In this document: one piece after another, positions 1 through 64,000 of the stretch
Numbering within the stretch: the stretch's first letter is position 1
How the letters are laid out: every line of letters starts with the position of its first letter
Assembly: GCF_963675165.1 (NCBI RefSeq)
Contig: NC_087385.1
Coordinates: 3,968,501-4,032,500, forward strand
Source: Halichondria panicea
Taxonomy: Eukaryota > Porifera > Demospongiae > Suberitida > Halichondriidae
DNA length: 64,000 nucleotides
Direction: 5' to 3'
The notes under the pieces: generated by a model
The model's database searches: none
Seen by the model: the letters and a program-made list of their open reading frames with translations, nothing else
What the model was told of the DNA's origin: nothing
Position numbers and translations under genes: made by a program

Positions 1-131
1 AAGTCTGTATCCATCAAGGTGGCTCTAAATCAGTTGTTCAGTTCATTTTTGTCTACCCTTGCGGTATGACCTTGAGAGCATTCAGTAGTGATACTGTTTG
101 TTCTCACACTTCCTGACAATGGCTTTCTTAT

Positions 132-1870
132 TTGCTTGCTGCAGGCTATCAATACACAGCTGATTTAGTCGCCCTGGAGCAATTCAGGCAGTCTGAGCAT
201 ACTGCTGTGACATCAGCAGAGCTGAGTCGAATTGTCACACCACTAAATGCTGAGGCCTGGAAAGCCTGTTTGCTGAACCATCCGGATAGGTTGTTTGCTT
301 ATTACATCAGCAATGGTGTTCGATGCGGTTTTCGTTTGGGCTACAATCGAGAGTCTAAGGTAATCTCGGCAAAATCAAACATGATCTCAGCTGCTGCACA
401 CCCCTCAATTGTAGCAGATTATATTGCAAAAGAGCTTGTTAAGGGTCGTACCATTCCTTGGCACTCATTACCGGCTCAAGTCAGTCGATTTGGGGTAATA
501 CCGAAAAAGCATCAGCCAGGCGAATGGCGGTTGATTGTTGATCTCTCAGCACCAGAGGGCAAAAGTGTAAACGACGGTATTCAAAAACAACTTTGATCGC
601 TGCAATATATAAAAGTCACTGACGTTGCAGCTCAGGTTTATAAGGCCGGCAAAGGAGCATTAATAGCAAAAATGGATGTTAAAAGTGCGTTTAGAACAAT
701 TCCAGTGCATCCAGATGATCGGCTACTACTCGGCACTTTTTGGGAACGACAATATTACGTGGATACAGTCCTTCCTTTTGGCCTCCGATCGGCTCCCAAG
801 ATATTCAATGCAGTGGCTGATGCTCTGCAGTGGATCGTGAAGCAAAACGGTGTCACGTATCTTGAGCATTACTTGGATGACTTTATAACAATTGGGGGAG
901 AAGATATACGGAGGAGTGTGCAGACAATTTGTCAATGCTGCTGCAGATGTGTGCCACTCTGGGCATTCCGGTAGCACCCGAAAAGACAGTCACTCCTACG
1001 CCAATTATTACATTCTTAGGCATTGAGATAGACTCGATTGCCCAGCAACTTCGCCTCCCGGCAGAGAAAATGGCACGAATATTAAAGATGCTACGTTCGT
1101 GGTCTAGCAAAAAGAATGCAACGAAAAAAGATCTACAGTCTTTGGCTGGTACACTGGAGGACGCAGCTCGTATCATAAAGCCAGGAAAGGCATTTTTGAG
1201 GCGTATCTACACGGCTGTAGGGGGTTTATCCAAGCCTCATCATCACGTACGTCTAAACGAGGCAGTTCGATCCGATTTAGCTTGGTGGTTAGCATTTATG
1301 GAGAAATGGAATGGCATCACCCTGTTCTCTACCTGTTGCACAACAATTCCGTCGGCGATTGTTACGTCGGATGCTTCGGGTTCCTGGGGCTGTGGTGCAT
1401 ATACCAGGCATCACTGGTTTCAGATCCCATGGGCTCTATTTGAAAGTTATGCCGCTGAAAATATCGCAACCAAAGAAATGCTCCCCATTATAGTTGCAGC
1501 AGCTTTGTGGGGTAGTTGTTGGCAAGGGGACAAGGTCCTCTTTCGGTGTGACAATATGGCAGTAGTCGCAGCACTTTCAAAACGGTTTTGCAAGGACAGA
1601 CAGATGATGCATTTGCTCTGTTGTTTGCATTTTTTCGAAGCTTACTACAGGTTCAATCTTATTTCTGAACATATTTGTGGTATCGATAATGATTTAGCTG
1701 ATGATCTGTCACGTGACAATCTCTCTGCTTTCTTACAGAAGTCCAACCTCTCGGCAACAGCGGTATCGGCAATACCTTTCGAGTTGTTAGAAATGTTGAT
1801 GGGCTCCAGGCCAGATTGGATGTCACAACATTGGAGGCGGATGTTCAACGCTACTTTGAACAAGGTTTAG
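132..1870 (+). pseudogene. Reverse transcriptase-RNase H of the YR retrotransposon, broken
   Basis: Bases 132-593 encode the fingers region with a GEWRLIVDLS stretch. A TGA at 594-596 stops it, and the same frame then continues through the palm with DVKSAF and the catalytic YLDD box (about 868-879). Near 890-925 the frame shifts: downstream of an ECADNL sequence the connection and RNase H domains run in another frame to 1870, with TSDAS and CDNMA motifs carrying the acidic residues. One nonsense codon and one frameshift therefore separate three otherwise well-kept pieces, so the copy is recently dead, or carries two sequencing errors. The first residues of the open frame are not an ATG start. 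The RNase H frame overlaps the recombinase frame by about 55 bases. Confidence 0.85.
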
Positions 1871-2802
1871 CTCAGTCCACCCAAAAAACTTACAAAAGTG
1901 GAATTAAAAAGTTTTATGAGTTTTGTGCTAGGTTACCCCCTCAGTTTGTGTCACTCCCTATTACTCAATCTATGCTTTGCTTATATGTATCATATTTAGC
2001 TCGCAGTGGTCTATCATATTCCACTATCAATTCTTACCTCTCGGCATTGCGTCACCTGCATATCCTTCATAATTTTCCCGAACCTCAGCAAGCGGCTTGG
2101 CAAAAATTCATGCTAGTCAAGAGAGGCATTAGAAAAGAGAAAGCAATCTCTCACCCCCAAAAACCTAGGCTGCCTATTACCCCAGACATTTTGAGGCAGA
2201 TAAAAGCACTATGGTCTGTTGAACCAATACAACCAGATACAGTCATGCTTTGGGCTGCGAGCTGTTTGTGCTTTTTCGGTTTCTTCAGGTTGGGAGAAAT
2301 TACTTGCTCGTCTGCCAATGCAGTCAATCACAAGGACCTGCTCCTTGCTGATTTGGCAGTTGATAGCCATGCTGGCCCGACCTACATCTCTGTCACCTTG
2401 AAGCAGTCCAAGACAGACCAATTCCGGAGAGGTGCGCTTGTGATAATTGGCAGAACAGATGACGATTTATGCCCTGTAGCAGCCCTCTTACAATACATCT
2501 CGGTTCGAGGTACACATTCAGGCCCCTTGTTTATTTACGCCGATGGGAAGTTCCTGACAAAACAGAGCTTTGTTCCACGCATCAGGGAAGCCTTATCGGC
2601 ACTCGGCTTGAATAATACTCACTACGCTGGCCACAGTTTTCGTATCGGGGCAGCTTCAACCGCTGCCAAAGCGAATATTGAAGATTCAATGATAAAAACG
2701 TTAGGAAGATGGGAAAGCAGTGCCTTCCTGACGTACATTCGTACTCCACCAGCTCTGATAGCAAGGATGGCAAAAACACTATCATCCCCTACCACGGACT
2801 AG
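1816..2802 (+). CDS. Tyrosine recombinase (integrase) of the YR retrotransposon
   Basis: An open frame of 328 codons encodes a phage-integrase-fold recombinase that would insert a circular cDNA by tyrosine-mediated strand exchange. It has an N-terminal SAM-like core-binding part (roughly residues 10-105, QSTQKTYKSG), then the catalytic domain with the first Arg in FFRLGEI, the H-x-x-R box in GHSFRIG, and the Tyr nucleophile in TYIRTP near the C-terminus. Length is normal for Ngaro/DIRS recombinases. No ATG occurs near the beginning of the frame (it opens at TTG, 1816), and it overlaps the RNase H frame, so expression probably relies on frameshifting or on the upstream protein. No internal break is seen, unlike the RT part. 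Confidence 0.85.
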   Translation: MDVTTLEADVQRYFEQGLAQSTQKTYKSGIKKFYEFCARLPPQFVSLPITQSMLCLYVSYLARSGLSYSTINSYLSALRHLHILHNFPEPQQAAWQKFMLVKRGIRKEKAISHPQKPRLPITPDILRQIKALWSVEPIQPDTVMLWAASCLCFFGFFRLGEITCSSANAVNHKDLLLADLAVDSHAGPTYISVTLKQSKTDQFRRGALVIIGRTDDDLCPVAALLQYISVRGTHSGPLFIYADGKFLTKQSFVPRIREALSALGLNNTHYAGHSFRIGAASTAAKANIEDSMIKTLGRWESSAFLTYIRTPPALIARMAKTLSSPTTD

Positions 2803-3023
2803 ATCTAAGTCACGTTTTATTTATTCATTTAATCACACTTATTTTTGTTGGAGGAATGGTACCGTATTCACGGTACGGTGGACTCACGTTGTCTATAATG
2901 ATTAGATTTACACAACTTTGGCATTCCTTATCACAAAAAGACGTTATTGACCGACTGAGTTAGCTAATGCTTAACATGCTAGCAGTGCGATTCTCAGTCA
3001 GTCAGGGTAGTGTGACGTTTAAC

Positions 3024-3070
3024 TAGCCTCGAGGCTCAGCCGCTTTAAAATAAGTCGTGACTCGAGGCTA
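3024..3070. mobile_element. TAGCCTCGAG micro-MITE
   Basis: A 47-bp element with perfect 10-bp ends TAGCCTCGAG / CTCGAGGCTA. Related copies lie at 21607-21638, 43412-43474 and 31484-31517. It sits within the 3' untranslated part of the retrotransposon. Confidence 0.6.
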
Positions 3071-3206
3071 GGCTTTTGTGCCTTGCATGATGTTGTGTAT
3101 TTGAGTCTAGTGCTCAGCTTTCCTCCAATACTCTTCAAGCTTAGCCCTAGAGGGCGGGCAATCAAGCTAAACCAGCACATTCAACAGGATGTAGACCGTA
3201 GATTAA

Positions 3207-3453
3207 TCTGAGACTCCATGCTTCTTTGCTGTGATCCTAATCCACAGTGCATATATTTATAGTACCACTACCTGTTCTCAAATGTTTCAGCATGCCTCCA
3301 GTCTGGTTTAGTTTTATTGCTCCTGAGTTGCTGTGCAAGTCATGCATGATGATGATAACAACATCACTATAATTATGCACTGCATTATATCAGTCTTCTG
3401 GTTTCTTTATAATCATGTCACCAGCCGAGGGTTTGCACTTTAGTGCTCTAGTT
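3207..3453 (+). repeat. B1 direct repeat of the YR retrotransposon
   Basis: About 245 bp starting TCTGAGACTCCATGCTTC, almost identical to 3937-4179 in direct orientation. Between them, 3454-3936 holds a diverged tandem duplication (about 3484-3600 and 3631-3747, both with CACTGCGTTTACAGCATGG). In a Ngaro model this middle block is A2 and should match the missing left end. Confidence 0.75.
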
Positions 3454-3936
3454 TGTTTGTTTGTAATGTGTGAGTCTACTCACCTGCATGCCATGGCACT
3501 GCGTTTACAGCATGGATAGCCTTCATACAACAAGTTATTAATTTTAATAGTGGCAGAATTTCATGTTAAATCTTCGTTGTCAAATAAAAACGAGCAAAAG
3601 CTAAGAAGCTTGTGACTGGGTCTGCTTACCTGGATGCTCTAGCACTGCGTTTACAGCATGGGTAGCCTCCACACAACAAGTCAGTACTTCTAATAGTGGC
3701 AGCTTTCGGTGTTAAAGCTTCTTTGTCTAATAAAAGCGAGCAAAATGTAGCTTGAACAGAACTTGCACATGCGTTACTTATAACTGAAGTGATCCTGTAC
3801 CAGGTCCAGAAACAATGGAACAGGGTCACTAAAATAGAAAGCTGTATATACCAGGAACAATATTGGAACAGGGTCACTAAACCAGAAAGCTTGCTTTAGC
3901 TGACTGGGATCCATGCAGGACCTGGAGCCATACTTC

Positions 3937-4179
3937 TCTGAGACTCCATGCTTCTTTGTTGTGATCCTAATCCACAGTGTATATATTTATAGTACTACTA
4001 CCTGTTCTCAAATGTTTCAGCATGCCTCCAGTCTGGTTTAGTTTTATTGCTCCTGAGTTGCTGTGCAAGTCATGCATGATGATGATAACAACATCACTAT
4101 ATGCACTGCATTATATCAGTCTTCTGGTTTCTTTATAATCATGTCACCAGCCGAGGGTTTGCACTTTAGTGCTCTAGTT
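3937..4179 (+). repeat. B2 direct repeat, right end of the YR retrotransposon
   Basis: Second copy of the repeat at 3207-3453. Similarity ends at GCTCTAGTT, where a different dispersed repeat starts. Confidence 0.7.
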
Positions 4180-4860
4180 ATAACGGTTAGGCGAACAACT
4201 AGGCCTGGTACTAGTTGTCTGCGCATGTGTCAAATTTTCATTGTATTTGTGGTCGGCAAAAATATTTAATAAATCAATAATAGAAATTTGTACACAGAAA
4301 ATGCACAGAGTGAGTACACAAAAGATGCACATAGCCTATAGGGAGCTGCTTCACAAGGGCCTGGGGAGTTGCCAGTTGTGCTGCAGCACGATTACAGTGA
4401 CCCAGGGCAACTTCAAGATGATTGAATGCCTTCAAATTACGTTTCAAAACGATTTAGCAGGCTGCTGGACTTCTCTGATTCTAGGCTCCAACTCGTAACT
4501 CAGTTAAACTTTGCTTGAGAAACGTTGATGACTCTGAGCTACCCAGCAACGCTCGAACGAGCAGGTCATACTCCAGTCCTGTAAGTATAGGACAATATTA
4601 AAAGAAACCAAACACGGTTAAACCCTTACCTCAAACTGTCCAGTCTCGTCCGTTAGTATAGCCAAGAGGAACAATGTTGGGATAGCTGGATAGTAGCCAT
4701 TGCTCCTGCACAGAGAAGTAGACATTCAAAATACGTGTAGATCTATACATTTAAATTTCTCGTATTAAACGGGTTATAGTGTCATTGTCGACGAGCTGAT
4801 GATGGCAGCACCAAGTTCTTTAGCTCACACTCTTCACTTGATCCACCATATTAATGATGA
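4180..4860. repeat. Dispersed repeat, inverted copy of 22800-23390
   Basis: The stretch from TATAACGGTTAGGC to about 4860 matches the reverse complement of 22800-23390, including TAGTTGT, CCCAGGGCAACTTCA and the ATGGTGGATCAAGTGAAG end. In the other copy it follows a copia gag fragment, so it may be part of a degraded LTR element. No coding sequence recognised. Confidence 0.6.
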
Positions 4861-5299
4861 TACTATAGTCTACCTAGATCTTACCAAACATGAACAAGGC
4901 TTGATAGCATAGGGCCCACACAAAAATATCTGACCTTAACAAGCTTGACAAAGCTTTATACCTCTTCCCTTGTTGTTCAGTCTTCAGAATAATGTTTTCT
5001 AAGCTTCAGAGAAGAGAGAAGCTTCAGCTAAGAGCCATTCCAATCGATTCCAATAATGATAAAACGGGAACTTTATCCTTTTCTTTTAGTGCCTTTAATT
5101 TGAGGTCACGCGATATTTAACTTTTTTGTAAAGCTGCCAATTTCCAAGCGCGAGGGCCTGAGAAACTACAAATTGACTTTGCATGGCCTTAATAGCACCC
5201 TGAAGTATTTTGTTTTGGGACGGATGTGCTAAAAACGATATTGTGTCTCTTAGTATAGTATTGAGATAAATAAAGTTCGTACATATTTCTCTGCCACAG
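4861..5299. other. Non-coding stretch upstream of the PP5 exons
   Basis: No gene, repeat or TPR-coding exon was recognised. PP5 proteins normally begin with three TPR repeats; they must lie to the left of the window beyond the retrotransposon, or be lost. Confidence 0.4.
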
Positions 5300-8200
5300 C
5301 TGTTGACAGTGGGTACGCGGGTCCAAGACTGGATGGAGAGATCACTGCGGGTTCAGTCATGCGTGAGCTGCTGGACTGGATGAGAAACCAAAAGATACTA
5401 CACAGAAAGTATGCCTTCAAGGTACAGTGTGTATTGTGTGTATGGCTGGAGAAAGTAATGTAATGGTAGTTGGACAGATCAGAGATAAAGTAAGGAAAGG
5501 GATTGGCAACGGTCGAAAAAATGTGACTATCCTTGATGCGCTACGTCATCGACTTTTTTTCATCTTTTGTAGCCTCCATTTATAGCTAAAAGTAAAAAAA
5601 CATGCCTAAGAATATCAAAATCAAGAATTTATGCAGCCTAGTTGATCAACAGAGACACAACAAAACAAGATATGTAGGTAAAACATCATAGGCTTACAGC
5701 AGTGCTTCTTAAAAGGGGCACAAACTAATATAACACTTTCTCGTCTTTTACAGCCTCCATTTTAGCATTTTTGGTAAAAAACATACAAAAGAGATTTAAC
5801 CAAGGAAATGTATGCAGGCCAGTTCGTCAACATAGACACAAATAAGCAGGATCTGTAGGCAAAACATCATTTGGCTACGGCAGTGCTTCTTAAAAGGGGG
5901 CACAGACCAATAATAACTAGTTTTCAAGCTCTAGAGCACCACAGTCAATTCTTCCACTCTTGGACTTCACTTTAAATAAAGCACAGGACACGTGTAGCCT
6001 TACTATACGCAATTCTAAAGTCTCATGAGACTAATAACTAACTAAAAGTAATATTACTTCATTTCGCGGGCGTTGTGCCGGGAAATAATGCGCATCAAGG
6101 ATGGTTGAGAGGAAGTCAATATGAATCAATGTGAAATGATCACGTGAGTTACTCCCGTTGCCAATCCCTCTATTACTCTATCTCTGGACAGATATCCATA
6201 GTTATTATCCAAGTTGTAATCGGCAAATTATTCTGTAGATTATTTTGGAAGTGAAACAATTTTCCAGACTCTACCCTCACTGGTGGATGTGACTATACCC
6301 GAGGCAAAGTACCCATTGTGTTTTGTAAATCTCCAAACGTTACTAGCAAATTATGTTCTTGTTCTGTTCACACAGTGCAACACGTTTACAGTTTACGATC
6401 TGTTAAAACTAAATGGCCTTCCATCGATCCCAAGACAACCCTTATGTATCCTCGAAAGTACATGTACCAGCTTCGCATACCGTATTTACTTGATTAAACG
6501 CCCGGGCATTTATTTTCTAGCAGCATCTGTAGAGGGGGCGTTTAAATGAGATGGGCGCTTATTCGAAACGGGCGTTTATTGTTTTGTCTACTTCAAACTC
6601 TTTTTGGCTGCTGCTACAGCTCTCAGCTTCAATCTTGAGCCGTAGGAGTGGTGTTTCTCCCTCTGTGTCCTCTATGCCATCATAAATAGTATCTATTTAT
6701 TCTATGCTGCCCTTGTTTCAGCTGGTTCCACGGGCGATTATTTAAGAGGGGCGTTTATTGACAAAGACAGCTTTTACCATGGGCGTTTAAACGAGATGGG
6801 CGTTTAATCAAGTAAATATATACGGTACATGTATTTGTAGGCAGCTGTAGTGAAACACTTGTATCAGCTAGTGTATTTGAATACTTGTTCCTTTTTTTTA
6901 GTCAACTAAATCGAGTAGTAACCTGTTAAGCCATTGAGTATGCATTTACTGCCATCAACCGAGTATTTTGACCCTTGACCTTGAGTAGCTATTCAATGGA
7001 GACTTTGTGGACAGAGGCTCGTTCTCGGTGGAAGTCGTTTTGACACTGTTTGGGTTCAAGGCCCTCTATCCTAACCACTTCCATTTGTCCAGAGGTGAGT
7101 TCAGTGAGCTGATGTACTAATTTTTACTGTGAAGACACTCTTTGCTAATGATAATTTCTGTAAAGCACCTCTTGGCATGCTATGTACATGTATGTATGAT
7201 TATTATGTGTTAGTATAAGCTTGATGTATTTTACCCTCTCCAACCCTCTGTAACCCAGGCAACCACGAGAGTGAAACGATGAACAAAATGTACGGGTTTG
7301 AGGGAGAGGTGAAGGAGAAATATAGCTCACAAATGGTCGAACTTTTCACTGAAGTCTTCAACTACTTGCCCCTGGCTCACATCATAGGTGGCAAGATCCT
7401 GGTGAGGTTGTACATGTACAGTACGTACGCATACTACATGTAGTTACTACATGTACACGTTACATGCATGCAGCATTGTCTCCGTTCTCATCCATACATG
7501 AAAATTCCATGCACAAATTGTATGTACTGAACTCTTTAGAACTCGGAATAACATTCAAATTTACCAGCACAGATGTTCGATACCCACAGTTACTTATCCT
7601 AATTCTGGTTTATGTAATCTACAGTATACCACCTTACACACAGGTGACTCATGGTGGGCTCTTCAAGGACGATGATGTGTTACTAGATGACATCAGAAAG
7701 GTGGACAGAGACAGACAACCTCCGGAAGATGGTATACACCTAATTTGGCTTGTTAATATGAATGCCTCAAACTTGTCATGCCTTTTGCAGGTATAATGTG
7801 CAATCTTCTCTGGTCTGATCCACAAATGCTGGTGTGTATATGACTTTTAATACATTACATTTCATTAAACGTTATACATGTACTAGCGTGTGTGTGTGAG
7901 TTGCTACCAAAACCACATTTCCCCTCTCATATGTACAGAATGGACGGTCCCCTAGTAAGAGAGGAGTGGGTACTCAGTTCGGGCCCAATGTCACAGAAGA
8001 TTTCCTCTCAAGAAATGGACTAGGTGAGGAGAGTCAGTGTTGGCAACTAGTATTTGAGAATGGGCGTTCTCCATGTACGTTTAAACTGCATGTAAACTTA
8101 TACAATATAGACAGTGAGAAAGCAAGAAAGCGCAACAACTAATACTTATTACGGAATGGGTTCTATTTATCAGAAACTTCTAATTACCCCAGACAGTTTT

Positions 8201-10574
8201 CTGAGCATTTTTCTTTTTGTATAAAACCAGGACATCATTTACTCGAGACGGCATGCAACAGCTTGCGAGCAAAAACTAAAGGGGGACCCGGAGGTAAAAA
8301 AGTACAGTAATATACAAATAAATGTACTGTACAGTACATAGTATTAGTATTTCCGGTTTGTTTTTGCTCGAATGTAGGGTTGATAGTCAGTTGCATGCCC
8401 TCTCTCTTTTTATACGCCCTTGGTACTATTAAACGTACACATGTACAATGTAGCTGATTCGCTGCAGCCACATTCCTGTTATTTTATTCCAGAAATCTCA
8501 CGTGCGCTGTAATAGCTCATTATACCTGGACAATTTATGGTATATTAGAACATGTACTGTATGGACCTACGTGTACCCACCCTGTGCAGCATGCACTTAT
8601 AGTTCTAAAGTTAAATTAGGTGGCAACAAAAATTCATTGAGCTCTTGGTGGCCAGCATAATTATATTATGTGCACTGTTTCAGAGCTGGTAATTCGCAGT
8701 CATGAGGTGAAACCAGAAGGATATGAAGTCAGTCACAATGGAAAGTGCATCACAGTGTTTTCAGCACCCAACTATTGGTACGCAAGTTACTCTAACTTAA
8801 AGAATTATTCGTTTTAATCCCTCCTCGTTTCTCCACCGTACAGTGACCAAATGGGCAACAAAGGAGCGTTCATCACACTGACTAAAGACCTGAAACCAGA
8901 ATTTACAGTCTACGAGGCAGTGGTGAGTCTTGCAAGTAATTTGTATGTACAGGTCATTATTAATTCATACATGCATATGAAATGTCATACTGTCTACAGT
9001 GGTTTTCCTTACCTTTGCAGGCTATACTGCAAGAGCACTGCAACCACAATGTAGTAAATATAGTATTTTGGTTGGCTTCTGTTATGATTGTTAGTAACAA
9101 GCCAACAAAATTACTTGCTATGGCCTGCAAAATGCAAACTGTAACTGGTTTTAATTTGGCAATTTCAAAACTGCCAAATTAGTGGACCTAATTGCTGTAG
9201 TAGCCTAAGACGTCAAATTAAAAATCGCCAAATAATTATAATAGCCGCTAAATGTTCCAGGTGTCTCATATTTTGTCTGACTGAAGTGATGGTAGCTCTG
9301 ATGGTAGCTCAGCTAACTTGTTGCTTGGTTCATTGTGGCAAAATGATATAAGCTAAAACTTGTATGTATAGCTATAGGGAGCGGAGGGCCTGTATTTACT
9401 AGGCTCAAAATTGGATATTTCCGAAAGCAGCTTGTTGACCTCAAGCATTATATAGAAGGAGTGCTGTGAAAGTAGTGCTGTGAAAGTAGAGTAGTAACCC
9501 CTTGAGTTGTGTGAAAAGTCTGCAATAGCCAGTATTTTACCCATCATTGATTTTTGTGATGTGTGGGTGGACTAAAATAACACAGACAGGTAATCACTAC
9601 ATTGTGGTTGCAGTGCTCTTGGAGTATAGCCTGCAAAGGTATGGAAAACCACTGTATCGGGTTCGAATGCAAGGTTCTTTGATTGTGAATTGCGAGTTTT
9701 TCAAAAGCAATTCGCAATAGTTAGAAACACCATAATTTATGTCGGCTTCTACAGTATCATTCTAAACCAGATCTACAGTAACATACGTATACTTATAGAA
9801 GGGCTTCTGGCAGTGTACGTACATGCAGCCTTGAAAGTTTGTGCGAACAGATGATGTAGCCTTCTCTGTGAGCCATAACTTGAGAAAGACTTTAGTTGGC
9901 CAATCCAAGATAATATGGCTAAAAGTCTATAGAAACTGTTAGTTTTTGTCGTATTGCAACTGTTGAGCGGTTACAGCTGGAATACACACACACACACACA
10001 CACACACAGTCAGCTTTACCATATTCCTCCTGCGGCCTCAAGGGGAATGCTAAAAGCCTTAGCAAAGTTGTAGTGAGTGGCCCCTCTATAAACTTGAATT
10101 TAAGCCTTTTGACAACAAGTGAGTGGCCCCTCTATAAACTGCAATTCTCTTGAATTTGAGCCTTTTGACAACAAATGAGCTTCTGTCTCATTAGCTCGTA
10201 CTTGTTATCAAACTTCCCTTAGCCTTGCCAGCAGATGGAGATGGTGGATATGGCGTATGGGAACGCCATTGCCTTAGTTTAGCTGTATATCCAGTAGAAA
10301 AGTTAATGTCTTGCTCACCAGCAAATGATCGTTAGCGATCGGCACACTAAAAAATCTGAACTGACTGCGAGACAACGGATATCCGATCGCTGAGCCTCTC
10401 TGCTCGCCCCAATAATGTTTGAAGCATACAAATTGCAGAAACCATTCCTTTTAAATGTTTCCTCCTCCCAGCTAAAAATCCTATAATTATGAAAGACTAT
10501 TCTATCCCATACAGCCTCACCCCAAGGTCAAAGCGATGCAGTACGCAAGTCCACTGTTTGGACTACTGTCATGA
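5300..10574 (+). CDS. PPP5C: PP5-type serine/threonine protein phosphatase, catalytic part, with a damaged exon
   Basis: Nine exons with consistent phases: 5300-5421, 6989-7094, 7259-7401, 7644-7731, 7791-7831, 7939-8023, 8684-8777, 8844-8922 and 10515-10574 (stop TGA). They encode PP5 landmarks in order: an HRKYAF linker, GDFVDRG, RGNHE, THGGL, LLWSDPQ, RSHEVK, SAPNYCDQMGNK and a C-terminal PHPKVK tail. PP5 dephosphorylates Hsp90 clients and signalling proteins; its N-terminal TPR domain is not in the window. Between 5421 and 6989 about 56 codons are expected, including the GDTHGQ metal-binding motif. Only fragments appear: an LPSLVDV stretch at about 6271-6309 and a [11 protein letters not shown] stretch at 6376-6455, in frames that cannot be joined and with GDTHGQ missing. 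So the locus is a pseudogene, or the assembly is wrong here. MITEs flank the damaged part. Confidence 0.85.
5474..6195. mobile_element. MITE with GGGATTGGCAACGG ends, in a PP5 intron
   Basis: Inverted ends of roughly 35 bp (AGAGATAAAGTAAGG..GGGATTGGCAACGG and its complement before 6195). Internally there is a diverged direct repeat with CTTCTTAAAAGGGG (near 5705 and 5885). The TIRs resemble those of 23472-23968 and 25995-26400. Confidence 0.6.
6478..6827. mobile_element. MITE with TACCGTATTTACTTGATTAA ends
   Basis: A 350-bp element with inverted ends beginning TACCGTA and GGGCGTTT sub-repeats near each end. It sits directly beside the damaged PP5 exon. Confidence 0.65.
8240..8428. mobile_element. 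Short MITE with GCATGCAAC ends in a PP5 intron
   Basis: Inverted arms GGCATGCAAC...GCGAGCAAAAACT and TTTTTGCTCG...GTTGCATGCC. The same arms bound the larger element at 12991-14240. Confidence 0.5.
8990..9655. mobile_element. MITE with ~60-bp inverted ends in the last PP5 intron
   Basis: Left end TACAGTGGTTTTCC..TTTGCAGGCTATACT..CACAATGTAGT and its near-perfect reverse complement at 9590-9655. No coding capacity is seen. Confidence 0.7.
9983..10008. repeat. CA microsatellite
   Basis: About 13 CA dinucleotides. Just downstream a ~60-bp segment with GAGTGGCCCCTCTATAAACT is tandemly duplicated (about 10073-10184). Confidence 0.8.
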
Positions 10575-11152
10575 ATTACTAGTGGTCTCATTGAATTTTT
10601 ATGTTTTATAACTACAAACTTATGTTATACAAAATCTTTATTGAATATAAAAACCAAATTGAATGTTGACTGCTATAGACTACTCGTTCATTCTGCATAG
10701 CTCCTCCTACTACCACAGCTGCTTCCCCGACTGTGATGTGACCCCACCGAACCAGCACGTGAGGAAGACCTCTCGTATTGTTTGTAGGAAAACAACTCTT
10801 CGGAAGGTTTCTGGTCAGCATGTGTGTAATCCTATAGAATACAAAATATAAGAGACATTAAATCCCAGATACAATGAACCACTCAGTGGCGGATCAAGGA
10901 TTTTTGTCAGGGGGGTTCCAGCGGCAATTAAGACAGGGCTCAAGCGGGGCAGACTCCGCGTCATCACTTCTATGACTGCTCAGCATACACATTAAAACAT
11001 CAGATTTGCCTAAAAAAGCTCAGCACTCCTTAGAGACAGTCAGTGCTGGAGGGGAGGTTTAGAGCTGCGCAAACAGAGCTTCGCAGGAGAACTAAAAGTA
11101 AGTGATAAGTGAATATGAAAGCTCCCACTCAATTATGTCTATGGATCAACCC
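10575..11152. other. 3' flank of PP5 with a MITE end
   Basis: After the PP5 stop there is AT-rich DNA. At 10888 begins GTGGCGGATCAAGGATTTTT followed by a G run, the typical left end of the element family seen complete at 31981-32759. The matching right end was not found. No gene recognised. Confidence 0.4.
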
Positions 11153-11281
11153 AGAGGAGGTACGACAGGCGCGGTGCAGCTCAGGCAATTAACAATAATT
11201 ATCTGCCCACGTCGTATGTTTTTACTGAGAGTAATCAGAGGCTAATTGCTTGAGCTGCACCGTGCCTGTCAGACTTCCTCT
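11152..11281. mobile_element. hAT-like MITE with CAGAGGAGG ends
   Basis: Inverted arms CAGAGGAGGT..GACAGGCGCGGTGCAGCTCA and TGAGCTGCACCGTGCCTGTC..CCTCTG. GGATCAACC flanks both sides, an 8-9 bp target duplication typical of hAT elements. A second copy lies at 37750-37902. Confidence 0.7.
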
Positions 11282-11608
11282 GGGATCAACCACTGTAAGG
11301 TCAGGGGTAGCCTAGATTCCAAGCCACATTGAAGATGGGCCTGGTATTGACTGTTTGCGCATGCACTACCTATTATCCAGAAACTGGGTAATTTGGATAA
11401 CATCGTATAATGCTCAGTAAAACAATGACATCACAGCGAACGGAAGTGGATTGAAGAAAGTAATTCAATTGTGAAGGTTTCTAGCCTATCTGATAGCATT
11501 CTAATAGCTACCCTTAGCCTGTTATGTTAACAAAAGACTCACAAGCCCTGCAATCGTGTGGATGACAATCGTCTGAACGGAGTGAAGGCTGGCAATAGCC
11601 TCTACACA

Positions 11609-11728
11609 GGCTCTCCTTTTTCTGTTCTTTATCACAATCGTTCAATAAGATAAAATACTGTATTAATTGGAGGAATAAAGAAAGAATAGACGTAGAGTTA
11701 GGAAAAAGGAGAGCCTGTATCGGGAAGT
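11609..11728. mobile_element. MITE with AGGCTCTCCTTTTTCTG ends
   Basis: A 120-bp foldback beginning AGGCTCTCCTTTTTCTG and ending in the complement (GGAAAAAGGAGAGCCT). A related copy is at 27952-28145. Confidence 0.65.
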
Positions 11729-12167
11729 CGTGTGAGGGTAGAAGGGTGAAAATGAGCGTGGGCATGCTGAGCTAGAGATGTTAGACTGCCCACGCAGATA
11801 TCTATGACTAATAAAACTTTGCCTGCAGCAAACTGGACATGGACTTGGAACTGGAAGTTTGCAAGCACTATAGCTAGCTATACCTTAGGCTTAGCTAGAT
11901 GAACTACTAGTTATGTGTTCAGATTCTATCAGACTATCACCTTTTCTTGTGTCTTTCTACATGCTATTATATAGTCTACTGATAGTATAGATCATTATCA
12001 TATAGCAGGTAGCTACTGCCACCAGAGCTGGCCACGCTGGTTCTCTGATCTGACTTGCAGCACAGCTTGGTGGTTGTCTCAAGTACAGTCTTATTAACTT
12101 TAAATGCATGGGCTACATATCGCCCACGTTCATAAAAATCCTTGTGGATCACGCGATTTTCCAAACC

Positions 12168-12277
12168 AGGCCTTACTTTTTCTTATTAACTGTACGCCCA
12201 TTTCTTTCTTTGTTGCCTCACTATGTCTTATGATTTATGGATGAACAGTGACAACAGCAAGAAAAAGTAAGGCCTGG
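12168..12277. mobile_element. Small MITE with AGGCCTTACTTTTTCTT ends
   Basis: A 110-bp element whose ends are perfect inverted copies of about 18 bp. Surrounding 11729-12727 holds no recognised gene. Confidence 0.55.
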
Positions 12278-12727
12278 GATCGAGGCTAGGCTAACAATAG
12301 CCTATATAGCTATATGGATGTATATGGACAGGCTACACCCATCTGCTACTAACCTTTGTGAAAGTCTACATGTAGACTCTATCAGAAAGAAATAGAGTAA
12401 GTCGCCGAACTCCGTCAGACATCAAAGTGCATCAGGTAAAAGGGCGTGTAACGCACAAACAAAACAAGACTGATTCAAACTAATTACACACACTAACAGA
12501 TGGCCATGGGCCTATTATCCAGCGAAAACTTGGATAGGCAAAGTCGCCATCCATGTCCAGTCCGAGCAGTGATCACTTGAAAAAAACTACCGAATAATTC
12601 GATTTTCGTCAGAACGTACCGATCCCCGTTTTTGCCAAACTACACAGCTAGAGCTAACTGATACAAGCTAAGTACAATCTAGATAGAGTGGAGCAATTCC
12701 CAGAATCAGGCGACCCTGCAAAGCGGA

Positions 12728-12893
12728 GCTACACTTGTTTCTTTGTGAGGGTTGTAAAGTGCTGAGTCAGCAATATTCTAGCTATAAGCGCTAATATGAA
12801 CGCCTATAGTTATAAGCGCTATATATAAGCGCTTATAGCTAGAATATTGCTGACTAAGCACTTTACAACCCTCACAAAGAAACAAGTGTAGCT
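12728..12893. repeat. 166-bp near-perfect palindrome
   Basis: The arms (GCTACACTTGTTTCTTTGTG.. and complement) pair over almost the whole length with TATAAGCGCT motifs at the centre. A foldback element that can extrude a cruciform. Confidence 0.75.
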
Positions 12894-13064
12894 TGTGACT
12901 GGATTAACGAGAGTCTACTGTAATAGGCATAATAGGAAAAAAGCATAATTTGTCAAGGCCTAGTGCTGATGCCTCAGTGGAAGTGATAACATCAAGGGCG
13001 TATATATAAAAAGAAGAGGGCATGCAACAGCGGGCAGTGGAATTACTGGAAAAGTACAGTAATA

Positions 13065-14145
13065 CAGTAGACTCTCGTTTATCCGGTTACCCTTGGAACA
13101 GTGCAGCTTGGCTGGAATAGCTGTATTTCAGGAAATAGCTGCGACTTAAAAACAAATCTAATGACTAATTTTGCGGCTCTTATCTCCTCGAGACAATAAA
13201 TGATAATGTACGTATCATTCTGAGTTATCTGCTCTCTATTTAAGTTTAGAAAATGCTTGTCAAATGGTGCATCTGATTGGTTACTGAGGTCCCTTATTTG
13301 TGTTCTGCAGTACTGCTTTGCAGCTTTTATCTCACTCTTGCAGCTACCAATAGCTAGTGCTCTAGTGCAGAGCTAATTATTAAGTAGAATAGCAACTTTC
13401 TATTAGCAGTTTTTGCTATGCATGATTCTCAAGAGACGAAAATGGCCTTCAATGTTATGTAGACTTAGCCAGAGCGAAGCTTTAACGTTGCTTGAGACTT
13501 GTGGTTGCAAAGTCTTCTTTGTGTTAGCTTAGCTTGCTAGCACTATTCTAAATCAGTTATAGGCCTTATCCAACGGTCACTATGGGATTCAGTCTATAAC
13601 TATTATGTAATCCAATTTTATCTGCCAAACCACACCCAAAACGTCATCTGGCTGTACTACCGTATAGCGGGTAATTTTCGTGGGGTAAAATATTCGTTAT
13701 TTTCGTGGGTATGCTGACCTCCACGAAATTTTATCGTAGGCGTGGCTTATCTGAACGTAGGAATGCCGTGCAGCCACGAGACTAAACGAAATTTTTACTC
13801 ACGAAAACTACCGTTTCTCGAGTTGAACGAATTTTTTTTACCCCACGAAACTTACCCGCTATACGGTAATGAAAATTACATTGAAAACCTAGTTTTGGGC
13901 AGCCAGCACTGGTTAGATATTTAAAACATCCCAAGACACCGAGTTTTTTTGATCCTCGCTGCCTTCAAGTCCTCATTCTGAGGATAGTATTCCTGGCCAG
14001 TATACGGAATAGCGAGTGGCCGTACTTCAGGGTGAGTTTTTGTGCAGTAAACATCTAGCTTCTAGCTAGCAATCCATGCCAAACCAAATGGCCGGTATAT
14101 CGAGGTGGCCGTACTTCAGAGAGCTGGAATAGCGAGAGTCTACTG
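13065..14145. mobile_element. Pogo-type MITE (CAGTAGACTCTCG ends, TA target)
   Basis: Starts CAGTAGACTCTCGTTTATCC after TA and ends GCGAGAGTCTACTG before TA. TA duplication and this end type are characteristic of pogo/Tigger elements. No transposase inside. Confidence 0.65.
13658..13868. mobile_element. Innermost MITE with TACCGTATAGCGGGTAA ends
   Basis: A 211-bp element with inverted ends TACCGTATAGCGGGTAATTT and complement, rich in CCACGAAA. The family recurs at 59062-59189 and, as one end only, near 42650-42720. Confidence 0.7.
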
Positions 14146-14320
14146 TATCTAAAAATAGATTATAGTACAACTAGATCAAATGCAGTTTTTGCTCGCACGT
14201 TGGACTAAATAGTGAGTTGCATGCCCTCTTCGCCCTTGATAACATAAAGGTACCTGCTATTAGCAATGTAGCTTACACATATCATGATAAAAATGTTTGC
14301 ATATTAAATTTGCAGCACGG

Positions 14321-14622
14321 GAAACTCAAAGAGTGGGAAATGATCGACATGATTGTTGTTACACACGATCGATTGCCAAAAGCCCAGGTTTAAAGCAGCA
14401 GACAGCAGAGCCTTGCAGCTCTCTTCTCACTCTTCAGCTACCAATAGCTACCGTTCTAGTGCAGAGCTAACTACTAAGTAGAGTAGCAACACTCCATGGA
14501 CAAGTTTTTCTACGCACTTTTCTACAATGACATTCCAAGTAAGCAAAACTATATAGGCAGTCTATACAGACACAGACACACACTACCGTATGTCTCGCTT
14601 GCGCATACGCACCGAGGCATAA
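14321..14622. repeat. Dispersed repeat shared with 60780-61226
   Basis: Contains AAACTCAAAGAGTGGG, AGAGCCTTGCAGCTCTCTTC and CATTCCAAGTAAGCAAAACT in the same order as the copy at 60780-61226. Part also occurs near 13320-13400. Nothing recognised as coding. Confidence 0.6.
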
Positions 14623-14923
14623 TAATAAGTCAAATGGCACAAAGCTAGAGATCACGTGACAGCTCCCAGCCAAAATCATGCGTTTTAATGCAGGTGCACT
14701 CAGATGGACTATTTGTTATGTAATGCATTCGGCTTCGCCTCGTGCACCACATTAACCTCAAGTCCATCTTTGGCTCACAGATAATCTTGGCTAGAATAAT
14801 ACTAAAACACTTAAACATACTTCAGCTACAATCGGAGTGGCCACGAGCAGTAGTAGCCATATGATTACATACAGAAAGTAAAGAAATTTGGGCGAGGACC
14901 ACAACCAGCTAGGCGACACTCAC
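14623..14923. other. Probable 3' end region of the ankyrin gene
   Basis: No further ankyrin exon is visible to the left of 14924. On the minus strand a possible acceptor followed by an in-frame stop (CTGAAGTATGTTTAA) lies near 14812-14827 and could be a terminal exon; the support is only a splice-like sequence. Confidence 0.25.
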
Positions 14924-17900
14924 CATATGAAGCTGGTTCACATCTGCCCCCTTGTCAATGAACAATAGTGCCGTCTCAGTGTGGCCTCCCTTAAAGGCAG
15001 CTGCTAAGAATGGGGATTCCCCATACTGAAAAAAAATTTAGTACGTACTTTGCATTATTGTTAGTCATCATACCGACGATCAGTGACTTGTTTATGAGCT
15101 AGCTAGGTGACACCTACCTCATCAAGCTGGTTCACATCTGTTCCCCTGTCAATCAACAACTTTGCAGTCTCAGTGTGACCTCCCTCACAGGCAGCCAGGA
15201 GTGGGGATTTCCCAAACTGTAAAAACATTTGGTATGTATCTTACATTACCGTTAGGAACTATAGAAAGTCAGTGACTTGTTTTATGAGCTAGCTAGGTGA
15301 CACTTACCTCATTTACATCTGCTCCCCTGTCAATTAACAACTTTGCGGTCTCAGTGTGACCTCCCTCACAGGCAGCCAGGAGTGGGGATTTCCCAAACTG
15401 TAAAAACATTTGGTATGTATCTTACATTACCGTTAGGAACTATAGAAAGTCAGTGACTTGTTTTATGAGCTAGCTAGGTGACACTTACCTCATTTACATC
15501 TGCTCCCCTGTCAATTAACAACTTTGCGGTCTCAGTGTGACCTCCCTCACAGGCAGCCAGGAGTGGGGATTTCCCTAACTGTAAAAACATTTGGTACATA
15601 TCTTACATTACTGTTAGGAACTATAGAAAGTCAGTGACTTGTTTTATGAGCTAGCTAGGTGACACTTACCTTATCAAGCTGGTTTACATCTGCTCCCCTG
15701 TCAATCAACAACTTTGCAGTCTCAGTGTGACCTCCCTCACAGGCAGCCCGGAGTGGGGATTTCCCTAACTGTAAAAAACATTTGGTACGTATCTTACATT
15801 ACTGTTAGAAAGTCAGTGACTTGTTTTATGAGCTAGCTAGGTGACACTTACCTTATCAAGCTGGTTTACATCTGCTCCCCTGTCAATCAACAACTTTGCA
15901 GTCTCAGTGTGACCTCCCTCACAGGCAGCCAGGAGTTGGGATTTCCCATACTGTAAAAACATTTGGTACGTATCTTACATTACTGTTAGCAACTATAGAA
16001 AGTCAGTGATCAGTGACTTGTTTTACGAGCTAGCTAGGTGACACCTACCACATCTGCTCCCCTGTCAATCAACAACTTTGCAGTCTCAGTGTGACCTCCC
16101 TCACAGGCAGCCAGGAGTGGGGATTTCCCAAACTGTAAAAAACATTTGGTACGTATCTTACATTACCGTTAGGAACTATAGAAAGTCAGTGACTTATTTT
16201 ATGAGCTAGCTAGGTGACACTTACCTTACCAATCTGGTTTACATCTGCTCCCCTGTCAATCAACAACTTTGCAGTCTCAGTGTGACCTCCCTCACAGGCA
16301 GCCAGGAGTGGGGATTTCCCAAACTGTAAAAACATTTGGTACGTATCTTACATTACTGTTAGAACTATAGAAAGTCAGTGACTTGTTTACGAGCTAGCTA
16401 GGTGACACCTACCACATCTGCTCCCCTGTCAATCAACAACTTTGCAGTCTCAGTGTGACCTCCCTCACAGGCAGCCAGGAGTGGGGATTTCCCAAACTGT
16501 AAAAAACATTTGGTACGTATCTTACATTACCGTTAGGAACTATAGAAAGTCAGTGACTTGTTTTATGAGCTAGCTAGGTGACACTTACCTTACCAAGCTG
16601 GTTTACATCTGCTCCCCTGTCAATCAACAACTTTGCAGTCTCAGTGTGACCTCCCTCACAGGCAGCCAGGAGTGGGGATTTCCCAAACTGTAAAAACATT
16701 TGGTACGTATCTTACATTACTGTTAGAACTATAGAAAGTCAGTGACTTGTTTACGAGCTAGCTAGGTGACACCTACCTCATTAAACATGTTTATGTCTGC
16801 TCCCCTGTCAATCAACAACTTTGCAATCTCAGTGTGACCTCCCTCACAGGCAGCCAGGAGTGGGGATTTCCCAAACTGTAAAAACATTTGGTACGTATCT
16901 TACATTACTGTTAGCAACTATAGAAAGTCAGTGATCAGTGACTTGTTTTACGAGCTAGCTAGGTGACACCTACCACATCTGCTCCCCTGTCAATCAACAA
17001 CTTTGCAGTCTCAGTGTGACCTCCCTCACAGGCAGCCAGGAGTGGGGATTTCCCAAACTGTAAAAAACATTTGGTACGTATCTTACATTACCGTTAGGAA
17101 CTATAGAAAGTCAGTGACTTGTTTTATGAGCTAGCTAGGTGACACTTACCATACCAAGCTGGTTTACATCTGCTCCCCTGTCAATCAACAACTTTGCAGT
17201 CTCAGTGTGACCTCCCTCACAGGCAGCCAGGAGTGGGGATTTCCCAAACTGTAAAAACATTTGGTACGTATCTTACATTACTGTTAGAACTATAGAAAGT
17301 CAGTGACTTGTTTACGAGCTAGCTAGGTGACACCTACCACATTAAACATGTTTATGTCTGCTCCCCTGTCAATCAACAACTTTGCAATCTCAGTGTGACC
17401 TCCCTCACAGGCAGCCAGGAGTGGGGATTCCCCAAACTGTAAAAAACATTTGGTACGTATCTTACATTACCGTTAGGAACTATAGAAAGTCAGTGACTTG
17501 TTTTATGAGCTAGCTAGGTGACACTTACCATACCAAGCTGGTTTACATCTGCTCCCCTGTCAATCAACAACTTTGCAGTCTCAGTGTGACCTCCCTCACA
17601 GGCAGCCAGGAGTGGGGATTTCCCAAACTGTAAAAACATTTGGTACGTATCTTACATTACTGTTAGAACTATAGAAAGTCAGTGACTTGTTTACGAGCTA
17701 GCTAGGTGACACCTACCACATTAAACATGTTTATGTCTGCTCCCCTGTCAATCAACAACTTTGCAATCTCAGTGTGACCTCCCTCACAGGCAGCCAGGAG
17801 TGGGGATTTCCCAAACTGTAAAAAACATTTGGTACGTATCTTACATTACCGTTAGGAACTATAGAAAGTCAGTGACTTGTTTTATGAGCTAGCTAGGTGA

Positions 17901-20900
17901 CACTTACCTTACCAAGCTGGTTTACATCTGCTCCCCTGTCAATCAACAACTTTGCAGTCTCAGTGTGACCTCCCTCACAGGCAGCCAGGAGTGGGGATTT
18001 CCCAAACTGTAAAAACATTTGGTACGTATCTTACATTACTGTTAGAACTATAGAAAGTCAGTGACTTGTTTACGAGCTAGCTAGGTGACACCTACCACAT
18101 CTGCTCCCCTGTCAATCAACAACTTTGCAGTCTCAGTGTGACCTCCCTCACAGGCAGCCAGGAGTGGGGATTTCCCAAACTGTAAAAAACATTTGGTACG
18201 TATCTTACATTACTGTTAGCAACTATAGAAAGTCAGTGATCAGTGACTTGTTTACTAGCTAGCTAGGTGACACCTACCTCATTTACATCTGCTCCCCTGT
18301 CAATCAACAACTTTGCGGTCTCAGTGTGACCTCCCTCACAGGCAGCCAGGAGTGGGGATTTCCCAAACTGTAAAAAACATTTGGTACGTATCTTACATTA
18401 CTGTTAGCAACTATAGAAAGTCAGTGATCAGTGACTTGTTTACTAGCTAGCTAGGTGACACCTACCTCATTTACATCTGCTCCCCTGTCAATCAACAACT
18501 TTGCGGTCTCAGTGTGACCTCCCTCACAGGCAGCCAGGAGTGGGGATTTCCAGAACTGTAAAAACATTTGGTACGTATCTTACATTACTGTTAGCAACTA
18601 TAGAAAGTCAGTGATCAGTGACTTGTTTTACGAGCTAGCTAGGTGACACCTACCACATCTGCTCCCCTGTCAATCAACAACTTTGCAGTCTCAGTGTGAC
18701 CTCCCTCACAGGCAGCCAGGAGTGGGGATTTCCCTAACTGTAAAAACATTTGGTACGTATCTTACATTACCGTTAGGAACTATAGAAAGTCAGTGACTTG
18801 TTTACGAGCTAGCTAGGTGACACCTACCACATCTGCTCCCCTGTCAATTAACAACTTTGCAGTCTCAGTGTGACCTCCCTCACAGGCAGCCAGGAGTGGG
18901 GATTTCCTAAACTGTAAAAACATTTGGTACGTATCTTACATTACTGTTAGAACTATAGAAAGTCAGTGACTTGTTTACGAGCTAGCTAGGTGACACCTAC
19001 CTCATTAAACATGTTTATGTCTGCTCCCCTGTCAATCAACAACTTTGCAATCTCAGTGTGACCTCCCTCACAGGCAGCCAGGAGTGGGAATTTCCCGAAC
19101 TGTAAAAACATTTGGTATGTATCTTACATTAATGTTAGGAACTATAGAAAGTCAGTGACTTGTTTTATGAGCTAGCTAGGTGACACTTATCTCATTTACA
19201 TATGCTCCCAAGTCAATCAACAACTGTGCGGTCTCAGTGTGACCTCCCTCACAGGCAGCCAGGAGTTGGGATTTCTCATACTGTAAAAACATTTGGTACG
19301 TATCTTACATTACTGTTAGCAACTATAGAAAGTCAGTGATCAGTGACTTGTTTACTAGCTAGCTAGGTGACACCTACCTCATTTACATCTGCTCCCCTGT
19401 CAATCAACAACTTTGCGGTCTCAGTGTGACCTCCCTCACAGGCAGCCAGGAGTGGGGATTTCCTGAACTGTAAAAACATTTGGTACGTATCTTACATTAC
19501 TGTTAGCAACTATAGAAAGTCAGTGATCAGTGACTTGTTTTACGAGCTAGCTAGGTGACACCTACCACATCTGCTCCCCTGTCAAACAACAACGTTGCAG
19601 TCTCAATGTGACCTCCCTCACAGGCAGCCAGGAGTGGGGATTTCCCGAACTGTAAAAACATTTGGTACGTATCTTACATTACTGTTAGCAACTATAGAAA
19701 GTCAGTGATCAGTGACTTGTTTACTAGCTAGCTAGGTGACACCTACCTCATTTACATCTGCTCCCCTGTCAATCAACAACTTTGCGGTCTCAGTGTGACC
19801 TCCCTCACAGGCAGCCAGGAGTGGGGATTTCCAGAACTGTAAAAACATTTGGTACGTATCTTACATTACTGTTAGCAACTATAGAAAGTCAGTGATCAGT
19901 GACTTGTTTTACGAGCTAGCTAGGTGACACCTACCACATCTGCTCCCCTGTCAATCAACAACTTTGCAGTCTCAGTGTGACCTCCCTCACAGGCAGCCAG
20001 CAGTGGGGATTTCCCGAACTGTAAAAACATTTGGTACGTATCTTACATTACTGTTAGAACTATAGAAAGTCAGTGACTTGTTTACGAGCTAGCTAGGTGA
20101 CACCTACCACATCTGCTCCCCTGTCAATCAACAACTTTGCAGTCTCAGTGTGACCTCCCTCACAGGCAGCCAGGAGTGGGGATTTCCCGAACTGTAAAAC
20201 ATTTGGTACGTATCTTACATTACTGTTAGAACTATAGAAAGTCAGTGACTTGTTTACGAGCTAGCTAGGTGACACCTACCTCATTAAACATGTTTATGTC
20301 TGCTCCCCTGTCAATCAACAACTTTGCAATCTCAGTGTGACCTCCCTCACAGGCAGCCAGGAGTGGGAATTTCCCGAACTGTAAAAACATTTGGTATGTA
20401 TCTTACATTACTGTTAGGAACTATAGAAAGTCAGTGACTTGTTTTATGAGCTAGCTAGGTGACACTTACCTCATTTACATCTGCTCCCCTGTCAATTAAC
20501 AACTTTGCGGTCTCAGTGTGACCTCCCTCACAGGCAGCCAGGAGTGGGGATTTCCCTAACTGTAAAAACATTTGGTACATATCTTACATTACTGTTAGGA
20601 ACTATAGAAAGTCAGTGACTTGTTTTATGAGCTAGCTAGGTGACACTTACCTTATCAAGCTGGTTTACATCTGCTCCCCTGTCAATCAACAACTTTGCAG
20701 TCTCAGTGTGACCTCCCTCACAGGCAGCCCGGAGTGGGGATTTCCCTAACTGTAAAAAACATTTGGTACGTATCTTACATTACTGTTAGAAAGTCAGTGA
20801 CTTGTTTTATGAGCTAGCTAGGTGACACTTACCTTATCAAGCTGGTTTACATCTGCTCCCCTGTCAATCAACAACTTTGCAGTCTCAGTGTGACCTCCCT

Positions 20901-23900
20901 CACAGGCAGCCAGGAGTGGGGATTTCCCTAACTGTAAAAAACATTTGGTACGTATCTTACATTACTGTTAGGAACTATAGAAAGTCAGTGACTTGTTTTA
21001 TGAGCTAGCTAGGTGACACTTACCTTATCAAGCTGGTTTACATTTGCTTCCCTGTTAATCAACAACTTTGCAGTCTCAGCGTGATCTCCCTCACAGGCAG
21101 CCAGGAGTGGGTTCCCTAACTGTAAAAAACATTTGCTTACTAGACTGGAAACTAGTTGGGCGGACCCCTACCGTCCCTGACGGGAGGTAGGGTTTCAAGC
21201 CTATGTCAGGATTTGTCTTGCTTAATTATGTAACACGCTGATAAGCAGCTATGAATAATTATTTTATTCTATGAATATTATCATTCTGAAGTGGGTGTTA
21301 ACCAATTTTACCTTGCTTGAGGTTGCGCAACCGGACGTGACACAGACCACAGTAGAAATGCTGCAATCTAATTCGGCTGCAACTATAGTTGCAGTAAAGA
21401 CAAATCCTGACATAGGCTTGAAACCCTACCTCCCGCCAGGGACGGTCGGGCTCCGCCCAACTAACTGGAAACCACTCCCTTTGCTCTGGGATGACTTTAG
21501 ATAGTAGACTGGAAACCACTCCCCTTCTCCCGAGAGAAGGGGAGCGGTTTCTAGTCTACTATCTAAAGTCATCATACCGATGATCAGTGACTTGTTTAGA
21601 GCAAGCTAGCCTCGAGGCCAGGCCGAGTCTCGAGGCTAAGAGCAAGCTACACCTACCTCATCAAGCTGGTTTACATATGCTCCCCTGTCAATCAACAACT
21701 GTGCAGTCTCAGTGTGACCTCCCTTAGTGTGACCTCCCTTACAAGCAGCCAAGGGTGGGGATGACTGTACAAAAAATTTCGTATGTACCTTAAATTCATA
21801 AATACAGTAGACTCTTGCTACTATAAACCTAAACTTCCTGCAGAAAAGGGTGGGGGTATTTTCAAGAGGGTTTGGTACAGATAATTATAAGTATTATTAT
21901 AGAATGTTTTTTGAGCATCAAACTGTTGTTGTTGGAACTATATCATAATGGAACCAAGAGTTTATGATAGAGAGAGAGTATCGAACGTAGGCATACTGTG
22001 TATCAGATGTATGCGGAGAGTAACGTGACTTCCTGTATCTGTCACAAGCTTGGAATTTGCACACTGACCAATCCAAGCGTGGGTGATGTAATCTATCAAC
22101 CCATCCAAGTGTGGGTGATGTAATCTACTTTCTTGATAGATGACATCACCCACACTTGGATTGGTCAGTGTGCAAATTCCAAGCTTGTGACAGATACAGG
22201 AAGTCACGTTACTCTCCGCATACATCTGATACACAGTATGCCTACGTTCGATACTCTCTCTCTATCATAAACTCTTGATGGAACTGTATCTGTACCTATA
22301 TAATAAAACTGTACCTGTACTGTTTATGTGTGCTAGACATAACTGTAGATAACTGTAGGTGTTATTACCCGAAGCACAAATAGCATGCCAAGAAAACATG
22401 ACTAGCATTGTAGATGGCTTCCGAGACTGCTCCTGCTGGAGATGCAGGTCAAGACGCGATTGACAAGTTTGCAGGCAGGAAAGACAAAGCTCTTTGCTTT
22501 AGTGGTAGATCTATTGTCCGTGGAGCCCTCGTTGTTGTACTTGCTGGGGGAACCGGTTGCAGTATGGAAGAAGCTCGGTGATCAGTTTCAGAAAAAATCA
22601 TGGGCTAACAAGTTGGAGTTGAGACGCAGGTTGTATTCGTTGAAACTTGATGAAGGTGGCTCGGTGCAGGCACATATCAAAACAATGATGGAGGTTTTTG
22701 AAGGACTCTCGGTAGTTGGTGATCCGATTTCAGAGGAAGACCGTGTTGTGCACCACGGTATGACATACTCGTACTGTAACATGGTTTACGTACACTCAAC
22801 TGCCATATACTCCTCTTTATGTACTCCATGGTGGATCAAGTGAAGAGTGTGAGCTAGATGACTAATATGTACACGCATTATAGAATGTCTACTTCTCAGC
22901 ACAGGAACAATGGCTAATATCCAGCTATCCCAACAATGCAACAGACGAGACTGGACAGCGTGAGGTAAGGGTTTAAACCCTCTTTTTGTCTTATAATCTT
23001 GTCCTACTCACAGGACTGGAGTGTATATCTGCTCGTTCAAGCGTTGTTTCTGGTAGCTCAGAGGCATCAAGAGAATCCACGTTTCTCAAGCAAGATTTAC
23101 CTGAGTTACGAATAGGGTTACGAGGGGCCTAGAATCAGCGAGGTCCAGCAGCCTGCTCTAATTTGAGGCATTCAATCATCCTGAAGTTGCCCTGGGTCAT
23201 TATAATCGTGTTGCAGCACAACGACAACTCCCCTTGTGAAGCAGCCTTCCTATGTGCCTCTTTTGTATACTCACTCTGTGAATTTTTCCTTGTCAATTAT
23301 TGAAATATTTTTACCGACTACACAACGCATGCGCAGACAACTAGTACCAGGCCTAGTTGTTTGCCTAACCGTTATAAAAGCGAAAACTCGGCCTGGGATC
23401 GAGGCTAAGAACACATCATGAATGACTTCATGTGTTCTAGCTGCTGGTTCCTTTCACATCTGTGTTCCACCATAGATTAAAGAGTTAGAGGGATAGGAAA
23501 CGGTTGGTATTCTTGAATACATCCGTGCTACGCTGCGGTTTAATCGAGGCCATCACAACAATACTTATTTCTACACCCAGTGCATAATAAACTGCAAGTA
23601 ACTGTGCTTAGTGCGTGCAACTCACTTATATTTCAAGGTCTATACCTATTGTAGTAGTCATAACCAGCACGCTTATAGCTCTAAAACAGCCTTGTGGGAA
23701 CATGTATATACAGTAACTTTATTGGAAAGTCTCTTGGTGTGGTCAGTCATTAGCAAGTATATACTATACACGTGGCTCATGGACTAGGCGTGTTATAAAT
23801 TGCTGAAAGAGATGATGTCTCGAGGAAACACAACTTTTTTATTTTGAGGGAGTTACCCGGCATAATAGCCTCGTTCATAGGGTGCGTAACGCGGATAGTT

Positions 23901-26900
23901 TTCAAGGCTCCACTGCATCACGTGCACCATATTCCCGTTTCCTATCCCTCTAACTCTTCAATCTATGGTTCCACCAACCACAGAGACTATTCAGAATGAG
24001 CTAACTTTGAATTTTTGCCAAGCTGTTCACAATATCTCAATCTAGTCCAAACTTACTGAGTCAGTACATTCCTAATTTATCTCCTAGTAACAAGTTCTAA
24101 TGAACTCTGCTTTGGAAATCCTGAAAAAAATCACCCTTCAATGGTGGGTCAAGTTTTGGTGTCATCATTATGAATCTCATTAATATTTATAATTATGAAT
24201 TTCATGTTTTTGTGGAAATCCTGAAAAAAATCACCATTCAATGGTGGAGTTTTAGGGTGTCATCATTATGAATCTCATTAATATTATACAATGTTTTTGT
24301 GATGTCATCCTTAGAAATACCATTAAAATACTTGCGATATGTATATTTCCTGTCTTGTCTTGCAAATACTGAAAACTTGGGCTGATGTCAGCACTAATAC
24401 TTTGTTGCTTTATTGCTTTTGTAAAAAATGCAGGCACTCGTGCAGTTACTGGCACAGACTCGTTATTCCATGGGATAATGTATTTATTGCTTAGCAACCA
24501 AAATGCAGGTTGAATCTGCGCATGCGTGACATGCGGTTGTTTTGTCAACCAGGAGAATGCGTAGCAACAAAATTGAGTTTCTCCCAGTTGAAGACGAGTT
24601 TAAGAGAAAGAAAACGGCTAAAACAAAGAAATAAGACTCTAGAACATCACGAAAGCTTGCAGAAGGCTACTAAAAGATTTTGTAGAGAACAGACAAGGAA
24701 AAAAGACAAGAAAAACGTTGAAAACCAGCAACCCATTTTGAAAATGGATAGTTCTGAAGGATAAACAGTGTGTGCTTGCTTTCTATCATGCTCCAGTGTA
24801 TCAGAAGAGGAAACATGGACCGCTATAGCAAAAGAAAGTGTGACAACCGTTTTGAAGCCAAAACGACTTACAAGAGCCACATGGTAGTGCAGTCACTTCT
24901 ACATGTGCAATATTCCACTCAAAGCACTCATTCTCCCAACACTAATGCCTGTTAGATGCATTAAATATGACAGCTAAACTGAACACTGACACAACCTCCC
25001 GATCCTCAGCCTCACTGTAAAAGAACAAAGAAGTTATACAGAGCATCAAAGAGCATCAGAAAACATGATAAACATTGCATTGCATGATCATAAGTATTAT
25101 TTTCTTGTCTCTCACTGCTGAAAACGTTTCAAAGAATCACTGCCTAGTGTGCAATAACAAGCGTGCAATAATACTTCCGGGTGTGCGATATGGAAAAATA
25201 TCTGCACACTTGGTGACGAGTCGCTTCCTGTGCAATTTGAATGTAAAACGCTGACGTCAGCACTTATTAAAAAGCACTTTGAATGTAAAACGCTGACGTG
25301 CTTTTTAATAAGTGCTGACGTCAGCATTCAAATCGCACAGGAAGCCACTCATCACCAAGTGTGCAGATATTTTTCCATATCGCACACCCGGAAGTTATTG
25401 CATATAATATCCTTATTTGGAATGCAAGATTTTTTCGCAGTTTTTCAGTATAATATAGTGAGAGAAACAATAATTTATAGGGTGTCATACAGGATTTTGA
25501 AGTAGAGGGGGGAAATAAGAAAAAAGTTTGCTAAAAAAAAGGTCGATCAACTAGCTGTTATTTCAATACCCTGTTAGTATGTAAAATTGCCAGTTATGGA
25601 CACTCAGTCATACAACTAGTACTTGAATGTAAATTTTAGGGGGGATATCCCCTTCCCCCCTGTATGACACCCTGATCAGTCTCTTTCATGTTTTCTGATG
25701 CTCTGTATCACTTCTTTGCTCTTTTTCAGCGAGGCTGTGGATCAGGAGGTTGTCAGTGTTCAGTTTAGCAGTCATAAATAATGCATCGAACAGGCATCAT
25801 GCAGTGTTGAGAGAATGAGTGCTTTGAGCGGAATATTGCACATGTAGAAGTGTATTGCACCACCATTAAGCCTGTTCAAGCTCTTGTAAGTAGCTAAAAC
25901 CATGCTAAAACTCCTCTTCAGCTTCTAAAGTTGGGCTGGGCCTATCAACCTCTAGTGTTCGTCATTTAAGGAAACACATTAGTTGTGAATTTGTCCATAG
26001 ATTGAAGAGTTAGAGGGATTGGAAACGGAGTGGTGCACGTGATGCTTTTACATTGAATCTGCAATGGAGCCTCGAAAACTATCTGCGTTACGCCCTATGA
26101 ACAAGGCTATTAAGCAACATTTGTGCCGGGTAACTCCCTCAAAATAAGAAAGTTGTGTTTTCTCAAGACATCATCTCCTTCAGCGATTTATAACATGCTT
26201 AGTCCATGAGCTACATGTAGTACTTGCTAATGACTGACTACACCCAGTAAAAAGAAACATTTCCAGTAAAGTTATGTTCCCAAGAGCTAATGGAACATGT
26301 AGCGTGTAAAGCGTGCTGGTTATAATTACTACACCTAAGTGAGTTGCATGTTGCATTGGATGTTACTCGAGGATACCAACCACATTTAGCTATAATTATA
26401 AACTGCTGTGGCTAGTATAAATACTGATAGCTAGTACTTTTCACTGCTATAAAATCTATCCGCACACTCTTTATTCCCGTTAAAATACACATGGGGGACA
26501 AAGAGTGTACCCTACACTATTTATATATGGGAGACAAAGAGCGGCCCTACACTCTTAAGTCTGTACCTTACATATTAAACTTCTTAAAATAATACAGTAG
26601 ACTCTCACAAACCTAATAGAGCAGGGTACATGAAATTTCCGGGTTAACGGATGTCATTAAAAATGAAGTCACTTGCACGTGTACAGATTATAATTATTAC
26701 TGTGGCCAAAAAGGGAAACTGCTATAGCTAGATCAGAAGCCCATAAAGAGAAGGAGCGGCTAACTTCAACGTATACTCGGGGATCACGTTTCGTAATTAC
26801 CCGTGAAACCGAACTTCCTTGTATGGAAGCGACTAAGTGCTTGCAAACCGCAGCCCTGCATGGCGTATAACACGTGTAGAGATTCAACCACTTAAGTAAC

Positions 26901-29833
26901 TCTGCATATATGGAAATGCGGTCATAACCACTTACGAAACGTGATCCCCGTAGTTAGCCGCTCCTTCTCTTTATGGGCTCCTGGGTAGATTAATCTTTAA
27001 GTTTTTTATCTCATTTTCTCTCTAATAGAGTGAGTCTTGTAAGCTCTTTTAGTTTTGCAGGTAGCCATTGTACTGAGAGAATGTTAGATTTAGCAAAGCA
27101 AGTTAAGTGCACATGCGCACTACTCTATTCTACTGACGTGCCCCTCCTCTTTTCCTTTTTGCCATTTTGTCCGGATTTGCGAGCTTTTGAACTAAAGGGG
27201 TCCGGATTAGTGAGGGTCTACTGTAGCACAATACTGTTGATCAGTGATTTGTTTACGAACCAGTTAGGTGACACCCACCTTATCAAGTTGGTTCACATCT
27301 GCTCCCCTGTCAATCAACAACTTTGCAGTCTCAGTGTGACCTCCCTCACAGGCAGCTAGGAGTGGGGATGTCCCATCCTGTACAAAACATTTGGCACTAT
27401 ATTGTATCCTAGCAACTAATTAGGTGAAAACTCACCCTAACAAGCTGGTTCACATCTACTCCCCTGTCAATCAACAACTGCGCAGTTTCAGTGTGACCTC
27501 CCTCACAGGCAGCTGGGAGTGGGGATGTCCCATCCTGTACAAAACATTTGGTACCTTACACTATATTGTATCCTAGCAACTAATGACTTCTTGTCCCTTC
27601 AAATAGTATAGTTAATCAGTGGATTTGTTTAGGAGTACTAGCTAGGTGAAAACTCACCCTAACAAGCTGGTTCACATCTGCTCCCCCCTTGTCAATCAAC
27701 AACTTTGCGGTCTCAGTGTGACCTCCTTCACAGGCAGCTAGGAGTGGGGATGTCCCATCCTGTAACTATTATGCACCTTATATTATTATTTCTCCTAGTA
27801 TATATTGATTCAAACATCAAGTATCTATTATTAGCAAACTTTGCAAGTGTATGACATCACAATCGTAAAGTTAGATTGCAAATTGTCTCTCATTTGCAAA
27901 TATTTTTCCTCCAAAAACATTGTAGTAATACGGTATTTAAACCTCTTTCGCAGGCTCTCCTTTTTCTTGTTCTTTTGTCACACAGGTCAATAAGATAAAA
28001 TACGGTAAGAATTGGAGGAACAAAAGAAAGAAAGAACTGTGAAAGAAAAAGGAGACTTCTCCTTTTTCGTTGTCTCCCCCTTCTTTTTTTTTGTTCCTCC
28101 AATTCCTCCTGTATTTTTTCTTAGAACAGAAAAAGGAGAGGCTGCAAAGGAGGCTAGTAATACGGTACATCCTGCTTAATTATATATATACATTTGATAA
28201 TCAAGAACTGGCCAATGCATGTAAATTCTCAGTTTGATCTCCCACAATTATGCAAACATAATTATGAGCTATAATTTATTATCAGTACGCTTGACCCTAT
28301 TTACCTTCGATCTACAATCCACACTTGCTCCGTGTTCCATGAGAGACGCCACTTCTGAGATCGACCCTTTCAAACACGCTAGAATTAGCTGATCTGATAG
28401 CTCCTATATTGTTGAAAATAAATCTAGTTTGACACGCTTCTTTATCACTACATGCATACATTAATTATACAAACCGGACTTACGAGAAATTTGATCCCAA
28501 TCTCACTAAAAGCTAAGTGATGCTCGTGAGACACTGGCAAGATACTTTTAGCAACAGCAGCAGAAACCATGAGGTGAAGCTCGACACAGCCATTCTTAAT
28601 CAAGCATAGTCGCAGAGCTGAAAACCGCAAACCAAACACCTTTGCTACTTCGTTTTGGAGTGCTTGCACTCCTTCCAGTGTTTCAACACCTGTTGCACAT
28701 TTGAGAGCAAACAGCTTACCTTTTTCGGGAACATTGCATCCACTAGAAAATACTAATGGTGGTATTTCAAATACATTTCGCTGACAAAAGGTATGCAAAT
28801 CTCTTAGGTATTCTTCCAGTAGCCTATGGTCATCAGAGCACCCATGATGCTTAATGAGGTGTTCCAGTAAATGGTAATTGTAGAACGAGATGTAGTTATT
28901 ACTTTGAAGAATCAAGAACATCTCAGACACTGAACTTGCCCCAAGTAACTTCTCTTGATGTTCTAAACTGTCAAGCACTTTTACTTCATTGTCTATTTCT
29001 CTGAAAGCCCTGAGGCTTAAGATGGAGTGTTTGATTTCTTCTAGAAGGATATTTTGCCTTTTTAATGACTCTCGAATATAAATCGAAAAATCAGCAAATT
29101 TTGTGAGAATTTCTTTCGTATCAGATATCAATCTTTGTTGCAGATCAATAATATCATCCTTTTCAAGACCCTTTACATCCATGTACGGAAATAGCTTGCT
29201 GTATCCTTCAATTGATCTCGTTCTATGTGGACAGCCCTCTTCAGAAAAAAAGCGCTCGAGAGTGCATTCATTGCAGAAAGGACAGATAAAGCTCCTTAGT
29301 TCAGCTGCAGTAGAGTGAAATGACTCGTCTCCAGAAGAATCATTGTCTTCAGTTCCTTCTGTGAGTTTTGACGTAAGTTGATGTGATGTCAGTTGTTCAA
29401 GCTCTCTATAGTCACATTCAGCACTAAATTTTGCTTGATGTGATTGTTCAGGCTCGGGATCCCCGGCCCCAACTATACCACATTCAGTGTCGTAGGCTTC
29501 TTGTAGGATTCTGACAATATCGTCAGTAGAGGGGCCCTTTATAATGTCAACAAAGCCATGGAAAACATTGGGATCACGTTCAATCCGATCGATAATAGTG
29601 TCCACAAGTTTCTGAGCTTTCACTTCATCCAGTATTGACATGTTTCGGGTGAAATCGCGAACAAAAGTGTTTACATACCCCTTTGCATAGAGGGCATCAC
29701 AGATGGCGCCAGGTTGCTCTTTCACAGTAGCAATTACATTCTCATAGCACTTTCGAAATGCTAAGTACTCAGGAGTGGTGTCCCTGATAGATGATTGTTT
29801 GGGAGCACGACTTCCAGACAGTAAATTTCCCAT
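14924..29833 (-). CDS. CARD-like, Cys-cluster, multi-ankyrin protein (about 1,670 residues)
   Basis: Exon 1 (28484-29833, ATG at 29833) encodes 450 residues. It starts MGNLLS, a fit to N-myristoylation. Residues about 22-100 are an all-helical stretch patterned like a CARD/death fold. An acidic linker follows, then a C184-x2-C187-x2-C190...C201-x-H203 cluster that may bind zinc, helices (about 220-290) and a further unrecognised domain (300-450). All downstream exons start and end in phase 0 and encode ankyrin repeats: 28305-28403, 27658-27759, 27436-27534, 27279-27377, then 35 exons in 14924-21764. The first exon appears as a 461-codon ORF only because it reads through its donor (GTAAGT, 28483). 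Such architectures suggest an intracellular innate-sensing or scaffold adaptor at membranes; this is inference. The 3' terminal exon is not certain. Confidence 0.75.
21141..21475. mobile_element. MITE with inverted arms inside the ankyrin array
   Basis: The arms from TAGACTGGAAACTAGTTGGG and TAGGGTTTCAAGCCTATGTC pair with the sequence ending at 21475. It separates the 35th ankyrin exon from the others. Confidence 0.6.
21492..21571. repeat. 80-bp near-perfect hairpin
   Basis: TGACTTTAGATAGTAGACTG to its complement, with CTCCCCTTCTC/GAGAAGGGGAG at the centre. Confidence 0.7.
21607..21638. mobile_element. TAGCCTCGAG micro-MITE, 32 bp
   Basis: TAGCCTCGAG...CTCGAGGCTA flanked on both sides by AGAGCAAGC, a likely 8-9 bp target duplication. 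Confidence 0.65.
21956..22276. repeat. ~320-bp near-perfect palindrome (foldback element)
   Basis: The arms run from AAGAGTTTATGATAGAGAG to the complement CTCTCTATCATAAACTCTT. A TGGGTGATGTAATCTA segment is repeated near the centre. No coding capacity. Confidence 0.85.
22414..22758 (+). pseudogene. Ty1/copia-type gag fragment
   Basis: Starts with ATG (MASETAPAGDAGQ), then shifts frame near 22478-22495. From there the copia gag (UBN2-type) signature VWKKLGDQFQKKSWANKLEL is clear up to EEDRVVH at about 22758, where similarity stops. No zinc knuckle, integrase or RT follows; the next bases belong to a dispersed repeat. Relic of an LTR retrotransposon. Confidence 0.75.
22800..23390. repeat. Dispersed repeat, second copy of 4180-4860
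   Basis: Inverted relative to the first copy; shares ATGGTGGATCAAGTGAAG, ATCCAGCTATCCCAACA and the GACTGGAGTGTA and TGCAGCACA segments. Confidence 0.6.
23472..23968. mobile_element. MITE with AGAGGGATAGGAAACGG ends
   Basis: Ends ATAGATTAAAGAGTTAGAGG..AAACGG and the complement before 23968. A copy with only one clear end lies at about 25995-26400 in the opposite orientation. Confidence 0.65.
24114..24292. repeat. Two-copy tandem duplication
   Basis: A segment containing GGAAATCCTGAAAAAAATCA and TCATCATTATGAATCTCATT occurs twice about 100 bp apart. The flanks 23969-24884 hold no recognised gene; an 84-codon basic open frame (24510-24764) has no recognisable domain. Confidence 0.6.
24885..25860. 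mobile_element. Element with ~180-bp inverted ends and an internal foldback
   Basis: Left arm 24885-25080 (CACTTCTACATGTGCAATATT..) is repeated inverted at 25687-25860. Inside, 25163-25402 is a second, nearly perfect palindrome with TGACGTCAGC motifs, so one foldback lies within another. Confidence 0.65.
25995..26400. mobile_element. Partial inverted copy of the MITE at 23472-23968
   Basis: Shares the AGAGTTAGAGGGATTGGAAACGG end, TATCTGCGTTACGC and CGGGTAACTCCCTCAAAATA. The distal terminus is not seen. Confidence 0.5.
26595..27223. mobile_element. Pogo-type MITE with a nested palindromic MITE (26737-26981)
   Basis: Ends CAGTAGACTCTCACAAA and GAGGGTCTACTG, both flanked by TA. Inside, arms with AGCCCATAAAGAGAAGGAGC and its complement mark a second element. 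Confidence 0.6.
27952..28145. mobile_element. MITE with AGGCTCTCCTTTTTCTTG ends in an ankyrin-gene intron
   Basis: Copy of the family at 11609-11728, with two extra internal inverted segments around AAGGAGACTTCTCCTTTTT. It lies between ankyrin exons 27658-27759 and 28305-28403. Confidence 0.6.
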
Positions 29834-29915
29834 TCTGTCTAGATACAGATAGAACTAGAATAGTAATATCGATGTATATGTATTGGGAACTCCCTAGGCT
29901 GACCACAATAGGTAT

Positions 29916-30718
29916 GGGGTGCCGTTTGTGTCAAAATCCAAAAACAGTCGATGTTATGAAATGAGTCGACGTCATAAAGGTCGACGTTATGAAATGTATT
30001 ATTATGGCACGCCGTTTGTCTAATTACACGAAGGAAGTAAATGAAGACGTCACGGGGGGCCTATATTATATCTCTCATGATGGTGCTGCAGTTTTTTTAA
30101 CATGTAAGTGACGTCACTGTTTCAAACACGGTGAACTTACAACCCTTATTGAAACGTTAACCTGGTAAACATCACCAATCATAAACATTGACTGCTTTTT
30201 AAAAACACCGACCTTTATGACTTTTATAACTACAAACCCTTGACACAAACAGCTAGCTAGCTAGAAACTAGCTAAACTGCAGCCACTGTTAGGCTGTGTC
30301 GACTCCTTTTTAAAACATCGACCTTGGTAAATATCGACCTTTATGACGTCGACTCTGTTATAACGTCGACTCTTTTTATAACGTCGACTCCGTTTCATAA
30401 CGTCGACTCCATTTCATAACATCGACTCTTTTTATAACGTCGACTCCGTTTCATAATCCATAATAATCGACTCTTTTTGACACAAACAGCAAAACATCGA
30501 CATTTATGACGTCGACTCTTGGTAAACATCAACTCCTTTATAAAACATCGACCTTTATGACGTCGACTCTGTTATAAGGTCGACCTTTATGACGTCGACT
30601 CATTCATAACGTCGACTCATTTCATAACGTCGACCTTTATGACGTCGACTCCATTTCATAACGTCGACTCCATTTCATAACATCGACTGTTTTTGGATTT
30701 TGACACAAACGGCACCCC
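29916..30718. mobile_element. Palindromic element made of GTCGAC-rich repeats
   Basis: About 800 bp with inverted ends GGGGTGCCGTTTGTGTCAAA and complement. The interior is largely a degenerate repeat of TTATGACGTCGACT and TTTCATAACGTCGACTC phrases in both orientations. It lies about 80 bp upstream of the CARD/ankyrin ATG, where a promoter would be expected. Confidence 0.75.
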
Positions 30719-31276
30719 ATAAATAGGATGGTGAGACACACCCAATACTCCATACTATTAGATGCATGCTGCAAATAAATCTAGACTCTAGAGTCAGCGA
30801 TCAATAATCGGAGCTATCAATTATCGGCAACTTTTTCTCGTGCAAGAGTGACTTACAACAAACACTGGTGCTATACGGAGGTGGACCAGTGGGTCTAAGC
30901 AGCAAGGATCCCAAAGAAGGCCGCTCAGATTCCTTTACCTCGAAAATAGCATACGCTAGATTGCAAAAACTGGTAATATCAATAGTCACACGATAACGAT
31001 CTATCTTCGATTAGCTGCTATAACTTGGCACTCAGTCAGAAACAAAGAATATTCCCTTGCACAAAGATAGAGTAGATACTAAGCTAGCCCTGCACAAAAA
31101 CTGTTCTCCTAGTTTTCAACTTGCTTGCTATTAGAAGCTTTTAAGGTCAACCAGAGTTCATATCATTTTTCGTTGCGCATGCGCACTAAGTCTTTTGTAA
31201 ACCACTTTTATGGAAATCAGTAAACAGGGGTGAAGCATCCATTAACAGCAAGTCAACAATTCAGCAAATGAACAAT

Positions 31277-34200
31277 TCATGACAACAGTTTTATCATTAC
31301 AAAAATACGTTTTAAAGTTTGCAGTTTACAATGGTACCATTTGGAACATGTATCACAGCTGATCCACTTTTGGGCATTCAAATGGGAACACTTGGCTTGC
31401 TCGCAAGGAGAAGCTGCATGGTGGAATGTAATAGTTACATACTTTACTCTTTAGAATCATTACCTTTAGTAGCACTTGAAGTATTAGCCTCGATTCCAGG
31501 CCTTGTGAAGGAGGCTATTGAAGTATGTACACCACTTCGTGCACCCTTGCTCCTAGTTGTGGGAAGTTTCGTGGCAACACCAGCTTGCTGACTCTCTATA
31601 AAATAGGCAATGCATTCAGTGAAGCACCCTCAAAAGAGAATTACAAATTACCTTTAGTATCACTTGAAGTATGTACACCACTTTGTGCACCCTTGCTCCT
31701 AGTTGTGGGAAGTTTCGTGGCAGCATCAGCTTGCTGACCCTCTATGAAATAGGCAATTAATGCATTCAGTGAAGCACTCTCAAAAAAAATTTACAAACTA
31801 CCTTTAGTATCACTTGAAGTATGTACACCACTTTGTGCACCCTTGCTCCTAGTTGTGGGAAGTTTCGTGGCAGCATCAGCTTGCAGACCCTCTATAAAAA
31901 TAGGCAAGCATTCAGTGAAGCACCCTCAAAAAAGAATTACAAATTACCTTTAGTACCACTTGATCTATGTACACCACTTCCAGGGGCGGATCCAGGAAAA
32001 ATGAAAGGGGGGGGCTACTAGAGAGGGGCGAAGCCCCGTACGAGGGTGGCAGAGCCACCCAGGGGGTGGGTGTGGGAGGGGGAGCATCCCCCTCCCGCCT
32101 CGCCGGAGGCTGGAGGCGAAATTTTTTGCTTTTTTACAATTTGCTCACACTTTTACCTTTGAACTGTCATATTAATAAGTGAATACTGAATATGAAAAAG
32201 TTAATCAAAAAACTCGTTCTAATCAACAAAAGGATGTATACTGTAGATGTTACATCTACATTCATGCACTCTTGGTACTACATGAAAGAATCACAATGCC
32301 TACCCAGACTGCACTGAGAGTGAGAGGAGGTAAGGCTGGTTCCTTGCAACTAGCTGAAAAAGTCTGAGATCTGCTCCATGTTGCAGCTCAACAGCATGCA
32401 CAATAGCCTCCTTCACAAGGCCTAGGAAGAGAGGCCTGGGATATGATCGAGGCTACAAACATTGCACAAGGAGCTGACTCAGCAACAGCAATAGTTGACC
32501 TATGCACTTTTATATTAGTTCTAGCTACTAGCTAGCTAGCTAGTATGTACGTCCAGCTAGCTAGCCTACATCCTTTATACTCTTAGTAGCTAGACTTGGC
32601 TGTTGTCTAGCATCTCTTAAGTCAGTGAGTCTACATGCAGATGCATAAGTAACAAGGTTGGTGGCAAAATTGTTGTAACCTCAGACTAGCAATACATAGG
32701 TAGTTTTTTCAAAAGGGGGGGGCTTCAGCCCCTCAAAATCACCCCTGGATCCGCCCCTGACTTCGTGCACCCTTGCTCCTAGTTGTGGGAAGTTTCGTGG
32801 CAGCATCAGCTTGCTGACCCTCTATAAAATAGGCAATTAATGCATTCAGTGAAGCACCCTCAAAATAGAATTAAAAATTACCTTTAGTACCACTTGAAGT
32901 ATGCGTACCACTTCGTGCACCCTTGCTCCTAGTTGTGGGAAGTTTCGTGGCAGCATCAGCTTGCTGACCCTCTATAAAATAGGCAATTAATGCATTCAGT
33001 GAAGCACCCTCAAAATAGAATTAAAAATTACCTTTAGTACCACTTGAAGTATGCGTACCACTTCGTGCACCCTTGCTCCTAGTTGTGGGAAGTTTTGTGG
33101 CAGCATCAGCTTGCTGACCCTCTATGAAATAGGTAATGCATTCAATGATGGTGAGACTCTCTATGTGAATATATTAAGAAATTAAGGAGCATAATTTATC
33201 ATACATACGTCACGTGATACGTGCATGTATACTTCATATTTAAATGATGCACACCACAATCAGAATGTACGTGTAATTAATACAGAACTTGAAATGATGC
33301 ACACCCACGCACGCACACATCAACTAATAACATATATTGTACCTCCTGTAGCCTTCTTCTCAGATCCAGTAAGGTCCTCCTTATCCAACTGAGTTCCTAC
33401 ACAAAATATGCATAGGGTTCTTGTAGTACTCAGTCGATCGAACTCCTCAGGCATGCAACTATAGCTTACAAATAATGTGTAAACTTACTTGTATTGTTGG
33501 CTAAACCTGTTTCGGATTCTGAAGAAGAATACCCGTACGATCCTCCCTGATTCCAGTCGCCTAAAAGAAAGAAATTAGCAATTTAAACAACGTTTACAAG
33601 AGTCTACAGTTACCTGCAAGTTCATCCCAATTCAACTCCTCATTGCCAGAAGGCTCAGACTGATCAGCAAGCGATTCTGTAACAGAAAGGAGCCTTATAA
33701 TACATAGTGCGCATACACGATCAACTCACATGCACACACATACCTAATAGTGCACCTGCAGCTGTTTTCTTCTTCCGTGCAGGGCCTTTGCGCTTCTTCA
33801 TTTCAGCTCTTTCTTTCTTCTTTCTCTCCCGCTCATCTTTTGCTCGAATTTTTCTCCGAACTTTTCCTCCTCCTTTACCCTTTTTTTTGCAAGCAATTCT
33901 TGAATCTTATCTGAACGTGTGACAACACACCCAGGACTGATGCCTCTGGGAAGAGGCTGGGTAGGTGGAGGCTCCTCTGACGTCAAGAACTTGCTTAGTG
34001 CACTATCTTGCGACTGACTTGGAGGCATACACACCTTGTCCAATTGAACAGTACCAGTGTTTCCAGCCTCTTGAGGGGAAGTGATGTTCCCAGCCTCTTG
34101 AGATGTTGTCAGCGGAGAGCTTGCGTGTGTAGACTGAGAGTTCACTTGATCAGTGGGATGATTTGAGAGAAGCCATTCATTGTACCTATGGTCTGTGATT

Positions 34201-35591
34201 ATATCGTAACAATTCTCAAATCGGCGCTGGAACGTTGTCTTCACTTCGGCTGTAAATTGAATACTTGATTTTGGAGCTCTTTTGGGTAATGGGCTAAACA
34301 TTGGCAGGAACTGTAGACGAGGGCCTTCATTGTCTTCCATATCTTCCATATCCTGTATCTTGGCTAAAATAGCATCTCGCCTAAGTGGATAGATCCCAGT
34401 AGTGGCGAATCCAGATTGGACATTTCGCATAGTCATCGATTCCATCCAAGCATTAGCAAAAACCCTTGAGAAAGTATAGCGAGTGACACTTTTGCCTGGA
34501 TTTTGACTAATAAACTGATGGCATGCTTCTCGCCAAGCTGACTTCAATGGAGAAAAACATCCCTTATCAAGGGGCTGAGTTAAATGTGTTGTATTGGGCG
34601 GCAGAGTGAAAATTACAACTTCATGCTTGGCAGCCATAGCCAACGTCTCTGGACAAAAATGGGAAGAGTGCTCGTCAAGGAGCAAGAGAAGTGGTCTGTC
34701 CCTTGGAGCAAATCGGAGAAAATGATTGCAGAACCAGCCATCAAAGATTTCTGCAGTCATCCAGCCACGTTCAGATAGAGCATAGCGTGTTCCTCTAACC
34801 TCTCCTTCAGTAAGAGCCAAATTGAGAGTCTTGCGATCCCAAACTACCATCGGTGGCATACAAATTCCAGACGCACTTACACAACCAACAACAGTGATCT
34901 GAGTCTTATCACCAGACGACATTGCTGTCACATATTTTGATTTGCCAGCTACCACCTTTGGGGGTTTTGGATTCAATGGCATTCCGGTTTCATCCATATT
35001 AAATAATAACTCTGGGCGGTCTCTAAGATTATAAGTATCCAGTGTCTCCTCCAGCAAATCGAAATAAGCATTCATACTTTCCGAGTTAGATGCTATGGCT
35101 CGTGCCTTACTCATAGGGGCAGGATTTTTCAGAGACAATTCAGGATGTCGCCTAGAAAAGGATGTCCACCATCCATCAGTCACAGTGCGTGCTACGCCTT
35201 TGTAATCTAATAGTCGTTGCACAATAGACATTACTTGCTTCCTAGTTTTTGGATATCCTATTTTTGCACAACGAAGCAAAAATGCTTGAAGTTCTTTCTC
35301 CTCAACATTACTTAAATATTTTGCTGGCCCACTCTTCGTTCCTGGCTTCACTCTATTGTATACTCTGTCTCCGAGTGTAGATTTAGGCACATTATACTCT
35401 GCTGCTGCCTGAGCAAGTGGAATACCTTTCTCTACAGCTCCAAGCGCGCTTCTCATACTCTCTTCGGTCCAAAGTTTGTATTTTCCATATCTTGCTTGTG
35501 GTGTGACTTTCGGAGGCGTATGAAAATGTCTATCGTGAGATGCACGAAGAATTCTTAGGCGTAGGGGTTCATCAGTTGATAGGATTTCCAT
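31277..35591 (-). CDS. Pogo/Tigger-like transposase with 30-residue repeat exons and PHD-like C-terminus
   Basis: Main exon 33744-35596 (likely ATG at 35591): a HTH psq-like domain (AAAEYNVPKSTLGDRV), a CENP-B-type second DNA-binding part, then a DDE_1 catalytic domain with NMDETG, LLLDEHSSH and QPLD, a DD35D spacing. An eight-A run (about 33883-33890) puts the basic tail out of frame; one added A restores the frame that leads into the donor at 33743. Phase-1 exons follow at 33614-33676, 33489-33560 and 33343-33396, then six repeat exons (33032-33121, 32882-32971, one split by a MITE at 31948-31980/32765-32821, 31802-31891, 31652-31741, 31464-31595). The last exon, 31277-31413, has a PHD-like KWISCDTCSKWYHC. 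Matching phases throughout argue for a real multi-exon gene. As sequenced it is probably inactive. Confidence 0.75.
31484..31517. mobile_element. 34-bp micro-MITE inside a coding exon
   Basis: TTAGCCTCGATTCC...GGAGGCTA flanked by TTGAAGTA on both sides (8-bp duplication, hAT-like). With its duplication it adds 42 bases, so the repeat exon 31464-31595 stays open. Confidence 0.7.
31981..32759. mobile_element. MITE with CAGGGGCGGATCCAGG ends inserted in a repeat exon
   Basis: Perfect 16-bp TIRs and a 5-bp duplication ACTTC on both sides. The interrupted exon can be read on either side, so the insertion is recent. A TAGCCTC-type micro-element is nested at about 32404-32455, and a run of GCTAGC repeats lies near 32520-32560. 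Confidence 0.85.
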
Positions 35592-35665
35592 CCAGTCTAC
35601 ATTAAAGGAAAAGAACAATAGCTAATTAGTTTTGGAGCGTCAATGTGACTTTGGGGGATTGTAAA

Positions 35666-35915
35666 GGCCTGTGTTAGTTGCAAACATGTTTCTGGTCAGC
35701 CACCCGCGTACTCATTTAGGCCCGCCATCAATGACCATTTGCTGATGTCAGCTATTATTTAATGATGTCATTAACAAACTCCACCCAGAAGGAAGCAAGC
35801 AGCTTAGCCTCGAATTGAGGCCGCTAATGGAATAATGGGTAATGACTGCCACCCGCATGCTATTTTGAAAAGTCTTTGACCAGAAACATGTTTGCAACTA
35901 ACATAGGCGCAGGCC
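35666..35915. mobile_element. MITE in the 5' region of the pogo-like element
   Basis: Inverted arms with GTTAGTTGCAAACATGTTTC and its complement near 35886-35905. The rest of 35916-36266 shows no coding sequence. Confidence 0.6.
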
Positions 35916-36644
35916 TAACTTAGTTCCCAGTCAATGTGAGCACCTTAGGGGAATTGTAAATTAATATTAAACTTAGTTCACACCCATTTTCTCTACTGCA
36001 TGCTAGGCCTCCAATTTTATAATGAGAGACTCAGAGTAGGGCCTAGGGGGGATGGGTGGTAAGCCTTAATGTTTAATGTCACAATGACACTATAGATCTA
36101 CTAGCTAGGACTCTGCTTGTGGTCACTGTTTTCCAAAAACACTCTAGAGAAACTTATCACTTACCACGCTGTTCAGTGATAGATCTAGTGTCAAATACCA
36201 GAGATTCTGCTAGGAACTGGACATAGAATGGATTTCTTTATGCCACCAGGCTAGACCAATCTACTACGCATGCGCAACGAAAAATGATACGACTCTGGTT
36301 GACCTTAAAAGCTTCTAATAGCAAGCAAGTTGAAAACTAGGAGAACAGTTTTTGTGCAGGGCTAGCTTAGTATCTACTCTATCTTTGTGCAAGGGAATAT
36401 TCTTTGCTTCTGACTGAGTGCCAAGTTATAGCAGCAGCTAATCGAAGATAGATCGTTATCGTGTGACTATTGATATTACCAGTTTTTGCAATCTAGCGTA
36501 TGCTATTTTCGAGGTAAAGGAATCTGAGCGGCCTTCTTTGAGATCCTTGCTGCTTAGACCCAGGTCCACCTCCGTATAGCACCAGTGTTGCACGAGAAAA
36601 AGTTGCCGATAATTGATAGCTCCGATTATTGATCGCTGACTCTA

Positions 36645-37164
36645 CTAGACACGTGGCTTTCTAGGTGAAGTTCATACGCATGCGCAGAAGTAGTTCAAAC
36701 GGGATTGGCTCTATAATAGTAATTTTATTGAAAATGAAAGTGAGTTAGAGGACAAGTGATGACAAATGATAAATGAGTTAACTTAATATGAAAAAACTAA
36801 AGTCATGTAAAACCGAATATTCATTCATTAAAGTTTAGCTCCGAGTTGGCCAAGTCCACTGAAGGGTGATTCTGGGACCTGGCTGGCTGTCCACGACTGG
36901 AGCGGGATCCTCTGATACATTGAATGGCGGAGCGTAGGAGAGAGAAGGTAATTCGACTCCTTAGCCAGGACAGTGTTCTACTATAGCTTTCATAATTAGA
37001 TTTGATTGCCAAGTTTGAGGCTAGCCAGGCTATAATGTTCACCTCTTGCGCCAACTGCCGCGAAATATTAATTAAATACCACATGTAGATATTAATCGTT
37101 TGCTTGCTTGCTTGATCATGGTTGAATGGCAAAAGAACAAGGGCCTTTACTATGAAGGGATAAC
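36645..37164. other. Intergenic spacer
   Basis: No gene recognised. A 103-codon open frame on the minus strand (36821-37132) has no domain or splice support. Confidence 0.4.
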
Positions 37165-37439
37165 AGATGGCGTGTCGTAGGCTTCCTGTAGTAGTCTGAC
37201 AATATCGTCAGTAGAGGGGCCCTTTAGAATGTCAACAAAGCCATGGAAAACATTGGGATCAGTTTCAATAATAGTGTCCACAAGTTTTTGAGCCTTTACT
37301 TATCTAATATTGACATGTTTCAGGTGAAATCACGAACAGAAGAGGGTATGTACATACTCCTTTGCAAATAGGGCATCACAGATGGCGCCAGGTTGCTCTT
37401 TCACAGTAGCAATTACATTCTCATAGCACTTTCTGCTAA

Positions 37440-37746
37440 TGCACCTATTAATTTCAGTCCCCACTACCCCTCATGCGGGCTATGTCGGGGTTGATTTACA
37501 TCAATATCAACTGCCCCACCCCAGGGGACCTGGTTGAAATCAAATCCCCACTTCTCCTCCCATACCCCCGCTTAACAACCCCAGGATTTGACTACACGCG
37601 TGCACGTGCTATACTTTTCCGGATATTATTGAGGAAGTCAAATTCCCCACCCTATCCCGCACCTCGGGGTTACTTGCTGAATCAAAACCCCACTATGCCC
37701 CGCAGGGGGGGGGGGTAGCTAGTGGGGACTGACATTGATAGGTGCA
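37440..37746. mobile_element. MITE with TGCACCTAT ends
   Basis: Inverted ends TGCACCTATTAATTTCAGTC and GACATTGATAGGTGCA, and a GTCCCCACTA/AGTGGGGACT sub-end. Inserted in the duplicated CARD exon; its right end was then hit by the next element. Confidence 0.7.
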
Positions 37747-37749
37747 TAA

Positions 37750-37902
37750 CAGAGGAGGTCAGGCAGGCGCGGTGCAGCTCAAGTACTTAGCTTTTGATTA
37801 CTCTCAGCAAAAAACATACGACGTGGGCGGGGCGAGGGCGGATAATTATTGCTCAATCAAAGGCTAATTGCTTGAGCTGCACCGCGCCTGTCCTGGTCTT
37901 TG
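37750..37902. mobile_element. hAT-like MITE with CAGAGGAGG ends, second copy
   Basis: Same arms as 11152-11281 (GCGCGGTGCAGCTCAAG and complement). Flanked by GGTGCATAA on both sides, a 9-bp direct repeat formed in the end of the preceding element. Confidence 0.75.
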
Positions 37903-37912
37903 GGTGCATAAG

Positions 37913-38057
37913 TACCGTAAGCGTTCTAATTATAGAACCAGCCTCGGTGTGATGACGCCCTCTTTTATAACGCCCATAAATTATACATTTTTTTGGTACA
38001 TTGTTTCTAGAAAAATAATTATTTTTTACTGGTTCTATAATTAGAACGTATACGGTA
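37913..38057. mobile_element. MITE with TACCGTAAGCGTTCTAATTA ends
   Basis: A 145-bp element with inverted ends including TTCTAATTATAGAACCAG. Related in its first bases to other TACCGTA-ended elements here (6478, 13658, 41967, 59062). Confidence 0.65.
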
Positions 38058-38314
38058 CTCAGGAGTCAGGAGTGGTATGGTGTCCCTGATAGATGATTGT
38101 TTGGGAGCACAACTTCCAGACACCGTGGACAGTCAGTAAATTTCCCATGTTTGATCATTATGGGAACTCCCTATAGGCTGACCACAGATGCATGGTGACA
38201 CACCCAACAGAGATGCTTAGAGCTAAGAATTGTGTGACCCTTTTCCATTTATTTTCGATAATATCTTGATGATTGATATACATGATTGTGTATTAGCCTA
38301 GCTACTTTAGATCA

Positions 38315-41300
38315 TTAGATGGGAGGACTAGATCTATCACTGTGAACAGTCATATCGTACTTTTCGGCCAACTTATTCACCCAATCAGGCATTTCTTTGC
38401 TGGCCCTTGAACCTGGACCAGGCTTCTTTGCCTTGTGACTTTCTAGCAGTATGACGTCAGAGACTGGGAATTCGGTAGGCTCAGCTACTTCCTCCACTGA
38501 AATCTGCAGTATTATAACATGCGTGTGTAGTGAGGCTAACTTAGAGATAGCGCCATACACATTTGCATAGGGATCTTATATGAGCTAATCCCTCCTCCCC
38601 CTAAAAAATACTTACCAGAGATGTTTTAAAGAACCCTCTAGAGTTTCGTAGTTCACCATCTTTGTGAAGTGAACCACTGACATCACTGATTTGGTCCAAA
38701 CTCTCAATTTCACTATATTCTCCAGGGTAGTCCTTTTCAGAACTGCGAATTTGAACTAGACGGTCAACTTTGATGTCATTTTCATTCAGCACACTCGACA
38801 CCAAGGTAGCAGACTGCGTTTTTTGGTCTATCTTTGTCGAGGCATTTGAAAAGCTGGATTTCTTTTTATTCTCAGCCAAAGACAAGTCAGCTTGTGAGGT
38901 AGCTAAGTCCATTTCAATTGAGTTCCTAGGACTTGAATAGCGACGCTCAAATGATTGCTTCAGTTTGTTTGAGATGGAGGATAATCGTCGGCGGGTGAGG
39001 TAGCATTGAACAGGATCTGAGTTAGGCTTAGACTGACGAGATATAAAGTTATCGATGGGTGACGAGAAATGTGGGAACTTAGATTGATCTGTGCGTGGGG
39101 AATGTATTATCTGCTTGAGCTGTGTGGAATGCCAACACATTTATTATCATTGTGTAAACCGCCCGTGTGTATAATAGCTATACAGTGGAACCCCTCTATA
39201 ACGGACCCCTTTGGGGAACAATGTTTTGGCCTTTATACAGAGGTGGCCTTTGTTGAGAGGTTGTTTTTTATACATACTGTTCATTTGGGACCTGGGTGCC
39301 TAGCCGTTATATAGCAACTAGCCTTTATTCAGAGGTGGTTGTTATCAGAGGTTCCACTGTAATTATACATGACTTGTACCTTGCATTGTATCCTGCAATT
39401 CCAGCTGGTTGAGAGTGAGAGTTGAGTCGTGAGACCAATCTTTAGTGATCGAATTAGTACTGCATGCATGCAAAGACCACATATAATCACATGCATGCAG
39501 TCATTCAGTCTCGTGTAAATAACCCACGTGCAACAAAGGATGGTTATGACAACTATAGAATACCATTAATTGCATGCATGTACCGTTTTTGTCTCTCTAG
39601 CGATAACCTTCGATTGTGTAAGAAACCAATGTCTCCAGAATCAGTGGAATCAACTGAATGCTGTTGACAGATATAATTATAGTGGTTAATGTAAACAATA
39701 TTTTAATACATGGCATTGCATGGAAGATGTCGTATATCAATCAGCTAAATAATTATTTTCTATACTATATAACTATATATTTATTGTACGAACTCTTTTA
39801 TGCTGGATGGATGGCTTGGCTGCCAGTTGTCTCCTCAACTCGTGAATCTACAAACGGATTTCAAAAAATGAAAAAAATCTAACTATGCATGCTATGTACC
39901 TCTTCTTTGTTGATGATAGTAAGATTTTGCACTTCACTTCTCCAGTTGCCATTGTTATAACCACGTCTGAACTTAGGCCTGAGATTGTTGGAACATGCGA
40001 CAATGCACACACTGACAACCAAACCAAACAACAAATAACCAAGCAAAGAATAGCAAGCGATTGTATATGGGCTCACCCATTATTGAGCTGGTCTGGCCTT
40101 CTCTCTTCAAACTTTTGGATATCAGCATCAAACTATGGAAAAGCCCAGTCAAGCAATGAGGATTGTGATATAGTGTTTTTTGTTTTAAAGTCTTTGCAGA
40201 TCTCACATCTCAGATGACGCAAAGATTTTGCGATATAATTAGGTTTTGTCATAACCACTTTCAAAGTTCGCGAAACGTTTGTTACTTGTATAGTAATATA
40301 GAGTGTACAAGGGTTGTGGTGAGCAATACTGTATAGCGCAAAATGTTTGCTGTTTTCGTGGATTAGCAATTCCACGAAATGTAAGCGCCTCGCCTTCTAT
40401 TAGTAAAACCAGTAGGTTTTTTATTATTACATATAGGATTGGCAGTGGGTTTGCCCGTGTTTAGCAATATTTCAATTATTTTGACTCATGTTCAAACTGT
40501 TTTATCTCTGCAGGGAAAGGCCACATCAAGAAACTGGCTGAACAGATAGTTTATTTAGCCTTTTCTCTCTTTGTATCTCTCATTTCATAATCCATAAACA
40601 TTTTAATGAATGAATATTTTCATTTTAAAAATTGCACTATTTCGACGTTTCACTGCTCTTTGTCTGACTGACTAAGTAAGTGAGTAAGTAAGTAAGTAAG
40701 TAAGTTTCTTGCCCAGCATTTACTCTAAGTACAGCCATCTCCAGAACATTCTGCACAGGGTTTCCAAACGACTACAACCTGGATTACAAAGCGCTTCTTC
40801 AGATTTGCGATTGCTTCCACGAGGCAGATGACCTCTCAGTCTCTATTTCTCTTACCTAGACAATTCCGCCATCTTTAATGACTCAGCAATTGCGTTGTGG
40901 CCAATAATAATAGATAGGCGTGGCTAATAAACCGTGCGCCTAAAATCAGTGCAGCAGTGCTTTTCCAGAGCCTGAGGTGTTCCTTTTCTTTACACTGTTC
41001 AGCTCTAGCTCCCTTTCTCTGACAGGCATGCTATATGCACTGGCTAGATATCATGCTCTTAAAATGGCTGTCATTTAATACTGATTCGCAAATTCAACAT
41101 AATTATCAAGCAATAAATTATTACTCATTATACTATAATTATTAGTCCAGAGATATTCTAGAAGATATCTGATTAGTCCTGTCTTCTCTTCTTGTACTGC
41201 CTCTTGACGTTCCACTTATGCATGTCATGATACGTAAACTGTACTGAAAAAGAAAGGGAATCCGACTAGAAAAACATTTGCAATGTGAAAAATTGCTAGG

Positions 41301-44300
41301 ATTGGCCAGGGGAACCACAAAAAAGCGTGGGAACAAGAAATCAGACGAGAGCATAACTCCAATCCGTTACAACGTCATGAACATGTACAATACATAGTAT
41401 ATTAAATAATAGACTGTGTTCCAGATCCACCTATCAGCTTCCATCCACCACATCATTCCATGCAGTCACCAGTACGGTCCGTGCATGTTACTACGCATGG
41501 ATGGACTGTGTGTACCTGTGCTCAACACTGCATGCATTAGGAACATCAATTCATCACAAATCATCATGATTATGTGCCCCACATTCTAAAATGGATGTAT
41601 ATATAGGGATTGGTCATCACTCCACCAGTAAAAATTGCGTGGCATATTGGCTGGGAAAACATGGGAAAACTACCAGTATACATGTGATTGACGTTGTAAC
41701 GGATTGGAGTTATGCTCTCGTCTGATTTCTTGTTCCCACGCTTTTTTGTGGTTCCCCTGGCCAATCCTAGCAATTTTTCACATTGCAAATGTTTTTCTAG
41801 TCGGATACACCAATATGTTTTAGAGGAAGATATATGTACAAGGGTAATACCTGATCGGCACTCTCGATCTGCTCAGCTTCACTGGCGACATGACCAATGA
41901 ACGAAATAGCCTGGGCAGCTGAGAGCACATGCAGTACACAATAATTTATAATGTATATTATACGTATACCGTATATCTTCTAATTTATCGGACAGCAAAA
42001 AATAATTATTTTGGAAATTGTCCGGGTATAATTGGAACAGATTTTTATAGAGCATGCAAAGTGTCCGGAATAATTAGAACAAGCAAGCAGCTGCATGCGA
42101 GCTAGCTAAGTTTAATAGAACAGTGTGCGACTGAATAGTTGCACTAGCTATCTAAAACTAGCTACTCAAAGCTATCTAACTGCAGCACTCTAAGTCTTAC
42201 TTGCCGTCTATGGAATGAAACTCAACTTTTCAAGGGTATTGTCCGGATATTTAGAACAAATGTAATATTAAAGCACTGGAGTGTCCGTTGTATTAGAACA
42301 ACGAAAATTGCCCAAAAGAGTGTCCGGGGTAATTAGAAGTGTCCGATAAATTAGAAGATATACGGTAATAATTATTATACAAGTTACCTGATCCCCACTT
42401 TATTGAGGGGCGACGAGAAGTATTGCCAATGAGATCATGAATAGATTCTGTGCTCTGCTTTCGCCTATGATGACACCCCTCATTGTCAATAGTCACTTCG
42501 CATTTTTGCTACGCGTGTATGTTGATATAATGAAATGCCTCGGTGAAACTTTTTTGTCAAGCAATACAATGCATGGTCTAGCTATAGCATTAATTTTTAA
42601 TAGCTGCTGCATGTTTGTTGGCAGAAAGGCTACTATTCCGCGAAAATTAAATCCGCGAAAACTTTCTATCGGTCATTCCGCGAAAGTTTATACCCTCGAA
42701 ATATACCCGCTATACGATATATACAACAGCATGCGGTTATGACGTAGGCTGGACAGAACGCCTACTACAGTTTTAAGTGAATTTATTTACCCCCACTGTA
42801 GCAGTAGCCTCAGCAGACCCTCCATCGGCAGTGGCTGGTAACTGCAATGCTACGGCAGTCTCCACTGTCCTGGCTGCACTCTTCATTCGTAACTGCTCCT
42901 GCCTCTTTTTCAGTTGTTGTTGCATCTGAAAACCAATTTGAAGGTCAAACTATATGAAGCTGCAACTAAAAACACCATGACAGTCCAGAATGAAATCAAT
43001 TAAGCTTTTAAGGCGTCAGATTTTTGTGAACTGTATAAATTATTGCATAGTTTTCGAATGCATGCGTTTCTAACTACCATAATTATTACTAGAGTGGTTC
43101 TAGAATGGTTTACGAGCATCAACCATACGTGAACTTTGCGAGGGTTGATCAATTCGCAACAATAAACCTAATTGGTAAAATACATACGATCCTTGCCAGA
43201 ACGCAATAGTTAGATCTGCTGATTTGGCTCATTCGCAAGGTTTTTCACCAGCAAAATATTCTAGTAATACGGTACTACGAATTGCACGTTCATGCTTTCC
43301 CCTATGTGAGTTTTAGTTTGCAATCTATGCATTCGCATCGAAAGTTCAGGTTTCGATTGCTAATCACGAGTTAATGAAACATGGTATATTTTCTGGTATC
43401 TGTGCTTCACCTAGCCTCGAGACCAGGCCGAGTATTCGAGGCTAATTAAAATACTCGGCATGGTCTCGAGGCTACGCTTCACCATGCATGTATGAATGTA
43501 CTCACCTTCACCTGTCGTCTCATAGCAACATTTGTACGGGGTTTTAGCTGATTCGGTGGGGGGCTGAGAAACACATTGTCTTCAATGTCTTGTAGTTCAT
43601 GTGACTGATTAACTATAATGACACTGTGAGAGTCCTCAGTTTGGATATCTGTTGAAGACAATCGAGAGCGGTGAATGGATGGACTTGGTGACAAGTAGCC
43701 ACTGCTCTCAGATGTCATGTGATCACTTGGGTGCCGACTCTGGGTAGCGTGATCGTTGCTTTGTATATCAATATGTATAACTGAGTTTCCATTGTGCTCT
43801 TCTTCAGTCATCTGCAGTATTGAGAATCCTTTTTAGAAACATGATGATTACAACAATTTATACATGCAACTTAACGCCCTAACAACTCTCTATATAATGT
43901 ACACTATAGTGTGTGTAAAGGCCATCCAGGTGGGGGAGACTTGCCCAAAACAACCAACCAGTATACTTTGTCTTACGCACCCTGGCAGAGCTGAAGGCAG
44001 CTTTAGCAAAGTATCCCAGACCAATTAACAACTTTTGTCCATAATGACTGATATCTTCCTTGACAGTTCTGTTGGTGTTTTCAGAGTATGTGATGGAGCT
44101 TGGAAACTGGGACTCTGCCTCTTTCTCCTCGTCCTTCTGTTCTTGAGAGAATTTGTTAAATGCTTCAATGCCAATGGCAACCAGCAAACTGTGGGGATAT
44201 AGTACGCAGTTCAATATGCAAATATATACACTGTGTATGCATGGTGCATGCATGAGGTGAGTGACCAAACGTGGCCAAGGAAAAAGTAAAATTGTAAGCA

Positions 44301-47300
44301 CACATGCATGCAGGGGGGCTTACTTCATAATGATAAAATTGATGACAATGAAGCAGGGGATGAAGTAAATGACTGGAGCGAACGAATCCAAGCTGACAAT
44401 CACCTGCGTTCAACAATCTAATCACTTATAATAGTACTACCAATGCTAAAATATCTGTGTCGTATGTATATACTTACAGTGTTCATGATCTCGTGCCAGT
44501 TGCTGGTGGTGAGAATCTGGAAGACCATGAACAGGGAGCACTTTAAGTTCTCAAACCCGAGACCACACCCATACTGTAAATGGTTAGCATCTGGGGTATC
44601 CCTGGTGATGGTGAATGAGTGAAAACTCTCCATTCCGAGGACACCATAAAAGTACCTAGCGTGTAACAATCGTAAAAATGGGGTCTATAATTGTTACGGT
44701 ATTTGACTAAAATGCAGCTTATACTAATAGTGCTACTTACAGCACAATTCCAAAGAGGATCATGAGGTCCAGCATCACAGGAAGTAGACGGAAGAAAACA
44801 TTCATTACTAGGCGACTCTGAGACCCCAGTATAACCAAATAAAGAGACACAGAAATCAAAATACCTGTTTAGAGTTGAAGAAGAGCCTAATGAAGATGGT
44901 CAGAGAAGAGATGACCACAAAACTCCCTCGCCATAGAAACGATTCCACCATTTTCGCCAGTTCCGGGCTCAGTATGGCATACCACAAGACATTAGTAACA
45001 AACGCAGCGATCACCTGAGTGAAAAGTCTGTGAACTACTACCACACTGATCAGTAATCGTATTGTGACAGAGTGTGGTACAAATTTTTGTAATTCACTCA
45101 CATGAAGTACTTGTACTTCATGTGAGTGCTGCATGTTCTCCATACTACGTTTTGTTGTAACAAATACTGCATCAGTGTGCTCTAGAGCTTACCATGGTGA
45201 AATCCAGTGAATTGATTGCATTTTTAAAGAAATGTCTACCTTTGCCAACTAACCGAACACATATTTCCAGCTGCAGTGAAAATCAGTGTAAGGTATTTAT
45301 TGTGTACGGAGAAGAAATCAATATGCTAACTATCCTCTTGGTTTTTTCAACCTTACCAAGAAAACAGTGACAGCTGATGTTCTCAAACCTATACAGCAGG
45401 ACCAGTTAAAAAATATTCAAAAACATATATTATTGCAAGTACCTTGAACGACAAGTTCTGTGGCAAGGGACATCCCTTCCCACTTGACAGCAAAGAGAAT
45501 AGTGTGAAAGACGATCAAGAAGAGAACAATCTTGTCGAAGCCTGCCCACTGTGCATGTGTGTTTGTATGAGACAGGCGTATACTAAATGCATTAATTACA
45601 TTACGGTAATGAGAGGCAATGTATGCATAAGCAAAAGTATTTAATGCTTACAGCCGTTATTTTTCGAGCTATCCTGATCAGGAAGACCATGCAAGCTGAT
45701 GAAGAAGAATGNNNNNNNNNNNNNNNNNNNNNNNNNNNNNNNNNNNNNNNNNNNNNNNNNNNNNNNNNNNNNNNNNNNNNNNNNNNNNNNNNNNNNNNNN
45801 NNNNNNNNNNNNNNNNNNNNNNNNNNNNNNNNNNNNNNNNNNNNNNNNNNNNNNNNNNNNNNNNNNNNNNNNNNNNNNNNNNNNNNNNNNNNNNNNNNNN
45901 NNNNNNNNNNNCTGCAGACAATGAATCGCCAACACACATATAATTATACAGACACATCACACTCACAACGTGCCCAACCTTGTTTGTAGAGTGGTGTGCA
46001 GTTTTTTCCAGATTAAGGACCTGCAGATAATAATAATGTTATGAGTATGCACTTTTAGAAATGTATAATAATATATAAGAGTGCAGTTCATTCATAAATT
46101 AACATATACCGAGATAAGCTGTGTCACCCAGAAAATCCAATCAACCCATCCCGTGTGTTCAGGGTCTAACTCTGCTATCAGGTGTCTGTTCTCACTGTCA
46201 TTATTCTAGAGAAAATAATAGTGACATGCAATGCTGCATGGGTAATATTGATTGATTAATGTATAGTGAAACAGTGAATAATTATAGGCTTGAATAGAAC
46301 TATATTATACAGTATTGCCATAGAGAGTGAGGAAATACTTAAAGTTACAAATAAGCAGAAAATTATTTGCGAACTAACTTTTGCATTCTTGCAAGGAGCG
46401 TGATGTCATAACTAGGTTTGCGATTTTATTTTTGTAAAGTAATCAATTATGTAGTCTCTGACATTAGCCCTTGCATTATTAACCTGCATGTAGACTGCAT
46501 TCGCTGGCAACATATTATTAATTATAACATCACGTGCACACTCAAGGTCCCTGGTTCAAACACTTGGAAGTTAGAACTGTTACTACAGCACAATAATTAT
46601 AAGTAACAACTCACTTTGCAGACACAAAAAAAATTAGTTATTACTTTTGATTGCGTAAGCTAATAGAGTCACAACAGAAAGGAGAACTTATTTCATTCAT
46701 CACAGAGTGGAAGTTACAACTTTTGCTTAAATTGGTACATCAAAAGAGTTTTGTTTTGGTTGATATGCATGTAGTGAAAGCAATATCTTTTTAAATGTAA
46801 CAAAAAGTGCATGAAAACTTATTTCAATGTGTTGTGAAAGTAGCATATTAATTCTTAAAATCGCTTTTTTAAGGCTAGCCTATACCCTTGCAGGCATTTT
46901 ATAGGAGTTTAGACCTCCTATAAATCACTTCTCCATGCATACCGGTACCTCAATTCAATTAAAATGGTGTATATATAGTGCAGTTATCACGTGAGCACTC
47001 AAGGCCTGGTTCAATCCCCGGTTGAATCACTTTTATAGGCTAGCTTATACCCTAGACCCTAGCTCCCCTACGTACGTCACTTGTAAATATTATTTTTGCA
47101 AGACAACTCAAGGTATCACGTTCAATCCTGCATAGAATCACTGCATGCAACAGCATATGATTCTTGTACTCTGATTATAGCACAATTCCATGTTTTTTAT
47201 ATGTGTACGCCAAACATACTTCTCACCTCTGGCTTGAGTAGCTTAAATAGTTTCAGTAGTCTCTCATCATCAACAGGCAACCGCTCTACACATGTATAAT

Positions 47301-50300
47301 TATAAAGAGAACACAAATAATTTATGCAGAATATTTGCTTCATTCTACAATGTAGATCTACTCGATCTCATACCTTGGCTCAGGACATCTAAAAATTTCC
47401 AAGCTTTCACCAGCTCAGCTCTTTGCTTGGCCCTCTCTTTCTTGAGGTGCTTTTTGTTGTACTTCCTGAGAATAAAAACACCTCATTATACCACCAATTA
47501 ACTATGTACAGTACACAAATAAGTGTTACTATATAACTTACCAGTACAAGTCAGCAATTATTGCCAGCAGAATAGAGGTTATAAAGAAGACACCAAAAAT
47601 GAGAAACGAACCTAAAAATTGAAAACAGTGGAATTCAATATTGTAATGATAATTATCCTGTCTTGTTAACTTTTACCGAAATAAATGAAGTACCACTGAG
47701 AGTAGAAGAAGGCTGGAAACATGATTATCTGCAGAGAAACAATTCATATTCCCGTTTTGCTTTTATAGTATAATTATAGGTATCATGTATACAGTCAAAA
47801 CAAAGTCCTCACTGGATAGTTCTCTGTCGTGAGTAGAATAAACATCTGGTAGACGGCTGTCCCGATGTGGTTGAATGCTCTGCAAAAAGTGAGAAGCCGA
47901 GGGAAGAGCACATCATGTACTACTGTATATACTAAGGAATGTCAGACTTATAGAATAAGACTCACCCCTCGTAGATGTTTGTGTTATTAACTGGGGAGGA
48001 GGAGCAGGTTTCAATGAATGCTGTTGTCGCATTGCGAGTTGTTTGTACTTTAGGGGGACGAAAGGCACTGAAGAAAGAAGGATCTGATTATAAATCACTT
48101 AATTGCACACACTAGATTGTTAGTGTACACCTTATGTTGACTGTCTCGATCTGTGCGAATGGCACCATGGCGAGGTGAACCCCAATGCAACTGTAGAGGA
48201 GGATGAAGATGAGGACGATGAACAGCACACCCCCTAGCTTGATTGTGATGGACTTAACAACCTGCAAAGATGGAGACTCCAAGGTAGCAAAGTCTGGATG
48301 TTATATATCAAGAGTAGATCTATACTCTTGGTCATACACATTCATGCACGGGGACGGTGCCACTACAATACTGACAAGTGTTTTTAATCAACGAAGAAGT
48401 TTTCTGATAACATAGAAAACGTGGTTTTGCAGGGCCTTCAGATTTAAACTTTACACAGGGGCTATGCACTTCTTCCCATGAGCTATCATTAACAGAGTCA
48501 GTATACACACTGAAACTAATTTAGGTGATTATGACATGCAGCCATGGTTATATAGTGTCAATTTAGTACATGAGCTGTATAGCCAATGCAGGGTCATTAA
48601 CCTACATTTGTGATGTGACCAACATTCTTTGCTTTGCACACAATCATGGCCAACCGTAGACACCGAAATGGTTGTACAATCTGGTTGAATACATAATTAT
48701 AGTTGTAGCCAAGTATCTCTATGTAATGCTGGTGCAGTTGTATACGAGTAATAAAAAATATATACAGACTTATGCTTGCATGAGGCAACCTGTATTTCCA
48801 GCAAACAAAAAATACACATGCAGTACATGTCTATCATGCATGTAGTTTATCACTCTTTCGTTAGCTTGAAATACAAGCGCCTTCACGCATTACTATAACT
48901 ATTATGCATTTAAACTAGTGAATATAGTGTGAAAGGTCAGTGAGTAAAAAATGGTGAATTTAAAAATAACATTGCTTACTAATAGAAAAAACTTGGCAAT
49001 TTATGTGCACTGTATATGAGGTATAGGTATACTACGTACATCTTCGTTCCCAGAGGCAATTTGTGCAATCAGCAAGATCCAGTCAATAGCAAAGCAACAG
49101 AAAAAGATAAACTGGACACGAATCCATGACCTCTCTTCGTATGCCAAGAACACTCTCCAGGAGAGGAAGATAACATTGAGCACAATGTCTATTAGGTACA
49201 CTGAGAGACAGAGTAGGTTGAGACTCAGGGCGACATACGTCTCAATTGATTGTCTGTATAGTGCACGGAGATACAAATTAATATAAGAGCCGTCGACAAG
49301 CCTTGTTTAATTGTCACAACTTAGGTGTACGTACAGAGTTACAGCTAGGTTAAACAATGATACAGTATAGTTAGTTGTACTAACGGTTTTACGCTTGGTG
49401 GCTCAAAGAAAGCCAAAAAGCTGTGCAAGAGAACGGTAGCATAGATGAGTCTCTGAAACCACTTGTTTGTGATCACCTTGAAAGCCCTGCAATTATAGTA
49501 TGATTATACAGTCAGTGCCGGGGCTTTGTTCAATGTGTTATACCAGGAGTACATCCTGGTTATGCTCACATGATAACCACAACACCATGCATGCATGATG
49601 TATGGAATCAGCTTCTCTCAATAATAATTGCAAGTGATGTATGATGCAGGTTAAAATCAGAGGAGGTCTGACATGCATGCATTCACGAATCACTAATTTG
49701 GCCTGGACGTTTCCGTTTCACATGACCGCAATTACATCATTGCACTGAGCTTGTAGCCTCATTCGTGCACGCATGTCGGACCTCTCACTCATTACCTCAA
49801 AATTTATTCCACCCGGGATTGAACCGGGAACCCTGAGTGTGTTAGACTCATGTGATAACCACTACACCATGGAATCAACCTCTTACACGAAGTTTAGGTC
49901 TGCAAGCTATAATTATACATAAAACTGCAAAGGGCAAAGCCAATATCACAACTAGCCCAAAAAGTATTGTCACCTGGGATCAAACCAGAGATCGTGAGTG
50001 ATAAACCATGCACTACACCGTGTACCATGGATCAATTGCATTTACATGCATGTCTCACATTCGCGCTATTTTCTTCTTAAAGTAGTACTTAGCTCTCCCG
50101 TATCGTCCCCTCCCTGTTCTGGCGTCCTCTATGTGGGCAGCTGCAAGAATGAGGTCTCTTTCTTTACCTTGTAAGTTTTTGTATTTCTTATACAAGCAGT
50201 CGGCCTGGAGGGGGGTGGGAGTGATTAGAGATCAGAGAGATATACTCAATCCTAAACTTACAGATCTTAACTCAGGCACAATAGCCAGTGCAGGAGTTAA

Positions 50301-50633
50301 CATTCCTGCCACCATCATTGAATCATTCAACAAGCTGCTTGCCAGCTGTTCATTGTCAGGTGAGGACCCATCGTAGGGTGAAGTTGTACTGTGGGGAGTA
50401 GAGGCCACGGCACTAACGGGGGGGGTGTCAGTGGGGAGGTTTGGGGGATTAGACAGAGTGACGCCATCAGTATTCAGCTCATCATTGGATTCCAGTGTTA
50501 GGGTGGACACATGAGAATCGTGAGGATGGTGGAGACCGGGAGTAATGCGTTCCTGGATAGTTAGATTGCTTCGATCGTCATGGCGATAATAGTTCGAATC
50601 ACTGATAAATACACTTGCATCAATCATGGCCAT
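38315..50633 (-). CDS. TPCN: Two-pore-channel (TPC) family cation channel with a long C-terminal tail
   Basis: About 30 exons (around 1,270 residues plus the part lost in the N gap) read from ATG at 50633 to stop at 38315. Domain I: Ser/Thr-rich N-terminus 50262-50633; 50059-50204; S1 49385-49486 (FLAFFEPPSVKP); S2-S3 49040-49253; S4 48606-48680 (QPFRCLRLA); S5 48131-48261; a sequon-bearing loop 47966-48067; pore 47813-47879 (LLTTENYP); 47677-47728; S6 47542-47611. Linker 47374-47465, 47227-47285, 46110-46205, 45979-46020. Domain II: exon in the gap (ending near 45655), 45443-45548, 45357-45388, 45193-45270, 44865-45014, 44741-44817; pore 44478-44655 (LTTSNWHEIM); S6 44324-44403 into 43981-44188. 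Tail: 43506-43811, 42791-42925, 42388-42508, 41851-41918, 38616-39119, 38315-38503. Phases match at all joins checked. TPCs are endolysosomal or plasma-membrane cation channels; the pore residues here differ from the vertebrate ones. Confidence 0.85.
39183..39359. mobile_element. MITE with CAGTGGAACC ends (TA target)
   Basis: Ends CAGTGGAACCCCTCTATAAC and CAGAGGTTCCACTG, flanked by TA on both sides; mariner/pogo type. Located in the long intron before the 38616-39119 channel exon. Confidence 0.65.
39360..41261. other. Large intron of the channel gene
   Basis: No exon recognised. It holds a (TAAG)n microsatellite at about 40672-40704 and AT-rich DNA. Short open frames here lack splice or domain support. 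Confidence 0.45.
41262..41808. repeat. Inverted repeat with ~112-bp arms
   Basis: 41262-41383 (ATCCGACTAGAAAAACATTT..TCCGTTACAACGTCA) recurs as its reverse complement at 41697-41808, with about 310 bp between. Both arms keep an open frame with the same LARGTTKKRGNKKS-like translation. Origin unknown: MITE, or duplicated piece of an exon. Confidence 0.65.
41967..42367. mobile_element. MITE with TACCGTATATCTTCTAATTT ends
   Basis: A 400-bp element with inverted ends TACCGTATATCTTCTAATTT..TCGGACA and complement, and repeated TCCGG..TAATT..AGAAC phrases inside. Lies in an intron between the 42388-42508 and 41851-41918 channel exons. Confidence 0.75.
43412..43474. mobile_element. TAGCCTCGAG micro-MITE, 63 bp
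   Basis: A hairpin TAGCCTCGAGACCAGGCCGA..TGGTCTCGAGGCTA flanked by GCTTCACC on both sides (8-bp duplication, allowing one extra base on the right). Confidence 0.7.
45712..45911. other. Assembly gap (200 N)
   Basis: Exactly 200 N, a conventional placeholder. It removes the 5' part of a channel exon at the start of domain II; the readable exon end (45655-45711) encodes a hydrophobic stretch in the frame CMVFLIRIARKIT. Confidence 0.95.
46968..47030 (+). pseudogene. Decayed tRNA-Val-like sequence
   Basis: TAGTGCAGTTATCACGTGAG, then CACTCAAGG and CTGGTTCAATCCCCGG, match the D arm and T arm of the tRNA at 49805-49876, with the anticodon arm largely lost. A weaker relic lies at about 46515-46565. 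Confidence 0.4.
49805..49876 (-). tRNA. tRNA-Val (anticodon AAC), possibly a retained or SINE-derived copy
   Basis: The 72-nt minus-strand sequence folds as a tRNA: acceptor stem GATTCCA/TGGAATA (six of seven pairs; the terminal G-A does not pair), D arm GTGTAGTGGTTATCAC, anticodon stem TGAGT/ACTCA around loop CTAACAC (anticodon AAC, valine), and T arm CCCGG-TTCAATC-CCGGG. A and B box promoter elements (TGGTGTAGTGG, GGTTCAATCC) are intact. It lies in a channel-gene intron between exons 50059-50204 and 49385-49486. Degenerate relatives nearby suggest it could also head or derive from a tRNA-type repeat family. Confidence 0.75.
49966..50034 (-). pseudogene. Degenerate tRNA-like sequence
   Basis: CCATGG..GGTGTAGTG..GGTTTATCACTC..CTGGTTTGATCCCAGG on the minus strand resembles the tRNA-Val copy 90 bp away, with indels and a weakened D arm. 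Another half-copy lies at about 49567-49606. Confidence 0.4.
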
Positions 50634-51023
50634 GCAATGAAAATGTAGAATAGAAGATGTGCTTGTTACTGATAGTCATCCAAACTTGTATAGCTATGCT
50701 TGAACTGCGTTCACTTGTTTTGCAACTTTTCGGCACCTCATGAGGTGATGAGCTAAGTGATAACTGAAACATGCAGTCATACCAGTGCGGATCAATCAAT
50801 AGCCCTAATCAATTCACTTACAGTAAACCTGCATTGACTACTCTACACCATTTACCAGTATAGTTTGCAAATTATCTGCAATAACACAGTGCAATTACAT
50901 AAATCTGAGAATGCAAGGGAGAAAATAAGATCCATAATAAGGATCATGAAAATAGTTGAGAAAGGAATGTAAAATTGCCGTTTGCGAGAAAGTTTTACAG
51001 TTTTCATTATGCAACAGCTGCCT

Positions 51024-54000
51024 CTAGAGACCTATCCAGTAAGAGCGGCCATTGGGGTTATGTAAACACGATTTGAACGGCTCAGTCAAACACCATTCAT
51101 ACCACACTTTCTTCGCAGAGCATACTCTCCACATGTGAACTGTGATCTTAGATGATGCTGGTATATACATTGGATCCTGCAAACAAAGAGAATACGATTA
51201 TTTTGTGATTTCAAAGATACTATATATGGGCAGTTATGTGGCTGTATCGATATTCAATTGGATGACCGTTAGTTTGTAAGGATGACTGTGTGACTTCTAC
51301 TTCGAATGCCATTTTATTTTTGGTACCCCTCACCTTAATGGGGAAGAATATCGGGAACCAGGAGATCATTCCAGTGGAGTGAGTACGGGGGTGAATACCT
51401 GCAGCAGCCAGAAGAGTGTGAATGTAATGTACAACTGTGCAAACTCAAGAAATGCATTTAATATGTTTGCTACTAGGCATTGCATTGTGACTGCATGACT
51501 ATAAAGGCTGAGTTGATATGCACATAAAATGTGTTCGTCAGCCAAAACATACATTGTCAAACATTATATAATTATGTTGGCTGGAAATACAAACACTGTG
51601 GTACTGCTTACTCAGTGTGATGTCATCATAGAGGATGGTGTCAAAGTAACCAGCGAACCCATGGAGCACTGCTGCTTCCTTGAGGTCAAAGGTCATTGCC
51701 AGATAGCGCTCATTATTGATTGGGTTATCTGTGTACAATTTCAAAATAGTTAACATTCTTCTGGGCAATCAATACATGGCACATTTAGTATCACTATTTA
51801 CATAAACGGGTTAATTTAGATCTAAGGACAGTCTGAAATCATTCTTCATAAAGGTATGTAGTTTGATTCATACACCAAACAGACCAGAGTCTCATACAAT
51901 CACTCACTATAGTTAGGGTGGGTGAATGTGAAGCATGGCACCGGTTCAGCTAGTACATGAACATTCTGTAGTCTCACTACGTAGGGGGTCTCGTAGTGGG
52001 AGAACTGGTAGGCCTGCATGTGCAGAAGAAGATCATATCGGAGCAGTCTAATCACTTATTGAATGGTTCGTAATGCTTTGTCGGTTAAAAACTCTCGTGT
52101 GATATTTTTTTATTAGTCACACTGACTGTAGCCTATGTACGTAAAACAGAAAATGGCATTTTACCACTCTATCAACACACATTTACACATTGTATGTACT
52201 CTTCATACACCTTGTCTTTCTCTTTGCAGCCGGAGACTGCAATGTAGAGTTTGGGGGACGAGATGGGGGAGAGATAAGAGGTGTATGAGCACGGTATGCT
52301 GATACCGTCACCTGGGTAGGCAGCAAAGGTGGAGTAGTGGTTTGGCAACTAAACTGTATGGTTGTATCTAACAGTTCAAGAACTCTTTTACAGAGGATGG
52401 GCTAGGGCAACCTCTCCTACAGTCAATTTTAACGCATCTTAGCCTCATGCATGCAAATTGAGGCTAACGTAATAATGAATGCATAAACTATGGAGATACA
52501 CTCACTCTTAAGGAAGGACTGAGCCCCATCCAGACATTCTGGGGAGAGCTCGTTGTCACTAAATGACCCTAGCAGCTCACTCACCAAGATGTCTGCCTGC
52601 ATGTATATTGGGTGGGGGGGGGGGGGGGTTAAGGAAGACTAGCTAGCAACGACGTGCATTTCGATAGTTGTAGAAATAAACCATACGTACCTTTTCGGGG
52701 GCAGACCATTTTCTCATATCACATGACACCACAGTCACACGGTCGTCCCAGTCTTCAGAGGCGCGGTTGAGGAGTCTATGGGGAAAGGAAATACTCTAAA
52801 AACCAATTGACTGTGCATACGGACAGTCTATAACACATTAACTTTCATGTACCCACACCTCTCACTTCCGTGACACACAATCGGTATAAAGACCTACTAC
52901 TTTGACTACTTACGTGACAACAGCCCCAGGGTTCTTCTCCACAGCGTAGATCCTAATCTCTCTGTCCACAGATTTGGCTGCCCTCAGGGACGCGTCAACC
53001 AGAGGGCCCCTGCCAGCACCCACCACCATCACAATCCTGGGAAAGGGGATGAAGTTGTAATCACATTGATTCTTGGCTAAACTGACTAACCAAAAGCAAT
53101 TGGTATAATACACAAACACATTGGCAGGGGTTCTTTAAGCTCAGGTTAGCAGGTGATCTTTTCACCCGCTGCTTGGAGCAATATGATCACTCCTTTAATA
53201 CATTTATTCGGAGCCCACATTTTCACCCGTGCACTGGTATAAAATCCTAGAAGAAACCCTGGTATGAAAATTAATGTTAACATGCCCTTATAATTAAGAG
53301 GTACAGTAATTCATGATACAATTCGAATACCAACGTTGTTGTGGAGTCTTTCATCTCATCAGGTACTCTGTCCGTGAGGGCCCTAGCAACAGCCTGGGGA
53401 TGTAACACCATAATTATACGAAATACACTTAATACGTACATGTTTATTGCTAATAATACATGATCACTATCAAGTGAGTTATAATGGTGCACTGAGCTTA
53501 GAACGGATCTCAGATAAATTTGTTTTTACAATCAATACTGCGGTCTTTACCAAGGTTAAAGATATGATCTTGATCTCTATGTTGTTCATACCATCTCCAG
53601 GCAAGAAACGTTATCTGGATAGTGCACACTTAAGTGTCTTTATTTGTAATGCTTCTTACTTAAACCTATAGACAGGTACATGTATAGCTCCATGCTAAAA
53701 CAGCTGTTATTTGCAGATGCGCATGTAATTTCTTGAGCAACTTATCCGGCTGGATAAGCAAGGTTTTGCTATACCCACATAGGTACGTACCTTTTGGGCA
53801 ATAAATGCTTCCAGGAGTGCATAATGGAACAAAATGAATGCTTACTTTCTCGTACTGGACATATTTGATTGGGTCTTTCTCGAAAATCTCGTAGGTCTGA
53901 GAATCCAAGTTATCCATTAGCGGCTAATAAATAGAATAAAGTACATGTGAAAAATGGAAGGGATTACATACTGTTAACACATCATCAAAGTTGATTGAGA

Positions 54001-56518
54001 TACACATTTTTTACCTGTAGTGGGTTCTGTAGGTAATCCTCGTAACCTTTAGAGAACTTCTCAATCAGAGATCGGGAGGGTCGCGACTAGGTGTGTGAAG
54101 AGGGCAGCACTTAAATGATAAAATAATCATAATAGGATAGTATACATACACACACTTTCCACACATATACGCTAGGGAATTCGTACGTATGGGAGTACCT
54201 GATAAATATGGTTCAAGTACTGATAGTAGGAGGGGATTCCATACTCTAATTTTGATGCACCAGTCAGGAGTAACTGCACATCCAGCTGTGCATTATGTAT
54301 GGAATGGGGAGACAGGATACATGTACATAAACTTACAGAAAGTGCTGGTACAAGAGCAAGTGTCTACACGTGAACAAACGACGATACACTGAAACCCCAC
54401 CCCTTCAAAAACACATCATAAGTACCACCCATACATCCATCTTGAACACCTTCTCCATAGAAAGATGGACTCATCCATGGAAACGCTCTAACCATTCAAT
54501 CACCTTGAACACCTTCTCCATGAAGGCCTGATGTATGCGAGAGAGGACAGGGTATCCGCGTTTGTTGTTCATAAACAGATCTGTTGATAAGACGATGGTC
54601 TTGAGAGGTTCCCCACACCAACGATCCACCTTACTCAGTGGAGGCAACTCAGAGCACAGTTCAAGGGCTAAGCAAAGAAGTTTTACAACAATTAATGAAC
54701 ATGCATGAACATGTACTGAAATATACAGCAAGTCAGATCCAATACAGCAAGTCAGATCCAATACTGCGTAGTGCATAAAACTCTACCCACCCACTCCCAG
54801 TTTCTTATTTTGCGAGCACAGAGTAAATAGTGTGTTCCACCACTCCCATGGATCTTCGTCATTAGCCTAAGAGAAAAAAGACGCATCCAAGGTTGCCATA
54901 ACAATACTGGTATATTAATATACGAGAAGGTTCGCAACATATCGTACTTGACTCTTATTAAAATTCCGTAATAATTATAGCCATGCATACACATGAACGT
55001 ACTTGGCCTTGACAACTCAGCTCATCTTGAGGCGACTTTATAGGAATTTTAATCCAAAACTGCAGAGAACAGACATAGAAAGTCTTTATACTCTACCTAC
55101 ATACATATAAGAATGATGGGAAGACTACATGTAGAAAATCCTAAGAGGGGTAATGACCTCACACTAGTACTCACAATGTGGTGGTTAGACTGCAGAAGGT
55201 AACGACTTATGCAACGGGCCAGGTTGGCACAGTCCCCGCTGGTGAGGGGGATCATGATTACCGGGACGTTGAGATGAATCGCCAACGACAGCTCCTCATG
55301 GAATGCCTGTGTACGAAAGGAGCAATCTGATTTCTAGGAAAATTAACTTAGCAGATTTTGCTTTTGTGAGATTAATAAATACTGGTATGCTGTGTACACT
55401 ATCTGTCACAGAGTATTTGTATTAAGTTACAGTGGAACCTCCATTAACGACCACCTTCGAAGAGCAACCACTCGCTCAGGGTTGGATTGAAACCAATGAC
55501 TACAACAATGTAAAGTAACCTCTCACTCAATACAACGAGCAGCTTTCTAGTTCCCAATCAGCTTTAGCAATTGCCTCCTAGAACACGAACAGCCACACCC
55601 TAAATCAGCAAAAACTTTGAGATGTGCCATTATTTTGCACAAATGTAAAACCTGGCTTTAGCTCATCCCTACAGCCTTTTCAAAACTTGCACACTATTTG
55701 ACCTAGAGAAGTTATATATAACAAAGTTCCAAGATTCATTTGCAGCAGCAATTGACTCATAGGGGATACATGTGGTTGGCAATCGAAACCTCTCAACTAA
55801 GACCACCCTCTCGTACACCAATGGTGTCCGTTTTACAGGTTTCACTGTACAATTTCTTGGAGCAAGGAAGCTAATAGCCTACACAATAATTATTTTGCAA
55901 TGGACCATCATAAAATTCTTAGCTGCTAAGTAACACTCACTTTCTCTGAGAGTCTTCGTTGAGTATCATCTTTGCTATCCAGTTGTATCCATGGAGAAAG
56001 TTTAGTAACCGCCAGAGTCGACCAATCAGATGAGTTTATGACCTTGTCACTGCGGGTGGCCGGGCCGGGTCTAGTGTAACCAGGTATGAAGTACTCCCTC
56101 TTGTAGCGAGGGTGAAACAATGGAACTGACACAAAGTCAAACCTGATGTGCATGAGATTGGATGGTGTGTGGTGCGTTTTTTAAGGTGCCTAAGGCTTCA
56201 TTGATCGATGCAAACAACTGAACAGACATACAGCATTTATTTTGCAACACTGCACATACTTTTTTATATTGAAGTTGCATTCATGATTAAACTGTACAAA
56301 AAACTGTACAAAAAGCTTTTGTATTGCTTGCAAAAATCATGTTCACTTTAAAACAATGCTCATGGCTTACCCATCTTGGCCAGCAAGCTGAATTGTCTTG
56401 GGGAGGTCTGGCACACATGTGATGTCTCTACCACAAGACACAGCTTTGGACATGACTCGACTAAAGTATTGGGGAGACTCCACTGAACAGCCACACAGAA
56501 CAGCCACGTGGGTGAATT
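51024..56518 (-). CDS. PRMT5: Protein arginine N-methyltransferase 5
   Basis: Eighteen exons with matching phases give about 634 codons, against 637 residues in human PRMT5: 56371-56518, 55941-56142, 55175-55306, 55003-55059, 54791-54866, 54504-54667, 54199-54273, 54015-54086, 53846-53923, 53335-53393, 52914-53036, 52691-52775, 52506-52596, 52211-52311, 51908-52013, 51612-51728, 51334-51398, 51024-51176 (stop TAG). PRMT5 forms symmetric dimethylarginine on histones and Sm proteins, normally with MEP50. Visible: TIM-barrel segment ([10 protein letters not shown]), linker [14 protein letters not shown]-binding GAGRGP, the double-glutamate catalytic loop [11 protein letters not shown], the dimerisation/beta-barrel part (LHGFAGYFD) and the C-terminal NGRSYWIGL. 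The first coding exon, with the initiator, is not resolved; it should lie within 56519-56713. The 54,9xx and 53,3xx donors are the less standard GTACGT and GTTGGT. Confidence 0.93.
55430..55847. mobile_element. MITE with CAGTGGAACCTCCATTAACG end (TA target)
   Basis: Begins CAGTGGAACCTCC after TA and ends TTTCACTG before TA, in the PRMT5 intron between 55306 and 55941. The right end is diverged. Confidence 0.5.
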
Positions 56519-56713
56519 CTATCACATGATCTCAATTGATACTGATTCAGCACCTTTCAGGGGGCGTCCCTAACAGTTGGGGACTTACCCTAGCCCTGTG
56601 TTGCTGAATATATATAATGGAGAACTGATATAAAGCAAGAGTTCATAAGGCAGAGCCAGTTGTTCGTCCCCCTGTCTCAACTATTACCCCCCCCCTTCCC
56701 CCGAATCTTCACC
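56519..56713. promoter_or_regulatory. Putative bidirectional promoter between PRMT5 and JARID2-like
   Basis: Only 195 bp separate the first recognised PRMT5 exon (-) from the JARID2-like ATG (+). It includes a 9-C tract and a TATATATAATGG stretch. It must also hold the PRMT5 5' end, so the two transcripts probably share a promoter; inferred from geometry alone. Confidence 0.4.
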
Positions 56714-59353
56714 ATGCTTAGACCGCGGAGAGCCAAACAGAACCCTCTGCAAGTATGTTGGAAGGACAAAATATCGTTGTCTTTGATGTAATTGTCTCAC
56801 CATCATGTACTCATAGGTACAACAGGTTTTCTTGCATGCATTGTGCAGAATTACACATTGTAACATGCACTCATTGTATCACACGTGCACACACTCAGAC
56901 ACACGAGATTGTGGGAATTCTGCCTTCAGAGGAGGCAGCGATTCAAAAAGCATTAATGGCCTCTATTACGAAGACATCTTCTGAAGGTCAGGAACCCTAT
57001 AATAATAATAACATAGCTCATTGGTATTATAACCATCACAGATAAAGTACCCCAACCACTCTCTTTATTGTCGCCCAAGAAGTTAAGACGTTCAATGAAT
57101 ACCCCACTGAATCTACAGAAGAACTCACGCAGCAAGATACATGTACTCTCCACCTCACCTCTCTCAGCAACCAGTACCATCAGTTTCCTATCCACTGACT
57201 CCCACTCCTCTGGCACTTGGACCCCTAGCCGTAAATCACCGAGATTAAGAAATCAAAAGAAGCTCCCTCCCAAGATTATCGCCCTAAACAAGGGACCACT
57301 GAAAGTTAAACAACGTTCAACCCCTTCCAAATCTCAGCCAAAAGTGTCTCCTAAAACTAAAAGAGGAATGTCCACTTTGAATAAAACCAACCTAAATACA
57401 AGGTTGAAATCGATTCACAAAGCTAAGAACACAGCTAAGAACACTCAGCATAAGAAGAAGGCCATGTTGATCACTTGTGCAGTGAGAAAAAAAGCTGAAA
57501 AAGAAGAGCCAAGAAATGAAGCTGGGCTCACAGTAGATGAAATATTGATGTCTGTTGCCAATCACAGTATACCGCAAGAACAACCTTCAAAGCCCGATAG
57601 TCCAAAGCTCAACAACCCCAAGAGGAAGAAAGTATTACCACCTCCTAGTTTCAAAACCGTAAAGCATAAACTAAAAGCACCACCAAAAATTACACCGTCT
57701 CAATCTACACATTCACCAATTACCCCCAAACGCACCCCTAAACTACCTTCACCAAAAGAAAAAAGCACCACAAACAAGAGCCTGACAAAACTGTCAAAAA
57801 AACTGAAAGGATCACCTCCAAAAAGTCTGGTTCTAACATCCCAGCCTGACACCACAGCCCTGGAGGAAAGTGAGTACTACAAACCTTGCTGTATAGAAAA
57901 ATCATGTATATAATCCTCAGCACATACTGACTGTGTCATTCATGTACGTACACTACACAAAGGGATGAAAGTATTCAGATTTCTAGCATTACCAGTACTG
58001 TGCTTAATATTATACGGATTTTATTGTTGTAGGTCAAAGTTGTGTGCCCAGGGAGGGCTCAGGAAAGACTGTTATCTCAACTTCACCTAACCAACAGAGC
58101 CCAAACTCTTTGTGAGATATTGTACTAGCAGCTTGTATAACTTCATTATTAGATAATAACCACTCATGCATAATAGTGCTATGTATAATTATTTATGGTG
58201 CCATGATATAGAAATCTGCACTGAATCACAGCACGTGTACATCTTATCTTTATGTAGTTCGTATCAAGCTCAGCGCAAGTTTGCCTCCAACCAGTCCCCC
58301 CCAACAAGGCCGATTAACCAGGAGCTGGCCTCACCGCTGGGACTCAAGGAGACACCCAAGACTGAGGATTTCCTGCACTTCCTCTGTCTGAGAGGTACAA
58401 TGATAGTATAATAAAAATCGTGCTATGGACTTGATTGTCAGTCAAACGCCGCTGTACTGTACTGGGTATTGGGTATCAATAGATATAGTGTCAACTATAA
58501 TAACTAATACACGTACATTCTCGTACGAATTACTGTCATTAGTTGGCTAAATTTATTGTCTATAATTATACTTACATGTATGTCTTGATTGTCACGACAA
58601 CTTATTATGTATGCTCCCATGTACTCCGTATGTTTACAGGCAGTAACTTCATTCCTGAACACCTCAAAAAGTTTGAGTTTCCCTGGACGCCAACCCAAGA
58701 ATCTAGTGCTACTGGTAACAAGGTAACTTTTACTGTTCTCGAAGGAACTTTCACTGTCCTACATGCATGTCAATAATAAATTACAACTGTTTAGCAGATC
58801 AAAATGCACATTGCATTGCATTAGCAATTACTTACGGTGTAAAACCAGCATACAGTGTTATTGCATTCACTTAATGTTGATCATTTCCTTAGACCGACAA
58901 GCCCGCTGTGGGGCTGAATCTAACTGCCAAGAAACTGGACTTCATGTCAAGGTGACTCGTTACATAAATATCCGAGCTTTTTCAACACTATAATTATTCC
59001 CTGACTTGTATGTTGACGAATGAGTGTGTATTTGGTCCTGAGGGATGTGTACCAGTAATTATACCGTATAGCAGGTATATTTGGCAAGCGTTGTTTTGGC
59101 CGATGAAGCAATAATATATAAATTTGGCGACTTAATTTAGCGACCCTTAATTAGATTCGCTAAAATATTTTTAGTATACCCGCTATACGTTGTCTACAAG
59201 CAAGCGCACATACATTGTAAATACATACATGTACATGCATAGTCACCAGTTTCATACACACTTTATAGGATGCTGTAGTCTATACATGTTGTCGTCAGTT
59301 CAAATTTTATGTAGTAATAATTATGTTAATCATGCAGGATGTCACTCAGTTAG
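56714..59353 (+). CDS. JARID2: JARID2-like protein, N-terminal (PRC2-associated) part only
   Basis: Eight exons with matching phases give 442 residues: 56714-56752 (ATG), 56899-56986, 57042-57869, 58033-58111, 58258-58394, 58640-58722, 58893-58951, 59338-59353 (stop TAG). The start LRPRRAKQNPLQ and LPSEEAAIQKALMASI resemble the vertebrate JARID2 N-terminus. Exon 5 carries YQAQRKFA and KTEDFLHFLCLRG, the most recognisable JARID2 stretch. The large exon 3 is basic and Pro/Ser/Lys-rich with no folded domain. In vertebrates this half of JARID2 contacts PRC2 and nucleosomes. The JmjN, ARID, JmjC and zinc-finger domains are absent: after 58951 only a five-residue exon fits before the convergent neighbour ends at 60230. 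The last exon is tentative (short, weakly supported). Confidence 0.75.
59062..59189. mobile_element. MITE with TACCGTATAGCRGGTA ends
   Basis: TACCGTATAGCAGGTATATT to its complement ATACCCGCTATACG. Same family as 13658-13868. It lies in the last intron of the JARID2-like gene. Confidence 0.65.
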
Positions 59354-60229
59354 GGTCATGTGAATTAGGAGGATGTTATTGAGAAACTTGATCTGAGTAT
59401 TAATATTTTGTTCTTTTTGTATGGATTTACATTATTATTATAATTATACTCACGAGTCATGAGATCATTTGTTTCTTACATTATACTGTAACAAGATGCT
59501 CATAGAGCATTCACCCCGTGCATTGAGCTTCATGCAATATTGCACAGCGGCAAAACAGATACAAATAACGTTGTACTGTAATGGCCTTATGTTTATCATT
59601 ATGGGGAATGATTGCGAGTGCAGCAATTGTAATGGCACTCTTAAAATGGTGGCCTGGTTCCATTTACCAGGGTACATACGTTATAAGCCATTAGCAATTG
59701 AGACGCAAATGATAAACACAGGTACATGAGCCATCAGAAATTAACGTACACGGGGTACTATACTAAATATAAACGCCCTTGCATGATTATAGTTCTGAAA
59801 ACAGGCCTGATTTAGAAAAAACACCCACTTATAGTTATAGCCCACGTTTTCACAATGATTGCAAAGAGCTATACTATTAAAAAGAGGGACAGTCTTTGGC
59901 TTGATGTGTAAATGTTTGAACGAGCCATTTGCGTTCTTAGACACAACTGTGGAGCTGTTGTAGTTGCGACAGTCTTAAGTTCCGGTGTTCATTTCCACCA
60001 TGCAAAGCAAAAAACTTGCTACGACATAACAAATTATATATCTGGTGGAAGCATTTGGACTTGGGGGAAAAAATGCATCATGCCTCTCTAGCTTTCTACC
60101 AGTACCAGATTTAATTTTTGACACAAATTCTTGGCAATAAATAGTAGTGCATGAAGTATCAAACAAAAATGTACAAGCCTGAATGCTGTGTGCATATCTG
60201 GGAAATAATAATTAGTACACAAACGGCTG
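59354..60229. other. Spacer between convergent genes
   Basis: AT-rich, with no exon recognised on either strand. Shared 3' flank of the JARID2-like and BAHD1-like genes. Confidence 0.45.
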
Positions 60230-63200
60230 TCATTGTTGATAAATTCGGCCACTAATATGATTGTAACCACGATAACAGATATAAACGAGTGAAGAGTCTT
60301 TGCGAACAAGTTTGTCCATGGATGGACCGAGATCAACGTGCACTGGGTCCAGATCATGTGATAGATGGTCCTTGGTCATGTGGCTCACATAGCACGAGCT
60401 ATGGTCTCGAGACGGTATGGGTGGTACCACACACCTCTGGGGTTGAGTACCAGGGTGCTTGCGTCCCATCACACTGGCCTGGTATCTACAAAGTGTGGTA
60501 GAAAGATGTGTGTCTGAAAAGTATTTTGCTACAACTAAACAAGACAAGTGGTATATAACCAAAGGCTGCATCCCAACATTTCGCCTATACATGTAAAATT
60601 ATTTATATACAAGCAAAAAATATACAACTACATGTAAATACTGAAAGCACCGTGGGTGCTGATGCCTCGGTGGAGGTGCCAAAGCTACATAACATAAAGC
60701 TACTAAGCTAGCTTTTATACACACATTGATTATAATAATTATGATGAACGTTTTTAATTTTACTGCATGCAAAATCCAGGGAAACTCAAAGAGTGGGTAA
60801 TAATCGACGATGATTGTTATTAAAAACGATCGATGCCAAAAGTTCAAGTCTAAAATTAATGGCTACAAGTCAGCAGAGCCTTGCAGCTCTCTTCTCACTC
60901 TTGCAGCTACCAATAGCTAGCGTTCCAATGCAGAGCTAACTACTGAGTAGCAACAATCGGTAAACCAAGTTTGGCTACGTGTTCTTCTGAAAAGGCTGCA
61001 ATGGCATTCCAAGTAAGCAAAACTAGGCATAACTCGAGAACAAAGCATTATTTTGCAAATCCACGAATTAATATCCAAGAAAACATGACTAGAAGCCTAT
61101 AGAAACTCTTACTTACACTTCATTGATCCTTGTGCAGCTGTAGCAGTCTACACAGACAGACAGACACACACACACACAAACACACTACCGTATACCACGC
61201 TTGCGCATGCGCACCGAGGCATAAAAATGTGCCTAGGTATATACATACATACACACCTGTAATTACGATTATTTCACAGTACAGCTTGCATGACAATTAA
61301 ATTGTGTGTCAAAACTACAAGACTGTGATACAGTTAACTGAACATACCTGGAGTACTGGCTACGTCCAAGGATGTAACACTTCTCCTCAATGCAAGCAAC
61401 ACTGTTCACGTCGTAGTGCTGCGACGCCAACAGCTCATTCTGTGAGGGAATGAATGGAGTATAAAATGCACAGTCATGTATGCAGTACAATGCACAATGT
61501 CATACATTCCTTCAATGCACAAAATTAAAAAAATCACATGGTCATTGAGTACAATAGGTGAGCTAATATCTAAATATGTGCAGTAAGCTATGTGGAAGTC
61601 AATCCAATCATGAGACGTACAATGGGTGCTATTAATGTCGAATCAGTGCACTAGACAGAAAAGATTACTGTACTGCACTACAAACCTTAGTGAAAGTCAT
61701 CCCGGAGGTGGCAGCAGGTTCCACCTCATCAGGACGGTAGTACCAGAAGATGGTCATCATCACGCCATCTGGAAACGCAGAATGAGTACACACATGCATG
61801 ACTGTGTGTCTAGTCAAAACTACAAAGCACTATCTCAACCCATTCACAGCCAAGTTGTGACCATTCATCAACCAGAGTACAAAGTAGCCACACAATTACA
61901 AAAGTATAGGGCTTCTTTACAAAATTAAGGGCTGGGGCAAGGTATACCAACCTACACACAATTAAGATGAACAATAGTCTTTAACTTCTACAGTATAACT
62001 TGACATCTGTCCACTGGTAACGTTGACAACCGTTGAAAAGCCATACATAAAGAACTAATGTTCGGACGTTAGCTACATGCACATTACATGACATAATTAT
62101 AACAAGAATGTTTCATAGATGACACAATACCTATTGGCGATATATTATTGAAAACTACACATTTAACACACACACACACACACAAAAACGCTACCTCTTT
62201 CCCTCCAGATGGCTGCGATCTTCCCAATGTAAGGTCTCTCATCCGTGCCTGCTCTCAGAGTCACGGTGTCCCGAACAAACACCATCTATAGACAAGACAA
62301 ACAACAAACATTACAGCACATGACGTAGCGACTATAAGGCTACAGGAAGATAAACACTTCCAAAGGAATTCTTGGTCGGTCAGATGCAATGATGACTAAG
62401 GACATGGTTTCTCACCTTTCCCTTCCTTTGTATACCAATGTAGTGCTCCCGTGTATTGATGACAGTATCCTAGAGAAATGTACAGTCATGGAATCAATAC
62501 CACAAGCATTCTTACAGTAGCTTTGATCGCTTTTCAGCAATGTAAGCGCTTACATACAACGCGTAACAAAATCTACCATGATAGAAATTGTTGCGGTAAG
62601 GCTATCCATGCTGTAAACGCAGCGTTCAGGCAGCCAGGTGAGCAGACTAGGAACGCAGTTCTATATAGTGCGCTTCACATAGCTAGCACGTGGTTAACAG
62701 GATGATTACAGTCCTGATCAATAGAAAAGTATGCCCAGAGTAAAACAGACTATTAATGAGAAACAGCAGGTATACGAGACTACCCACTTGTCATGAATGT
62801 TTATTAGCAGGAAAGTACCATATAGTGCAAAATTTTCGCTTTTTCAAAGGTTAGCGATCTAGGTTCACAAAATGGATAACGGAAGAAGCAACGTCATTTT
62901 ACCAATGACTCGTGTGCCATAATTTGAGGATACAAATGATGTAATATTGTGCTTATCTAGTTAGCCAATGACCATAGACACCTCATGCATGATCTAACTA
63001 AAATATAGTCAACGCACAGACATACCTCTGTGTATTCGATCGTCTTTATTGGACTTCCAATAGTCATCCAGCCATTGTTGCTCTAATAGGGTTTTACAGT
63101 ACATAACAGACGAGCACAAACTATGCATAATGAGCTGCCATAGTCTCCAGTGCAAGCTATTCTCTTGCGTAACAACATAGTTACAAGTAAATCTACAGCT

Positions 63201-64000
63201 CTTAGTAAACATGTATAATTATAGTAATCAATACCCGGCTTGCAGGTTTTGTGAGAGAGCGGTGAGCAGCAAGTGACTTCTCCACCTCTTTACCGACTGT
63301 ATTAGCCATGGAGGGGACAATCATAGGTAGGATGAACTTGGGCAGGTACAAACCATCATTCGTAGTCGAGTAAAAGACCTTTATTGCAGTTGGATGGACT
63401 GTCGACCCATCATACAGCAGTCCTGATCTGTTAAAATCAGGAGGTATCTCCACCTCAGGGTGCTGGATGGCAACGTATTCCCCAGCAGGGAGATTTCCAC
63501 TCCTGGCGAGTTGGCTCAATGCAGCTGTTAGTCTATCTTTCGGTTTGACTTTCAAAGATTTCACTGGTAGTTTTCTTTCTGGTTCCATCATAGCTGTAAC
63601 ACGAGCTCTCGCATTCAAACTGGCCATTCTCTGTGACCCTGAAGTAAGTCGTAGTTTTTTGGGTTCAGGTTCGTCCAGATATTTCTTTCTCTTGTGATTG
63701 GATTTGTGTTGATTTAATTTTGCTCTATGGAGCTCAGGTACTGAGGTATCTTCGAGACAGTGGAACTTCTGCTTTCTCTTCCTTGGTTGTAAGCTAACTG
63801 ACTGAAGGGTAGGCAAATCAGGTAGCAGCTGCTCCTTGCACACCAAACGCTCCTCAGAAGTTCTTTTCCCTAATTCTTGCTTCTGTGGTACACTTACAGC
63901 ACTTGAAGACTCTGATGAAGATTTTTCACGTGGTTCTTGAGGCTTCTCACTGTCTGATGGAGTGCCCCCCTCTAATTTTTCTCTCGGACTCGGATCTAGG
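60230..64000 (-). CDS. BAHD1: BAHD1-like BAH-domain chromatin protein (5' part outside the window)
   Basis: Seven exons with matching phases: 63235-64000 (open to the edge), 63026-63082, 62416-62469, 62195-62285, 61686-61768, 61348-61439 and 60230-60485 (stop). The first is basic, Ser/Pro-rich and low in structure, ending in a segment before the BAH domain. The BAH domain spans the later exons: [25 protein letters not shown], then [20 protein letters not shown], whose [11 protein letters not shown] matches vertebrate BAHD1. The last exon encodes VPPIPSRD and the C-terminal IYQQ end, also BAHD1-like. BAHD1 binds H3K27me3 and promotes silencing. BAHCC1/TNRC18 are alternatives but lack the same VACIEEKCY context as far as I recall. 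No ATG is seen in the window. Confidence 0.8.
60780..61226. repeat. Dispersed repeat shared with 14321-14622, in a BAHD1-like intron
   Basis: Same order of segments as the first copy, ending ACACTACCGTAT..CGCTTGCGCATGCGCACC. A CA-rich simple repeat is at about 61160-61185. It lies between BAHD1-like exons 60230-60485 and 61348-61439. Confidence 0.6.

Follow-up and report, generated by a model that had tools for sequence, protein, structure and literature searches.

The window, the whole 64,000-nucleotide stretch of Halichondria panicea DNA analysed here, holds on its minus strand a gene that can be modelled with 41 exons between 10688 and 29833, and that would encode a protein of 1,719 amino acids. 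In this model, a CARD-like domain is followed by a Cys-rich segment, a TRADD-N-like domain, 39 ankyrin-type repeats and a short tail; all 40 of the 40 non-terminal exons are multiples of three in length, leaving one frame with a single stop at its end. The parts outside the main ankyrin array are these:

28484-29833, minus strand: exon 1, the first coding exon, 450 amino acids with CARD-like, Cys-rich, helical and TRADD-N-like parts, and a phase-0 GT donor at its end
29480-29782, minus strand: CARD-like domain, residues 18-118, from hhalign against an in-genome CARD profile, without a Pfam match
29225-29287, minus strand: Cys-rich segment ICPFCNEC...GCP, residues 183-203, from the family alignment, zinc-finger-like by eye
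28484-28723, minus strand: TRADD-N-like alpha/beta region, residues 371-450, with an invariant Gly-Cys at residues 415-416
28305-28403, minus strand: ankyrin-type exon upstream of the array, phase 0, a weak assignment (Pfam Ank E 0.15, below cut-off)
27658-27759, minus strand: ankyrin exon upstream of the array, 102 nt, phase 0 (tblastn and gene model)
27436-27534, minus strand: ankyrin exon upstream of the array, 99 nt, phase 0 (tblastn and gene model)
27279-27377, minus strand: ankyrin exon upstream of the array, 99 nt, phase 0 (tblastn and gene model)
10688-10831, minus strand: proposed terminal exon, 47 amino acids and a stop, Ser/Arg-rich, with AATAAA at 10637-10642

Between 10832 and 14923 no extra exons are found under strict splice rules, and an additional C-terminal exon may be missed. 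Remains of mobile elements are plentiful around the gene, and the genome, with its silicatein-type active sites, is that of a sponge.

The array itself comprises 35 ankyrin exons at 14924-21764, of which 33 are near-identical while one at each end is more divergent, and TRF independently reports a 188-bp tandem array at 14942-21135:

21657-21764, minus strand: divergent 108-nt exon at the start of the array; paralog B has it, and it is missing from the array exons recovered in paralog A
15118-21119, minus strand: 33 near-identical ankyrin exons, 84-99 nt long and separated by introns of 83-98 nt (TRF, tblastn, gene model)
19191-19280, minus strand: array exon with the donor AT in place of GT, its counterpart in paralog B showing the same change
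14924-15025, minus strand: last array exon, 102 nt, divergent (tblastn and gene model)

The sequence-only reading had placed 35 near-identical phase-0 ankyrin exons here, and the count, the phase and the divisibility by three all stand: lengths of 84, 90, 96, 99, 102 and 108 nt occur in 9, 8, 1, 15, 1 and 1 exons, every junction is phase 0, and AG acceptors are intact in 35/35 exons. GT donors are present in 34/35, the donor of 19191-19280 being lost; with this exon omitted the frame is still open and the protein has 1,689 amino acids. Near-identity holds for 33 of the 35 and fails for the two end exons, and the array as a whole contains 26 distinct DNA and 23 distinct protein variants. Five array repeats joined together match Pfam Ank_2 (E 3.7e-47) and Ank (E 1.4e-42) in five stretches. 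The 84- and 90-nt exons, 17 of the 35, encode shortened repeats of 28 and 30 residues in which the ankyrin finger is incomplete and which may stack poorly. Donors, acceptors and introns vary little from unit to unit, and errors of assembly are possible in an array of this kind.

The window copy is one of three tandem paralogs, A, B and C (C being the window copy), in which tblastn finds 28, 26 and 35 array exons, respectively. It combines stretches of A and B as a mosaic: the part at 26.2-29.8 kb of the window is closest to A (90.9-99.5%), those at 20.6-24.2 kb (92.5-100%, with a poor match or none to A beyond 21.4 kb) and 9.0-10.2 kb (99.5-100%) are closest to B, and 12.2-14.6 kb has a match in A only. 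Identical units are seen across paralogs (C19099 and B-41778) and inside C (for example C20749 and C15768, 4,981 bp apart), with five identical pairs within C. As the repeating unit is an exon together with its intron, ~190 bp in all, these patterns record units that have been duplicated, lost and exchanged both inside the array and between the three tandem paralogs. The rapid copy-number change that had been suggested for the locus is supported by the differing exon numbers and by the mosaic structure. Length changes that stay within a spliced exon are all multiples of three: exon length is divisible by three in 79/79 units (4/83 having been dropped where the donor pattern was not found), whereas intron length modulo three is 2, 1 and 0 in 35, 22 and 22 units. 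A satellite without a coding role was rejected, the frame being kept by the exon lengths and not by those of the introns.

The claim that the introns are as alike as the exons also proved correct, diversity in exons and introns being 0.061 and 0.056 in C, 0.074 and 0.072 in A, and 0.086 and 0.099 in B. At the protein level, variation is concentrated in the beta-hairpin fingers and exceeds the intron rate there. Finger residues have a mean entropy of 1.13, compared with 0.22 and 0.20 for the two helices, and rank first among 33 circular shifts; some of the variety that this profile shows at positions 2-4 and 30 is an artefact of the shortened exons. The 24.2 finger sites carry a minimum of 28 nonsynonymous changes, compared with 41 changes for the 81 intron sites (one-sided p 0.0008). 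The ratio of nonsynonymous to synonymous changes does not differ between finger and core (28:3 and 21:4, p 0.69), and diversifying selection is therefore not established; the rate of nonsynonymous change in the core is close to that of the introns (p 0.44), which may mean weak constraint on the repeats. For the first 81 nt, pN/pS values are 0.51 (C), 0.94 (A) and 2.27 (B).

The N-terminal exon carries putative signalling and switch domains. For its first part, previously read as CARD-like, profile-profile comparison supports a place in the Death-like superfamily as a CARD-like domain: hhalign matches 12 family sequences to 14 in-genome CARD loci with 94% probability (E 1.4e-7, 71 columns), while 30 shuffles reach at most 2.4%, the reversed sequence 0.1%, a Death profile 2.6% and another helical region 0.6%. 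Confirmation did not come from Pfam, the PDB sequence search or AlphaFold. The profile check of exon 1 for CARD, proposed in the sequence-only reading, gave no Pfam match over cut-off; the same holds for any Pfam family in the N-terminal exon of 21 family members, PF00619 has no match in the window protein, and none of the 48 Pfam CARD matches in the genome (43 over cut-off) lies at a locus of the N-terminal-exon family when the two are compared by eye. Three family profiles (A1, A2, A3) found no convincing match in the PDB sequence search, with the APAF1 CARD at only E 0.29; the best match there, Sin3 (profile A2, E 0.0019), is limited to one helix pair (profile positions 50-84) and was discarded as chance or helix bias. 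Two pieces predicted by AlphaFold without an alignment were unusable, with pLDDT of 45.6 and 46.3, and Foldseek with the first of these low-pLDDT pieces returned no match at E 0.001. The Cys-rich segment has no family match. Exon 1 was searched for NACHT or NB-ARC domains up to E 10 with no match, and in the model it joins the ankyrin exons directly.

The end of exon 1 may be related to the TRADD-N domain. Across the whole genome PF20694 gives 8 matches, all below cut-off (best E 0.044); seven of these lie in relatives of exon 1, at the equivalent place, and none in the window gene itself, while in a control set it gave a signal, again below cut-off, in 1 of 14 genomes. In one relative (L038), Pfam TRADD-like_N reaches E 0.0072, also below cut-off. 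A Gly-Cys motif is invariant in 18/18 aligned relatives. In the available sections of Kaur et al. (2021; PMC8195603), TRADD-N has a small residue and Ser in the beta2-beta3 turn; here Gly-Cys stands in their place, and the domain is therefore named TRADD-N-like, not TRADD-N.

Taken together, the locus is probably a sponge gene of the Death-like, TRADD-N-like and ankyrin type that was amplified recently and in which recombination of phase-0 exon cassettes alters the length of the solenoid and the order of its fingers. Each ankyrin repeat corresponds to one phase-0 exon, paired with a short intron that is almost the same from unit to unit; unequal crossing-over together with gene conversion would drive the turnover of units, and changes in finger residues and repeat number may alter the binding face. 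The solenoid might then sense a ligand, with the CARD-like and TRADD-N-like parts relaying the signal, and a dead exon, such as that with the AT donor, could be skipped with the frame unharmed. Diversity would reside between alleles and paralogs, alternative splicing being at most a secondary source.

Some of the same features would be expected of an array enlarged by slippage in replication or recombination that is now turning into a pseudogene, its changes in length and sequence having no present function. Exon 1 of paralog B is broken in frame and the splice acceptor is lost in two array exons of A, for which decay fits as well as turnover; all three paralogs have dead splice sites, and there are also shortened repeats, core nonsynonymous changes about as frequent as changes in the introns, a degraded piece of the N-terminal exon at 37171-37434 and many mobile-element remains nearby. 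Exon 1 of the window copy is 98.4% identical to that of A in protein, with 8 nonsynonymous and 6 synonymous changes between them, so that purifying selection is not clear. Against such decay, exon 1 of the window copy is open over 450 codons, its internal exons are in frame and without a stop in 40/40 cases, the exon units hold to multiples of three where the introns do not, and the terminal exon, though not recovered in B by exact-word search, keeps its frame in A through a 27-nt in-frame insertion of nine amino acids. Decay is an unlikely account of the locus.

Splice-form diversity is possible, being allowed by the layout and not demonstrated by it. Were cells to pick different subsets of the 35 exons, many receptor forms could come from one gene, any subset being in frame, and skipping would already be required at the exon with the lost donor if the gene is used. 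In arthropod Dscam, exon choice from a tandem array yields many forms from one gene, and the present array shares with it a run of similar exons between constant parts; here, unlike Dscam, the exons are near-identical, their introns and splice sites are uniform, and the product could hold all exons in frame. Dscam-like choice ranks low: with introns and splice sites alike from one end of the array to the other, no exon-specific signal is visible; moreover, there are just 23 distinct repeat proteins, differing mainly in the fingers, and repeats so alike that skipping would mainly alter length. Combinatorial splicing is hence quite improbable. Still less credible is a fixed structural protein, a long constant spring or scaffold in which repeat number matters little: a regular solenoid of 39 repeats would follow from near-identical repeats in an unbroken frame, but the N-terminus is CARD-like and TRADD-N-like, many related genes share its exon, variation is concentrated in the binding fingers, and close paralogs differ in repeat number.

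A role in innate recognition is plausible for the cassette-recombining receptor favoured above, since its architecture agrees with that of the Death-like, TRADD-N and ankyrin proteins of another sponge, Amphimedon queenslandica, that have been proposed as immune. The available sections of Kaur et al. (2021, eLife, PMC8195603) describe 357 such proteins as a lineage-specific expansion, with ankyrin repeats the commonest C-terminus. Both sets have an N-terminal Death-like domain, then a TRADD-N-like region and then ankyrin repeats, and both are large, the N-terminal exon here having 118 matched stretches at about 90 loci. The differences lie in Gly-Cys in place of the small residue and Ser, in the TRADD-like_N score below cut-off, and in the exon-level description of the array, those sections of PMC8195603 making no mention of exon arrays or repeat turnover. 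The receptor type is thus not new, its architecture class having been published for Amphimedon; for the exon-level layout, literature searches found no published description.

A parallel might also be struck with fungal NLRs, whose highly conserved ANK, TPR or WD repeats are, in the portions of Dyrka et al. (2014, PMC4986451) available here, shown to be polymorphic among wild isolates. As there, near-identical repeats are exchanged within and between paralogs, repeat number differs and ankyrin beta-hairpin residues vary; repeat-number differences and exchange between paralogs, the marks of concerted evolution in the fungal genes, are both found here. The fungal proteins of that account have a NACHT or NB-ARC domain, in contrast to the present model, in which no nucleotide-binding domain was found; here each repeat is a separate exon, and the array is known from one individual and assembly.

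If frame-neutral recombination of ankyrin exons alters the binding part of Death-fold receptors, animals would have receptor variety resembling that of the fungal self/non-self genes. Rejection of non-self tissue is known from sponges, which also harbour dense microbial communities, yet their genes for individual-specific recognition are poorly known. A more far-reaching proposal, which must be held rather unlikely, is an intracellular recognition system in which ankyrin cassettes are shuffled among tandem receptor genes and exons are skipped free of frame, so that individuals, perhaps even cells, differ in receptor length and finger order, as an animal counterpart of fungal repeat-shuffling NLRs serving self/non-self or microbe recognition. 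The locus is short, the array being about 7 kb, and genotyping by long reads is feasible; even with another function, the three close paralogs with 28, 26 and 35 cassettes make a good natural case for the rate of array change. On C5, a relative has amplified a different ankyrin-exon unit, with four ankyrin exons spaced 683 bp and the three units compared 98.7-99.6% identical.

The gene on the minus strand of the window (C9:3968501-4032500 in an assembly of 131 Mb and 39 contigs), here paralog C of a tandem set with sister genes A and B, is predicted to comprise the following exons:

28484-29833, minus strand: exon 1, an open frame of 450 codons with a phase-0 donor at its end
28305-28403, minus strand: ankyrin-type exon directly after exon 1 in the model
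27279-27759, minus strand: three ankyrin exons before the array
14924-21764, minus strand: array of 35 ankyrin exons, one repeat per exon
10688-10831, minus strand: terminal exon, with AATAAA 46 bases past the stop

The whole 41-exon structure is a model, with a predicted 5,160 nt in a single frame of 1,719 aa; without the exon that has an AT donor the product would be 1,689 aa, again with one stop. The terminal exon of paralog A has nine extra codons, with frame and stop kept.

The array exons of paralog C, 84, 90, 96, 99, 102 or 108 nt long, are flanked by AG in 35/35 cases and by GT in 34/35; the 35 frame-neutral exons of the sequence-only reading are borne out by count and by length. All 79 units with a donor pattern in the arrays of A, B and C have an exon length divisible by three (4 of 83 units, in which this pattern was not found, are left out), and their intron lengths modulo three are spread 35, 22, 22. 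The introns, as that reading also held, are alike to the same degree as the exons within each of A, B and C. Over the whole 144 kb there are 97 ankyrin matches; automatic delimitation succeeded for 90, every one of them a multiple of three in length, and the remaining seven, judged by eye, are:

paralogs C and B: one exon each with an AT donor
paralog A: exon of 120 nt with an in-frame insertion
paralog A: exon with an unusual GT donor
paralog A: two exons with no acceptor left and a donor missing or cut off
paralog A: last exon, without its donor

In the two paralog A exons L004 and L003 (window-relative -65525 and -68800) the acceptor AG has become AC, and the donor is lost or severed by an insertion of ~2.4 kb; from their splice sites, these could do no more than be skipped.

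The expected change in copy number is seen among the paralogs, which lie in tandem inside 105 kb and differ in their array exons as counted by tblastn:

paralog A: array at ~C9:3897.9-3905.5k, 28 array exons
paralog B: array at C9:3922.8-3928.3k, 26 array exons
paralog C: 35 array exons

Over the 1,350 nt of exon 1, 14 changes separate A from C (dS 0.021, dN 0.008); exon 1 of B is broken. Compared in 400-base steps, paralog C is a mosaic: A is nearest at 26.2-29.8 kb of the window, B at 20.6-24.2 and 9.0-10.2 kb, only A matches at 12.2-14.6 kb, and 24.2-26.2 kb is undecided between the two. Unit C19099 is identical to B-41778 of the neighboring array, and C20749 to C15768, far apart inside C; such identities show exchange both within and between arrays, and we infer unequal crossing-over and gene conversion as the process. 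Exons resembling a PP5-type serine/threonine phosphatase by eye lie at 5189-8935 (plus strand); because this stretch is partly repeated beside A and B, the duplicated block reaches past the receptor gene. A degraded piece of the same CARD-like exon with stop codons (37171-37434 and 38055-38129, minus strand) is a fourth, dead copy in the window.

With single-repeat, phase-0 exons, any unit can be duplicated, lost or exchanged while the frame stays intact, and one whose splice site is dead can be removed; the layout thus favors growth and shuffling in the DNA itself. The splice variety of the sequence-only reading is permitted as well; however, the splice sites and introns along the array give no sign of an exon-choice mechanism, being uniform, with near-identical repeats.

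Delimitation succeeded for 82 of the 89 array exons, and 78 could be placed on a 33-residue frame, where variation is concentrated at residues 28-33 and 1-4, i.e., the beta-hairpin fingers; mean entropy is 1.13 in the fingers, compared with 0.22 and 0.20 in the helices, and ranks first among 33 circular shifts, with shortened exons inflating it at a few positions. Counted as the least number of changes on 51 exons of 99 nt, nonsynonymous changes number 28 on 24.2 finger sites and 21 on 51.8 core sites, and synonymous changes 7 on 23 sites; 78 introns have 41 on 81 sites. The fingers change at a higher rate than the introns (one-sided p 0.0008), whereas the core shows no difference from the intron rate (p 0.44). 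Since the fingers exceed the intron rate, yet N:S shows no difference between finger and core (p 0.69), these counts hint at selection for a varied binding face but do not prove it. In fungal NLRs with highly conserved repeats, Dyrka et al. (2014, PMC4986451) likewise place variable residues in the beta-hairpin region of the ankyrin repeat.

The CARD-like N-terminus proposed earlier fared differently in the two kinds of profile search: Pfam gave no match over the cut-off in exon 1 or 20 relatives, but a 12-sequence family profile aligned by hhalign with one built from 14 CARD loci in the same genome (out of 43 over the Pfam cut-off) at 94% probability over 71 columns, which upholds the assignment. 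Controls stayed at or below 2.6%: ≤2.4% with shuffled columns (30 trials), 0.1% with the profile reversed, 2.6% with a Death-domain profile (14 domains), and 0.6% with another helical region of exon 1. Counting against CARD are a PDB sequence search with this part, in which Sin3 was best and the APAF1 CARD reached just E 0.29, and AlphaFold models of the N-terminal part, which were unusable. Genome-wide, CARD matches over the cut-off number 43 and Death-domain matches at least 150 (from scoring 150 of 503 candidates).

The end of exon 1 appears TRADD-N-like, a label chosen because the published motif of a small residue plus Ser is Gly-Cys here (18/18 relatives). Pfam TRADD-like_N has eight matches in the whole genome, all under the cut-off; seven are relatives of exon 1 at the corresponding place, the window gene not being among the eight. 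The relative L037 has a Pfam Death domain over the cut-off ahead of this region.

Exon 1 matches at least 118 stretches of the genome (from scoring 94 of 262 candidates), or about 90 loci as a lower bound when those within 2.5 kb are merged. The receptor architecture is already known, as the account of Kaur et al. 2021 (PMC8195603) describes 357 TRADD-N proteins in Amphimedon, mostly with one to three Death-like domains, TRADD-N and after it a variable part in which ankyrin repeats are among the commonest. Full-text searches of a library of open-access papers turned up no account of such arrays for sponge genes. Two relatives compared with it likewise have their repeats in phase-0 exons where delimitable. 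One, on C5 (L031:7678-9828), has four ankyrin exons at 683-bp spacing, with three 683-bp units 98.7-99.6% identical; this is an independent exon amplification within the same family, alike in kind but with a different unit.

Several mobile elements share the window. At 117-2802 (plus strand), a tyrosine recombinase (Pfam Phage_int_SAM) comes after open frames resembling reverse transcriptase by eye, in what we take to be a DIRS- or Ngaro-like retroelement; the 3.5 kb that end at 864 recur as an inverted copy (98.3%) ~25 kb off. At 33798-35621 (minus strand), DDE_1 and HTH_psq lie in a 607-aa open frame, an uninterrupted pogo-like transposase. Inspection by eye also shows long fold-back (palindromic) stretches at 22045-22240, 12730-12880 and 25150-25400, probably small mobile elements. 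The genome is a sponge's by its silicatein-type sequences: a silicatein-type query has 29 matches. Silicatein, and the sponges that have it, are marked by Ser replacing the catalytic Cys, and this replacement, as CG(S/A)SYAF, is present in four of six short loci inspected, with ordinary cathepsins elsewhere in the genome.
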